Shown here one piece after another: positions 1-37,718 of a stretch of 37,718 nucleotides of DNA. This DNA comes from a virus. Made by a program: the position numbers and the translations under genes. The stretch lies in the IMG/VR virus record IMGVR_UViG_3300033146_000046, positions 1 through 37,718 of that record; one strand, 5' to 3'. The notes beneath the pieces are model-generated. The model had not been told where the DNA came from, searched no databases, and saw only the letters and a program-made list of their open reading frames with translations. Numbering within the stretch: the stretch's first letter is position 1; the number at the start of each line of letters is the position of its first letter.

Positions 1-681
1 ATCAACTGCTAATATTATCTTTTCTTTGTCTTCAAAATAATCTATACAATTATCAAGATAATCTAAGTTGTTAGAATTTAATGTAGCACCATTAGGAACT
101 GATATAGAATTTTTAATACCAGCTTCGTGTAATGCTAACACGTCCATCTCACCTTCGGTTATAACGCAAGAGTCATAACCCACTATACTGTTTATATTAT
201 AGAATACTTTTTCAGCGCCCTTATATAATTTAAAGTTCTTTCTACCATCGCGATACTTAACATTAATAAGTTGATCGCCCATGAAATAATTGAACTTTAT
301 TGTGTTCTCGGTTTTACCGGTTTGCGGCATAAACTCAGAACCTTCACCGACATTTAAGTCAGTTAAGGTTTTCTGAGATATCCCTCTTGTTTCAAACCAA
401 CCAATTACTTTAGTTGCCGGTGGTTTATATGTTGAGACCGTAGGTCTTACATATACTTTTTCACTAGCACCTTTACGTTGATACGTGTGTAATTGAAAAG
501 TTGTGTTACAATTGTGACAAGTACCGAGACCACGTTCCCAATCATAAGAAGCACATTTAAGCTTCGTATTTTTAGGTTTCCTATCGTGAGAACATAAAGG
601 GCATATACCCTGTTTTTTCTCTTCTAGGCCATATTGATTGAATTCATCAATCAAAAACCCATTGATCTCTTTGTCCTGCAT
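1..681 (-). CDS. DNA primase-helicase, T7 gp4/Twinkle type (N-terminal part; cut by window edge)
   Basis: The first 227 residues are visible; the C-terminal helicase would lie beyond base 1. A four-cysteine zinc-binding module is present (C27, C30, C55, C58), followed by a linker and a TOPRIM fold with the acidic motif TEGEMD (E176, E178) and a strand ending ILAVD near residue 227. This order, zinc ribbon then TOPRIM, is that of phage T7 gp4 and Twinkle, which make RNA primers and unwind DNA at the fork. The start at 681 lies ten bases before the preceding gene ends, in line with a leftward operon. It is the last gene of the DNA-metabolism block in view. Whether the RecA-like helicase domain is present cannot be seen; a stand-alone TOPRIM primase is the alternative. 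Confidence 0.88.
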   Translation of the reverse strand, partial: MQDKEINGFLIDEFNQYGLEEKKQGICPLCSHDRKPKNTKLKCASYDWERGLGTCHNCNTTFQLHTYQRKGASEKVYVRPTVSTYKPPATKVIGWFETRGISQKTLTDLNVGEGSEFMPQTGKTENTIKFNYFMGDQLINVKYRDGRKNFKLYKGAEKVFYNINSIVGYDSCVITEGEMDVLALHEAGIKNSISVPNGATLNSNNLDYLDNCIDYFEDKEKIILAVD

Positions 682-691
682 TTAATTTAAT

Positions 692-1003
692 TTAAAATGG
701 TAAATCGTCTTCAACTTCGTTTTTAACTTGTGTTTGAGCTTGTGGTTTGTCGTCTCTTGGAGGTACAGCCACATTGCTTCCGTTTGTCCATACTACTTGT
801 ACATTACCTAAATAAACTTTAGCAGTTTTAGCATCACGTTCCTCTTTAGTTTGTGCTATACAAACAGGTCCGTTGTTACCGAACTGATCTAGTTCATCGT
901 TAATAGTAATAGTAATAGGCAAGTATTTACCTTTCTTACCATCGATAACTTTTGATTTATCTATGTTTGTAAGGTTAATACTAGTTTTTAATATACTAGC
1001 CAT
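692..1003 (-). CDS. Single-stranded DNA-binding protein-like
   Basis: This 103-residue protein has a beta-rich body (residues 1-75), a polar Q/K-rich linker (about 82-94) and an acidic C-terminal tip ending EVEDDLPF. A disordered linker with a DDxPF-like tip is the hallmark of bacterial and phage SSB proteins, where the tip recruits partner enzymes. The body is shorter than in E. coli SSB (178 aa), so the OB fold is inferred. It sits between primase-helicase and the exonuclease/Erf pair, where an SSB is expected. It would coat single strands at the replication fork and during annealing recombination. Alternative: an unrelated protein with a convergent acidic tip. Confidence 0.7.
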   Translation of the reverse strand: MASILKTSINLTNIDKSKVIDGKKGKYLPITITINDELDQFGNNGPVCIAQTKEERDAKTAKVYLGNVQVVWTNGSNVAVPPRDDKPQAQTQVKNEVEDDLPF

Positions 1004-1004
1004 A

Positions 1005-1184
1005 TTATACGTATTGATTTATTTGGTTAAACATTCTTTGTAATTGATCTTTTGAAGCAGTTGTAGTTCTTCTTAAATTGTCTATAGCTTTAAGATGATT
1101 TTGATTCTTGTAAAAATTATTTTCACTAGTTTCTAATCCTGTTACACTGCATACTTTTAATACTGGTTTTTTGGTTCTTGCCAT
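1005..1184 (-). CDS. Small hypothetical protein, 59 aa
   Basis: An open frame begins ATGGCAAGAACC at 1184 and ends in TAA one base before the SSB-like gene starts, filling the gap between two supported genes. The product is basic (MARTKKPVLKVC at the N-terminus), with a middle section reading FYKNQNHLKAIDNLRR and a polar helical C-terminus. It has a single cysteine, no membrane segment and no recognised domain. Tight spacing (one base to the downstream gene, two from the upstream one) supports it as an operon member. Function unknown. Confidence 0.6.
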   Translation of the reverse strand: MARTKKPVLKVCSVTGLETSENNFYKNQNHLKAIDNLRRTTTASKDQLQRMFNQINQYV

Positions 1185-1186
1185 AA

Positions 1187-1918
1187 TTATAGGGTTTTGT
1201 TAATAAAAAATTGTTTAGGGTCAAAGTCTTTGTTCTTATAAAATAATTCATAAGCTTCTACTGCTTTTTCAACCTTTTCTTGACCTCTTGCATAAAATTC
1301 AGGTGAGCAGTCAAATATACCTAGCTGATGAGTATTTTTATCTATTACGATAAAAACCATTTCATAGCCAAATAGTTCACTATAAATATAAGCTTGAGAA
1401 TCGTAGTTAAATTTATAAGCAGACCATCTAAATTTATTAATGTCATTAGTAGTTTTTAAATCAATTACTAATCTTTCATTATGATTTACAATATCTGCTT
1501 TTCCTTTCCACATTTGACCCTCAATCTCTTTAATTGCTGGGGTTTCATATTCCGTATTACTATCACGTATCATTGATTTACATACTACATTGTCTAACAT
1601 TACGTCAGATAATTTTTCTATATTATCAACTTCGTGTTGTAATAAGCATAATTCACCACCAGACATCTCTTTATAAACTTTAGTATTCCTAGTTGACGAA
1701 GGTATAACCTTGTACTTATGCAGTTTATCTGGTTCTAGTATTGCGGTATGAAAGTATCCGCCAACTAAGAAAGCAGGCCTAGGCTCGCTAGGCTGTCCTA
1801 AAGCTAAAGGGTTTGTAAGTAAAGTTTTGATATCAGAATTACTAAGATATTTTTTACCAAAATCTCCATAATAATTTTCATCATTTCGTAACTTTTCTAT
1901 TACATCTTCTTTATTCAT
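1187..1918 (-). CDS. PD-(D/E)XK exonuclease, exonuclease VIII/RecE-like (DUF3799 type)
   Basis: This 243-residue protein shows the signature of phage and RecE-type exonucleases: YLSNSDIKTLL near residue 25, GGYFHTAILEPDK with the conserved histidine near 57, GKADIV then VIDLKTT (the D-(D/E)XK core, about 139-156), and the following YDSQAYIYSELF helix (QxxxY, about 173-184). Such enzymes chew one strand of duplex ends to expose single strands for annealing. The next gene upstream is an Erf-type annealing protein, and its stop shares a base with this start (TAATG), so the two are translationally coupled. This exonuclease/annealase pair is a standard phage recombination module. Confidence 0.88.
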   Translation of the reverse strand: MNKEDVIEKLRNDENYYGDFGKKYLSNSDIKTLLTNPLALGQPSEPRPAFLVGGYFHTAILEPDKLHKYKVIPSSTRNTKVYKEMSGGELCLLQHEVDNIEKLSDVMLDNVVCKSMIRDSNTEYETPAIKEIEGQMWKGKADIVNHNERLVIDLKTTNDINKFRWSAYKFNYDSQAYIYSELFGYEMVFIVIDKNTHQLGIFDCSPEFYARGQEKVEKAVEAYELFYKNKDFDPKQFFINKTL

Positions 1919-2433
1919 TAAAGTGTTTTAAGTTCAGCTTCTTGAGCTGAGGTTAATTGATACTTAGATTTAATAGCTTCTATTTTACCACCTGACTTAA
2001 TGTAGTCTTTAGCTTGAGCTAATTGTCTACCTGTTATGTCTTTTTTGTGTGTATTAGTCGCGTCACTATCTTGAGTATCATCAATTAGGAATAAATTTCC
2101 TAACGCGTATTTTTTTCCGTAACTAGATGCGCTACCAAATTGCTGTGGTGTTTGCATACCTTTCTGATTAAGATCAACACCAACTAGTGCTGACGCTGAA
2201 ACGTGTTCAGTACCATCGCATATTGTTGCTGTTGTCTTTAATATAGGCATAGGATCTGTATGGATCAACTCTTCGTTAATCGTAACATAAATACCAAGCT
2301 CCTTGTTAAAGGGTTTAATAGCTTCTAGAATGTCTTCGGCTGACCGGAAGTAATACTTGCCGAATGAATTAAATCTACTCTTTTTCGATTTAAATCTTAA
2401 TTGAATTTGTGATAATTTTTCGTTAATGGTCAT
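1918..2433 (-). CDS. erf: Erf-family single-strand annealing protein
   Basis: The 171-residue protein matches the Erf pattern: KYYFRSAEDILEAIKP near residues 27-41, a beta-rich middle ending HVSASALVGVD, and the diagnostic segment QFGSASSYGKKYALGNLFLIDD (about 98-119) followed by QDSDAT. Erf (phage P22) anneals complementary single strands for recombination and genome circularisation. The C-terminus (about 130-171) is a short helical tail. The start at 2433 is the first ATG after the sigma factor gene, which ends 43 bases upstream. That spacer is AT-rich, includes TTATAATAG just before the ATG, and may hold a weak promoter, but it lacks the six-copy motif found elsewhere in this arm. Confidence 0.85.
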   Translation of the reverse strand: MTINEKLSQIQLRFKSKKSRFNSFGKYYFRSAEDILEAIKPFNKELGIYVTINEELIHTDPMPILKTTATICDGTEHVSASALVGVDLNQKGMQTPQQFGSASSYGKKYALGNLFLIDDTQDSDATNTHKKDITGRQLAQAKDYIKSGGKIEAIKSKYQLTSAQEAELKTL

Positions 2434-2476
2434 ACTATTATAATTACATGTTTATTTATTAATTTACATATCTAAC

Positions 2477-3220
2477 TTACAGATAATCAAGCACTTGCGA
2501 GTGATCTACATTATCAATTAATGTGTTTACAGCTTGCCTTTTTAGCTCTGAAACACGTACATAATTACTAACTCCATCGATATTTAATCTTGCTGCTATT
2601 TGTTTAGCTGAAAGTTTTTCATCGTCAAGTCCATAAGATAATCTAAGCACTTCATACTCTGTTTCGTTTAAGTATTTTTGCATTAAACTTTTTAGATAAA
2701 TATTCAAAAGTTCTTTGTTATAAGGATCACTTTTGTCTGGTATTTGCATTACCATATCCTCGTCATTAACATTAGCGTCGATAGATAAAAATATACTATT
2801 AAAAAACATAGCAACCATTTTTTTATCTTTATTGTTTCGAATCTTATTAATAACGTGTTCAGGTAGCCTCATAGTTCCTCGATGAGAATCTATTCTTCTA
2901 CGTATTCCGCCTCTAATTCTTTTACTAAAGAATGATTTCAGTGTTTTTTCTTGGTCATCAGATTTGTCTACTGTTTCCCAATCTAATCTATCTACAGCCT
3001 TTGTTAATGCCTCACTTCCACATTGTAATAAATCCATTATTGTTAAAACTCCGCAAGCTTGTTGACTTGTTGGAAATTTTCTAGCTAATGATTCTACTAG
3101 TGGTAAGAACCTTATTATAAGTTCTTTTCTCGTATATTCTTTATACGGTTTGTCTATAGGCATAGAAGATTTTAAATCTTCTTTGTACCTAATATAATTA
3201 GCTATGCTATACTTCTTCAT
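2477..3220 (-). CDS. RNA polymerase sigma-70-family factor
   Basis: This 247-residue protein has sigma region 2 at about residues 33-118 (FLPLVESLARKF, then GVLTIMDLLQCGSEALTKAV, then KSFFSKRIRGGIRRRID), a linker with RGTMRLPEHV (region 3-like), and a C-terminal region 4 helix-turn-helix at about 186-240 (YLNETEYEVLRLSYGL, LSAKQIAARLNI, VRVSELKRQAVNTL). Region 1.1 is missing, as in many phage and alternative sigma factors. It would redirect host RNA polymerase to phage promoters. It overlaps the upstream HTH gene by 14 bases. The six-copy promoter motif in this arm is a natural candidate target, although late genes are also possible; this is inference. Confidence 0.87.
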   Translation of the reverse strand: MKKYSIANYIRYKEDLKSSMPIDKPYKEYTRKELIIRFLPLVESLARKFPTSQQACGVLTIMDLLQCGSEALTKAVDRLDWETVDKSDDQEKTLKSFFSKRIRGGIRRRIDSHRGTMRLPEHVINKIRNNKDKKMVAMFFNSIFLSIDANVNDEDMVMQIPDKSDPYNKELLNIYLKSLMQKYLNETEYEVLRLSYGLDDEKLSAKQIAARLNIDGVSNYVRVSELKRQAVNTLIDNVDHSQVLDYL

Positions 3221-3812
3221 TTAGTGTTTCTTTTTCTTGTTTTAAATCAGCACACATGTGCCTTTGTATAGTTCTTATTGAGCAATCTAGCAAACCTGCT
3301 AATCTACCGTTTGTTATAGGTTTACCAAATTCATTTAAATAAAGCATTGTATCATATATTTTAGTCTTATCAAGCTTTTGTCTACCTGACAATTGACCCA
3401 CAACCTTCATCTTTTCTTCAAAAGACATGCCGTTGTAATCTTTAAATATAATTTTACGAGATTTATTCTTAGGTGGCTCACCACCTTGTGTTACTACATC
3501 TTTAATCATATCATCTAAAGCTTTCTTGCTTATAAAGAAAGTTACAAATCCATTTTCTTTATTAGCTATAAATCTAAATACTGATTCTAAATCTGTATCT
3601 TCATTTAAATAATATAACACAAAAAAGTGCCATTTTAGTGATTTATATGTAGTAATTTTACTAGGTGTATAAAATAATCTATAGTACTCATGGGTGCCAT
3701 GTTCATAGTAATCATATTCTTTGGTACTAAGCGAAGGTTTATCATTAACAGGATCTTTCCTGTAGATGATACGTCTTTCGTTTAGCCATTTCATTTTTCT
3801 TGTATATGACAT
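3207..3812 (-). CDS. Protein of unknown function with C-terminal helix-turn-helix
   Basis: The 201-residue protein is rich in lysine, tyrosine and phenylalanine. Residues about 164-190 (GKPITNGRLAGLL then CSIRTIQRHM) have the pattern of a DNA-binding helix-turn-helix of the recombinase/Homeodomain-like type: a small-residue turn followed by a recognition helix with R-T-I-Q-R. The N-terminal 150 residues are not recognised. Its last 14 bases overlap the sigma factor gene, so the two are probably co-translated and may act together in transcription control. A DNA-binding regulator is the best reading; an anti-sigma or sigma-accessory role is speculative. Confidence 0.68.
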   Translation of the reverse strand: MSYTRKMKWLNERRIIYRKDPVNDKPSLSTKEYDYYEHGTHEYYRLFYTPSKITTYKSLKWHFFVLYYLNEDTDLESVFRFIANKENGFVTFFISKKALDDMIKDVVTQGGEPPKNKSRKIIFKDYNGMSFEEKMKVVGQLSGRQKLDKTKIYDTMLYLNEFGKPITNGRLAGLLDCSIRTIQRHMCADLKQEKETLNEEV

Positions 3813-3823
3813 TAGGGTACTAC

Positions 3824-3940
3824 TTATTTATTATTATTTGCTTTTGTCATGCGTTTGTTTTTAACAAACTTTTTTATTTTAGTTCTTATTCCAAAAATAT
3901 CTCCTGATATTAAATGGTTATATAGTTTTCTCTGTGCCAT
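3824..3940 (-). CDS. Very small basic protein, 38 aa (probable)
   Basis: The frame opens with MAQRKLYNHL at 3940 and closes with TAA at 3824. It contains about eleven lysines and arginines and has no cysteine or membrane segment. It fills the gap between two supported genes: its 5' end overlaps the upstream gene by 23 bases and its 3' end stops 11 bases before the next start, the same spacing style as its neighbours. Only the fit to the operon and the basic composition support it. A nucleic-acid-binding peptide is possible. Confidence 0.45.
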   Translation of the reverse strand: MAQRKLYNHLISGDIFGIRTKIKKFVKNKRMTKANNNK

Positions 3941-4427
3941 ATAATTTTTCTCTTGTTATTAGTTGTTCGTTTTTTGCGGCTATTGTGTGCTTTTCTTGCT
4001 CATAATAATTCCAGTAAGCTGTTACACTGCAACCCGCTACTTTATACTGTTCTGGCATAGCTTGTGGTGGTTCATTAAAAACACCATCAGGCATACCAAA
4101 AGGGAATAAATGAAGTGGGTATTTACATTTAGTAATAGTCAAATGTTCTTTACCGTATCGCTTAGTATACTCTTCACCTAATGCTATCATGTGATTATAT
4201 AGCCAATAATATTGCTTGATATTTTGTCTACACCATATAGTTGACGGGTGATTATAATGTGCCTTTTTATAAGGTACATAATCAGGTTTATAATCTAACA
4301 GTTCAGCATAATGATGATGAGCCGTACAAAGCATTTGGGCTGATTCTAAGACCATTTTAACAACATGCTTATTATATTGTATCTGTGCAGCTTTAACTGG
4401 ATCAGAATGTAAATAAAATATATTCAT
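3918..4427 (-). CDS. Conserved phage protein of unknown function, MNIFYL-type
   Basis: The 169-residue protein begins MNIFYLHSDPVKAAQ and continues KHVVKMVLESAQMLCTAHHH (about 21-40), a pattern I recall from many marine and T4-like cyanophage genomes, where it is annotated as conserved hypothetical. It is rich in histidine, tyrosine and tryptophan, including NHPSTIWCRQN (about 59-69) and PFGMPDGVFNEPPQAMPEQYK (split here only by reading, about 109-129). The conserved histidines and cysteines suggest an enzyme or metal-binding fold, but I cannot assign a reaction. The ATG overlaps the stop of the 36-residue upstream gene (ATGA), a strong sign of coupled translation. Confidence 0.75.
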   Translation of the reverse strand: MNIFYLHSDPVKAAQIQYNKHVVKMVLESAQMLCTAHHHYAELLDYKPDYVPYKKAHYNHPSTIWCRQNIKQYYWLYNHMIALGEEYTKRYGKEHLTITKCKYPLHLFPFGMPDGVFNEPPQAMPEQYKVAGCSVTAYWNYYEQEKHTIAAKNEQLITREKLYGTEKTI

Positions 4428-4534
4428 TTATATCGTTTATTGCTTAATCTATTATAATGTTTGTCTAATAAGAGGTTTGCTACCTCTTCGCTTATCATAT
4501 TGTCGTTGTATAATTGCCATATTAATTTAGTCAT
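4424..4534 (-). CDS. Very small protein, 36 aa
   Basis: The frame starts MTKLIWQLYNDNMISEEVANLL and ends TGA, whose bases overlap the next ATG (ATGA at 4424-4427). Its own start overlaps the end of the upstream 38-residue gene by eight bases. The sequence looks like an amphipathic two-helix peptide with a basic tail (NRLSNKRYK). Such short proteins that begin MTKLIWQLY are, from memory, common in marine phages. Function unknown. The double overlap with neighbours makes it likely to be translated. Confidence 0.55.
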   Translation of the reverse strand: MTKLIWQLYNDNMISEEVANLLLDKHYNRLSNKRYK

Positions 4535-4643
4535 CTTCTCCTAATTTATCTATTCTGTCATAAGATCCCCAATTTCTCCAAACTTCTTGGAGCATTAATT
4601 TATCTTTTTCTTCTTCTGTTAATTTATTATTTTCTTTATTCAT
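4527..4643 (-). CDS. Very small acidic protein, 38 aa
   Basis: The frame starts MNKENNKLTEEEKDKLMLQEVWRN at 4643, eight bases inside the end of the ligase gene, and ends with LGEDD. It is highly charged and probably one long helix. It overlaps both neighbours by eight bases, the packing seen throughout this arm. Function unknown; an accessory peptide for the ligase or a takeover peptide would be guesses. Confidence 0.5.
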   Translation of the reverse strand: MNKENNKLTEEEKDKLMLQEVWRNWGSYDRIDKLGEDD

Positions 4644-5469
4644 AATTTCTTAAGCATTTAAACAATGGGTGTCTATAACTCCCAGCATTAGTTCTTTGAA
4701 AATAAGTAAAGGTAGCACGTTGACCTATATAGTCATGAATGTTAAGCAACATATTTGATAAATCATTGTAGTTGTATCCTTTGCCCGGTGGACAACCGAA
4801 CTCTACACCTTCGTCATCTATCATCAGAAACTTTCCAACCGTGTTTGTCCTTTTTCCTTTACCTTCTTCATAACCGATTATGGTTGCTTCAGCATCACTG
4901 AAGTCTTTGAATTTCATTAAGTCGTAAGACCTACCGTGTTTGTATAGACCATCTAGTCTTATGATAGATCCTTCGTAGCCTTGATCAAGAAACTCACCGT
5001 GTAATTCTCTTGCATAATTATAGCTATCAACTAGCTTTGCCGGTACATACTTAATATCTTTATTATAGATATCTGAATTTACCAGTTGTTGCATACGAGT
5101 TTTGTAGCTATCATAAATGACACCATCAAAGTAATCATATACATGTAATTGTACCATGTTTTTAGCTTCTAATCTATCATCTGAGGTAGGTTTTTGCTTA
5201 CGAACTAATGATATAATCTTTTCAAAATCATTTTTAAGTTCATGATTGTATAATTCACCGTCTAATACAACATCAGGATGCTGTTTAAAAAACGGTATAA
5301 GTCTTAGCTCAATATGAGCTATATTCATAAATTGTTTACCTGTACGTGAGTACGCACCATCTTTGGTAAACAGACAGCGAACGCCATCTAGTTTTGGTTG
5401 TATATACACAGGTTGAGACCAGTCAACTCGACTGTTACTAAACTTGTGTGCCAACATAGGTTTTTTCAT
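4636..5469 (-). CDS. ATP-dependent DNA ligase
   Basis: The 277-residue protein has the nucleotidyltransferase motifs of small ATP-dependent ligases: motif I PKLDGVR with K26 as the expected AMP-accepting lysine, motif Ia/II around YSRTGK, motif III VVLDGELY (about 87-94), motif IV EGSIIR (about 166-171), and motif V LMKFKD (about 184-189). An OB-fold C-terminal domain follows (about 195-277, with EGKGKRTNTVGKF). Length is close to minimal phage ligases such as that of T7 (359 aa) minus its insertions. It seals nicks in replication and recombination, consistent with the Erf/exonuclease/SSB/primase genes downstream. It overlaps the upstream gene by four bases (ATGA). Confidence 0.92.
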   Translation of the reverse strand: MKKPMLAHKFSNSRVDWSQPVYIQPKLDGVRCLFTKDGAYSRTGKQFMNIAHIELRLIPFFKQHPDVVLDGELYNHELKNDFEKIISLVRKQKPTSDDRLEAKNMVQLHVYDYFDGVIYDSYKTRMQQLVNSDIYNKDIKYVPAKLVDSYNYARELHGEFLDQGYEGSIIRLDGLYKHGRSYDLMKFKDFSDAEATIIGYEEGKGKRTNTVGKFLMIDDEGVEFGCPPGKGYNYNDLSNMLLNIHDYIGQRATFTYFQRTNAGSYRHPLFKCLRNYE

Positions 5470-5765
5470 AAGTTATCTAATTTTTTGTTTAATATTTGTA
5501 ATTTTCTTTTAATAATTTTAGCTTTTTCATACTGTTCTTTGTCTTCGTATATAGCCAATAGCGTTGTAAGTCTAGCCAATTCTCCAATTAATTGCTCTTC
5601 TGTATCATCAGATAGCTCAGCAAAATAATCATCAAAGAGATCTTCGAATGTTACATCGCTGATCTCTCTGTGATCATCTAACTTAAAATTAAATTGACTA
5701 GTCAACTTATCAACAACTAAATCCGCTACCATCGCGGCAAATAAAATTTTTTCTTCGTCGTTCAT
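5466..5765 (-). CDS. Small acidic protein with UVR-like C-terminal helix
   Basis: The 99-residue protein has an acidic centre (about 30-56, with DLFDDYFAELSDDTEE) and a charged helical C-terminus (about 66-99) reading LAIYEDKEQYEKAKIIKRKL, which resembles the UVR helix of UvrB/UvrC that mediates protein pairing. This similarity is from eye only. Its ATG lies two bases after the proximal part of a promoter-like motif at 5768-5803. If that motif is a promoter, transcription would begin at or inside the ATG, so either the mRNA is leaderless or the true start is the internal methionine at residue 12 (codon 5730-5732). It is the first gene of the ligase operon and overlaps the ligase gene by four bases. 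Confidence 0.72.
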   Translation of the reverse strand: MNDEEKILFAAMVADLVVDKLTSQFNFKLDDHREISDVTFEDLFDDYFAELSDDTEEQLIGELARLTTLLAIYEDKEQYEKAKIIKRKLQILNKKLDNL

Positions 5766-5767
5766 GA

Positions 5768-5803
5768 GTATATTATCAATGGTTGATTGTATTTTGTTTG
5801 TAA
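5768..5803 (-). promoter_or_regulatory. Motif promoter P6 (leftward)
   Basis: On the minus strand this reads TTACAAA, 19 bases starting CAAAATA, then GATAATATAC. It is one of six copies with the same 7-19-10 spacing. It fills the space between two genes and points at the ligase operon. The proximal block is only two bases from the ATG. The last base of the proximal block (C) deviates from the consensus A. Confidence 0.6.
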
Positions 5804-6334
5804 TTATTGATTTCTTAATATTTGAACTAGTTTTTCAGCGTATTCTAACGCGTTTTGATGCCCAACCGCACCAATTGATCTTTGATCATTTCTAGTTTCG
5901 TTATTAGCAAAATCAGTGTACTGCATATCAACCATGTATTTAGATATAATCTTTTCAGGTTTTAACACAAATTCACACTTGTTTTGCCATACATTCCAGC
6001 AAGTTACGTGTATTTTATCTCTATCTCCACTCCATATAACATAAATATACTCTATATCACTTTGAAAATGTCCTATTCTTTGAAGATAACAACTTTCATA
6101 ATACATATCATGCACTAATTTAGCGGTTAATCTTTGTCCGTCTTGAGCAGAATTACCTTTAGTTAACAACCAGTTGGCAATTTGTACTCCTTGCCATTCA
6201 GGATAACCATCGTGATGATGATACATGTTAACATAAGCTTTATCTGCTACTATCTCTGGATTTATAGCAAATCCTTCTTCATATTTACTACTATGTTTAC
6301 GGTCTATGACCATAATATTATTTCTTGTACTCAT
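5804..6334 (-). CDS. Hypothetical phage protein, 176 aa
   Basis: The protein begins MSTRNNIMVIDRKHSSKY and contains YHHHDGYPEWQGVQIANWL (about 38-56), a pattern I recall in conserved hypothetical phage proteins that share a YHHxDGYP core. Several tryptophans and a CWNVWQNKCEF segment (about 112-122) suggest a compact globular fold with two cysteines. There is no signal peptide or membrane segment. Its start lies 16 bases downstream of a tRNA-like element (6351-6444), so the mature message could begin right after that element if it is processed. Function not recognised. Confidence 0.72.
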   Translation of the reverse strand: MSTRNNIMVIDRKHSSKYEEGFAINPEIVADKAYVNMYHHHDGYPEWQGVQIANWLLTKGNSAQDGQRLTAKLVHDMYYESCYLQRIGHFQSDIEYIYVIWSGDRDKIHVTCWNVWQNKCEFVLKPEKIISKYMVDMQYTDFANNETRNDQRSIGAVGHQNALEYAEKLVQILRNQ

Positions 6335-6350
6335 AATTTATTTAATTTAG

Positions 6351-6444
6351 TGGACGTGGCAGGACTCGAACCTGCGTATAGTCAAACATATTTTTCAACA
6401 AGTTGATCTTTGCTTGTGACTATCAAAATCCCGATTTCACGCCC
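6351..6444 (-). ncRNA. tRNA-like element TLS1 (atypical tRNA)
   Basis: On the minus strand the 5' strand GGGCGTG (6438-6444) pairs with CACGTCC (6352-6358) in a seven-pair acceptor stem with one G-T, followed by discriminator A at 6351; CCA is not encoded. A T-arm GCAGG-TTCGAGT-CCTGC (6359-6375) is perfect. A three-pair D-like hairpin ATC/GAT closes on GGGATTTT. In place of a normal anticodon arm, a six-pair stem (6378-6383 with 6418-6423) encloses 34 bases with a second hairpin ACAAG/CTTGT and no standard seven-base loop. Total length is 94 bases. It may be an atypical or decayed long-arm tRNA, or a tRNA mimic recognised by RNase P/Z. It sits six bases after one gene and 16 before the next. 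Confidence 0.65.
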
Positions 6445-6450
6445 TTTATT

Positions 6451-6708
6451 TTAGTCTAATAAAGCCATATAAGCCTTAGAATTATTGGTTCTAAACCAAG
6501 ATAAAGCTTTTTGCTGTGTGTTTATCATTTCATCATCCCAACCTCTATGATCACCAACGTAGTTTAGTCCCATAATTAAGTCATACATAGATAATTCCTC
6601 TGCATTTAGTTTATAATCTTCTCCACTAAACGGGTTTGTTACTGTATCTCCCGCGTCGTAGACGGTTCCATCGAACCATTTTGGTAAGTTGTTGTTTGTT
6701 TCTTTCAT
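6451..6708 (-). CDS. Hypothetical protein, 85 aa
   Basis: I choose the start at 6708 (MKETNNNLPKWFDGTVYDAG) rather than the in-frame ATG 42 bases upstream, because the 43-residue gene upstream ends with a TAA that shares a base with this ATG (TAATG at 6706-6710). The product contains GEDYKLNAEELSMYDLIMGL and a C-terminal KALSWFRTNNSKAYMALLD, a pattern I recall from small marine phage proteins of unknown role. There are no cysteines or membrane segments. The stop lies six bases before tRNA-like element TLS1. Confidence 0.7.
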   Translation of the reverse strand: MKETNNNLPKWFDGTVYDAGDTVTNPFSGEDYKLNAEELSMYDLIMGLNYVGDHRGWDDEMINTQQKALSWFRTNNSKAYMALLD

Positions 6709-6839
6709 TAGTATATATTTTTTTCTGCCCACTGTTGATATTCTTTCCAAGATTGCTCTTTGTTAAGGTAACCGTTGTAGACTCTACGTTTACCTAAAAA
6801 TTTAATTCCATTAAAGTTTCCGTTTTCTAAAAATTCCAT
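6708..6839 (-). CDS. Small hypothetical protein, 43 aa
   Basis: The frame starts MEFLENGNFNGIKFLGKRRV at 6839, one base after the upstream acidic gene stops, and ends in TAA overlapping the next ATG. It has a short basic patch (GKRRVYNGYLNKEQ) and a tryptophan-rich end (WKEYQQWAEKNIY). The exact fit between two genes with one-base joins is the main support. Function unknown. Confidence 0.58.
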   Translation of the reverse strand: MEFLENGNFNGIKFLGKRRVYNGYLNKEQSWKEYQQWAEKNIY

Positions 6840-6840
6840 A

Positions 6841-7308
6841 TTATTCTTCTTCTTTTTCTTCGTAATAATCTCCTGAGTCTAATAACTCATCTTTTTTCTC
6901 GTCAAATAATTCTTGATATACGTCTTGCCACCATTGTTCTAATTCATAGTTGAACTCGTATTCCATATCGTCCCATAAATGAGGTTCTACCCACACATCA
7001 CTACCTGACGTTAGTTCATCAAGAGCTCGTGAGGACCATTCAGTGTAATCTTCATAGTAAAAACCATCTTGTGATATATAAGGTTTCTCATCATAAGTAC
7101 ACCACCATATATCATAACCATCATACGTTGATTCGCTGTATATCTTTAAACTATGTCTATCATCAACATAACCGCTTGTTTTGTCTAATTTACCGCCGTG
7201 TTGTTCCTCAATATACTCTAGTAACCAAGGTCCATCTGGCTCTTCCATAAAGCCATCTTTTTCTAATTTTCCGATGATTATATCATCTGTTAATAGTTTT
7301 TTATCCAT
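6841..7308 (-). CDS. Strongly acidic hypothetical protein, 155 aa
   Basis: The protein is dominated by D, E, W and Y, with segments such as GYDIWWCTYDEKPYISQDGF (about 64-83) and an acidic tail ending DYYEEKEEE. Such charge and aromatic content is typical of phage takeover proteins and DNA mimics that bind host nucleic-acid-binding proteins, but no family is recognised, so a DNA-mimic role is only a suggestion. It has no signal or membrane segment. It begins two bases after the preceding gene ends, in the transcription unit that starts at promoter P5. Confidence 0.7.
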   Translation of the reverse strand: MDKKLLTDDIIIGKLEKDGFMEEPDGPWLLEYIEEQHGGKLDKTSGYVDDRHSLKIYSESTYDGYDIWWCTYDEKPYISQDGFYYEDYTEWSSRALDELTSGSDVWVEPHLWDDMEYEFNYELEQWWQDVYQELFDEKKDELLDSGDYYEEKEEE

Positions 7309-7310
7309 AT

Positions 7311-7676
7311 TTATTTATTTAAGTAATTTTTCTTTGCATATTTATGCAAGAAATTCAATCTAGCCACACCTGACCAGATTAGAGCTCTCGCATAAGTATT
7401 AAATTCTTTTGTAACTAATTGATTACCATCAAGAAAAGTCCATCTAGTTTTTCTTTTATACTTATGATTTAGTTGCCATATTCTATCGCTACTGTCACAT
7501 CTACGTACATAACCTGATTTATAGGTTGCTAGTGATTGTCCTGTTGGTAATTTAAATTGACGTGTACCGTTTTTCCATTGTCTTTTCGTGGTAGTTTCTA
7601 CGATACCGTCTTCGTGAAGCATAGCTAGTGCGTATGCATTTTCTAGTTGTAATTGTTCTTTTTGCCATTTAGTCAT
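7311..7676 (-). CDS. Basic hypothetical protein, 121 aa
   Basis: The product is strongly basic, with a helical start (MTKWQKEQLQLENAYALAML), a beta-rich middle containing GTRQFKLPTGQSLATYKSGYVRR split over residues about 37-59, and a lysine/arginine-rich end (LHKYAKKNYLNK). It may bind nucleic acid. It is followed directly by the very acidic 155-residue gene, so the two could form an oppositely charged pair, though nothing proves this. It overlaps the upstream gene by eight bases. Confidence 0.68.
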   Translation of the reverse strand: MTKWQKEQLQLENAYALAMLHEDGIVETTTKRQWKNGTRQFKLPTGQSLATYKSGYVRRCDSSDRIWQLNHKYKRKTRWTFLDGNQLVTKEFNTYARALIWSGVARLNFLHKYAKKNYLNK

Positions 7677-7917
7677 CTGATTCTTCTTTTAAAAATTCTG
7701 TACCATACATGATGTCTGCACCTGTAACATCAAAACTATACTTATCAGTAAATACGAGTATATCTCTAATATCATCTAGTTGTAATTGCCACCATCCATG
7801 TGAAGCCATTAATGTATACTTAAGCCTTTTAGCCGTACCGTGTTTATACGTATTTTGCCTAATTTTTTGTTTGTACACAGGTTTTAACTGTGACCACACG
7901 TTTTTAATTTTAGTCAT
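7669..7917 (-). CDS. Hypothetical protein, 82 aa (start revised)
   Basis: The longest frame begins at 7977, but that extension would place promoter motif P5 (7926-7961) inside coding sequence. I choose the methionine at 7917 (MTKIKNVWSQLKPVYKQKI), eight bases after the proximal block of P5. The product is basic at the start and acidic at the end (FLKEESDD), with a tryptophan-rich middle (HGWWQLQLDDIRDILVF, about 45-61). No domain is recognised. It is the first gene of the P5 unit. Confidence 0.65.
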   Translation of the reverse strand: MTKIKNVWSQLKPVYKQKIRQNTYKHGTAKRLKYTLMASHGWWQLQLDDIRDILVFTDKYSFDVTGADIMYGTEFLKEESDD

Positions 7918-7925
7918 AATTTTAT

Positions 7926-7961
7926 TTATATTATCGGTTAGTGTTAATATTTTGTTTGTAG
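7926..7961 (-). promoter_or_regulatory. Motif promoter P5 (leftward)
   Basis: Minus-strand reading: CTACAAA, 19 bases starting CAAAATA, then GATAATATAA, followed eight bases later by the ATG at 7917. The distal block has one change (C for T at its first base). Same spacing as the other five copies. Confidence 0.65.
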
Positions 7962-8000
7962 TATGACATTTTGTCATGGTTGCCTTTAGAGGCTTATATT

Positions 8001-8060
8001 TTAGACGTGCTCGTACGTTTTTGGGTCGAGTAACAATGCCACACTCGCATCCACGTCTAA
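8001..8060. ncRNA. Compact three-way-junction element
   Basis: A perfect nine-pair inverted repeat, TTAGACGTG at 8001-8009 and CACGTCTAA at 8052-8060, closes exactly around two hairpins: CTCG/CGAG (8010-8013 with 8027-8030) and ATGC/GCAT with loop CACACTC (8036-8050). Junction linkers are 0, 5 and 1 bases. The layout is too regular for chance in AT-rich DNA. It does not carry the conserved core of a hammerhead ribozyme. RNA fold, cruciform or protein-binding site are all possible; strand cannot be decided. Confidence 0.5.
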
Positions 8061-8126
8061 GGTGTAAGATTGCTTCATCACCATGGGATTCCCTGGTTGA
8101 TACTGTTATTCTTACTACCTATTTAG

Positions 8127-8216
8127 TAACTAGAAGAGGAATCGAACCTCTTTATCCGTCGATAGTCTTAGTCTTTCTGAGGTGTTACCCGTCCTTACTA
8201 ATTCTAGACCTAGTTA
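8127..8216 (-). ncRNA. tRNA-like element TLS2 (atypical tRNA)
   Basis: Minus-strand TAACTAGG (8209-8216) pairs with TCTAGTTA (8127-8134) to give an eight-pair acceptor stem with one G-T. It is joined directly to a perfect T-arm AGAGG-TTCGATT-CCTCT (8135-8151). A TATC-GACG-GATA hairpin next to the T-arm resembles a class II variable arm. A TTAGT/ACTAA stem enclosing 24 bases stands where the anticodon arm should be; no seven-base loop with a T33 is found. The eight-pair acceptor is unusual and occurs in selenocysteine tRNA, but the rest does not fit that tRNA. An atypical or decayed tRNA, or a tRNA mimic. Confidence 0.6.
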
Positions 8217-8304
8217 TCCAGTAATCTATTTTATTCAGTTATGTGACACAGCCTTGTTAAACGGGGTTATCCTTACGCGTCCTATTAACCTACTCGTATT
8301 TAGA

Positions 8305-8493
8305 TTACAAGTGCCATTCCTTTAATAGTTTAATGGCTGATTTCTTTATTTCATCAAAAGTTCTATCATTTAAGAATCCATCATCATAAGATATTATTCT
8401 TTCTAATTGCTTTTCTATTTGATTACAGAGTTCTAATGCTTCTCTATCCACATATTCCTCTTTCATAATTTCATATGCTTTTTTACTATCCAT
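8305..8493 (-). CDS. Small helical protein, 62 aa
   Basis: The product is charged and predicted mostly helical (MDSKKAYEIMKEEYVDREAL, then CNQIEKQLERIISYDDGFL), ending KLLKEWHL. It has one cysteine and no membrane segment. Its TAA lies in the 5' strand of an eight-pair stem that opens the structured non-coding stretch, so translation termination and RNA folding could influence each other. Function unknown. Confidence 0.6.
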   Translation of the reverse strand: MDSKKAYEIMKEEYVDREALELCNQIEKQLERIISYDDGFLNDRTFDEIKKSAIKLLKEWHL

Positions 8494-8531
8494 ATTATCT
8501 TTTTATTATTTGTTCTTCAGTATTTATTGTT

Positions 8532-8720
8532 CTACTCTCCATATATTATTAGTTCTATATCAGATTCACTATAACAATCCTGTTTTGGAAAGTTTAATTC
8601 TCTGTTTATTATTTGTACGTGTTCATCAGTGGGTTGTTTATAGCAAAAGTACATTGCTGAATATACACCTGCTAAATATGCAAACCCACTTAATATTATT
8701 ATTTTTATTTTCTTCTCCAT
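8532..8720 (-). CDS. Small single-pass membrane protein, 62 aa
   Basis: A hydrophobic segment at residues about 5-28 (KIKIIILSGFAYLAGVYSAM) follows a short basic start (MEKK), which predicts one membrane helix with the N-terminus inside; the acidic C-terminal 30 residues would face out. It could also be read as an uncleaved signal anchor. It overlaps the upstream zinc-ribbon gene by 16 bases. Phages often encode such proteins for superinfection exclusion or lysis control, but nothing here decides the role. Confidence 0.62.
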   Translation of the reverse strand: MEKKIKIIILSGFAYLAGVYSAMYFCYKQPTDEHVQIINRELNFPKQDCYSESDIELIIYGE

Positions 8721-8893
8721 GCTTTGTGTACTAATGCGGAAGTTTCTTGTGATACAACTTGTACTTCTAACACTTGTTTGTTAGCTATAATTGGTATGTA
8801 GCTAACTTTTTGAGTTGAACTACAACTTACACAGTTGTTATAACCTAGCTCTATACGAACTGGGTGCACTTTATTTCCACATTTACAATACAT
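8705..8893 (-). CDS. Small zinc-ribbon protein, 62 aa
   Basis: The start MYCKCGNKVHPVRIELGYNN followed by CVSCSS gives two cysteine pairs, C3-x-C5 and C21-x2-C24, with a histidine at 10: a likely zinc knuckle. The rest is beta-rich with a basic end (VHKAWRRK). DksA/TraR-type regulators have related clusters, but this one is shorter and lacks the coiled coil, so no assignment is made. Its start lies 17 bases downstream of promoter motif P1. Confidence 0.65.
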   Translation of the reverse strand: MYCKCGNKVHPVRIELGYNNCVSCSSTQKVSYIPIIANKQVLEVQVVSQETSALVHKAWRRK

Positions 8894-8910
8894 ATTTTAT
8901 TTATACTTTA

Positions 8911-8946
8911 TTATATTATCAACTGCTTGCAGTATTATATTTGTAA
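8911..8946 (-). promoter_or_regulatory. Motif promoter P1 (leftward)
   Basis: Minus-strand reading: TTACAAA, 19 bases starting TATAATA, then GATAATATAA. It lies entirely in the gap between two genes, 17 bases from the zinc-ribbon gene start. Confidence 0.68.
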
Positions 8947-9192
8947 TCACTTTGCTATAATTCTAAGTTGTTCTACACTATATTTTTTAATACTTGTTCG
9001 CCACATTTTATTATGTGTGAATTTATATTGCTGAGGAAAGCTCTTTTTTTGCCTCACAGTGCTTTTTTTGTATTCTTTATCAGTAAGTCCACTGCATTCA
9101 CCGTGAATTTTAATCATTTGTTGGTGATGATGCTTGCGAGCAAGTTTCTTTTGTTTACTATACTCGCATAATTCTTTCATGTTACTTACCAT
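8947..9192 (-). CDS. Small basic protein, 81 aa
   Basis: The protein is rich in lysine and histidine (KQKKLARKHHHQQMIKIHGE, about 13-32), followed by LTDKEYKKSTVRQKKSF. It probably binds nucleic acid. The start at 9192 overlaps the upstream gene by seven bases; the methionine at 9180 (MKELCEYSKQ) would avoid the overlap and is an equal candidate. The stop directly abuts promoter motif P1. No family recognised. Confidence 0.6.
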   Translation of the reverse strand: MVSNMKELCEYSKQKKLARKHHHQQMIKIHGECSGLTDKEYKKSTVRQKKSFPQQYKFTHNKMWRTSIKKYSVEQLRIIAK

Positions 9193-9401
9193 TTTAACGG
9201 AGCTTCGATAAAAGTTAAACCTTTGTAGTTAAACCAGTTGTCTTTACCAAACTTAAATTGTTCGATACCATCCTCGTCAATACCTTGTGATTTTTCTTTA
9301 AAGCCAAATGAATTAGGCAGGTCACCTACATGATAACCTTTGTACTCGATTCCGTTTAGATAAATCTTATGTTTATCTTTAGTAAATTTAATTGTTTTCA
9401 T
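9186..9401 (-). CDS. Small hypothetical protein, 71 aa
   Basis: The sequence alternates short beta-like runs with glycines and aromatics (KIYLNGIEYKGYHVGDLPNS, then FGKDNWFNYKGLTFIEAPLKW), suggesting a small beta fold. It begins 13 bases after the proximal block of promoter motif P2. No cysteine, signal or membrane segment. Function unknown. Confidence 0.65.
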   Translation of the reverse strand: MKTIKFTKDKHKIYLNGIEYKGYHVGDLPNSFGFKEKSQGIDEDGIEQFKFGKDNWFNYKGLTFIEAPLKW

Positions 9402-9414
9402 ATTTTAATCTTTA

Positions 9415-9450
9415 TTATATTATCAATTACTTGTTATATTATGTTTGTAA
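9415..9450 (-). promoter_or_regulatory. Motif promoter P2 (leftward)
   Basis: Minus-strand reading: TTACAAA, 19 bases starting CATAATA, then GATAATATAA. It overlaps the last codons and stop of the upstream 67-residue gene, and is 13 bases from the downstream ATG. Confidence 0.68.
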
Positions 9451-9626
9451 GCATGTGATTTAGCTATAGATTGTCTCCATTGCCACTCACTTTTGCGATA
9501 GTTGATGTCATTGCACCACTTTTTCCAACCTCTACTAGTATCATTCTCACCATACTTAGCTTCGAACTCTAGTACTTGTTTTAGCTTGTCTGCTATTTTA
9601 TTAGCATCATAGTCTTTAAATTGCAT
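9423..9626 (-). CDS. Small hypothetical protein, 67 aa
   Basis: The product has a helical start (KIADKLKQVLEFEAKYGEND) and a tryptophan-rich basic half (RGWKKWCNDINYRKSEWQWR). Its last nine codons are shared with promoter motif P2, so the C-terminus SHAYKHNITSN is constrained by that site. No domain is recognised; compact, basic, probably cytoplasmic. Confidence 0.6.
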   Translation of the reverse strand: MQFKDYDANKIADKLKQVLEFEAKYGENDTSRGWKKWCNDINYRKSEWQWRQSIAKSHAYKHNITSN

Positions 9627-9633
9627 AGTTAAG

Positions 9634-9783
9634 TTATTTATTAGTTGATTTATAAAAGTCTATTCTGTTAAGAACATCTTGTCTAGTTATTTTATTTTCC
9701 ATTTGCAATAGTATATCACTTGACATATCTATTTTTTTACCATTATCACAGGTTAAAATCCAACTTCTATTATACATAGTCAT
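9634..9783 (-). CDS. Very small protein, 49 aa
   Basis: The frame starts MTMYNRSWILTCDNGKKIDM and ends DFYKSTNK. An alternative start is the second methionine two codons on. The predicted fold is a beta hairpin then a helix (SSDILLQMENKITRQDVLNR). It overlaps the upstream 33-residue frame by 14 bases and stops seven bases before the next gene. Fit to operon spacing is the main support. Confidence 0.52.
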   Translation of the reverse strand: MTMYNRSWILTCDNGKKIDMSSDILLQMENKITRQDVLNRIDFYKSTNK

Positions 9784-9871
9784 TTATTAATTCAATTAGT
9801 GTTTCTAATGTTATATCACCTTCGATAAACATTAACCAATAGTCCATTTTATCTATTTCTTGTTTATTCAT
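9770..9871 (-). CDS. Very small acidic protein, 33 aa (possible)
   Basis: The frame starts MNKQEIDKMDYWLMFIEGDI inside the end of the 70-residue gene (eight-base overlap) and ends inside the next frame (14-base overlap). It is acidic and amphipathic. A start-stop frame of this size could be chance, but the double overlap follows the local pattern and otherwise a gap of 80 bases would be left uncoded. Confidence 0.42.
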   Translation of the reverse strand: MNKQEIDKMDYWLMFIEGDITLETLIELINDYV

Positions 9872-10076
9872 TTTTTCCGTATTTATATAATTCATTTTCT
9901 ATATTAAGTAAAGCTAATTTATAACCATAGTTTTTAGCCATTTGCATTAGTAAATAGTCATTACTTCCTTTATTAGCTTCTGTAAATTGTAGAAGATAAT
10001 CTTGATCTGGAGTCGCGACTATACCTCTTTCTAATTTATTTAGCTCTGTGTCGATATACTTTTTTAACTCTACCAT
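9864..10076 (-). CDS. Small acidic helical protein, 70 aa
   Basis: The product is mostly helical (MVELKKYIDTELNKLERGIV, then NYGYKLALLNIENELYKYGK) with a central DQDYLLQF. No cysteine, signal or membrane segment. It overlaps the upstream membrane-protein frame by seven bases. Function unknown. Confidence 0.6.
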   Translation of the reverse strand: MVELKKYIDTELNKLERGIVATPDQDYLLQFTEANKGSNDYLLMQMAKNYGYKLALLNIENELYKYGKNE

Positions 10077-10204
10077 CCGCCGTAAGTTATAGTTGGGTTA
10101 TTAAATGCTAAGTGGAATATAATAGTTATAATTCCTGTTGCTGCTAGTGTTCCTAGCGAGATTAATATTGCATTAATCGCATAGTGTTGAAATTTTCTTT
10201 TCAT
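10070..10204 (-). CDS. Small single-pass membrane protein, 44 aa
   Basis: A basic start (MKRKFQHYA) precedes a hydrophobic helix at about residues 9-33 (INAILISLGTLAATGIITII), then FHLAFNNPTITYGGW. This predicts one membrane helix, N-terminus inside. It begins 21 bases after tRNA-like element TLS3 and overlaps the next gene by seven bases. Likely acts in the host inner membrane; role unknown. Confidence 0.58.
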   Translation of the reverse strand: MKRKFQHYAINAILISLGTLAATGIITIIFHLAFNNPTITYGGW

Positions 10205-10225
10205 AATTTAGTTTTAAATATTAGT

Positions 10226-10269
10226 TGACTGAGCGGGTTTCGAACCCACTTACGTATCTATACCAGTCG
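10226..10269 (-). ncRNA. tRNA-like mini-element TLS3
   Basis: On the minus strand CGACTGG (10263-10269) pairs with TCAGTCA (10226-10232) over six positions (one G-T; the first pair is a mismatch). A perfect-length T-arm GTGGG-TTCGAAA-CCCGC (10233-10249, one T-G pair) follows. Only 13 bases (TATAGATACGTAA) lie between, so D and anticodon arms are absent. It begins 21 bases after one gene stop and ends 21 bases before the next ATG. It looks like a minimal acceptor/T-arm mimic; the remnant of a decayed tRNA is the alternative. Confidence 0.52.
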
Positions 10270-10290
10270 ATTTTGTTTTAAGAGTGTTGT

Positions 10291-10524
10291 TTACTGTACT
10301 TCAACAACACCTCTAACACTTACAGGAACATTAGTTGAACTTGTATAAGAGTTATACTTTTGAAAACAATTAAGAGAATTTAATTTATCTTTCATGATCT
10401 CATACACTTTATCGTGATTGTAAGTACAAGTTTTACCACTTTTGAATTCAACATTGATTTGAGTGTTTTTACCGATTAGTGATTTGCGAATAACAAATCT
10501 TTTTGAGTTAATTGTGTTTGACAT
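10291..10524 (-). CDS. Small hypothetical protein, 77 aa
   Basis: The protein begins MSNTINSKRFVIRKSLIGKN, carries a beta-like INVEFKSGKTCTYNHDKVYE (about 24-43) and ends VPVSVRGVVEVQ. It is slightly basic, with two cysteines. It lies downstream of promoter motif P3 with an unusually long 69-base leader that contains a six-pair inverted repeat (TGATTA 10569-10574, TAATCA 10584-10589). Its position near the divergent junction suggests early expression. Function unknown. Confidence 0.65.
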   Translation of the reverse strand: MSNTINSKRFVIRKSLIGKNTQINVEFKSGKTCTYNHDKVYEIMKDKLNSLNCFQKYNSYTSSTNVPVSVRGVVEVQ

Positions 10525-10593
10525 AATTTTGATTTTAATTTAAGTTATTATTTATTTATTTATTTAGTTGATTATTAATTAGTTAATCATTTA

Positions 10594-10629
10594 TTATATT
10601 ATCAAAGTATGATGATATTATGTTTGTAA
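10594..10629 (-). promoter_or_regulatory. Motif promoter P3 (leftward)
   Basis: Minus-strand reading: TTACAAA, 19 bases starting CATAATA, then GATAATATAA. It is 69 bases from the downstream ATG, longer than the other copies (2-17). A small inverted repeat just downstream may be an operator. Confidence 0.68.
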
Positions 10630-10654
10630 TGAGTGTATATTTGTTTATTAGTTA

Positions 10655-10690
10655 ATAGTGTCAAGATGTCATTGCACTAAGTGACACTAT
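10655..10690. repeat. Nine-pair inverted repeat
   Basis: ATAGTGTCA (10655-10663) and TGACACTAT (10682-10690) are perfect inverted copies around 18 bases. It lies 14 bases downstream of the 58-residue frame and upstream of P3. There is no T-run after it in the leftward direction, so an operator or replication-protein site is as likely as a terminator. Confidence 0.45.
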
Positions 10691-10704
10691 GTCATATAGT
10701 TATA

Positions 10705-10881
10705 TTATTTAATTAGTTTATATTTTAAATAGTTTTTATTTAGTAATTTAGTTAGATTATTAGTATTAATTGTGTGAGTGAATATTAATTTGTTATTTAA
10801 TATTATAAAGTTATAATGTAAGTTATTAATAATGAGTGATGTTATTAATTTAGTTTGATATTTGTTTGTTATTAGTTGCAT
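10705..10881 (-). CDS. Small very AT-rich open frame, 58 aa (possible)
   Basis: The frame starts MQLITNKYQTKLITSLIINN and ends LKYKLIK. Codons are almost all A/T, and residues are mainly I, L, N, K and T, so a chance frame in AT-rich DNA must be considered. In favour is its place: its ATG is 12 bases after promoter motif P4, the same distance as for P1, P2 and P5. If real it is the first gene of the left arm. Function unknown. Confidence 0.42.
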   Translation of the reverse strand: MQLITNKYQTKLITSLIINNLHYNFIILNNKLIFTHTINTNNLTKLLNKNYLKYKLIK

Positions 10882-10893
10882 TGTTATTATTTA

Positions 10894-10929
10894 TTATATT
10901 ATCATAGTGATATAATATTAAGTTTGTAA
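10894..10929 (-). promoter_or_regulatory. Motif promoter P4 (leftward)
   Basis: Minus-strand reading: TTACAAA, 19 bases starting CTTAATA, then GATAATATAA. It is the copy closest to the divergence of the two arms and the only one not preceded by a leftward gene. Confidence 0.66.
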
Positions 10930-11170
10930 ATTAGTTCCTCCCGGGGATAAACGTGAAACATTATAGGCTATACAATAAAAAAAGGTAAAACATTTTGAAC
11001 TAAGCAACACAATCTTTCTCTATAAGCAGCTAGGTATGACATTAGGTAGTTATATTATATAAGTAGTACCCTGTTGTCAGCCCCTTATAATATATAAGAT
11101 CCTATTCTATGTAAATTTCTATAAATATGTGTAAGTATACTAATGTACACTTCACTTAAAAAACAACACT
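10930..11170. promoter_or_regulatory. Divergent intergenic region upstream of the right arm
   Basis: No coding frame is supported in these 241 bases. A GC island CCTCCCGGGG (10937-10946) stands out in AT-rich DNA. Two near-identical 14-mers lie 35 bases apart: TTATATTATATAAG (11050-11063) and TTATAATATATAAG (11085-11098); the second forms a CTTATA-ATA-TATAAG palindrome. A TATAAATAT (about 11131) occurs 40 bases before the first right-arm gene. Together these could hold the rightward promoter, operators or a replication origin. None can be proven by reading. Confidence 0.4.
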
Positions 11171-11365
11171 ATGAACGGAGCATATACACCAGGGCTAATG
11201 AAAAAAATGCAACACGCCCTACCAAAAAGATATTGCAGTAATCCTACTAAGCAAATGGGTGAAGCTACTCATACAGTAGGACACAATCGTACTGATAACG
11301 TACTAATGAAAACATCGTACCCAGATTCTTACTTAATGCAGACAGGAGACAAAATTAATAAATAA
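11171..11365 (+). CDS. Small hypothetical protein, 64 aa
   Basis: The first gene of the right arm begins MNGAYTPGLMKKMQHALPKR after an A-rich AAAAACAACACT leader with no Shine-Dalgarno sequence. It is rich in polar residues and contains no membrane segment. It ends five bases before the fibre gene. A small virion or fibre accessory protein would fit the context; this is inference. Confidence 0.62.
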   Translation: MNGAYTPGLMKKMQHALPKRYCSNPTKQMGEATHTVGHNRTDNVLMKTSYPDSYLMQTGDKINK

Positions 11366-11370
11366 AAAAC

Positions 11371-13212
11371 ATGGCAATAATATACTCATACCCTACCTCT
11401 ACAGTAAAAGGTACCGATAGAATAATCGCATCGGATATGACTGTGACAGGTAATCCAACAATAAACATAAATGTTAACGGCATTGCTGACTATATAATAG
11501 CTCTGCTAGGATTTGGTAGCGGTACTCCTGGTACTATGCCAGTGTGGGTTACTAGTCAACAACTAGGAGACTCATATGTAAGACAAGTAGCAACACCAAC
11601 TCCATTGACAATACACACAGAGAGTGCTGAGTTCGTTGCTGGTAAAACATTGACTGTAGATAGCTCGTTTATTGTAAACGGAGCAGAAGTACATAACAAC
11701 TTAGAATCCCACAACGGGCAAGTTACATTTAACAACCAAGTTGATTTTGGTGATTTAACTACAATTAATATAAATAGCGTTAATGCTTATTCTAAATTAA
11801 GACTTTATGGAGAATTAATTGATTCTGGCGGACTTGGATCTCCAGGTGGTTTAGGTCAAATACTATCCTCTACCGTTACAGGTGTTGAATGGATAGATGG
11901 TTTACCTTCTGGTATAGAATACAGAGGAACTTGGGACGCAAATGCTAATACATCTGTTGATGGACCTTTAGCATCAGGAGTTGGAACACAAGGATACTAT
12001 TATATAGTAGATGTACCAGGAACAACTAACTTAGATGGATTTAATTCATGGCAAGTAGGTGATTGGTGTATATTCTCTAGCGCTAACACTTGGCAAGAAA
12101 TAGATAACTCAGGTATATTCTCAGGTGCTGGTACTCCAAATACAATGACTAAATGGACAGGACCTAGCGCATTAGGTGATTCTCAAACAACTGATGATGG
12201 TACTAATATAAATATGACTGCATTAGGCAATCTAACTATAAATGGTACTTCTCTTGATATAAACGCTGGTGGTGGTGGAATAAGAAGTTTAGCTCCACAT
12301 ACATTTACTAGCATCGTAAATTTACAAAGTCAAACAACTATTACCGGAGCAGTGACCGATGCTTTTGTTAGCTCAGGTGCAGCTGGTCAAGTATTATCTT
12401 CAACTGGTGCAGGACAAGTACAATGGATAAACGGTTCAGCAATAGCTGGAGGTTTAAGTGGTAGTGGTACTTTAAATAAAGTTGCTAAATGGACACCAAC
12501 TGGTATAGCACTAGGAGATAGTTCAATAACAGACGATGCAAATACAGTTACAATTTCTCCAGTTGTAGAAACCAATATAACATCTAACGCTAATTTAACT
12601 GGGGTTAGTAATGTAATGGGAACAGCAGGTGGTACTAATAGATTCGATAGCGTAAGTGATTTCCAAGACGATGTTAAACTTTCTAGCGCTTTAGTAGATA
12701 GCTTTGGATCTTCAGGTACTAGTGGTCAAGTGTTATCAAGCAACGGTGCTCAAACATTATGGGTTAGTCCTTTGGCTGGAACAGATGGATCACAGCAAAT
12801 AACAATTACAGTAGATCCAGCTGAAATGTCAACATTATCAACCGTGCCTAAAGTTTGTATACCAGCTCAAGGTGTAGGAACAGTTATAGAAATATTAAGT
12901 GTAGCCTATAAATATGATTACGCAACAGTTGTATATGATTATACAGGTGACTTAGTAGTATGTCCAGCAGGTTTTGTGGGTAATACAGATACTTATCAAT
13001 CAGTATTTAAACAAGGATTTGTAAATGGTGTTGGAGACGTTTACCAAGGAAACGAAAGTGGTGCAGGTGTATTTTTAGGTCACTTACTACAAGACAATGT
13101 GGCTATGGTATTTACTACGCCTGGAATAAATCCAACACAGGGTGATGGAAATATGAGATTAAACTTAAGATATAGAGTACTAGATATTTCATCTTGGTTA
13201 CCTATAATATAA
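11371..13212 (+). CDS. Tail-fibre-like structural protein, 613 aa
   Basis: This glycine-, threonine- and serine-rich protein has a repeated module built of GQxLSS followed about ten residues later by W (near residues 167, 338 and 449), and another, GTxxxxxKW..xxALGDSxxTDD (near 255 and 363). Such repeats are typical of phage fibres made of beta-helical or beta-prism trimers. The last 140 residues (from about 470) are different and probably form the receptor-facing or knob domain. The 766-residue protein further right shares the same modules (GDILSSLG, GEVLSSTATG), so the two fibres are related. No S74 cleavage domain is seen here. Confidence 0.72.
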   Translation: MAIIYSYPTSTVKGTDRIIASDMTVTGNPTININVNGIADYIIALLGFGSGTPGTMPVWVTSQQLGDSYVRQVATPTPLTIHTESAEFVAGKTLTVDSSFIVNGAEVHNNLESHNGQVTFNNQVDFGDLTTININSVNAYSKLRLYGELIDSGGLGSPGGLGQILSSTVTGVEWIDGLPSGIEYRGTWDANANTSVDGPLASGVGTQGYYYIVDVPGTTNLDGFNSWQVGDWCIFSSANTWQEIDNSGIFSGAGTPNTMTKWTGPSALGDSQTTDDGTNINMTALGNLTINGTSLDINAGGGGIRSLAPHTFTSIVNLQSQTTITGAVTDAFVSSGAAGQVLSSTGAGQVQWINGSAIAGGLSGSGTLNKVAKWTPTGIALGDSSITDDANTVTISPVVETNITSNANLTGVSNVMGTAGGTNRFDSVSDFQDDVKLSSALVDSFGSSGTSGQVLSSNGAQTLWVSPLAGTDGSQQITITVDPAEMSTLSTVPKVCIPAQGVGTVIEILSVAYKYDYATVVYDYTGDLVVCPAGFVGNTDTYQSVFKQGFVNGVGDVYQGNESGAGVFLGHLLQDNVAMVFTTPGINPTQGDGNMRLNLRYRVLDISSWLPII

Positions 13213-13237
13213 ACAAACAACAACTAAAAAACTAAAC

Positions 13238-13513
13238 ATGAACAAGTACGGAGAAATAACCACTACAGGTGGATCAGGACTGATTTCGTTAAACAATGTA
13301 ATTCTCGCTAGATTATTTGGAGGAAATTTTATACTAATTAATTATGCGAATGGCTCATTATGCAGTATTCAAGCAACAACAGCATTTACTCAAGCAGATG
13401 CAGAAGTTATATTCGATGTTATAAAGAATGCTCAGGAACAAAAATGGGATACGGTAAAGTATACAGTACCTACATTAAGCGACAGCGTAGCATCAATATC
13501 ATTCACATTTTAA
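13238..13513 (+). CDS. Small probable virion protein, 91 aa
   Basis: The protein begins MNKYGEITTTGGSGLISLNN, has beta-like runs, and a helix AEVIFDVIKNAQEQ (about 55-68) followed by a beta C-terminus. The next gene has the same layout (strand-rich half, then an alanine-rich helix, then a threonine-rich strand), so the two are probably paralogues. Position between the fibre gene and other tail genes suggests a small head- or fibre-decorating protein. Function unknown. Confidence 0.62.
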   Translation: MNKYGEITTTGGSGLISLNNVILARLFGGNFILINYANGSLCSIQATTAFTQADAEVIFDVIKNAQEQKWDTVKYTVPTLSDSVASISFTF

Positions 13514-13525
13514 AACTAAGAAACT

Positions 13526-13771
13526 ATGAACAAATTTTTAAAAATCGGAGACTACTTATATGGAGGTGGCGTAGTATATGTTGGCTTAAGCGGAGGATTA
13601 TTAACTCTTAATTATGATGACATCAAATGTGTTATTACAGGAGCAGGAAGTTTTGTAGCAGCAGATAAAGTTGCTATTGAAAATGCACTTGTAAACGTTT
13701 GGGCACAAGGTTATACTGAATCAACAATTGATGTAACTTTAAGCCAAACAATAACAAACCCATTCTCATAA
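13526..13771 (+). CDS. Small probable virion protein, 81 aa, paralogue of the previous gene
   Basis: The product begins MNKFLKIGDYLYGGGVVYVG and contains SFVAADKVAIENALVNVWAQ (about 44-63), which corresponds to the ADAEVIFDVIKNAQEQ helix of the 91-residue neighbour, followed by a short beta end (TIDVTLSQTI). Gene duplication followed by divergence is the simplest reading. Virion role is inferred from context. Confidence 0.62.
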   Translation: MNKFLKIGDYLYGGGVVYVGLSGGLLTLNYDDIKCVITGAGSFVAADKVAIENALVNVWAQGYTESTIDVTLSQTITNPFS

Positions 13772-13828
13772 AGTAAAATTACACTTTAACAAGTGACTAT
13801 ATAAATATACAATAAACAAACAACAATT

Positions 13829-14443
13829 ATGGCAACAACATTTATTAACTTAATAGTTTCAGATGGTGGTGTTTCTGGTGAAGGCGGTTTTATATCAGAG
13901 CCTTTTATGAATGGTGATAACTTAATTAACACTGATATCATTACGTTTATTAAACCAGTAACAATCAATGGACTTAGTCCAAATTATATTGAAATCTATA
14001 CAAACATTCCTGCAAACACTCTAGAGGTAGCTGCTGGTCAAGGAACAACTGAGCAAGTACTTAAAGAAAGAGTATACAAACTAGAAGTGTCAAAAGCTCA
14101 ATTTGGTGATCCTTCAGGCGCTGCTAATAAACCTTCAGCAGAATGGATGGCGAAAGCTAAAAAAGCTATATCAGCAGCACTAAGTAATATATATTTTCCA
14201 GACTCAGGGCGAACAACTGTATCGCTACCAAGAGATGGAGGAGAACAAGTATATTTTAGAAGTATTAGATTACAATACCCAACAGCTAGTACTAACATCG
14301 CAGTTTCTGCATCAAGTGAAGGAGCTAATCCAGGAGGTCCTCCAGAAGGTGGATTTGATGTGGCAGATGGAGGTCCAGGTGCAGATGGAGGTCCAGGTTC
14401 GGCAGAACAAGAGGGTATTCCACCAGGCGAAGACTTTTCATAA
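13829..14443 (+). CDS. Probable tail or virion protein with Gly/Pro-rich tail, 204 aa
   Basis: The N-terminal two thirds are globular (FINLIVSDGGVSGEGGFISE, then KPSAEWMAKAKKAISAAL). The C-terminal 45 residues are flexible and rich in G, P, E and D (GGPPEGG, GGPGADGGPG), with no lysine or arginine; this collagen-like stretch may be a linker or spike. It is encoded in part by a perfect tandem 18-base duplication (14363-14398). A 57-base spacer upstream contains TATATAAATATAC, similar to the TATAAATAT before the first right-arm gene. Function unknown. Confidence 0.62.
   Translation: MATTFINLIVSDGGVSGEGGFISEPFMNGDNLINTDIITFIKPVTINGLSPNYIEIYTNIPANTLEVAAGQGTTEQVLKERVYKLEVSKAQFGDPSGAANKPSAEWMAKAKKAISAALSNIYFPDSGRTTVSLPRDGGEQVYFRSIRLQYPTASTNIAVSASSEGANPGGPPEGGFDVADGGPGADGGPGSAEQEGIPPGEDFS
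14363..14398 (+). repeat. Perfect 18-base tandem duplication
   Basis: GCAGATGGAGGTCCAGGT occurs twice head to tail and encodes two copies of ADGGPG in the Gly/Pro-rich tail. The lack of differences suggests recent slippage or duplication. Confidence 0.8.
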
Positions 14444-14450
14444 CATACCC

Positions 14451-14484
14451 TGCTCGGGAAGAGCATTAACCAATTATTAATTTT
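14451..14484 (+). terminator. Possible rho-independent terminator
   Basis: TGCTC-GGGAA-GAGCA (14451-14465) forms a five-pair hairpin in the 55-base gap after the Gly/Pro-rich protein. It is followed by AT-rich sequence ending TTATTAATTTTT, about 14 bases further on. The distance from hairpin to T-run is long, so activity is uncertain. Confidence 0.4.
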
Positions 14485-14498
14485 TAAAACCAAAACCA

Positions 14499-14786
14499 AT
14501 GACGTTTTATTACACGACTAAATCGTGGAGTAGTCAACCACAAGTATCCAAAGAAACCGTTGACCTTTGGAAACACGTTGCAGATAAAAGCAAATGGAGA
14601 ATTGTTCAACTACCTAATGGATTTTACCAAACAGAATACCATGATCTTAATGAAGATACTTGGCATGATGTCACTAGAAGAGAAACATTAGAAGGAGCTG
14701 AACAAGCAATAGACGCTTCTATCGAACATTATTCTAAGAAATTAGAATTTGCAAACGGACCAAAGGTGGTTAAAACCTTTGAATAA
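14499..14786 (+). CDS. Hypothetical protein, 95 aa
   Basis: The protein begins MTFYYTTKSWSSQPQVSKET and contains a WRIVQLPNGFYQTEYHDLNE segment (about 33-52) followed by WHDVTRRETLEGAEQAIDAS. It looks like a small alpha/beta domain with a two- or three-stranded sheet and a helix. From memory similar short proteins are frequent in marine phages. It precedes the chaperonin gene by 33 bases and may be in the same unit. Function unknown. Confidence 0.65.
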   Translation: MTFYYTTKSWSSQPQVSKETVDLWKHVADKSKWRIVQLPNGFYQTEYHDLNEDTWHDVTRRETLEGAEQAIDASIEHYSKKLEFANGPKVVKTFE

Positions 14787-14819
14787 TATCTAAACCACAA
14801 TATAATATAATTTAATCAA

Positions 14820-16373
14820 ATGACAGAAAAACTTGTTAAAAATCTTAACTTTGGGAATAAAGCTCAGGATAAGATATTAAATGGAATAGATAAACTCACA
14901 AAAGCTGTTAGCTCCACACTTGGGGCTAACGGTAAGTGCGTTATCTTAGAAGACAACTTAGGTAAACCTACTATAACAAAAGATGGTATTACAGTAGCAG
15001 AAAGCGTTACACTATTAGATCCAGTTGAAAATATGGGTGCTATGCTTATAAAAGAAGCAGCACGTAAAACCGTAAAAGAAGCTGGTGATGGTACAACAAC
15101 CGCAACAGTATTAGCGCATTCAATTTTACATTTAGCTAAAGAGCATAATATTAACAATGTAAGATTTTTGAAAGAAGGTATTGATTCAGCTGTAACCAAA
15201 ACAATAAAATACTTAGATGACATAAGTATACCTGTTGTAGATGATATGGTAGAACAAGTAGCAACTATCTCAGCTAATAATGATAAAGAGTTGGGTGACA
15301 AAATTTCTAAAGCTTTTTTAGCGGTAGGTAAAACAGGTGTAGTTGCTATGGAAGAATCTGATACTGCAGAGACATATGTTGAAATTGTAGATGGTATACA
15401 GTATGATAGAGGATTAAAAAACATGAGTTTTGTTACTGATCAAGCAAGTAAGAAAGCAGAGCTTAATAAACCTTTAGTATTAATTGTAGAATCTAAAATA
15501 GAAAACATACGTAAAATACAATCAGTACTAGAGCATGTCATAAAAACTAGTAGAGCCTTATTAATAATTGGTGATGCTGACACTAAAGTTTTAGCGGCGT
15601 TAGCAATGAATAAAATAAAAGGCAATATAAAAATAAATATAATTGATGCTCCTAATTTTGGAGTTACTAAAAAACAAGTATTAAATGATATTGCTATGAT
15701 GACTGGAGCAACAGTTATTAATGAGCATTTAGGTGATGATTTAGATTTAATCCAACCTGAACATTTAGGAGAATGTGTTAAATCAGTAACTACAGAATAT
15801 GAAACCATTATACAGGTCGCAGGTGTTTCCCCACAAGTAGAACATGTTATTGAACAAGTTAAGAAAGATATACTAAAAGAAACTAAACCCGGTCCAATAA
15901 CAAGACTTGAAAAAAGATTAGCGTTGTTATCAGCTAAAATAGCTAATGTAAAAGTAGGCGCTAATTCTGATGTAGAATTAAAAGAAAAGAAAGATAGAGT
16001 TGAAGATGCTGTGTGTGCTACAAAAGCCGCGATAAAAGAAGGTATAGTTCCCGGAGGAGGTATAGCCTTACTTAATGCTGCGTTAAAAATAAAAGCTGCT
16101 AACAAAGCAGAAGAAGTTTTATTTGACGCGATTAAATCTCCATTCAATGTTATTCTAAGGAATGCTGGTATTGAACCTAATACCGACTTAAAAGAAGGAG
16201 ATGGTATAAACGTGGTTACAGGAAATATGGTAAATATGATTGATAGTGGTATAATTGATCCACTGTTAGTTACAAAAAGCGCTTTAAAAAACGCGGCTTC
16301 TGTAGCTACCACTATTTTATCAACTGATTGTGTAATTAATAACATTAGAATACATGAAGGCGATAGGAGATAA
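14820..16373 (+). CDS. groL: GroEL-type chaperonin (Cpn60)
   Basis: The 517-residue protein aligns with GroEL along its length. The ATP site is intact: TKDG with D55 (E. coli D52), GDGTTTAT with D90 (E. coli D87), and RVEDA with the catalytic aspartate (E. coli D398), then PGGGIAL. The sequence between about residues 190 and 370 corresponds to the apical domain. It is shorter than E. coli GroEL (548 aa) mainly because the GGM-rich tail is missing; it ends IHEGDRR. With the overlapping GroES gene it would form a phage-encoded folding chamber, probably for capsid or fibre proteins. Codon use is AT-rich like its neighbours, so if captured from a host it has been resident for long. Confidence 0.95.
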   Translation: MTEKLVKNLNFGNKAQDKILNGIDKLTKAVSSTLGANGKCVILEDNLGKPTITKDGITVAESVTLLDPVENMGAMLIKEAARKTVKEAGDGTTTATVLAHSILHLAKEHNINNVRFLKEGIDSAVTKTIKYLDDISIPVVDDMVEQVATISANNDKELGDKISKAFLAVGKTGVVAMEESDTAETYVEIVDGIQYDRGLKNMSFVTDQASKKAELNKPLVLIVESKIENIRKIQSVLEHVIKTSRALLIIGDADTKVLAALAMNKIKGNIKINIIDAPNFGVTKKQVLNDIAMMTGATVINEHLGDDLDLIQPEHLGECVKSVTTEYETIIQVAGVSPQVEHVIEQVKKDILKETKPGPITRLEKRLALLSAKIANVKVGANSDVELKEKKDRVEDAVCATKAAIKEGIVPGGGIALLNAALKIKAANKAEEVLFDAIKSPFNVILRNAGIEPNTDLKEGDGINVVTGNMVNMIDSGIIDPLLVTKSALKNAASVATTILSTDCVINNIRIHEGDRR

Positions 16374-16614
16374 CTTAATTATAACACCAATGGAACAAGG
16401 TGTTGAAGAGACAAAAGGCGGTTTGTTGTTAACCCACGGGCAAAGAGAAGATATAAGATTTGAAAAAGCCCAAGTGTTAACTTTTGGCGAAGATGTAAAA
16501 GGTATAAAAGAAAATGATGAAATATACTTTGATAGAAGAGCAGGCCACAAAATTGAAATAAATAAAGATACATATCACGTTATCAAATCAAGAGACGTGG
16601 TCGTTGTTTTATGA
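16354..16614 (+). CDS. groS: GroES-type co-chaperonin (Cpn10)
   Basis: The 86-residue protein has the GroES order: MKAIGDNLIITPMEQGVEET, then a mobile loop KGGLLLTHGQREDI (about 21-34) whose LLL replaces the IVL that docks on GroEL, then VLTFGEDVKGIKENDEIYF and a C-terminal strand RDVVVVL. It overlaps the chaperonin gene by 20 bases and the next gene by four (ATGA), so it is translationally coupled to both. It would cap the phage GroEL ring, and might also work with the host ring. Slightly shorter than E. coli GroES (97 aa). Confidence 0.92.
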   Translation: MKAIGDNLIITPMEQGVEETKGGLLLTHGQREDIRFEKAQVLTFGEDVKGIKENDEIYFDRRAGHKIEINKDTYHVIKSRDVVVVL

Positions 16615-17081
16615 AAAAGCTAGAAGCAAGTGATCTTAAAAATTTACACTTGCTAAAACATTACCGTATAATACGCAAATGGGCTTGTAAAAACAACGGC
16701 TTAAATGATGCTGAATTAGAACTACTTATATATCTAGATTGTATAGATATGTTTACTATTAATGATTTTAAAATAGGTACATATTCTTATAGTTGGGATA
16801 ATAGAAGATGGAATAAACTAATTCAAAATGATTGGATTAAAGTGTGGAGACATAGAAATAGAACCACGCAAAAATACAATATATATAAAGTTTCTTTTAA
16901 AGGTAAACAACTAATAAGTAGAATTTATAGAATAATGCTAGGTGAAGATGATATACCGACTAGTGAAAGAAGAAACACTATAATGAAAGGTGGTACGTAT
17001 ATGAATAAGGTTTTACAAACCTCAATAAATCACGTTAATAAAGACAAAGCAAGATGGCAAGACAAAACACATCTCCCTTAA
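16611..17081 (+). CDS. Winged-helix-like protein, 156 aa
   Basis: The central part (LNDAELELLIYLDCIDMFTI, about 30-49, followed by YSYSWDNRRWNKLIQNDWIK and a basic wing WRHRNRTTQKYNIYKVS) resembles a MarR-type winged helix. The C-terminus (SRIYRIMLGEDDIPTSERRN) I recall from marine phage proteins of this sort. It overlaps the GroES gene by four bases and the next gene by 28. A transcription regulator or a DNA-binding virion protein would both fit. The MarR resemblance is by eye. Confidence 0.62.
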   Translation: MKKLEASDLKNLHLLKHYRIIRKWACKNNGLNDAELELLIYLDCIDMFTINDFKIGTYSYSWDNRRWNKLIQNDWIKVWRHRNRTTQKYNIYKVSFKGKQLISRIYRIMLGEDDIPTSERRNTIMKGGTYMNKVLQTSINHVNKDKARWQDKTHLP

Positions 17082-17947
17082 AGCGAAATGGCTTCGGCTA
17101 TGACAGCTATGAAGACAATACAGCAAGCGGTAACAATATAACACAACCTGTTGAATACAAAGCATTCAAAGGTGATTTCAGTACTGACGTTTCTTTGGAT
17201 GACGCTAGAGAGAGAAAAAGAACATCAACTGGTTTAACTGGATTAGAAAAAAAATTAGCTAAAACAAAACCAGGAAGCCCTGAACATATTAGATTATCAG
17301 CTAAGCTTGACAAAAAGAATTTTAAGCGTGAAAAAAAATCTATTAAAAAGAATATAAGAAAGTACGGTAAAGATGCTGATTTTAGTAATATATCTACCGA
17401 GTTCATGGAAAACCTAAACAAAGGTGGAAGTGTTGGGGATACTGCTAGAAGAACAGAAAAACAAGTTAATAGATTTTTAGATAGAGATCAAAACTTAAGA
17501 TCAATATTTACTGATAAGGTAAATAGAAGAGATGTTTATACTCAAGGTATTGTAGATAGAGATTATAAAATTCAAAAAGCTGCAGATCTTGAAAAAGCTA
17601 AACAAAGTGAAATAGATAATAGAATACAGAACAATAACGTACCTAGTAGTTATCAAAATTTTGGCAACGATGCTTTTAGTTCTACATTTGATAGAAGATT
17701 TGCTAGTGATTCTTCTGGTAGACCTTTATGGAGTATTGCAGGTTCTAATACAAACCCATACAAACTTGGAGGTGATTTTACTATTTACGATTCTTTAAAT
17801 GCTAACTTTGACAAAACTCCAAAGGAAGAACCTGGAGGAATGCTTCAAAGAGGAAAACCAGTGTACAACAAAAGACCTTTTATATCTCATACTGAATCTG
17901 TAACAGCAGGGAAATCTATAGGTAGTTTAATGAAAAAATTTAAATAA
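17054..17947 (+). CDS. Basic probable virion protein, 297 aa
   Basis: The protein is polar and highly basic in its first half (RERKRTSTGLTGLEKKLAKT, KKNFKREKKSIKKNIRKYGK around residues 85-115), with few hydrophobic stretches, and a glycine/serine-rich second half. Such proteins often lie inside the capsid or bind DNA. It is followed with a one-base overlap by another probable virion protein. No family is recognised; internal virion protein is an inference. Confidence 0.58.
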   Translation: MARQNTSPLKRNGFGYDSYEDNTASGNNITQPVEYKAFKGDFSTDVSLDDARERKRTSTGLTGLEKKLAKTKPGSPEHIRLSAKLDKKNFKREKKSIKKNIRKYGKDADFSNISTEFMENLNKGGSVGDTARRTEKQVNRFLDRDQNLRSIFTDKVNRRDVYTQGIVDRDYKIQKAADLEKAKQSEIDNRIQNNNVPSSYQNFGNDAFSSTFDRRFASDSSGRPLWSIAGSNTNPYKLGGDFTIYDSLNANFDKTPKEEPGGMLQRGKPVYNKRPFISHTESVTAGKSIGSLMKKFK

Positions 17948-18408
17948 TGCCTTATCAAACTTGGTATTCAGCAGCTACAAACGCAGCGGTAGATATGAAC
18001 ATGCCTCCAGCGTTAGTCCCAGCGTTAAACAGCGCTATGGCTCCACCTAGGCAACCTATAACCCCTATCAATGCTAATGTTCCATCTTCAGATAGTTCAA
18101 GAGATAGTTCTATTTATGCTAGAAGTAATTTAAGAACAGCTGGTAGATTTGATAGAGAAACAGCAATGATTACTCCTCAAGAAACTCAAAGAATGATGTT
18201 TGGAGATCAAGCTTTTCGTAATACAAGAAGAATAACTGAAGAAAGAGATATGGATAAAGACTATGATTTTGTAGACAGAAGACCAACGATGACGCAAGGT
18301 GAAATGTCTGCAGTGGCTGGTTCAAGTGAAAATTACTCTAATCAGTTTGAAGGATATGAAAATACTTCAAATCCGTTCTCAGATCAATACTCTTCATTAT
18401 GGAGTTAA
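17947..18408 (+). CDS. Probable virion protein, 153 aa
   Basis: The product begins MPYQTWYSAATNAAVDMNMP and has a proline-rich segment (ALVPALNSAMAPPRQPITP, about 22-40), then a polar, arginine- and serine-rich remainder with little predicted structure. It shares a base with the stop of the previous gene (TAATG), so the two are co-translated. A disordered, composition-biased structural protein is likely; function unknown. Confidence 0.56.
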   Translation: MPYQTWYSAATNAAVDMNMPPALVPALNSAMAPPRQPITPINANVPSSDSSRDSSIYARSNLRTAGRFDRETAMITPQETQRMMFGDQAFRNTRRITEERDMDKDYDFVDRRPTMTQGEMSAVAGSSENYSNQFEGYENTSNPFSDQYSSLWS

Positions 18409-18438
18409 AAATTATTAATACATATAACTAAATAAATT

Positions 18439-18606
18439 ATGGCAACAAATAAAACACAATCAGGACAACAGTACATCTGGGAAGGACCATTAGATCCTTC
18501 TGGCATGCCTATGGGAATGGGTGACAGTAGAGGTATAACTGGAATGAAGTTAAAATTAGGAGCTACTCCTTATACTCCAGGTCCAATAACACAAATAGCA
18601 AAATAA
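18439..18606 (+). CDS. Small probable virion protein, 55 aa
   Basis: The frame begins MATNKTQSGQQYIWEGPLDP, is rich in glycine, methionine and proline (SGMPMGMGDSRG), and ends one base before the next ATG. An A-rich leader with AACTAAATAAATT precedes the start, as for neighbours. Length and position suggest a small structural accessory. Function unknown. Confidence 0.58.
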   Translation: MATNKTQSGQQYIWEGPLDPSGMPMGMGDSRGITGMKLKLGATPYTPGPITQIAK

Positions 18607-18607
18607 A

Positions 18608-19105
18608 ATGGCAATACCAAATTTCACTCAAAATCAAGCTAGCTTCGCTATTAATGTAATTCCTAGCGATACAGTTAACATACCTCAACCTTACTTAAAA
18701 GCATCTGGTGCAAACACTGCTTTTCTAGGTACTACTTTAATAGACGGTAGTGCTAACTTTGAAGGAGTTGGTACAGCTATACCAGCCGTGCAACAAGGAG
18801 ATGTTGTGTATAACAACACCACTGGAAACTCAGCTACTGTAGTAAGTGTAGACAGCAATATTCAATTAGGTTTAAGTGCTACAATATTTACAGCTACTCC
18901 AGAAAACTATACTGTATTTCAAGGTAATCCAAACGGTAATTCTTTCTTATTATACGTAGGAACAGGAGGAGATGTAAGTATTCAAACTTCTGCAGCGCAA
19001 CCAGTAATATTAAAAAACGTAGGTGATGCGTCTTTTATTCCTATTAATGTAGGAAGAGTAAATGCATCTGGTACTACAGCAACCGATATAATAGCTCTAC
19101 TCTAA
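18608..19105 (+). CDS. Probable virion or tail protein, 165 aa
   Basis: The protein begins MAIPNFTQNQASFAINVIPS and is almost wholly beta-rich with many N, T, G and V residues; it carries DVVYNNTTGNSATVVSVDSN (about 64-83) and ends with GTTATDIIALL. It resembles small beta-sandwich proteins of phage tails or capsid decoration. It shares its last base with the following start (TAATG). Role inferred only from composition and place. Confidence 0.62.
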   Translation: MAIPNFTQNQASFAINVIPSDTVNIPQPYLKASGANTAFLGTTLIDGSANFEGVGTAIPAVQQGDVVYNNTTGNSATVVSVDSNIQLGLSATIFTATPENYTVFQGNPNGNSFLLYVGTGGDVSIQTSAAQPVILKNVGDASFIPINVGRVNASGTTATDIIALL

Positions 19106-19260
19106 TGGCACCGTCAATTTTAGGAAACGCTAACGCAAACTTAGCTATACCTGTAAATAATGCTTTTCTTCCGCCACCAATAACCAACTTTATAATATTA
19201 GAGAATGGTGTTGATTTAATGGAAACTGAAACAGGTGGTGATATAATGATTAGAGAATAA
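19105..19260 (+). CDS. Small tail-associated protein, 51 aa
   Basis: The frame begins MAPSILGNANANLAIPVNNA and ends FIILENGVDLMETETGGDIM-IRE, a short ENGxDLxxETGGDxxxxE pattern that I recall in small phage virion proteins and fibre ends. Start and stop abut the neighbours (TAATG at 19103-19107, and 14 bases to the next gene). It is below the usual length cut-off for gene callers. Confidence 0.58.
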   Translation: MAPSILGNANANLAIPVNNAFLPPPITNFIILENGVDLMETETGGDIMIRE

Positions 19261-19274
19261 ATAAAAAATAACAA

Positions 19275-21575
19275 ATGGCAAATATAAAATTTTCAGCTTT
19301 TACAATTGAAACTAATCCCGCATTAGTAGAATATGTTGTAGGTTATCAGGGAGGAGTAAACGTAAAAATTACTCCAGCTGATCTAGCCACAGCTGGTGGA
19401 ACAGGATTAACTGAATATATACCTCGCTGGACAAATGGACCAGGTGGTATATTAGGTGATTCAATAATGATACAACAAGCAGCTGCTGGAGTTTTCTCTA
19501 GTGACTACATAGAGGTTTCTGGGCTTGGTGGTTTATCTACACAAAACTTAGAAATAAATAATGATCTTTATGATGGAACTGCTAATCCTGGTAACGCTGG
19601 AGATATACTAAGTAGCTTAGGCGTAGGATTTGGTTTAGAGTGGGTTACTCCAGGAACTGGTATAAACCTAGTTACAGATATTTCAACCGCAGTTGGTGTA
19701 TCTACAGGAGATCCTATAACCACTTTAACAAACGCTACAGGTTCGGTTACTATAACACTGAATGAATATGCTGGAGCAGCAAATGAAGGTTTTGTACCAA
19801 GCGGAGGAATTGTATCTACTTATTTAGATGGAAGTGGTGCTTGGTCTGTACCACCCGGTGTAATACCTTGGCCTTATAATTATGATGCAGTAAACAATGT
19901 ACTTTTACAAGGTGAAGGACCAACTCCTGTTGGTGCTAACAATACTAGCTTAGGTGTAGGTGCAGGAGTAAATATGACAGCTTTAGCGACTAATAATACT
20001 TTAATAGGTAGTGGCGCCGGTAAAAGTATTACTGATGGATTTGCTTTAACTTTAATAGGAGTTGACGCTGGAAGCAGTTTTACAACTGGAGGCGCTCACA
20101 CTGCTATCGGTTTTCAAGCTCTTTCAAGTGAAGGCAATGAACAAGGTAATAGTACAGCCGTAGGTCATGAAGCTTTAAAAAATCAAAATGGACCTGGTAT
20201 AACAATATTTAATACAGCTATTGGTGGGAATTCAGGAGATCTTATTACTACTGGAAATTGTAATACTTTGGTAGGATATAAGTCTGGTTTTCCATTAACA
20301 ACTGGTAGTTCAAATATCGCTATAGGATGTAATGCTAGACTTCTTAATAACAATGATAACGATGCTGTAGTTATAGGTAAAGATGCTACTGGACACGGTT
20401 CAGAGATAGTTGTTTTAGGTAATGATCAAACTACAGCTTGGCACCCTCATTATGATAATGGTGTAGATTTAGGTTCTTCTGTTTATTCTTTCAAAGATGC
20501 TTACATTGAAGGTATTTATTATGATACAGCTGGTAATGCTGGTGGTGCTGGAGAAGTTTTAAGTTCTACAGCAACAGGAACTTCTTGGGTTCCTACAGGA
20601 AGTGTAACCAGTGTTGCTTTAACAATGCCAGCTGCATTTAGTGTAGCAGGTTCTCCAATAACAGGAGCAGGAACTTTTGCAGTAACTGGTGCTGGTGCAG
20701 CAACAGATTATATAGATGGAACCGGAGCTTTACAAACTAGATGGACTGGTACTACTCCAGCAATAATATTAGGTGATACTTTAACTTTCTGGAATAGCAG
20801 TAATCAATTAGACAGTAGTAATGAATTAACGTTTACGACTAATGGTAGTACCAACTCTAAACCAACAATTGGTATGGGGTTATTTGGAGCTGCTAATAGT
20901 AAAGGAGCTTTTGAATTAAATACTTGGATAGATTATAATGGTAGTCCATTTGACTATTTCTTATATACTGGAGCTGGTGGGCCTTTCCAAAATTTTGCTG
21001 GAGCAGGAGTATTTGCGATTAGTATACACGCAGCTGGTAGATTTATGGGCTCAGGTATACATATATATTCTGATAAAAGAATTAAAAAAGATATATCAGT
21101 AAGTAATTCTAAAGAAGATTTAGAGACTATATCTAAAATTGAAATATCTGATTATAAATACATCGATCCAGTAAAAGGTGGCGGTGATCACAAAAAGGTA
21201 ATTGCTCAACAAGTAGAAGAGCATTATCCAATGGCTGTGAAAGAAGGTACAGAAATAATACCTGATGTATTTAAACAAACTACAATTAAAAACGGTGTTA
21301 TTGATTTAGCATTTGATTGTAAAGTAGGAGATAAGGTAAAACTTATTTACCCTGGAAATGATGAAGAGATAGTTAATGTTGTTGAGGTAAATGAAGATAA
21401 TGTAAAAGTTGCTTCAGATAGAACTAGCGATGTAGTTGTATATGGTAAAGAAGTTGATGACTACAAAACTGTAGATTATGATGCTTTAGCTATGCTTAAC
21501 ATATCAGCAACTCAAGAACTACATAAGATTATAAAAGAACTTAAGAAAGAAATAGAGTTATTAAAAAATAATTAA
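19275..21575 (+). CDS. Tail fibre with YadA-like head repeats and S74 intramolecular chaperone
   Basis: The 766-residue protein has three parts. Residues about 1-210 carry GDILSS and WTNGPGGILGDS modules like those of the 613-residue fibre. Residues about 220-400 are YadA-like head repeats, with runs such as NTSLGVGAGVNMTALATNNT, HTAIGFQAL and STAVGHEAL. After further fibre modules, the C-terminal 168 residues are a Peptidase_S74 domain: SDKRIKKDIS with S599 as the expected cleavage serine and the nearby lysine, and VDYDALAMLNISATQEL before a coiled-coil end. In this family the domain trimerises the fibre, then cuts itself off. The fibre probably binds a host surface receptor. Confidence 0.88.
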   Translation: MANIKFSAFTIETNPALVEYVVGYQGGVNVKITPADLATAGGTGLTEYIPRWTNGPGGILGDSIMIQQAAAGVFSSDYIEVSGLGGLSTQNLEINNDLYDGTANPGNAGDILSSLGVGFGLEWVTPGTGINLVTDISTAVGVSTGDPITTLTNATGSVTITLNEYAGAANEGFVPSGGIVSTYLDGSGAWSVPPGVIPWPYNYDAVNNVLLQGEGPTPVGANNTSLGVGAGVNMTALATNNTLIGSGAGKSITDGFALTLIGVDAGSSFTTGGAHTAIGFQALSSEGNEQGNSTAVGHEALKNQNGPGITIFNTAIGGNSGDLITTGNCNTLVGYKSGFPLTTGSSNIAIGCNARLLNNNDNDAVVIGKDATGHGSEIVVLGNDQTTAWHPHYDNGVDLGSSVYSFKDAYIEGIYYDTAGNAGGAGEVLSSTATGTSWVPTGSVTSVALTMPAAFSVAGSPITGAGTFAVTGAGAATDYIDGTGALQTRWTGTTPAIILGDTLTFWNSSNQLDSSNELTFTTNGSTNSKPTIGMGLFGAANSKGAFELNTWIDYNGSPFDYFLYTGAGGPFQNFAGAGVFAISIHAAGRFMGSGIHIYSDKRIKKDISVSNSKEDLETISKIEISDYKYIDPVKGGGDHKKVIAQQVEEHYPMAVKEGTEIIPDVFKQTTIKNGVIDLAFDCKVGDKVKLIYPGNDEEIVNVVEVNEDNVKVASDRTSDVVVYGKEVDDYKTVDYDALAMLNISATQELHKIIKELKKEIELLKNN

Positions 21576-21593
21576 CAATTAAAAACAACAATT

Positions 21594-21836
21594 ATGTCAG
21601 ACAGACAGTACACAGGTAATCACCCTAGATGGGGTATGATTCGTGAAAGAGAATTAATTCATGATGCTAAAAGAAAAATCCACGAAATGGATAAATCTTT
21701 ACACAAATATGATGATGCAGCTGCTCGCCAAGAAGGTAAAATGGTAGATACTCCAGATGTGGATCAAGTTAAAGGCGCTGAAGCTAAAAGAGATATTGGC
21801 GGAGACGTGCCACAAGATAGAGGTAAAACTTACTAG
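21594..21836 (+). CDS. Small hydrophilic protein, 80 aa
   Basis: The product begins MSDRQYTGNHPRWGMIRERE and is charged throughout, with a helix RELIHDAKRKIHEMDKSLHK (about 18-37) and a polar, glycine-containing tail (GGDVPQDRGKTY). No cysteine or membrane segment. It precedes the metallopeptidase-like gene by nine bases. Function unknown. Confidence 0.6.
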   Translation: MSDRQYTGNHPRWGMIRERELIHDAKRKIHEMDKSLHKYDDAAARQEGKMVDTPDVDQVKGAEAKRDIGGDVPQDRGKTY

Positions 21837-21845
21837 TTATAGTAA

Positions 21846-22163
21846 ATGGCTTTTAAAATAAAACCACCTTACAAAATAGATACAACACCAGTATATAGAA
21901 GAGAAATGGAAGACCCTACAGTTCACGGGGTTACGCTAAATACTGGTTGTATTATATTAAATGACAAACTTCCTATAGAAAAGGAAGAAAATACTATTAG
22001 TCATGAAAAAGTACATACTGATCAAATACTGAGAGGTGACTTGTGTTATGATGATAAGTATATTTGGTGGAAAGGAAAAAGATATTCTCGTTCTAAAATA
22101 AAAGAAGGAGCAAAGAATTTACCATGGGAAAAAGAAGCTTATGCCAAAGAAAAAAAAGTTTAG
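21846..22163 (+). CDS. Small HExxH metallopeptidase-like protein, 105 aa
   Basis: The sequence contains H53-E54-K-V-H57 in ISHEKVHTDQI, the zinc-binding and catalytic motif of zincin metalloproteases, and a downstream glutamate pair (WEKEAY, E95 and E97) that could supply the third ligand. At 105 residues it is close to the smallest possible zincin. From memory similar proteins occur in other marine phages beside holin genes. It overlaps the holin gene by 23 bases. It might process virion proteins, act in lysis, or have lost catalysis; no signal peptide is present. Confidence 0.65.
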   Translation: MAFKIKPPYKIDTTPVYRREMEDPTVHGVTLNTGCIILNDKLPIEKEENTISHEKVHTDQILRGDLCYDDKYIWWKGKRYSRSKIKEGAKNLPWEKEAYAKEKKV

Positions 22164-22599
22164 TGAAACTAAAGTAGGACAGTTTTTAGCCGGAGCTGCG
22201 CCTAGTATATTAGGTACGGTAGGTGATGTATTACCAGATAATGGAGTGTTTGGGGTTGTTAAAAACCTTATCTCTAAAGAAGAATCATTACCGCCAGAAG
22301 ACAAAGAAAAAGCAATGAAGCTTTTAGAAATGGATATTGTTGAAATGCAAGAGGTATCAAAACGTTGGCAGAGTGATATGAAGTCGGATTCATGGCTTTC
22401 TAAGAACACAAGGCCAATGACTCTTATATTTTTAACAATAGCTTTAGTATTATTTATATTATTAGATGGATTTGATATCAGTTTTGGTATTGATATGGGG
22501 TGGATAGATTTACTTAAATCCCTATTAATAACTGTATATGTAGCCTATTTTGGGTCGCGAGGAGCGGAAAAATTCAAAAGTATAGGTAATAATAAATAG
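22141..22599 (+). CDS. Holin, 3TM family-like
   Basis: The 152-residue protein has a polar N-terminal half with EVSKRWQSDMKSDSWLSKNT (about 73-92), then RPMTLIFLTIALVLFILLDG (a membrane helix, about 93-112) and a second at about 128-143 (LLKSLLITVYVAYFGS). A weak hydrophobic stretch GQFLAGAAPSILGTVGDVLP (about 13-32) may be the third. The SWLSKNxRP motif before the first strong helix is typical of the 3TM holin family, which make the inner-membrane hole at lysis. No endolysin is seen beside it, so that gene may lie elsewhere. Confidence 0.72.
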   Translation: MPKKKKFSETKVGQFLAGAAPSILGTVGDVLPDNGVFGVVKNLISKEESLPPEDKEKAMKLLEMDIVEMQEVSKRWQSDMKSDSWLSKNTRPMTLIFLTIALVLFILLDGFDISFGIDMGWIDLLKSLLITVYVAYFGSRGAEKFKSIGNNK

Positions 22600-22632
22600 T
22601 AAACTATTATTAAAATTAAATAAAATTAAATT

Positions 22633-22893
22633 ATGAGTGAAGAAATTAAAAAAATTACAGAAGAAGAGTTAACAAAAATTCAAGAAGGTCAATCTAACAT
22701 GTCAGCATTAATTAGTCAAGTTGGTGCATTAGAAGCTCAAAAGCAAGATGTTTTAAATAAAATTCCTGCAGTTAAAAATACAATGGAAGAACTTAAAAAA
22801 CAACTAGAAGAAGCATACGGGCCAATCAACATTAATGTTACAGATGGAACCTATACTGATATTCCAGTAGAAAACTTAAAAAAAGTTGACTAA
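22633..22893 (+). CDS. Small coiled-coil protein, 86 aa
   Basis: The product begins MSEEIKKITEEELTKIQEGQ and has a continuous heptad-like helix to about residue 60 (MSALISQVGALEAQKQDVLN, then TMEELKKQLEEAYGP). A short beta end follows. Its stop shares one base with the next start. It could bridge phage proteins; function unknown. Confidence 0.66.
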   Translation: MSEEIKKITEEELTKIQEGQSNMSALISQVGALEAQKQDVLNKIPAVKNTMEELKKQLEEAYGPININVTDGTYTDIPVENLKKVD

Positions 22894-23120
22894 TGGATTC
22901 AAATATAAGAAAAATCAGTATTGGCGCTGACTACAAGAACGATGCTATGCATTATTCTTTAGGTCAACAGGTTTATGGTGGTCATGAAATCTCTTGTATA
23001 TTGTTAGATAATACTGATAGTTCTTATAATATTTTTATTAAAAAGAATGATGAGGTATTGCCGTGGAAGAAGTTTAATTCTAACATGGCTATATCCGTTG
23101 AGTATGATTTAGAATATTAA
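22893..23120 (+). CDS. Small beta-rich protein, 75 aa
   Basis: The product begins MDSNIRKISIGADYKNDAMH and ends VEYDLEY, with alternating short strands. It contains one cysteine and no membrane segment. It shares a base with both neighbours (TAATG at each join), which places it in a tightly coupled cluster with the coiled-coil and GroES-like genes. Function unknown. Confidence 0.62.
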   Translation: MDSNIRKISIGADYKNDAMHYSLGQQVYGGHEISCILLDNTDSSYNIFIKKNDEVLPWKKFNSNMAISVEYDLEY

Positions 23121-23719
23121 TGAGAAGTATTGAAAATTTTATTATTACACCTCTTACTGAAAGATATGAAAATGAAGTAAGGGTTGATGATAAAAAACTA
23201 ATAGTAAACGCTTCAATAGAAGAGTTTGAGTTTATAAGTAGATTTGCAAAGGTTGTTGCAGTGCCAACAGCCTATCAAACTAATATAAACGTTGGAGATA
23301 TAGTAGTTGTACATCACAATATTTTTAGAAGATGGTATGACCAAACAGGTGCAGAAAGAAACTCTGCATCATACTTTAATGAAGAGCTATATTTTGCAGC
23401 ACCAGATCAAATTTATCTATTTAATCAAAACGATGAATGGAAAACATTTGGTGAGTATTGTTTTATAAAACCACTAAAAGACAGAGATCTTACTGGTGTT
23501 ATAAAATTTAATAACAATCAATTAAAAGAAAAAGGTTTAAAACAAGGAGATATCATAGGGTATCCACCGGGTAGAGAATGGAGGTTTTTAATTGATGAAG
23601 AATTATTATATTGTATGAAATCTAAAAATATCTCTGTTAAGTATGAAAACCAAGGAAACGAAATTGAATATAATCCACGCTGGGCAAAAGGCGGTGGAAG
23701 AATTGATAAAGGTTGCTAA
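23120..23719 (+). CDS. Possible tandem GroES-like protein, 199 aa
   Basis: The first half reads FIITPLTERYENEV, a loop segment, RFAKVVAVP and then VGDIVVVHHNIFRRWYD (about 7-76). This order (strand with TPL.ER, loop, strand VVAVP, turn VGDIVVV) follows GroES. The second half repeats it loosely: EYCFIKPLKDRDLTGV, then KQGDIIGYPPGREWRFLIDE and a final LLYCMKSKNI. I therefore suggest a duplicated Cpn10-like fold, as in T4 gp31-type capsid co-chaperonins, standing next to the terminase and capsid genes. I recall related marine phage proteins annotated as co-chaperonin. The alternative is an unrelated beta-barrel protein. It overlaps the next gene by 77 bases. Confidence 0.55.
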   Translation: MRSIENFIITPLTERYENEVRVDDKKLIVNASIEEFEFISRFAKVVAVPTAYQTNINVGDIVVVHHNIFRRWYDQTGAERNSASYFNEELYFAAPDQIYLFNQNDEWKTFGEYCFIKPLKDRDLTGVIKFNNNQLKEKGLKQGDIIGYPPGREWRFLIDEELLYCMKSKNISVKYENQGNEIEYNPRWAKGGGRIDKGC

Positions 23720-23915
23720 GGAGCCTATTGTAGATTCTAATGACGATATATCTGCAGATAGATTAAAGAACGCTGCTGCTACAAAAAAACTAGCTATATT
23801 CGATGCGTTTGAAATACTTAATCGTATACAAGAAGAAAAAGATATGTTAGAAGCTAAACCAAAAGAAGTTAAAGAAAAAACTTTTAAAGGGTTTGCAGAA
23901 AGGAGATCTAAATAA
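23643..23915 (+). CDS. Protein before the terminase gene, 90 aa
   Basis: The product begins MKTKETKLNIIHAGQKAVEE and is alpha-helical and charged (DRLKNAAATKKLAIFDAFEI, about 40-59), ending KGFAERRSK. Its first 77 bases lie within the preceding gene in another frame; a later start cannot be excluded but no nearby ATG fits better. It shares one base with the terminase ATG (TAATG). A small terminase subunit is expected at this place, but no HTH is evident, so that role is only a suggestion. Confidence 0.62.
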   Translation: MKTKETKLNIIHAGQKAVEELIKVAKEPIVDSNDDISADRLKNAAATKKLAIFDAFEILNRIQEEKDMLEAKPKEVKEKTFKGFAERRSK

Positions 23916-26134
23916 TGTATCAACAAACTTTATACAAAGTAGTAGATGATCATATAAATCCTAAAGTAATTAAAAGATTAAATAAATCTAAAAAATGGGA
24001 ATATGGTTACAATAAAGAATATGATGTAATTGTAATCAGTAAGGATGGTACTATAGGAGAGATATACGAAATACAGAACTTAAAAATAGCTTTACCTAAA
24101 GCAAAAGATGTTCAAAAGCTTGAAGGTGATAAATGGAAAAAAGTTGAATACCCTAAACAGTTGAGTAAAATAAAAACTGTATTTGATTTTAAACAATATC
24201 CAGAAGATTTTAAAGAACAGTGGTACGATTATATTGACAACGAGTTTAATCGTAGAGATTCAGGTTTTTGGTTTTATAACAATGGAAAACCTACATATTT
24301 AACAGGAACTCATTACATGTATCTACAATGGTCTAAAATAGATGTTGGTGCTCCAGATTTTAGAGAATCAAATAGATTATTCTTTCTATTTTGGGAAGCA
24401 TGTAAGGCTGATTATAGATGTTTTGGAATGTGCTATCTTAAGAATAGACGTTCTGGATTTTCTTTCATGGCGTCAGGTGAGGTTGTAAATTTAGCCACTA
24501 TATCTAGTGATTCACGTTACGGAATATTATCCAAATCTGGACCTGACGCGAAGAGTATGTTTACAGACAAGGTTGTACCAATATCAGTTAATTATCCTTT
24601 CTTTTTTAAACCTACTCAAGATGGTATGGACCGTCCTAAAACAGAACTGGCTTATCGTGTACCTGCTAGTAAATTTACAAGACGTAAAATTGCTGCTGGT
24701 CCTGACGAATCCTTAGATGATTTAAAAGGATTAGATACTACAATAGATTGGAAAAATACTGGAGATAATAGTTATGATGGTGAAAAATTAAAACTATTAG
24801 TACATGATGAATCTGGTAAGTGGGAAAGACCAAACAATATTTTAAACAACTGGAGAGTTACAAAAACAACATTAAGATTAGGTAGTAAAGTAGTAGGAAA
24901 ATGTATGATGGGATCAACATCTAACTCTTTAGATAAAGGTGGGGATAACTTTAAAAAATTATACTATGATTCAGATGTTACCAAAAGAAACGCCAATGGA
25001 CAGACTCGCTCGGGATTATATAATTTGTTCATACCTATGGAATGGAACTACGAAGGATACATTGATTCTTATGGCTTACCTGTCTTCGACACTCCAAGAG
25101 AAAAAACATTTGGTCCCGATGGTTACGAGATAACACTAGGTGTTATTGATTATTGGCAAAATGAAGTTGATGGTTTAAAAGGCGATCAAGATGCTTTAAA
25201 TGAATATTATAGACAATTTCCACGTACGGAAAAACATGCATTTAGAGACGAAACCAAAGCCTCGTTATTTAATCTTACTAAATTATATCAACAGATAGAT
25301 TATAATGAAGAGGTATTAGTTATGAGCCCTTTAATTACTAAGGGTAATTTTCAATGGGAAAACGGTATAAAAGATACACAGGTTTTATTTATGCCTAATA
25401 AAGATGGAAGATTTAATATTTCTTGGGTTCCTAATAGAGAGCAACAAAACAAAGTTATATTAAAAAATAATACAAAATATCCTGGTAATGAACATATGGG
25501 CGCATTTGGTTGTGATAGTTATGACATATCAGGAACAGTAGATAATAGAGGTTCAAAAGGTGCTTTACATGGTTTAAGTAAATTTAGCATGGAAGATTCA
25601 CCTACTAATCATTTCTTTTTAGAATATATTGCTAGACCTCAAACAGCGGATATATTTTTTGAAGATGTATTAATGGCGTTAGTTTTTTACGGAATGCCTT
25701 TACTCGCAGAAAATAATAAACCAAGGTTACTTTACTATTTAAAACGTAGAGGTTACAGAGGTTATTCTATGAACAGACCTGATAAGGTTTGGAATAAATT
25801 ATCTACAACAGAGAAAGAAGTTGGTGGTATACCAAACTCTAGTGAAGATATAAAACAAGCTCATGCTGCAGCGATTGAAATGTATATTGAAAATTATGTG
25901 GGATACAATAATGAAAGTTATGGTGACATGTATTTTCAAAGGACGTTAGAAGACTGGGCTAAATTTAATATAAATAACAGAACTAAATTTGATGCTGCTA
26001 TTAGCTCTGGATTAGCTATAATGGCTTGTAATAAAAATAAGTATAAACCCGTTGCGGACTTTAAAAGGGAAGTTGTCCCTTTAGGTTTTAAAAGATACAA
26101 AAACGAGGGTTATAACTCAAAAATCATACAATAA
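23915..26134 (+). CDS. terL: Terminase large subunit
   Basis: The 739-residue protein carries the two terminase domains. The ATPase has a Walker A-like segment NRRSGFSFMAS (about 177-187) in which the usual GK(S/T) is replaced by GFS, a Walker B KLKLLVHDE (D298-E299), and a motif III GKCMMGSTSNSLDKGG. The RNase H-like nuclease begins GAFGCDSYDISG (D534, D537). YYRQFPRTEKHAFRDE (about 431-446) I recall from terminases of marine Bacteroidota phages. A long N-terminal extension (about 100 residues) precedes the ATPase. It cuts the concatemer and drives DNA through the portal, the next gene, which follows without a gap. Confidence 0.92.
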   Translation: MYQQTLYKVVDDHINPKVIKRLNKSKKWEYGYNKEYDVIVISKDGTIGEIYEIQNLKIALPKAKDVQKLEGDKWKKVEYPKQLSKIKTVFDFKQYPEDFKEQWYDYIDNEFNRRDSGFWFYNNGKPTYLTGTHYMYLQWSKIDVGAPDFRESNRLFFLFWEACKADYRCFGMCYLKNRRSGFSFMASGEVVNLATISSDSRYGILSKSGPDAKSMFTDKVVPISVNYPFFFKPTQDGMDRPKTELAYRVPASKFTRRKIAAGPDESLDDLKGLDTTIDWKNTGDNSYDGEKLKLLVHDESGKWERPNNILNNWRVTKTTLRLGSKVVGKCMMGSTSNSLDKGGDNFKKLYYDSDVTKRNANGQTRSGLYNLFIPMEWNYEGYIDSYGLPVFDTPREKTFGPDGYEITLGVIDYWQNEVDGLKGDQDALNEYYRQFPRTEKHAFRDETKASLFNLTKLYQQIDYNEEVLVMSPLITKGNFQWENGIKDTQVLFMPNKDGRFNISWVPNREQQNKVILKNNTKYPGNEHMGAFGCDSYDISGTVDNRGSKGALHGLSKFSMEDSPTNHFFLEYIARPQTADIFFEDVLMALVFYGMPLLAENNKPRLLYYLKRRGYRGYSMNRPDKVWNKLSTTEKEVGGIPNSSEDIKQAHAAAIEMYIENYVGYNNESYGDMYFQRTLEDWAKFNINNRTKFDAAISSGLAIMACNKNKYKPVADFKREVVPLGFKRYKNEGYNSKIIQ

Positions 26135-28552
26135 ATGAATGGTGTAGACACTAATTATCTAAGTGGCTTTCCTAGTCAGGTAGTACCTTTCGAAGAAAAG
26201 AACACATATGAATACGGCCTCAAAGTAGCTAGAGCAATTGAAAACGAATGGTTCAGTAATAATAGATATGGTAATGGCGGCGCTAGCGGTTATGGATTAT
26301 TTAAAACTAATTATTCTGAATATCACAATAGAAGACTATACGCTAGGGGAGAACAATCAATACAAAAATATAAAGATGAATTAGCTATTAATGGTGATTT
26401 ATCTTATTTAAACTTAGACTGGAAACCAGTTCCTATTTTATCTAAATTTGTAGATATAGTAGTTAACGGTTTATCTGATAGAGATTATGATATTAAAGCT
26501 TATTCTCAAGATCCTGATTCAGTTAAAAAAAGAACTGATTACGCAACAGCATTAATGCGTGATATATCTGCTAGAGATTATTTAAGAGAAGCTAAAGATA
26601 GTTTAGGTTTAGATTTATACTCTACGCAAAATAAAGATAATCTACCAGAAAACAAAGAAGAGTTATCTTTACATATGCAATTAGATTACAAGCAAAGTAT
26701 AGAGATAGCAGAAGAAGAAGTAATATCAAATGTATTAGCTCAAAACAAGTTTAAAGAAACCAAAACTAGAATTATACAAGATTTGGTAATACTAGGTATT
26801 GGAGCTGTTAAAACTAATTTCAATACTTCAAACGGAGTAACAGTAGAATATGTTGACCCCGCAGAATTAGTTTACTCGTATACTAAAGATCCTAACTTTG
26901 AAGATTTATATTATGTAGGTGAGGTTAAAATGATTAGTATATCAGAGCTTAAAAAACAATTTCCTTATTTAACTGATCAAGAGTTGAAAGAAATTGAAAA
27001 GTTTCCTGGTGAACAAAACTATTTAAGAAACTGGAATGAAGCTCCTGACGTTGTTGCCGTTATGTTTTTTGAATACAAAACATATATGGATCAAGTTTTT
27101 AAAATTAAAAAGACTGATCAAGGTTTAGAAAAAGCTTTAGAAAAACCTGATACATTTAACCCTGAATCTAATGACAACTTTGAAAGAGTTTCTAGATCTA
27201 TTGAGGTTTTATTTACTGGAGCAAAAGTATTAGGTATAAATAATATGATATCTTGGAAACTATCAGAGAACATGTCTAGACCTTTTGCAGATAGCACTAA
27301 GGTTAGAATGAATTACTCAATATGTGCTCCAAGAATGTATCATGGTAGAATAGAATCACTTGTAAGCAGAGTTACAGGTTTTGCAGACATGATACAGTTG
27401 ACTCATTTGAAAATGCAACAAGTGATATCTCGTATGGTACCAGATGGTGTTTATGTAGATGTTGATGGATTAGCAGAGGTTGATTTAGGTAATGGAACTA
27501 ACTATAACCCACAAGAAGCATTGAACATGTATTTTCAAACTGGTAGTATAGTTGGTAGATCTTTAACGCAAGATGGTGATCCAAATAGAGGTAAAGTACC
27601 TATTCAAGAATTAAGAACATCAAATGCTGGTGCTAAACTTCAAAGTTTAATTACAACGTATCAGTACTATTTACAAATGATTAGAGACGTGACAGGGTTG
27701 AATGAGGCTAGAGACGCTAGTACTCCAGATCCTGATTCATTAGTAGGGTTACAGAAACTAGCCGCTTATAACTCCAATGTAGCGACTAGACACATATTAC
27801 AAGGATCGTTATATTTAGCCGTTAGAACTGCAGAAAATATTTCATTAAGAATTGCTGATTGTTTAGATCACGATTTATTAGCAGAGTCTTTAAAAAATTC
27901 TATTAGTACTTTTAATGTAGGAACTTTAAATGAAATTAGAAATTTAAATCTTTTTGATTTTGGTATTTATTTAGAATTAGAACCAGATGCAGAAGAGAAA
28001 GCACAACTAGAGCAAAGCATACAAATTGCTTTAAAAACAGGAGGTATTAATTTAGAAGATGCTATAGATATTAGAGAAGTAAATAATATCAAACTAGCTA
28101 ATCAATTATTAAAACTAAAACGTAAACAAAAACAAGCTTACGAACAGCAAGTACAACAACAAAATATTCAGATGCAAGCTCAAGCAAACGCTAAAGCGGC
28201 TGAGCAAGCGGCTATGTCTGAAGTACAAAAGCAAGAAGCGTTGGCAAATACACAATTACAAATTGAACAAGGAAAATCTCAATTTGAAATTCAAAGAATG
28301 CAAACTGAAGCTCAAATTAAAAAAGAGTTAATGCAGGTTCAACATCAATTTGATATGAAGTTAGCTGAAATGGATATAGCAGCTAGAACTGAAAAAGAAA
28401 GAGAGATAGAAGACCGAAAAGACAAGAGAACAAAGATACAAGCTACACAACAAAGTGAAATGATTTCACAAAGAAAAAATGATACGATGCCAGTTGATTT
28501 TGAAAACAATGAACAATTACCTGGAGGATTTGATTTAGAAGCGTTCGTGTAG
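26135..28552 (+). CDS. Portal protein
   Basis: The 805-residue protein lies directly after the terminase and before the scaffold and capsid genes. Its body (residues about 60-640) has typical portal features: TRIIQDLVILGIGAVKTNFN, a strand-rich wing, a helix QQVISRMVP and a conserved YYLQMIRDVTGLNEARDAST (about 508-527) stem/crown segment. The last 130 residues form a glutamine-rich coiled coil (KAAEQAAMSEVQKQ, then MQVQHQFDMKLAEMD). Twelve copies would form the ring for DNA passage. Length and C-terminal coiled coil resemble P22-like and crAss-like portals; no search was possible. Confidence 0.85.
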   Translation: MNGVDTNYLSGFPSQVVPFEEKNTYEYGLKVARAIENEWFSNNRYGNGGASGYGLFKTNYSEYHNRRLYARGEQSIQKYKDELAINGDLSYLNLDWKPVPILSKFVDIVVNGLSDRDYDIKAYSQDPDSVKKRTDYATALMRDISARDYLREAKDSLGLDLYSTQNKDNLPENKEELSLHMQLDYKQSIEIAEEEVISNVLAQNKFKETKTRIIQDLVILGIGAVKTNFNTSNGVTVEYVDPAELVYSYTKDPNFEDLYYVGEVKMISISELKKQFPYLTDQELKEIEKFPGEQNYLRNWNEAPDVVAVMFFEYKTYMDQVFKIKKTDQGLEKALEKPDTFNPESNDNFERVSRSIEVLFTGAKVLGINNMISWKLSENMSRPFADSTKVRMNYSICAPRMYHGRIESLVSRVTGFADMIQLTHLKMQQVISRMVPDGVYVDVDGLAEVDLGNGTNYNPQEALNMYFQTGSIVGRSLTQDGDPNRGKVPIQELRTSNAGAKLQSLITTYQYYLQMIRDVTGLNEARDASTPDPDSLVGLQKLAAYNSNVATRHILQGSLYLAVRTAENISLRIADCLDHDLLAESLKNSISTFNVGTLNEIRNLNLFDFGIYLELEPDAEEKAQLEQSIQIALKTGGINLEDAIDIREVNNIKLANQLLKLKRKQKQAYEQQVQQQNIQMQAQANAKAAEQAAMSEVQKQEALANTQLQIEQGKSQFEIQRMQTEAQIKKELMQVQHQFDMKLAEMDIAARTEKEREIEDRKDKRTKIQATQQSEMISQRKNDTMPVDFENNEQLPGGFDLEAFV

Positions 28553-28582
28553 TATTTTTTATTAATTTTATATTATTTTATT

Positions 28583-29746
28583 ATGGCAAAAACCAAAGAT
28601 TCTGGATCTTTAAAGATCAAGAAAAAATCTATTAAAGAACAGGTTAAAACAAACGAACCTGCTAAAGTAGATTTAAGTAAAAAAGTAGAAGAAACAGTTA
28701 CACCAACTGTTGAAGCTAAAGTAGATTTAACACAAAAACCAAAAGAAGATGCCGTTCAAACATCAAAGACAGATGATAGCAATGTTACTGTCGAAAAACC
28801 CGAAGACAAGGGAGACAGCACAACAGTGGTTGAAGATGTACGGGAAACCGAAGAAGAAGTAATTCCTTTACAAGAGATTACTGATGAACCTGTAAAACAA
28901 ACTGCACCTACAAAGTCTACAGAAAAAGAAATTGTATTACCAGAAAATATAGAAAAGCTGGTTAAATTTATGGAGGAAACAAATGGATCAATGGAAGATT
29001 ACGTCAGATTAAACGCTGATTACTCAACAATTGATTCAGGTGTTTTACTTAAAGAATATTACAAAAAAAGTAAACCACATCTAAATGATGAGGAAATAAA
29101 ATTTATCATGGAAGAAAATTTCGACTATGATGAAGACGTTGATGAAGAGCGAGACATCAAAAGAAAAAAACTTGCTTACAAGGAAGAGGTTGCTAAAGCC
29201 AAAAACTTTTTAGAAGATGTTAAAAGTAAGTATTATGACCAAGTCAGATTAAGACCTGGTGTTACTGGAGAACAACAAAAAGCTATTGACTTTTTTAATC
29301 GCTACCAAAAAAATCAGGAAGTTGCTTTACAACAACATGAGGATTTTAAACAAAAAACGTCTAGTTTATTCACTGATGAATTCAAAGGTTTTGATTTTAC
29401 AGTTGGTGAAAAGAAATATAGATATGGTGTTAAAAATCCAAACGAAGTTGCAAAGGCTCAGAGTAATTTACAAGACTTTGTTCAGAAGTTTCTGGACGAT
29501 AAGGGCAACGTACAAGACGCTCAAGGTTATCATAAAGCAATCTTTACTGCTAGAAATGCGGACAAAATAGCACATCACTTTTATGAGCAAGGCAAAGCCG
29601 ATGCTGTTAAAGATGTTGTGAATAAATCTAAAAATGTATCTACAGAGGCGCGTACGTCTCCAAGTGGTGATGTATTTATAGGTGGTTTAAAGGTTCGTGC
29701 TATTAGTGGTTCTGATACAAATAAATTAAAAATTAAAAAACGATAA
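28583..29746 (+). CDS. Probable capsid scaffold/assembly protein
   Basis: The 387-residue protein begins with a low-complexity, K/E/T/V-rich stretch (residues about 1-120, for example KVDLSKKVEETVTPTVEAK) that is probably disordered, continues with charged helices and coiled-coil potential (DVDEERDIKRKKLAYKEEVA), and ends in a basic tail LKIKKR. The same LKIKK motif recurs near its start (GSLKIKKKS). Position between portal and major capsid protein is where tailed phages keep the scaffold. It would guide capsid assembly and then leave. Alternatively it is an internal head protein. Confidence 0.7.
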   Translation: MAKTKDSGSLKIKKKSIKEQVKTNEPAKVDLSKKVEETVTPTVEAKVDLTQKPKEDAVQTSKTDDSNVTVEKPEDKGDSTTVVEDVRETEEEVIPLQEITDEPVKQTAPTKSTEKEIVLPENIEKLVKFMEETNGSMEDYVRLNADYSTIDSGVLLKEYYKKSKPHLNDEEIKFIMEENFDYDEDVDEERDIKRKKLAYKEEVAKAKNFLEDVKSKYYDQVRLRPGVTGEQQKAIDFFNRYQKNQEVALQQHEDFKQKTSSLFTDEFKGFDFTVGEKKYRYGVKNPNEVAKAQSNLQDFVQKFLDDKGNVQDAQGYHKAIFTARNADKIAHHFYEQGKADAVKDVVNKSKNVSTEARTSPSGDVFIGGLKVRAISGSDTNKLKIKKR

Positions 29747-29763
29747 TTTAAAAACAATTAATT

Positions 29764-31245
29764 ATGCCCTTAAATCCTTTATTTGGTACGTTAAACCCGT
29801 CGCAGATCCAACAGATCACTTCGGATAACTACCTTAGTTTTACAGATGGTGCTAATGACTTCGCTCAGCAGTACCTACCTGAAATTTATGAAGCTGAAGT
29901 TGAAAGATATGGAAACAGAACTCTTTCTGGCTTTATAAGAATGGTCGGCGCTGAAATGCCGATGACATCTGATCAAGTAGTTTGGTCAGAACAAAATAGA
30001 TTACATATATCTTACGATACTGTACAACCATTAGGTGCTGCAGGAAACGTATTAGATTTATTTGTAGTCCCAACAGCAGGACTTGCAAACGTTATTACTC
30101 CAGGTATGACTGTAGTAGTTTTGCCTAAGTCTGGTGGTGATGCTATCAAAGCTTACGTTGCTGATTCTGGTATTGTTCCTGGATCTGCTCTTAACGCTAA
30201 TGAGATTCAAGTATTCCCTTACCGTGAAACTTCTGCTGGTGGTGGTTTAATTCCTGCTGACGCTGTAGGATTCAAAGTATTTGTATATGGTTCTGAATAT
30301 CCAAAAGGAAGTTCAGGAGTATTAGAAAACGTTGAGCCATCTTTCACACAGTTCTCAAACAAACCAGTTATTATTAGAGATAGATACGTTGTATCTGGTT
30401 CTGATACTGCACAAATCGGTTGGGTTGAAGTAGCTGCTGAAGACGGAACAAACGGATACTTATGGTATCTAAAAGCTGAATCAGAAACTAGATTAAGATT
30501 CGAAGATTACTTAGAAATGGTTATGGTTGAAGGTGAAGATGCAGAGATTAACGCTGCTTCTGCTAACTTATTCCATACTCAAGCTAACGCTGGTATTACA
30601 GACTTTAACGCTGCTAATGCTGCTTTACTAGGTACTCAAGGTTTATTTGCTGCTATCGTTGACAGAGGAAATGTATTCTCTGCTTTCGCTGGTGCATTAG
30701 CTGATTTCGATACAATTCTTGAGAATTTAGATTCACAAGGAGCTATTGAAGAAAATATGTTATTCTTAGACAGAGCTACAGAGCTTGACATAGACAACAT
30801 GCTTGCTTCTCAAAACTCTTACGGTATCGGTGGTACATCTTACGGTGTATTTGAAAATTCTGAAGAAATGGCTCTTAACTTACAGTTCTCAGGATTCAGA
30901 AGAGGATCTTACGATTTCTATAAGACAAGCTGGAAATACTTAAACGATGCTTCTACAAGAGGTGGTTCTAGTAACTACACTCAAAATAGTGACATCGAAG
31001 GAGTATTAATTCCTGCTGGTACTTCTACTGTTTATGACCAAATTTTAGGTACAAACATTAGACGTCCATTCTTACACGTAAGATATAGAGCTTCTCAAAC
31101 TGATGATAGAAGAATGAAGTCTTGGATCACTGGTTCTGTCGGTGGTGCTTACACTTCTGATCTAGATGCAATGGAAGTAAACTTCTTATCTGAAAGATGT
31201 TTATGTGTACAAGGTGCTAACAACTTCGTGTTGATGACATCTTAA
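29764..31245 (+). CDS. Major capsid protein
   Basis: The 493-residue protein lies after portal and scaffold. It begins MPLNPLFGTLNPSQIQQITS and continues YLPEIYEAEVERYGNRTLSG and RMVGAEMPMTSDQVVWSEQN, an N-terminal arm pattern I recall from crAss-like and marine podovirus capsid proteins. The rest fits an HK97 fold in composition (long acidic helix RLRFEDYLEMVMVEGEDAEI, beta-rich ends) but this cannot be proven by reading. Codon use differs visibly from neighbours, with many GCT, GGT, TCT, AAC and TTC codons, as expected for a very highly expressed gene. A strong terminator follows. Confidence 0.88.
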   Translation: MPLNPLFGTLNPSQIQQITSDNYLSFTDGANDFAQQYLPEIYEAEVERYGNRTLSGFIRMVGAEMPMTSDQVVWSEQNRLHISYDTVQPLGAAGNVLDLFVVPTAGLANVITPGMTVVVLPKSGGDAIKAYVADSGIVPGSALNANEIQVFPYRETSAGGGLIPADAVGFKVFVYGSEYPKGSSGVLENVEPSFTQFSNKPVIIRDRYVVSGSDTAQIGWVEVAAEDGTNGYLWYLKAESETRLRFEDYLEMVMVEGEDAEINAASANLFHTQANAGITDFNAANAALLGTQGLFAAIVDRGNVFSAFAGALADFDTILENLDSQGAIEENMLFLDRATELDIDNMLASQNSYGIGGTSYGVFENSEEMALNLQFSGFRRGSYDFYKTSWKYLNDASTRGGSSNYTQNSDIEGVLIPAGTSTVYDQILGTNIRRPFLHVRYRASQTDDRRMKSWITGSVGGAYTSDLDAMEVNFLSERCLCVQGANNFVLMTS

Positions 31246-31255
31246 TACTTTTCAT

Positions 31256-31288
31256 AAGGTTACGGGCGCTTCGGCGCCCTTATACCTT
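31256..31288 (+). terminator. Rho-independent terminator after major capsid gene
   Basis: GGGCGC-TTCG-GCGCCC (31264-31279) is a perfect six-pair GC stem with a TTCG (UUCG) loop. It can be extended by AAGGT/ACCTT (31256-31260 with 31284-31288). Downstream are AT-rich bases. It stands 19 bases after the capsid stop. Confidence 0.85.
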
Positions 31289-31312
31289 TAACTTATTTAA
31301 TTATATTATATC

Positions 31313-32089
31313 ATGACAAAAAAGAAAAAAAACAAAGAGGTCGTTGATAACGACTCTTGGGAAATAAAAGACAGACAATATTATTTATTAGGTGGTAGAG
31401 AACCTATAACATATACATTGTCTTCAAGACATACGCAGAGATACCCATTATTATGGTTTGATCCTGAAACTAATGAACAAAGAGCTTTAAGATATGCTAC
31501 TAACCAAAACTCACCATTTGTTGATGAGCAAAAAGGGGAAGTAACTTTAAAGCACATACAATTTAAAGATGGTGTATTGGTGGTTCCTAAAGAATACCAA
31601 GCATTACAAAAATTAATGTCATTATATCACCCAGGTTTAAACAAGAAATATGCTGAAAGAAAACCAGTTCAAGCAGCTATTCATGAAGTAGATCAATTAG
31701 AATTTGAATTAGATGCTATGAATGTTGCGAGGCAAATAGATATTGATTTAGCGGAAGCTATATTAAGAGTTGAAAAAGGATCGAGTGTATCAAATTTAAG
31801 TTCGAAAGAATTAAAAAGAGATATATTAGTATTTGCTAGAAATAAACCTTCGTTGTTTATTAAATTAGCAAATGATGAAAATGTTCAATTAAGAAACATA
31901 TCTATAAAAGCAGTTGAACAAGGTATAATTTCTTTGTCTAATAAAAATAAAGATTTTTTATGGACAGAAAATAAAGAGGTTATAATGAAAGTTCCTTTTG
32001 GAGAAAATCCATATAGTGCCTTTGCAAGTTTCTTACAAACTGATGAAGGTATCATGGTGCTGAAGTCTATAGAAAAGAAACTATACTAA
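31313..32089 (+). CDS. Probable head protein, 258 aa
   Basis: The product begins with a lysine-rich MTKKKKNKEVVDND, then WEIKDRQYYLLGGREPITYT, a beta-rich part (residues about 15-95) and a helical second half (AMNVARQIDIDLAEAILRVE, about 136-155). The C-terminus ends KSIEKKLY. Terminators on both sides set it off from the capsid and connector genes, which suggests separate control of its amount. A similar gene stands between capsid and connectors in crAss-like phages as I remember them. Capsid-completion or inner-head role is an inference. Confidence 0.62.
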   Translation: MTKKKKNKEVVDNDSWEIKDRQYYLLGGREPITYTLSSRHTQRYPLLWFDPETNEQRALRYATNQNSPFVDEQKGEVTLKHIQFKDGVLVVPKEYQALQKLMSLYHPGLNKKYAERKPVQAAIHEVDQLEFELDAMNVARQIDIDLAEAILRVEKGSSVSNLSSKELKRDILVFARNKPSLFIKLANDENVQLRNISIKAVEQGIISLSNKNKDFLWTENKEVIMKVPFGENPYSAFASFLQTDEGIMVLKSIEKKLY

Positions 32090-32097
32090 TAATAAAT

Positions 32098-32124
32098 AGG
32101 CGGGTTAACGCTCGCCTTTATTAT
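32098..32124 (+). terminator. Probable rho-independent terminator
   Basis: AGGCGGGT-TAAC-GCTCGCCT (32098-32117) forms an eight-pair stem (two G-T pairs) with loop TAAC, followed by TTATTAT. It lies eight bases after the 258-residue gene stop. Confidence 0.7.
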
Positions 32125-32138
32125 AACAATAACATACT

Positions 32139-32885
32139 ATGGCTATAAACGTAAATTCTGTATATAGAACTGTATTATTAATTTTAAATAAAGAGCAACG
32201 TGGATACATGACGCCTGATGAATTTAATAAAACAGCTACACAAGTACAGTTAGATATATTTGAAAAATACTTTGATGATTTAAATCAACAGCTACGTGTC
32301 ATGCAAACTGATACTGACTATGCTGACAGACAGATGAATATAGATGAAAAAATAGCTATATTTAAAACCTTTGGAGATTGTAACTACATTGATCCACAAG
32401 GTTATTTTACCCTCCCTACTGTAGATTACTACGGTAACACAGTTGAGTTTTATAGACTCGGAACAGCTGTGTATAATGAAGAAGTAGAACTACAAAGACT
32501 AGATAGAAATGATTTTTACTACGCAGAAAAATCTAAACTAACTAGAGCTTCATTACAATTTCCAACTTACTTATATGAAAACGAATTATTGTTTGTTAGA
32601 CCTAAAGCTATAACTAGCAGGGTTACCGTGAACTATGTTCGTAAACCAATTCCTGTTAGATGGGGATATGAAACTGGACCACAAGGTCAGTATGTTTATA
32701 ATAGTACAGCTTATGAACCTTCATTAAACCCAACTGGTTCTACTCAATTTGAACTTCATCCATCAGAACAAAGTGAAGTTGTATTAAAAATATTAATGTA
32801 CGCTGGGATAATTATTAGAGATCCTCAAATCGTACAAGCGGCTGCTCAAGAAGTCGCAATGAATGAGCAAAATGAAAAAATATAA
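32139..32885 (+). CDS. Head-tail connector (ring) protein 1
   Basis: The 248-residue protein begins MAINVNSVYRTVLLILNKEQ followed by RGYMTPDEFNKTATQVQLDI, a start I recognise from connector or ring proteins of marine and crAss-like podoviruses. The middle is beta-rich (GYFTLPTVDYYGNTVEFYRL), and the end is a helix QAAAQEVAMNEQNEKI. It would attach below the portal and join the tail. The next gene begins three bases after its stop. Confidence in the precise ring position is moderate. Confidence 0.7.
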   Translation: MAINVNSVYRTVLLILNKEQRGYMTPDEFNKTATQVQLDIFEKYFDDLNQQLRVMQTDTDYADRQMNIDEKIAIFKTFGDCNYIDPQGYFTLPTVDYYGNTVEFYRLGTAVYNEEVELQRLDRNDFYYAEKSKLTRASLQFPTYLYENELLFVRPKAITSRVTVNYVRKPIPVRWGYETGPQGQYVYNSTAYEPSLNPTGSTQFELHPSEQSEVVLKILMYAGIIIRDPQIVQAAAQEVAMNEQNEKI

Positions 32886-32888
32886 TAA

Positions 32889-34061
32889 ATGGCATTAATT
32901 TCAGAAAACAATAGACAGTATTACGCGGGAACACAAACGTTCATAGCAGATGGTGTTGACTTTAGTTTCACTACTACATTTAATACTGATTTAATTTTTA
33001 CAACAGCTGACCCCACAAATGTCAACTGGCCTGCAAATAACTTTTATTTAGAAGTTAGTATAGATGGTGGTGTAACATATACTCCGCTATATAATACTTA
33101 CACAGTGGTAGATAATACAATAACTGTAACAGGTGGATTAGTTGCTGGTAATTATTTAAAAGTTCAATTAACTGAAAACACAGTGTGGCAAAATTATGGT
33201 GGATATTCATATACAAAGCTTCACGATGTAATCACTAACTATATGATTGCTTATGTTGGCGCTGGAAAATTAGTACCTAGTGTTAAAAGAACCGATGTTA
33301 TATTTCATGCTAAAAGAGGTTTACAAGAATTTAGCTATGATACTTTAAAAAGTATTAGATCTCAAGAATTACAAATACCACATAGTTTATCTTTAGTTAT
33401 TCCTCAAGATTACGTTAATCACGTAAGAATAGCGTGGAAAGATGAGTTAGGGGTTTTACATACTATACTTCCTAATAATGGTTTAACAACTAATCCATAC
33501 GAGAGTTTAGCTCAAGACCAAGATGGTTTACCAATACAAGACGCTTTAAATGAAAATCTAGAAACAACCTCATTAACTAAGCAAGCTTGGAAAGTAGCAA
33601 ATGATAGATTAATATCTGGATGGAGTGGTAATTGGTGGAGTTATTATACAGATTATTTTAGCACACCTTTTCCTTTATATTGGAACCAAATAGTAGGTCA
33701 AAGATACGGTTTAAATCCTCAAACAAGCCAAACAAATGGTTGGTTTGGAATAGATGAGAGACAAGGTAAGTTTACTTTTTCAAGTAATTTGGCTGGAAAA
33801 ATAATTGTATTAGAATACATATCTGACGGACTATCATACGATTTAGATACTAGAATACCAAAGATGGCGGAAGAAGCTTTGTACGCTTATATAAACTATC
33901 AAATATTAGCCACTAGAGCTCGTATGCCTGAGTATGTAGTTAGAAGATATCAAAAAGAAAAAAGTGCAAAACTAAGAAATGCTAAAATTAGATTATCTAA
34001 TATTAAATTAGATCAAATAGTACAAGTTATGCGTGGTAAATCTAAATGGATTAAACATTAA
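32889..34061 (+). CDS. Head-tail connector/tail tube-like (ring) protein 2
   Basis: The 390-residue protein has a beta-rich N-terminal domain with Ig-like character (residues about 1-105, with FSFTTTFNTDLIFT and GNYLKVQLTEN), then a helical connector-like part beginning YTKLHDVITNYMIAYVG (about 106-122) and RGLQEFSYDTLKSI. The basic C-terminus (VVRRYQKEKSAKLRNAKIRL) is a helix. It follows connector protein 1 by three bases. Possibly comparable to P22 gp4 or crAss ring proteins. This is an inference from place and fold pattern. Confidence 0.65.
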   Translation: MALISENNRQYYAGTQTFIADGVDFSFTTTFNTDLIFTTADPTNVNWPANNFYLEVSIDGGVTYTPLYNTYTVVDNTITVTGGLVAGNYLKVQLTENTVWQNYGGYSYTKLHDVITNYMIAYVGAGKLVPSVKRTDVIFHAKRGLQEFSYDTLKSIRSQELQIPHSLSLVIPQDYVNHVRIAWKDELGVLHTILPNNGLTTNPYESLAQDQDGLPIQDALNENLETTSLTKQAWKVANDRLISGWSGNWWSYYTDYFSTPFPLYWNQIVGQRYGLNPQTSQTNGWFGIDERQGKFTFSSNLAGKIIVLEYISDGLSYDLDTRIPKMAEEALYAYINYQILATRARMPEYVVRRYQKEKSAKLRNAKIRLSNIKLDQIVQVMRGKSKWIKH

Positions 34062-34067
34062 AATTAA

Positions 34068-37000
34068 ATGGCAGAAATAAAAAATACTTTTCTAAAGTCC
34101 AAAATGAACAAGGACTTAGATGAAAGATTACTACCTAACGGTGAATATCGTGACGCTCAGAATATAGCAATATCAAAGTCAGAAGATAGTAACGTTGGAG
34201 CTGCTGAAAACGTACAAGGAACTCAATTAGTATTAAACGGAGATATAGGTAAAAGAGTTGCAGATGTTTTATCTGCACCCGATGATTTAGTTATTGTAGG
34301 TCAATTTGCAGACGAAATAACCAGTAAAATATATTTATTTTTAACTGATAATTTTGTTGATAAATTAGCTTACATTGAAACTAGTCAAAATGCTATAGTA
34401 AGATATGACATAGATACTGGAGATATTTATATATATTCTGCTGGACCGTTTTTAAATTTTTCTACAGGATATCAAATAAGAAATGTTAATATTATAGAAG
34501 ATTTAATGTTTTGGACTGATAACAGAAACCAACCTAGGGTTCTAAATATAAACAATCCAAATGCTACTTTAATTGAAAATTTCACTTCTATAGCTGATTT
34601 ACCGTATACTACTGAAGATCAAATTACTGTTTGTAAATATAATCCTTATAAGCCAATTGAAGTTTGGAAAGATAACGGAGGTGTTATTGAAACGACTATG
34701 GTAGACGCAGTTAGCTCTACTTCTCCAATGATTGCTCAGGTACAAATGGCTAACAATATTGGTTCACCTGTGTCACCTCAAGAAATAGTAGTAGATGTAA
34801 CAACTTATACTCCTGGTATGACTGACCTTCTTGCTGTTGGTAAACAAATATGGACTAGTGACGGTCAAATAAGCCAAAAAGACAATGTGTATATTGTTGC
34901 AAACACAGGGATAGGATCTTTTTCTATTGCTCAAAGAGATGGAACTAATTTTATAGCTAGGTTTTTGGCTTTTGCTTCAAACCCTGTTATGTTGTATTTT
35001 GGATATGAAAATCCTAATTGGGATAATACAGGTGGTGAATCTACTTATCCTGGTAATCAAGATTTTTTAACTGATAAATTTGTTAGATTTAGTTATAGAT
35101 TTAAATTTACAGATGGAGAATTTTCTTTAATGGCTCCGTTTACACAACCTTGTTTTATTCCAAAACAGTACGGTTATTTCTTAGAAGGTATTCTTAATCC
35201 TCAGACTGGAGAAGAAGTAAGTGATGAAACTAGAACGTACGAAAGTACAGTTGTTTCTTTTATGGAAAACTTAGTTAATAGAATAGGTTTACAGTTGCCA
35301 ATGCCAGACGGAATAGATGGCACTCAACTAAACGCTAATCAATTGCTTGATGTTTTAAATGTACAAGAAATAGAATTATTATATAAAGAGTCTGATAGTT
35401 TAGTCGTTTCAGTTGTAGATAGAATAACAACAGAGCAACTAAATACAGCTGGTGCTGTAACTATATATGAATATGATTATTTAGCTACCGAACCATTTAA
35501 AGTACTACCTGAAGATCAAACTACTAGAGTGTATGATAAAGTACCTGTAAAAGCTTTAGGTCAAGAAATAATAAGCAACAGAATAGTATATAGTAATTTT
35601 CAAAACAAACACACTCCACCTGAGTCTTTAGATTACAATGTCGGTGTATCTTCTAAAATTCCTTATGATGAAGTTAATAGCAATTATAGTTACTCAGCTT
35701 ACCCAAATCATACGGTAAAACAAAATAGATACTATCAAGTAGGAATAGTTTTATCTGATAGATATGGAAGAACCTCCACGGTATTACTTTCCAATAATCA
35801 AAACTTTGTAGCAGCAGCCCCGCCCAACCCTCAGTTTGGTGCTGATACTATATACGTACCATATCAAGATGAATATGATACTCAAAATTTTAATAACATA
35901 GTAGATTGGCCGGGTAATAGTTTAAAAATATATTTCAACAATATTATAGATTCAGCTTTTGATGATGTATTAGGTACTCCTGGTTTATATAATGGAGATC
36001 CAACTAGTAGTAGTTACAATCCGCTTGGTTGGTATACTTATAAAGTTGTTGTTAAACAAAAACAGCAAGAGTATTATAATGTTTACTTACCTGGTATATT
36101 AACAGGTTTACCAGCTAAAGCTCCTAATTATCCTGATGGAGAAATATATACATCAACTCTAACGTTGTTTAATGATAATATAAACAAAGTACCAAGAGAT
36201 TTAAAAGAAGTAGGACCAGATCAAACACAGTTTAGAAGTAGCGTAGAGTTGTTTGGAAAAGTAAGTCCTGAGCTACCACTAAATACAACAGTGGTTCCTG
36301 TAAGCAACCCTCTTTATAACACTCAATATCTACCTGACTTAGTACCAGATATTACAACGCAAATTGCTAGACAAACTGACTTATTTAAAAGCGAGTATTT
36401 TGATACTACAGCCCTCTACGAGGATCTAGAAGATGTTTATGATAATCAATCTAACCCTTATTTAGCAAGAGTGTCTACTCAAAAGCTAATAGGTAGCGCA
36501 GGAATTGATCCCGTGCCAGCAGATGGTTATCCTTTTTTATTAAGTGTTTATGAAACTAAACCAACGGAATCTAGATTAGAATTGTTCTGGGAAACATCAA
36601 CTACTGGTAAAATATTAGATTTAAATAATGCTATCAATACTACAATACCTTCTATTCCAGCTGAAATTGAAAACTTTACATCTCAATTTGTAGAAGACAG
36701 AAGCTACACACTTCCAGTGCAACCATATACAACTGGAGAAGGACCGATTATAACATCCGACTTTTATGTGGAAGATGCATTAGGAGCTATTATTCCTAGT
36801 TCATCTTTAACGATGACTATTTTAAATGGTGCTGGTACTGATGTAACTGCAGATGTAGGAATTACATTAGTTCAAACAGCGGCTGGAGTATTAACTCCTA
36901 ATGGTGCTACGCTTGCTTATGACAGTTATACTTTACAAATAAGTAAGTTCTTTGTGTACTTAGCTAACGTAGATATTAGAACTTGGACTTTGTTTTTTGT

Positions 37001-37718
37001 ACCTGAAAACACTGCAACTGGTGATATAGGTCCAACTTTAACCAAAAGTTTAGCTTTAGGTAATGCTGCACCAATTTTTAACCCTGTCTTTACACCGGTT
37101 TTGTATCCTTATAATAGTTTTGGTCCATTACCACCAGGGCAAATAGGCCCAATATACGACGCGGTTAATGGTAGTGCAGATCCAAGTCCTGGTGTTAACG
37201 AGCTTCAATTACAATATGCTATAGCTGAGCAGAGTCAATACGGTCAAGGGGTTCAAATTTTTGATATTAATCCAGGCACAGGAGAGCTATTTCAATTACC
37301 TCAAACTATAATGTCTGGTCCTTATTTTATTAAGTTAGCTGCTACAGATGCAAACGGTACTGGATTAACAACGTTGCAAGATCTAAACTTTGATTTTGGA
37401 GAAGAATCAGTAACATGTACTTTTATTGATTCTGGAGAAGCTATCAATGGATTACAAGGCTCTGACGCGGGATTTGTTATATGGTCTAATAAATCAACTG
37501 GTTTAACAGTTACAGATTATGACACTGACAGACCAGGTTCAGCTGGTAATCCTAGTAATCCATCATATCCTACAGATATTTGGAGTCAAATACTACCTCC
37601 TCAAAACCCTGCTAATATTAACACTATAACATATGGTACTCTTGGCGCAGGATTTACATACGATGTAAAGTCTTTAGATTTATCTGATGGACCTAGTTGG
37701 TGTACGTTAACTGGTGCT
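34068..37718 (+). CDS. Tail stabilisation-like protein (P22 gp10-like), cut by window edge
   Basis: The reading frame stays open for 1217 codons to the right edge. It begins MAEIKNTFLKSKMNKDLDER then LLPNGEYRDAQNIAISKSED, the start pattern MNKDxDERLxPNGxYRDAxN that I recognise from tail stabilisation proteins of crAss-like and marine podoviruses. NRIVYSNFQNKHTPPESLDY (near residue 505-524) is a second typical block. The following region (from about residue 880) is beta-rich and fibre-like, so the protein may combine a gp10-like hub with appendage domains. It would plug the connector and carry fibres. Confidence 0.78.
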   Translation, partial: MAEIKNTFLKSKMNKDLDERLLPNGEYRDAQNIAISKSEDSNVGAAENVQGTQLVLNGDIGKRVADVLSAPDDLVIVGQFADEITSKIYLFLTDNFVDKLAYIETSQNAIVRYDIDTGDIYIYSAGPFLNFSTGYQIRNVNIIEDLMFWTDNRNQPRVLNINNPNATLIENFTSIADLPYTTEDQITVCKYNPYKPIEVWKDNGGVIETTMVDAVSSTSPMIAQVQMANNIGSPVSPQEIVVDVTTYTPGMTDLLAVGKQIWTSDGQISQKDNVYIVANTGIGSFSIAQRDGTNFIARFLAFASNPVMLYFGYENPNWDNTGGESTYPGNQDFLTDKFVRFSYRFKFTDGEFSLMAPFTQPCFIPKQYGYFLEGILNPQTGEEVSDETRTYESTVVSFMENLVNRIGLQLPMPDGIDGTQLNANQLLDVLNVQEIELLYKESDSLVVSVVDRITTEQLNTAGAVTIYEYDYLATEPFKVLPEDQTTRVYDKVPVKALGQEIISNRIVYSNFQNKHTPPESLDYNVGVSSKIPYDEVNSNYSYSAYPNHTVKQNRYYQVGIVLSDRYGRTSTVLLSNNQNFVAAAPPNPQFGADTIYVPYQDEYDTQNFNNIVDWPGNSLKIYFNNIIDSAFDDVLGTPGLYNGDPTSSSYNPLGWYTYKVVVKQKQQEYYNVYLPGILTGLPAKAPNYPDGEIYTSTLTLFNDNINKVPRDLKEVGPDQTQFRSSVELFGKVSPELPLNTTVVPVSNPLYNTQYLPDLVPDITTQIARQTDLFKSEYFDTTALYEDLEDVYDNQSNPYLARVSTQKLIGSAGIDPVPADGYPFLLSVYETKPTESRLELFWETSTTGKILDLNNAINTTIPSIPAEIENFTSQFVEDRSYTLPVQPYTTGEGPIITSDFYVEDALGAIIPSSSLTMTILNGAGTDVTADVGITLVQTAAGVLTPNGATLAYDSYTLQISKFFVYLANVDIRTWTLFFVPENTATGDIGPTLTKSLALGNAAPIFNPVFTPVLYPYNSFGPLPPGQIGPIYDAVNGSADPSPGVNELQLQYAIAEQSQYGQGVQIFDINPGTGELFQLPQTIMSGPYFIKLAATDANGTGLTTLQDLNFDFGEESVTCTFIDSGEAINGLQGSDAGFVIWSNKSTGLTVTDYDTDRPGSAGNPSNPSYPTDIWSQILPPQNPANINTITYGTLGAGFTYDVKSLDLSDGPSWCTLTGA

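Follow-up and report, generated by a model that had tools for sequence, protein, structure and literature searches.

The window, by which we mean the whole 37,718-nt stretch of viral DNA analyzed here, comes from a phage whose terminase and portal match those of Flavobacterium phages of the genus Elemovirus, Cellulophaga phages (among them phi40:1 and phi13:2), and Tenacibaculum and Maribacter phages. The minus strand of its left arm codes for a sigma-70 family factor, an overlapping HTH protein, and an Erf-type protein, and carries six copies of a two-block motif that we call class E and predict to be promoters; sites of a second motif, class L, lie directly behind the sigma gene and in the right arm. 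These features are as follows.

10894..10929, minus strand: predicted class E promoter 1, at the start of the left arm; exact match (44 bits), predicted +1 at 10891, 10-nt leader to the ATG at 10881
10594..10629, minus strand: predicted class E promoter 2; exact match, predicted +1 at 10591, 67-nt leader, before the conserved first left-arm gene (10291-10524)
9415..9450, minus strand: predicted class E promoter 3; exact match, predicted +1 at 9412, 11-nt leader to the ATG at 9401
8911..8946, minus strand: predicted class E promoter 4; exact match, predicted +1 at 8908, 15-nt leader to the ATG at 8893
7926..7961, minus strand: predicted class E promoter 5; one mismatch, at the first base (CTACAAA), predicted +1 at 7923, 6-nt leader to the ATG at 7917
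5768..5803, minus strand: predicted class E promoter 6; one mismatch, at the last base (...ATAC), predicted +1 at 5765, which is the A of the ATG (leader of 0 nt, leaderless)
3207..3812, minus strand: HTH protein of 201 aa, overlapping the sigma gene; weak Pfam HTH_11 match
2477..3220, minus strand: sigma-70 family factor of 247 aa with regions 2 and 4; PHROG 351 sigma factor (E=5.8e-18), TIGR02937, Foldseek SigA chains
2439..2467, minus strand: predicted class L promoter between the sigma gene and the Erf gene; predicted +1 at 2433, the A of the Erf ATG; 74 of 78 relatives have one in this position
1918..2433, minus strand: Erf-type ssDNA annealing protein, the first gene behind class L; PHROG 155 (E=4.3e-34)
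11111..11139, plus strand: predicted class L promoter opening the right arm; pattern match, predicted +1 at 11145
13773..13801, plus strand: predicted class L promoter preceding the right-arm gene at 13829; pattern match, predicted +1 at 13807

The six leftward sites were listed in an earlier, sequence-only reading of this DNA, and all are present, on the minus strand, with the gap of exactly 19 bases in 6/6. The sequence said to be common to them is exact in four, with one mismatch each at 5768-5803 and 7926-7961. From the lowest coordinate upward, the motif ends 2, 8, 17, 13, 69, and 12 bases before a start codon, which agrees with the 2 to 17 bases given for five sites and 69 for the other. 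Allowing up to two mismatches, the window contains these six matches and no others; dinucleotide-preserving shuffles are expected to give 0.11 and none reaches six. In leave-one-out tests, a position weight matrix derived from any five of the sites finds the sixth, and nothing else in the window equals its score. The A/T block noted at the opening of the spacer is real and is longer than had been described: motif positions 8 to 17 (CWAAATACGA) are conserved across the phage family, with erosion beyond position 14 in the window. No tRNA or Rfam elements were found beneath the six sites.

Extending the motif search to related phages, as had been proposed, shows that the fixed gap recurs. The comparison uses 80 close relatives taken from viral metagenome contigs (1.3 Mb in total), which are kin and hence not independent samples, and all of the evidence presented here is comparative sequence. 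The two blocks are separated by 19 bases 101 times, by 18 bases three times, and never by 17, 20, or 21, and a reversed-pattern control gives no matches. The class E consensus is TTACAAACWAAATACGA-N9-GATAATATA, or, written out, TTACAAAC[AT]AAATAC[GA]A, nine less conserved bases, and then GATAATATA; the near-invariance of GATAAT is partly a product of the search patterns used to gather the sites, which did not impose the spacing, strand, and ATG results. A matrix scan of the 80 relatives places 293 class E sites on the strand of the sigma gene and two on the other. Restriction to the left arm holds both in the window and in the relatives, with 236 sites upstream of the sigma gene, 15 downstream, and almost none in the right arm; in whole records the sites are concentrated in the left arm's opening kilobases. 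An ATG lies within 30 nt of the predicted +1 at 170 of 214 sites (79%), compared with 56 of 214 random positions (26%). Class E is oriented, fixed in its gap, placed before genes, and found in one phage family, as a phage-specific promoter class should be.

The position of the start codon is informative about the likely site of initiation. When distances are counted from the final T of GATAAT to the first base of the ATG, a single sharp peak appears at 7 nt (41 of 266 class E sites), and the sites in this register span 12 protein families and 25 loci. This spike suggests that GATAAT is a -10 box occupying -12 to -7, with +1 lying 7 nt past its last T. Transcription would then begin 7 nt after GATAAT, sometimes on the ATG itself to give leaderless mRNAs, a class that makes up a minority (5.5%) in F. 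psychrophilum (PMC9723704). With +1 at motif position 39, the 5′ block is 17 bp long (positions 1 to 17), spans -38 to -22, and is centered on -30. Class E promoters would thus have no ordinary -35 box, with the 17-bp block TTACAAACWAAATACGA standing in its place.

The regions upstream of right-arm genes carry a dyad, GTAA-N16-GTAA..AT, that differs from class E. On the right-arm strand the two halves are spaced by 16 at 39 sites and by any other distance at no more than 10, and the refined consensus of this class L is GTAAA-N15-GTRATWATA; the window has three matches to GTAAA-N15-GTRANTATA, with 0.01 expected. In the genomes examined, class L is found before the structural operons and also on the strand of the sigma gene, directly behind that gene and before Erf, where it starts no more than 20 nt past the sigma stop codon in the 74 of 78 relatives (9 to 19 nt in most of these). 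An ATG stands in the same register as in class E at 22 of 85 class L sites, and this common register suggests that a single kind of -10 box, RATWAT, serves in both.

Neither class resembles the promoters of the likely hosts. Bacteroidota sigma-A promoters have the elements TTTG and TAnnTTTG (PMC6847099, PMC9723704), and the motif TAnnTTTG is described in F. psychrophilum, in which the alternatives are sigma54 and ECF (PMC9723704). The distance between elements of the phage promoters is similar, but class E and class L lack TTTG at -8 to -5 and TA at -12/-11, their -10 sequences being GATAATATA (class E) and RATWATA (class L). Host-type -7 boxes occur at chance level in the intergenic DNA of these phages, and a search of the left arm for sigma-A promoters of host type likewise gave chance-level matches only. 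Bidirectional reading, with TAnnTTTG on the opposite strand over CAAANNTA, fits only some sites and has no partner element at the right distance. These comparisons set class E apart from the host promoter classes. The spacing, the strand bias, the start-codon position, the ATG spike, the rarity in hosts, and the sigma-A mismatch together strongly support the proposal of a phage-specific promoter class, and the class E sites are very probably the promoters of left-arm (early) genes in a little-known family of marine flavobacterial podoviruses. No report of either motif was found in the literature searched.

The sigma protein itself has region 2 and region 4 domains of the sigma-70 family. It scores 46.7 bits against TIGR02937 (cut-off, 42.9) and just under the cut-off for the Pfam region 2 and region 4 models, its best Foldseek matches are SigA chains, and it has no match in an annotated phage collection. 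Among the 80 relatives, the position directly before the HTH-sigma gene pair is occupied by class E in none, class L in none, and a host box in four, which suggests that sigma is made by read-through from class E promoters.

Sigma and class E tend to occur together. All 15 records longer than 55 kb with a true class E motif encode sigma, compared with none of the six records with only a chance-level match; five shorter records (40 to 50 kb) have a true motif and no sigma, and these could be incomplete or real exceptions. Neither class E nor class L was found in the stretches tested of the sigma-less MW202828 and Elemovirus, nor class L in the first 50 kb of the sigma-less phi40:1. As the -10 box and register are common to the two classes and neither fits host sigma-A, the phage sigma most likely reads both -10 elements, and we regard this as probable for class E and class L alike. 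The earlier suggestion that the phage's own sigma reads class E is thereby upheld in part: co-occurrence, the -10 box, and the register favor it, whereas class L, not class E, lies directly behind sigma (74/78), the TTACAAA block switches at a constant sigma recognition helix, and the sigma gene lacks a recognizable promoter and lies downstream of class E.

This switching is seen across the relatives, in which the class E 5′ block is of the type TTACAA, TTCGAA, or ACACGG (ACAA, CGAA, or ACGG), uniformly over all class E promoters of one genome, and the GTAAA of class L is unchanged in phages of all these types. Sigma region 4.2 is the same across block types, reading GSASYVRISELKKQAV in both L126 (TTACAA) and L130 (TTCGAA), and none of the DNA-contacting positions of sigma separates the groups; the only residue that splits TTACAA from TTCGAA phages is at position 5, near the N terminus, and was rejected as the determinant. 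Because the block switches while region 4.2 is constant, something besides sigma region 4 presumably reads it, and a separate, putative factor is probably responsible. No gene tracks block type among 18 records. Several candidates were set aside: the HTH protein (3207-3812) is missing from whole records of either block type in which the motif persists, and the conserved first left-arm protein (10291-10524), considered as an activator, has no residue pattern that tracks block type and no Pfam match. The giant virion proteins of the family, considered as crAss-type or N4-type polymerases, lack the DxDxD catalytic signature, have no match in the PDB by single sequence or profile, and, with the length filter lifted, show no division along block type. 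Two chance DxDGD strings occur in the giant protein(s) of one record.

The arrangement that we favor, with modest confidence, has class E promoters serving the left arm, the phage sigma reading the -10 of both classes, and a second, putative factor reading the -30 block. Class E would drive the left-arm genes of these marine flavobacterial podoviruses, and the sigma gene would be transcribed by read-through from class E promoters; sigma would then open class L, which would run the structural operons of the right arm as well as the recombination module. Host core polymerase with the phage sigma would read the -10 in both classes, and at class E the second phage factor would read the -30 block. 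The sequence itself shows the two motifs, their spacing, the strand bias, the ATG register, the co-occurrence with sigma, and the switching of the block, whereas promoter function, the identity of the readers, and the temporal order are inferred from these. Two points sit uneasily with this scheme, namely that the first synthesis of sigma is unexplained if class E needs sigma, and that the second factor has no candidate gene. Two readings are compatible with the data: class E may be sigma-dependent and self-amplifying after a low start, or it may be first read otherwise, with sigma serving class L only.

The latter reading, in which class E is immediate-early and is read before sigma is present, either by host polymerase redirected by a phage factor that is injected or made very early or by a polymerase carried in the virion, is a possibility to be taken seriously although we think it the less probable. 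It accords with the placing of class E sites where the left arm opens, ahead of the sigma gene (236 sites upstream, 15 downstream), the lack of any other promoter for sigma, the start of class L exactly behind sigma, and the variation of the class E 5′ block independently of sigma, but the common RATWAT box and ATG register argue for one initiation factor, and the giant virion proteins have neither a polymerase motif nor a PDB match. A more specific proposal, that class E is first read by a virion-delivered polymerase or initiation factor that is not a sigma-70-type holoenzyme and whose specificity switches (ACAA, CGAA, ACGG), seems to us doubtful; if true, it would account for how the program starts without host-type promoters in the early arm. 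We are equally doubtful of the version in the sequence-only reading, in which class E is read by the phage sigma and nothing else, TTACAAA being the -35 and GATAATATAA the -10. The co-occurrence of sigma and motif and a 19-bp gap that suits a two-element promoter both speak for this, yet the same region 4.2 helix accompanies either TTACAA or TTCGAA (L126 and L130), conservation extends through the would-be spacer to position 17, and the -35 of class L (GTAAA) differs in the same phages.

The remaining explanations dispense with a phage-specific promoter altogether. The sites are repeated in one arm, and the sigma-less MW202828 has in the same arm 14 copies of an operator-like 16-bp palindrome, as would suit operators or replication or packaging signals bound by a DNA-binding protein; class E is asymmetric, however, and always oriented with the genes, with a start codon at a fixed register, and such a role is very unlikely. 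That the phage has copied an ordinary host promoter class is scarcely credible: a Flavobacteriales genome (L349) does have one perfect chromosomal copy upstream of a TerB-like gene, but even with two mismatches allowed, just 1 of 52 genomes examined from that host family contains class E, and the published flavobacterial motifs differ.

The map of two promoter classes and predicted starts is drawn from sequence alone and covers a widespread, uncultured family of phages of marine flavobacteria, hosts in which sigma-A is unusual. It makes three questions directly testable: how phages that lack host-type promoters begin transcription, whether both promoter classes are served by one phage sigma, and which protein reads a -30 block whose specificity changes between close relatives while sigma does not. 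Promoters of either class might also be put to use as orthogonal promoters in Bacteroidota.

Several known systems offer partial parallels. Middle promoters of T4 have a MotA box centered near -30 together with a -10 element and use sigma appropriation (PMC6755090). Class E similarly has, as regards position, a -30 box in place of a -35, with the -10 box and exact spacing retained, and host polymerase is presumably reused. Unlike in T4, the class E block is 17 bp long, unrelated in sequence, and changes between close relatives, its -10 (GATAAT) is not the sigma-70 consensus, and the phage has its own sigma; no relatives of MotA or AsiA were found among the left-arm proteins searched (PHROGs and Pfam), a set that takes in part of the small ORFs. 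With SPO1 gp28 and T4 gp55, a phage sigma turns the host polymerase, in a timed sequence, toward promoters found only in the phage, and class L fits such sigma switching, although the consensus is unrelated and there is here a second class with a common -10 register and its own -30 block. Promoters of the sigma-28/FliA type have the form TAAA-N15-GCCGATAA. Class L resembles these in its TAAA, its 15-bp gap with a single spacing peak, and its G..ATAA-like -10 sequences (GTGATAATA), but it lacks the GCC of GCCGATAA, and class E has a different geometry. The phage sigma scores far below the cut-offs for the FliA family, with 31.8 bits against FliA models (cut-off, 201) and FliA_WhiG scores of 42.7 to 47.0 in two relatives (cut-off, 189.6).

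In an alignment with SigA, region 2.4 of the phage sigma has G and R at the positions of Q and T, and both residues are invariant in the 80 relatives. The counterparts of these residues in E. coli sigma-70 contact position -12. Position -12 of the phage promoters is a purine, which is consistent with the G and R in region 2.4.

Class E, the proposed phage-specific left-arm promoter motif, is also found outside the family's phages, at one site in a 64-kb contig and one in a bacterial chromosome.
L348 3099-3131 (G086:C9), single class E site in a 64-kb contig from a Prochlorococcus single-cell genome
L349 323-355 (G087:C2:984324), chromosomal site of a Flavobacteriales genome that matches the class E consensus perfectly
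The contig site is followed by a gene resembling window 6841-7308, the remainder of the contig has little match to the family, and no sigma gene is present in its 64 kb. This site and its gene are probably a promoter-gene cassette that has moved between phages. The chromosomal site, with a TerB-like ORF downstream and parA/parB nearby, is the sole one among 52 genomes of its host family; it could be a chance occurrence, a relic, or a phage-responsive host promoter.

MW202828 (L204), a relative without sigma, has in its left arm 14 copies of a perfect 16-bp palindrome (GTGTCGTTAACGACAC), many of them ahead of start codons.
MW202828 (L204) 43745-51768, plus one at 55154, copies of GTGTCGTTAACGACAC
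One of its genes is annotated as a repressor, and together these look like a repressor/operator system replacing the E/L promoters.

The left arm of the window offers two further regulatory candidates.
About 3805-3850, minus strand, inverted repeat at the HTH gene start, upstream of sigma (alignment A4)
10291-10524, first of the conserved proteins of the left arm
The repeat (TGTGACA...TGTCACA) is conserved, flanking the HTH gene start codon in most of 32 relatives, and the window version is ATGACA/TGTCAT. Because its energy in RNA folding is weak, an operator for the HTH protein is as probable as a hairpin. The protein has no Pfam match, contains a nearly invariant basic stretch (KRFVIRKSLIGKN), and is duplicated in several relatives; it is a candidate host-takeover or promoter factor.

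Other genes include a chaperonin and, at the right arm end of relatives, giant virion-type ORFs.
Window 14820-16373, phage-encoded GroEL
L287 (a compared DNA record) 11048-19243, right arm end, example of the giant virion-type ORFs
The giant ORFs (2,300-3,400 aa; 3,859 aa in MW202828) are kept across the family, and no recognisable domain was found in them. A GroES gene is annotated adjoining GroEL in MW202828 and Elemovirus.

Follow-up and report, generated by a model that had tools for sequence, protein, structure and literature searches.

Comparative evidence for an array of minus-strand RNA modules, one of them tRNA-like, with exchangeable inner helices in a marine podophage-like virus

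The stretch of DNA analyzed here (the window) is a 37.7-kb virus record of a podophage-like group, and its source is a marine phage. The portal protein it encodes shares 40-50% identity with the portals of Elemovirus (Flavobacterium phages) and of one uncultured podovirus, with Cellulophaga phages also among the matches, and many uncultured viral contigs encode a portal ~64-90% identical to that of the window. Its relatives infect marine Bacteroidota, and the host is assigned provisionally. The locus of interest is a minus-strand array (8308 to 8001), encoded on the same strand as the small genes that flank it: on one side lies the stop codon of the gene at 8305-8493(-), on the other what is probably the start of the following gene. 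Judged by the start in relatives, this downstream gene probably begins at 7917 rather than 7977, which would make the non-coding stretch about 390 bases long. A plus-strand open reading frame of 82 codons (7976-8224) was rejected as a gene, because sequence change there follows helices and because inserts of differing length are swapped.

Promoter-like motifs stand on both sides of the array. A probable promoter element, GATAATATAATAAA, is found at 8907-8920(-), ahead of the operon of small genes whose end is formed by the array; it is one of four exact minus-strand matches within 8.9-10.9 kb, and with up to three mismatches the motif is matched 57 times, against 30 expected. In relatives the motif likewise precedes the homologous genes. 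A probable promoter of the next gene, with two mismatches to this motif, lies at 7922-7935(-), just 3' of the array, and would bound the array transcript. The arrays of the relatives L090, L091 and L141 are followed by a similar motif at the same position, and the layout of genes, array and promoter motifs is the same in relatives. Between the array and the next promoter, an inverted repeat, ATGACAAAATGTCAT (7963-7977), is kept in L090, L091 and L141 and is a candidate operator or transcription end. Elsewhere in the window, the protein encoded at 2477-3220(-) has weak matches to sigma-70 region 2 and region 4 and is possibly the sigma factor for the GATAATATAATAAA promoters; the phage also encodes a GroEL-like chaperonin (14820-16373(+); PHROG 5725, E=1e-133).

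The array can be divided into four modules, in the order A-B-E-I: A (8308-8221), B (8215-8127), E (8115-8064) and I (8060-8001). The frames of all four are found again in related marine phages, where base changes are compensatory, and on this comparative evidence the region encodes a series of independently folding minus-strand RNA modules. A sequence-only reading had proposed at least four stems in this region, and all four are found where it had placed them, one per module: 8221-8228/8301-8308 is the outer helix (P1) of module A; the element it had called TLS2 is module B; 8080-8097 is a hairpin nested within module E; and 8001-8009/8052-8060 is P1 of module I. Also as that reading had it, the 5' strand of the first stem overlaps the stop codon (TAA, 8305-8307) of the gene at 8305-8493(-), and the G+C content of the region (0.398) is higher than in the flanks (0.33 and 0.29). 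Poor conservation of the pairs in relatives, or a match to ordinary tRNAs, would have counted against it; the pairs are kept with compensatory changes, and no ordinary tRNA found by ARAGORN or at the Rfam gathering level accounts for the stems. Of its two interpretations, a composite RNA is borne out, with the tRNA-like module B between A and E, whereas a phage regulatory RNA is a possible reading only, and nothing points to cis-regulation.

The strand of the RNA, absent from that reading, is added here. The RNA corresponds to the minus strand of the window, because G-U pairs exceed A-C in the inner helix of module A and because the T-loop consensus can be read on that strand only. The minus-strand fold beats shuffled sequences (z -3.2, with 1 of 100 shuffles as good), and that of the plus strand is less marked (z -2.0). 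Folded alone as single sequences, module I gives z -2.9, and modules A (z -0.8) and B (z -0.6) are not separable from shuffles; the evidence for A and B is thus comparative, and it is there that it is strong.

Module A (8221-8308, minus strand) consists of the outer helix P1 (8301-8308/8221-8228); a conserved internal loop made of ACGAGTAGGTTAATAG (8282-8297) and ACATAACTGAAT (8233-8244), paired via GGTTA/TAACT; and a cargo (8245-8281) closed by GACGCG/TGTGTC. Scanning IMG/VR with the 5' loop strand gave 92 matches, a few of them by chance, and 80 distinct copies with both loop strands contain 67 different interiors. The GSTTA/TAAST helix has C-G in 62 copies and G-C in 18, without exception. 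In the inner helix, 87% of cells are paired, compared to 51% (maximum 56%) in shuffled data, and G-U accounts for 6.5% of cells against 0.9% for A-C. In an alignment of 37 sequences, 91.4% of cells are paired, compared to 72% after shuffling and 24-42% with the partner strand shifted along; cells with double changes number 95, against 28 expected; and RNAalifold, unprompted, returns the same helices. The window copy has the GSTTA/TAAST helix, both conserved loop strands and complementary inner and outer helices.

Module B (8127-8215, minus strand) is a tRNA-like scaffold. Its acceptor stem AACTAGG/TCTAGTT is followed by A73 (8127) and, beyond the module, by a CTAA trailer, and its T-arm AGAGG-TTCGATT-CCTCT (8135-8151) has a perfect T-loop that fits the TTCGANY consensus. 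The interior contains a GTC/GAC helix and then a cargo helix that replaces the anticodon arm. A hairpin of four base pairs, TATC-GACG-GATA (8153-8164, loop GACG), covaries in relatives, where it appears as UACU/AGUA, UACC/GGUA and UAUC/GAUA. A covariance model built from 22 relatives, with the window and its two closest homologues excluded, recovers the copy in the window at 75 bits (E=1e-16, E-values from our own models being rough) and with every model pair formed, those of the acceptor and T-arm included. Module B occurs at 35 sites; in L141 one acceptor pair is altered on both sides. ARAGORN finds no tRNA in the window, and the Rfam tRNA model has no match there at gathering. Module B has no anticodon arm, its interior being a variable helix, and the D-arm and anticodon arm by which a tRNA is recognized are not both present; by these features of its sequence, it is tRNA-like and not a tRNA. 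It also differs from tmRNA, for it has C3-G70 with A73, and so lacks G3-U70, and the Rfam tmRNA model does not match it.

Module definitions other than those of A, B and class H (see below) are sequence patterns with few copies, and modules E and I are each known from three relatives. Module E (8064-8115, minus strand) has P1 GTAAGA/TCTTAC, a conserved loop (ATAACAGTAT ... TGAAGCAA) and a variable inner hairpin, which in the window is the cargo hairpin F, ACCAGGGAATCCCATGGT (8080-8097). The E frame is present in L094, L241 and L141, so that four copies hold three different inner hairpins, and P1 in L241 and L141 is GTAATA/TATTAC, a G-C to T-A change on both sides. A looser E pattern matched mostly unrelated coding sequence, and only these three are real relatives. 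Module I (8001-8060, minus strand) has P1 TTAGACGTG/CACGTCTAA and the conserved elements GTTACTCGACC ... CGTACGAGC. It is found in L241, L141 and L094, in the last of which P1 reads ATAGGTGTG/CACACCTAA, with two compensatory double changes.

Our analysis reveals a further tRNA-like RNA in the window, at 6351-6444(-), belonging to a class (class H) that resembles the tRNA-like domain of tmRNA without the message. It has the acceptor GGGCGTG/CACGTCC with G3-U70 and A73, a GG-containing loop, and a 62-nt interior with a 7-bp closing helix. The Rfam tmRNA model spans it end to end with 28.3 bits (E=3.2e-10 in a 151-base search), compared to a gathering score of 47, and it goes unannotated in tRNA searches and in Rfam gathering searches. 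Class H comprises 53 distinct domains across all loci, with 52 different interiors; G3-U70 is present in 50 of the 53, A73 in 52 and a following CTAA in 44, and pair 4-69 varies. The L130 copy reaches 53.1 bits against RF00023, above the gathering score, with ~290 model positions (the message region) absent. Class H and tmRNA (ssrA, RF00023) are alike in the 7-bp acceptor, G3-U70, A73, the T-arm and an armless GG loop. In contrast to tmRNA, however, class H has neither message (the proteolysis tag) nor pseudoknots, and holds an exchangeable helix of 41-145 nt instead; an LAA-stop tag was found in none of 49 interiors in this size range. Complete phage-encoded tmRNAs are known in 402 phages (PMC9004378); these too are phage copies of the tRNA-like domain, but are one- or two-piece genes, whereas class H lacks the message. 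The third-pair G-U is completely conserved in tmRNA and is a potent determinant for alanyl-tRNA synthetase (AlaRS) (PMC3985003). From G3-U70 and A73, we predict that class H RNAs are charged with alanine, and alanyl-tRNA synthetase, EF-Tu or SmpB are probable partners of theirs as well.

Still smaller forms retain only the acceptor and T-arm. A minimal tRNA-like RNA of 45 nt (10225-10269(-)) consists of the acceptor CGACTGG/TCAGTCA, which has a C1-A72 mismatch, a 13-nt linker, a T-arm and an A, followed by CTAA; its match to the B covariance model is weak (E=0.19, again a rough value). A different minimal tRNA-like RNA occupies the same gene boundary in L141, at about 11763-11808(-). In all, 15 such forms were found, some four of which are chance-like, as four were also found in shuffled loci. 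A further 45-nt class, with the acceptor TGACATA/TATGTCA, the 9-nt linker ATGGTTNAT and covarying acceptor pairs, occurs in L142, L117 and L172.

That the frames are fixed and the inserts exchanged is apparent only through the relatives, and was missed by the sequence-only reading. The closest homologous array, in L141, has the same order A-B-E-I with near-identical frames and an identical module I, and the inserts of A, B and E are unrelated to those of the window. In L241, E-I is at one site and A-X-B at another, about 1.3-1.4 kb apart; its modules are 96% identical to those of the window, compared to 76-86% for the neighboring genes, and the break falls exactly between B and E. L091, whose portal is 90% identical to that of the window, shares with it only the frame of A, into which a mini tRNA-like element is inserted; its remaining modules differ, and it has a tRNA-Met. 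Inserts are also reused across frames, and the following counts, being from strict patterns, are lower bounds: motif C occurs in A (9), N (3), H (1) and free (8); motif K in H (3), A (1) or elsewhere; and motif L in A (3 loci) and H (4). Hairpin F recurs within class H domains of L090 and L111, and L098, L110 and L129 have it in other contexts. Module order is shuffled among arrays, and modules stand at separate sites. These comparisons (unrelated inserts in the same frames of L141, the 67 interiors among 80 copies of A, the split sites of L241, and the reuse of inserts across frames) show that A, B and E of the window array, together with class H, are scaffolds holding a freely exchangeable inner helix, the scaffold being either an outer helix with a conserved loop or an acceptor stem with a T-arm. 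Fast exchange of cargo would also be expected under neutral recombination between hairpins. An intact tRNA-Met (CAT), which looks like a bacterial initiator tRNA, often ends the arrays of relatives (L091 4925-4997, L094, L096, L097, L098 and L141 8432-8505).

How these modules may function can be outlined as follows. The array would be the last part of an early operon's transcript, initiated at the promoter near 8907-8920, and host RNase P and RNase Z would cut at the tRNA-like ends (acceptor, T-arm, A73 and CTAA); the CTAA trailer is common to many of the relatives' true tRNA-Met genes. The cuts would yield short stable RNAs in which the tRNA-like part is a protective handle. Less surely, the cargo helices may be ligands or decoys for host proteins, whether translation factors or proteins of defence or RNA turnover, and an arms race may lie behind the fast exchange of these helices. 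Modules A, E and I lack a tRNA-type end, so that release by tRNA enzymes cannot account for every module. Taken as a whole, we consider it slightly better than an even chance that the scaffold-cargo modules give rise to tRNA-ended stable RNAs that are ligands or decoys for host factors. A fuller proposal, that this is a combinatorial RNA system in which scaffolds such as stripped-down tRNAs and message-less tmRNAs present structured cargo that is shuffled among frames, sites and phages and acts as a rapidly evolving set of decoys or ligands against host factors, is put forward more tentatively, at somewhat below even chances.

Several other readings were weighed against this one. The RNAs could be directed at the ribosome and act on translation itself, for instance as competitors of host tmRNA for SmpB, AlaRS or EF-Tu, with the cargo only tuning stability. 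The AlaRS determinant, the tmRNA-like loop and the missing tag of class H would suit such a role, as would the frequent inclusion of a tRNA-Met gene in the arrays; however, discrete conserved cargo motifs reused across frames, and modules A, E and I, would be left unexplained, and we regard this reading as unlikely. Much less probable is that the modules work at the DNA level through their palindromes, as mobile hairpins or recombination sites, any RNA being incidental. Modules do move as units, with breaks at their edges and cargo exchanged, but the bias of G-U over A-C, a T-loop, A73 and trailer that make sense only as RNA, and a strand shared with the flanking genes argue against it.

Equally hard to credit is a large ornate RNA of the GOLLD/ROOL type, in which a single assembled structure varies in its peripheral helices. 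GOLLD and ROOL are likewise large structured phage RNAs near tRNA islands, of unknown function (PMC12286853), but they have a single conserved architecture and the modules described here are separable, standing at separate sites and in shuffled order, which is unlike one fixed fold. Sequence similarity to them is also absent, and the Rfam models of GOLLD, ROOL and OLE gave no match even at permissive E-values, in the window region or in the arrays of L131, L130, L098 and L141. Cis-acting 3' untranslated or attenuator elements governing the neighboring small genes would fit the position of the array, which has a stop codon on one side and the following promoter motif on the other; array composition nevertheless changes while the neighbor genes stay, and tRNA-type ends would have no explanation, making this highly improbable. 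The least probable reading is a decaying phage tRNA cluster, whose old tRNA genes have lost arms and are drifting: an intact tRNA-Met often ends the arrays and several modules retain just acceptor and T-arm, but the covariation (compensatory changes with invariant loops in A) already largely refutes decay, nearly every class H domain retains G3-U70 and A73 whereas pair 4-69 varies, A, E and I are unlike tRNAs, and decay would not keep frames while replacing their insides.

In searches for known systems, no Rfam family was found at gathering in the whole window; permissive matches in the region to SNORD72 (E=1.4) and Plastid-ycf2 (E=2.7) were set aside as chance. DNA similarity to cultured phages consists only of scattered matches of ~30-60 bases, and the array was not found among them. 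Elemovirus, a cultured relative (L245, NC_055853.1), has a gene-free stretch of ~300 bases by its tRNA-Met (9192-9507(-)), in which none of the known modules was recognized and which folds like shuffled sequence. The T4 species 1 and 2 RNAs are small stable phage RNAs, encoded with tRNA genes and of unknown function. They are two fixed species, whereas the arrays described here have exchangeable inserts and are shuffled; the two are set apart by description. In the laboratory 'tRNA scaffold', an RNA of interest is put in the anticodon arm and the tRNA ends give processing and stability (PMC3753655). The tRNA-ended cargo RNAs may be a natural counterpart of this man-made device: the principle is the same, although the natural versions use tmRNA-like or unrelated scaffolds.

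Arrays of this kind were not found in the open-access papers searched, and subscription literature lay outside the search, so that their novelty is to be read as 'not found' rather than as proved. Frames that are kept while their contents are swapped or nested are a modularity known for proteins, and for small RNAs we found no description of it. The modules would make up a new class of phage gene products open to testing, and may be a reservoir of RNA factors that act against the host. In addition, natural message-less tmRNAs offer a way to study the tRNA-like domain on its own, and the acceptor/T-arm piece could be a general-purpose handle for expressing structured RNA.

About 80 or more uncultured viral contigs carry the system, and annotation by ARAGORN or by Rfam gathering scores would miss it. 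Among genome contigs, a first scan for module A with limited interior length gave no match, and a second gave five, with both halves of A in L190 only. This contig (JABSQH010000086.1, 6.7 kb), assigned by binning to an Ilumatobacteraceae genome, contains both module A and module B, and is probably a misbinned phage contig.
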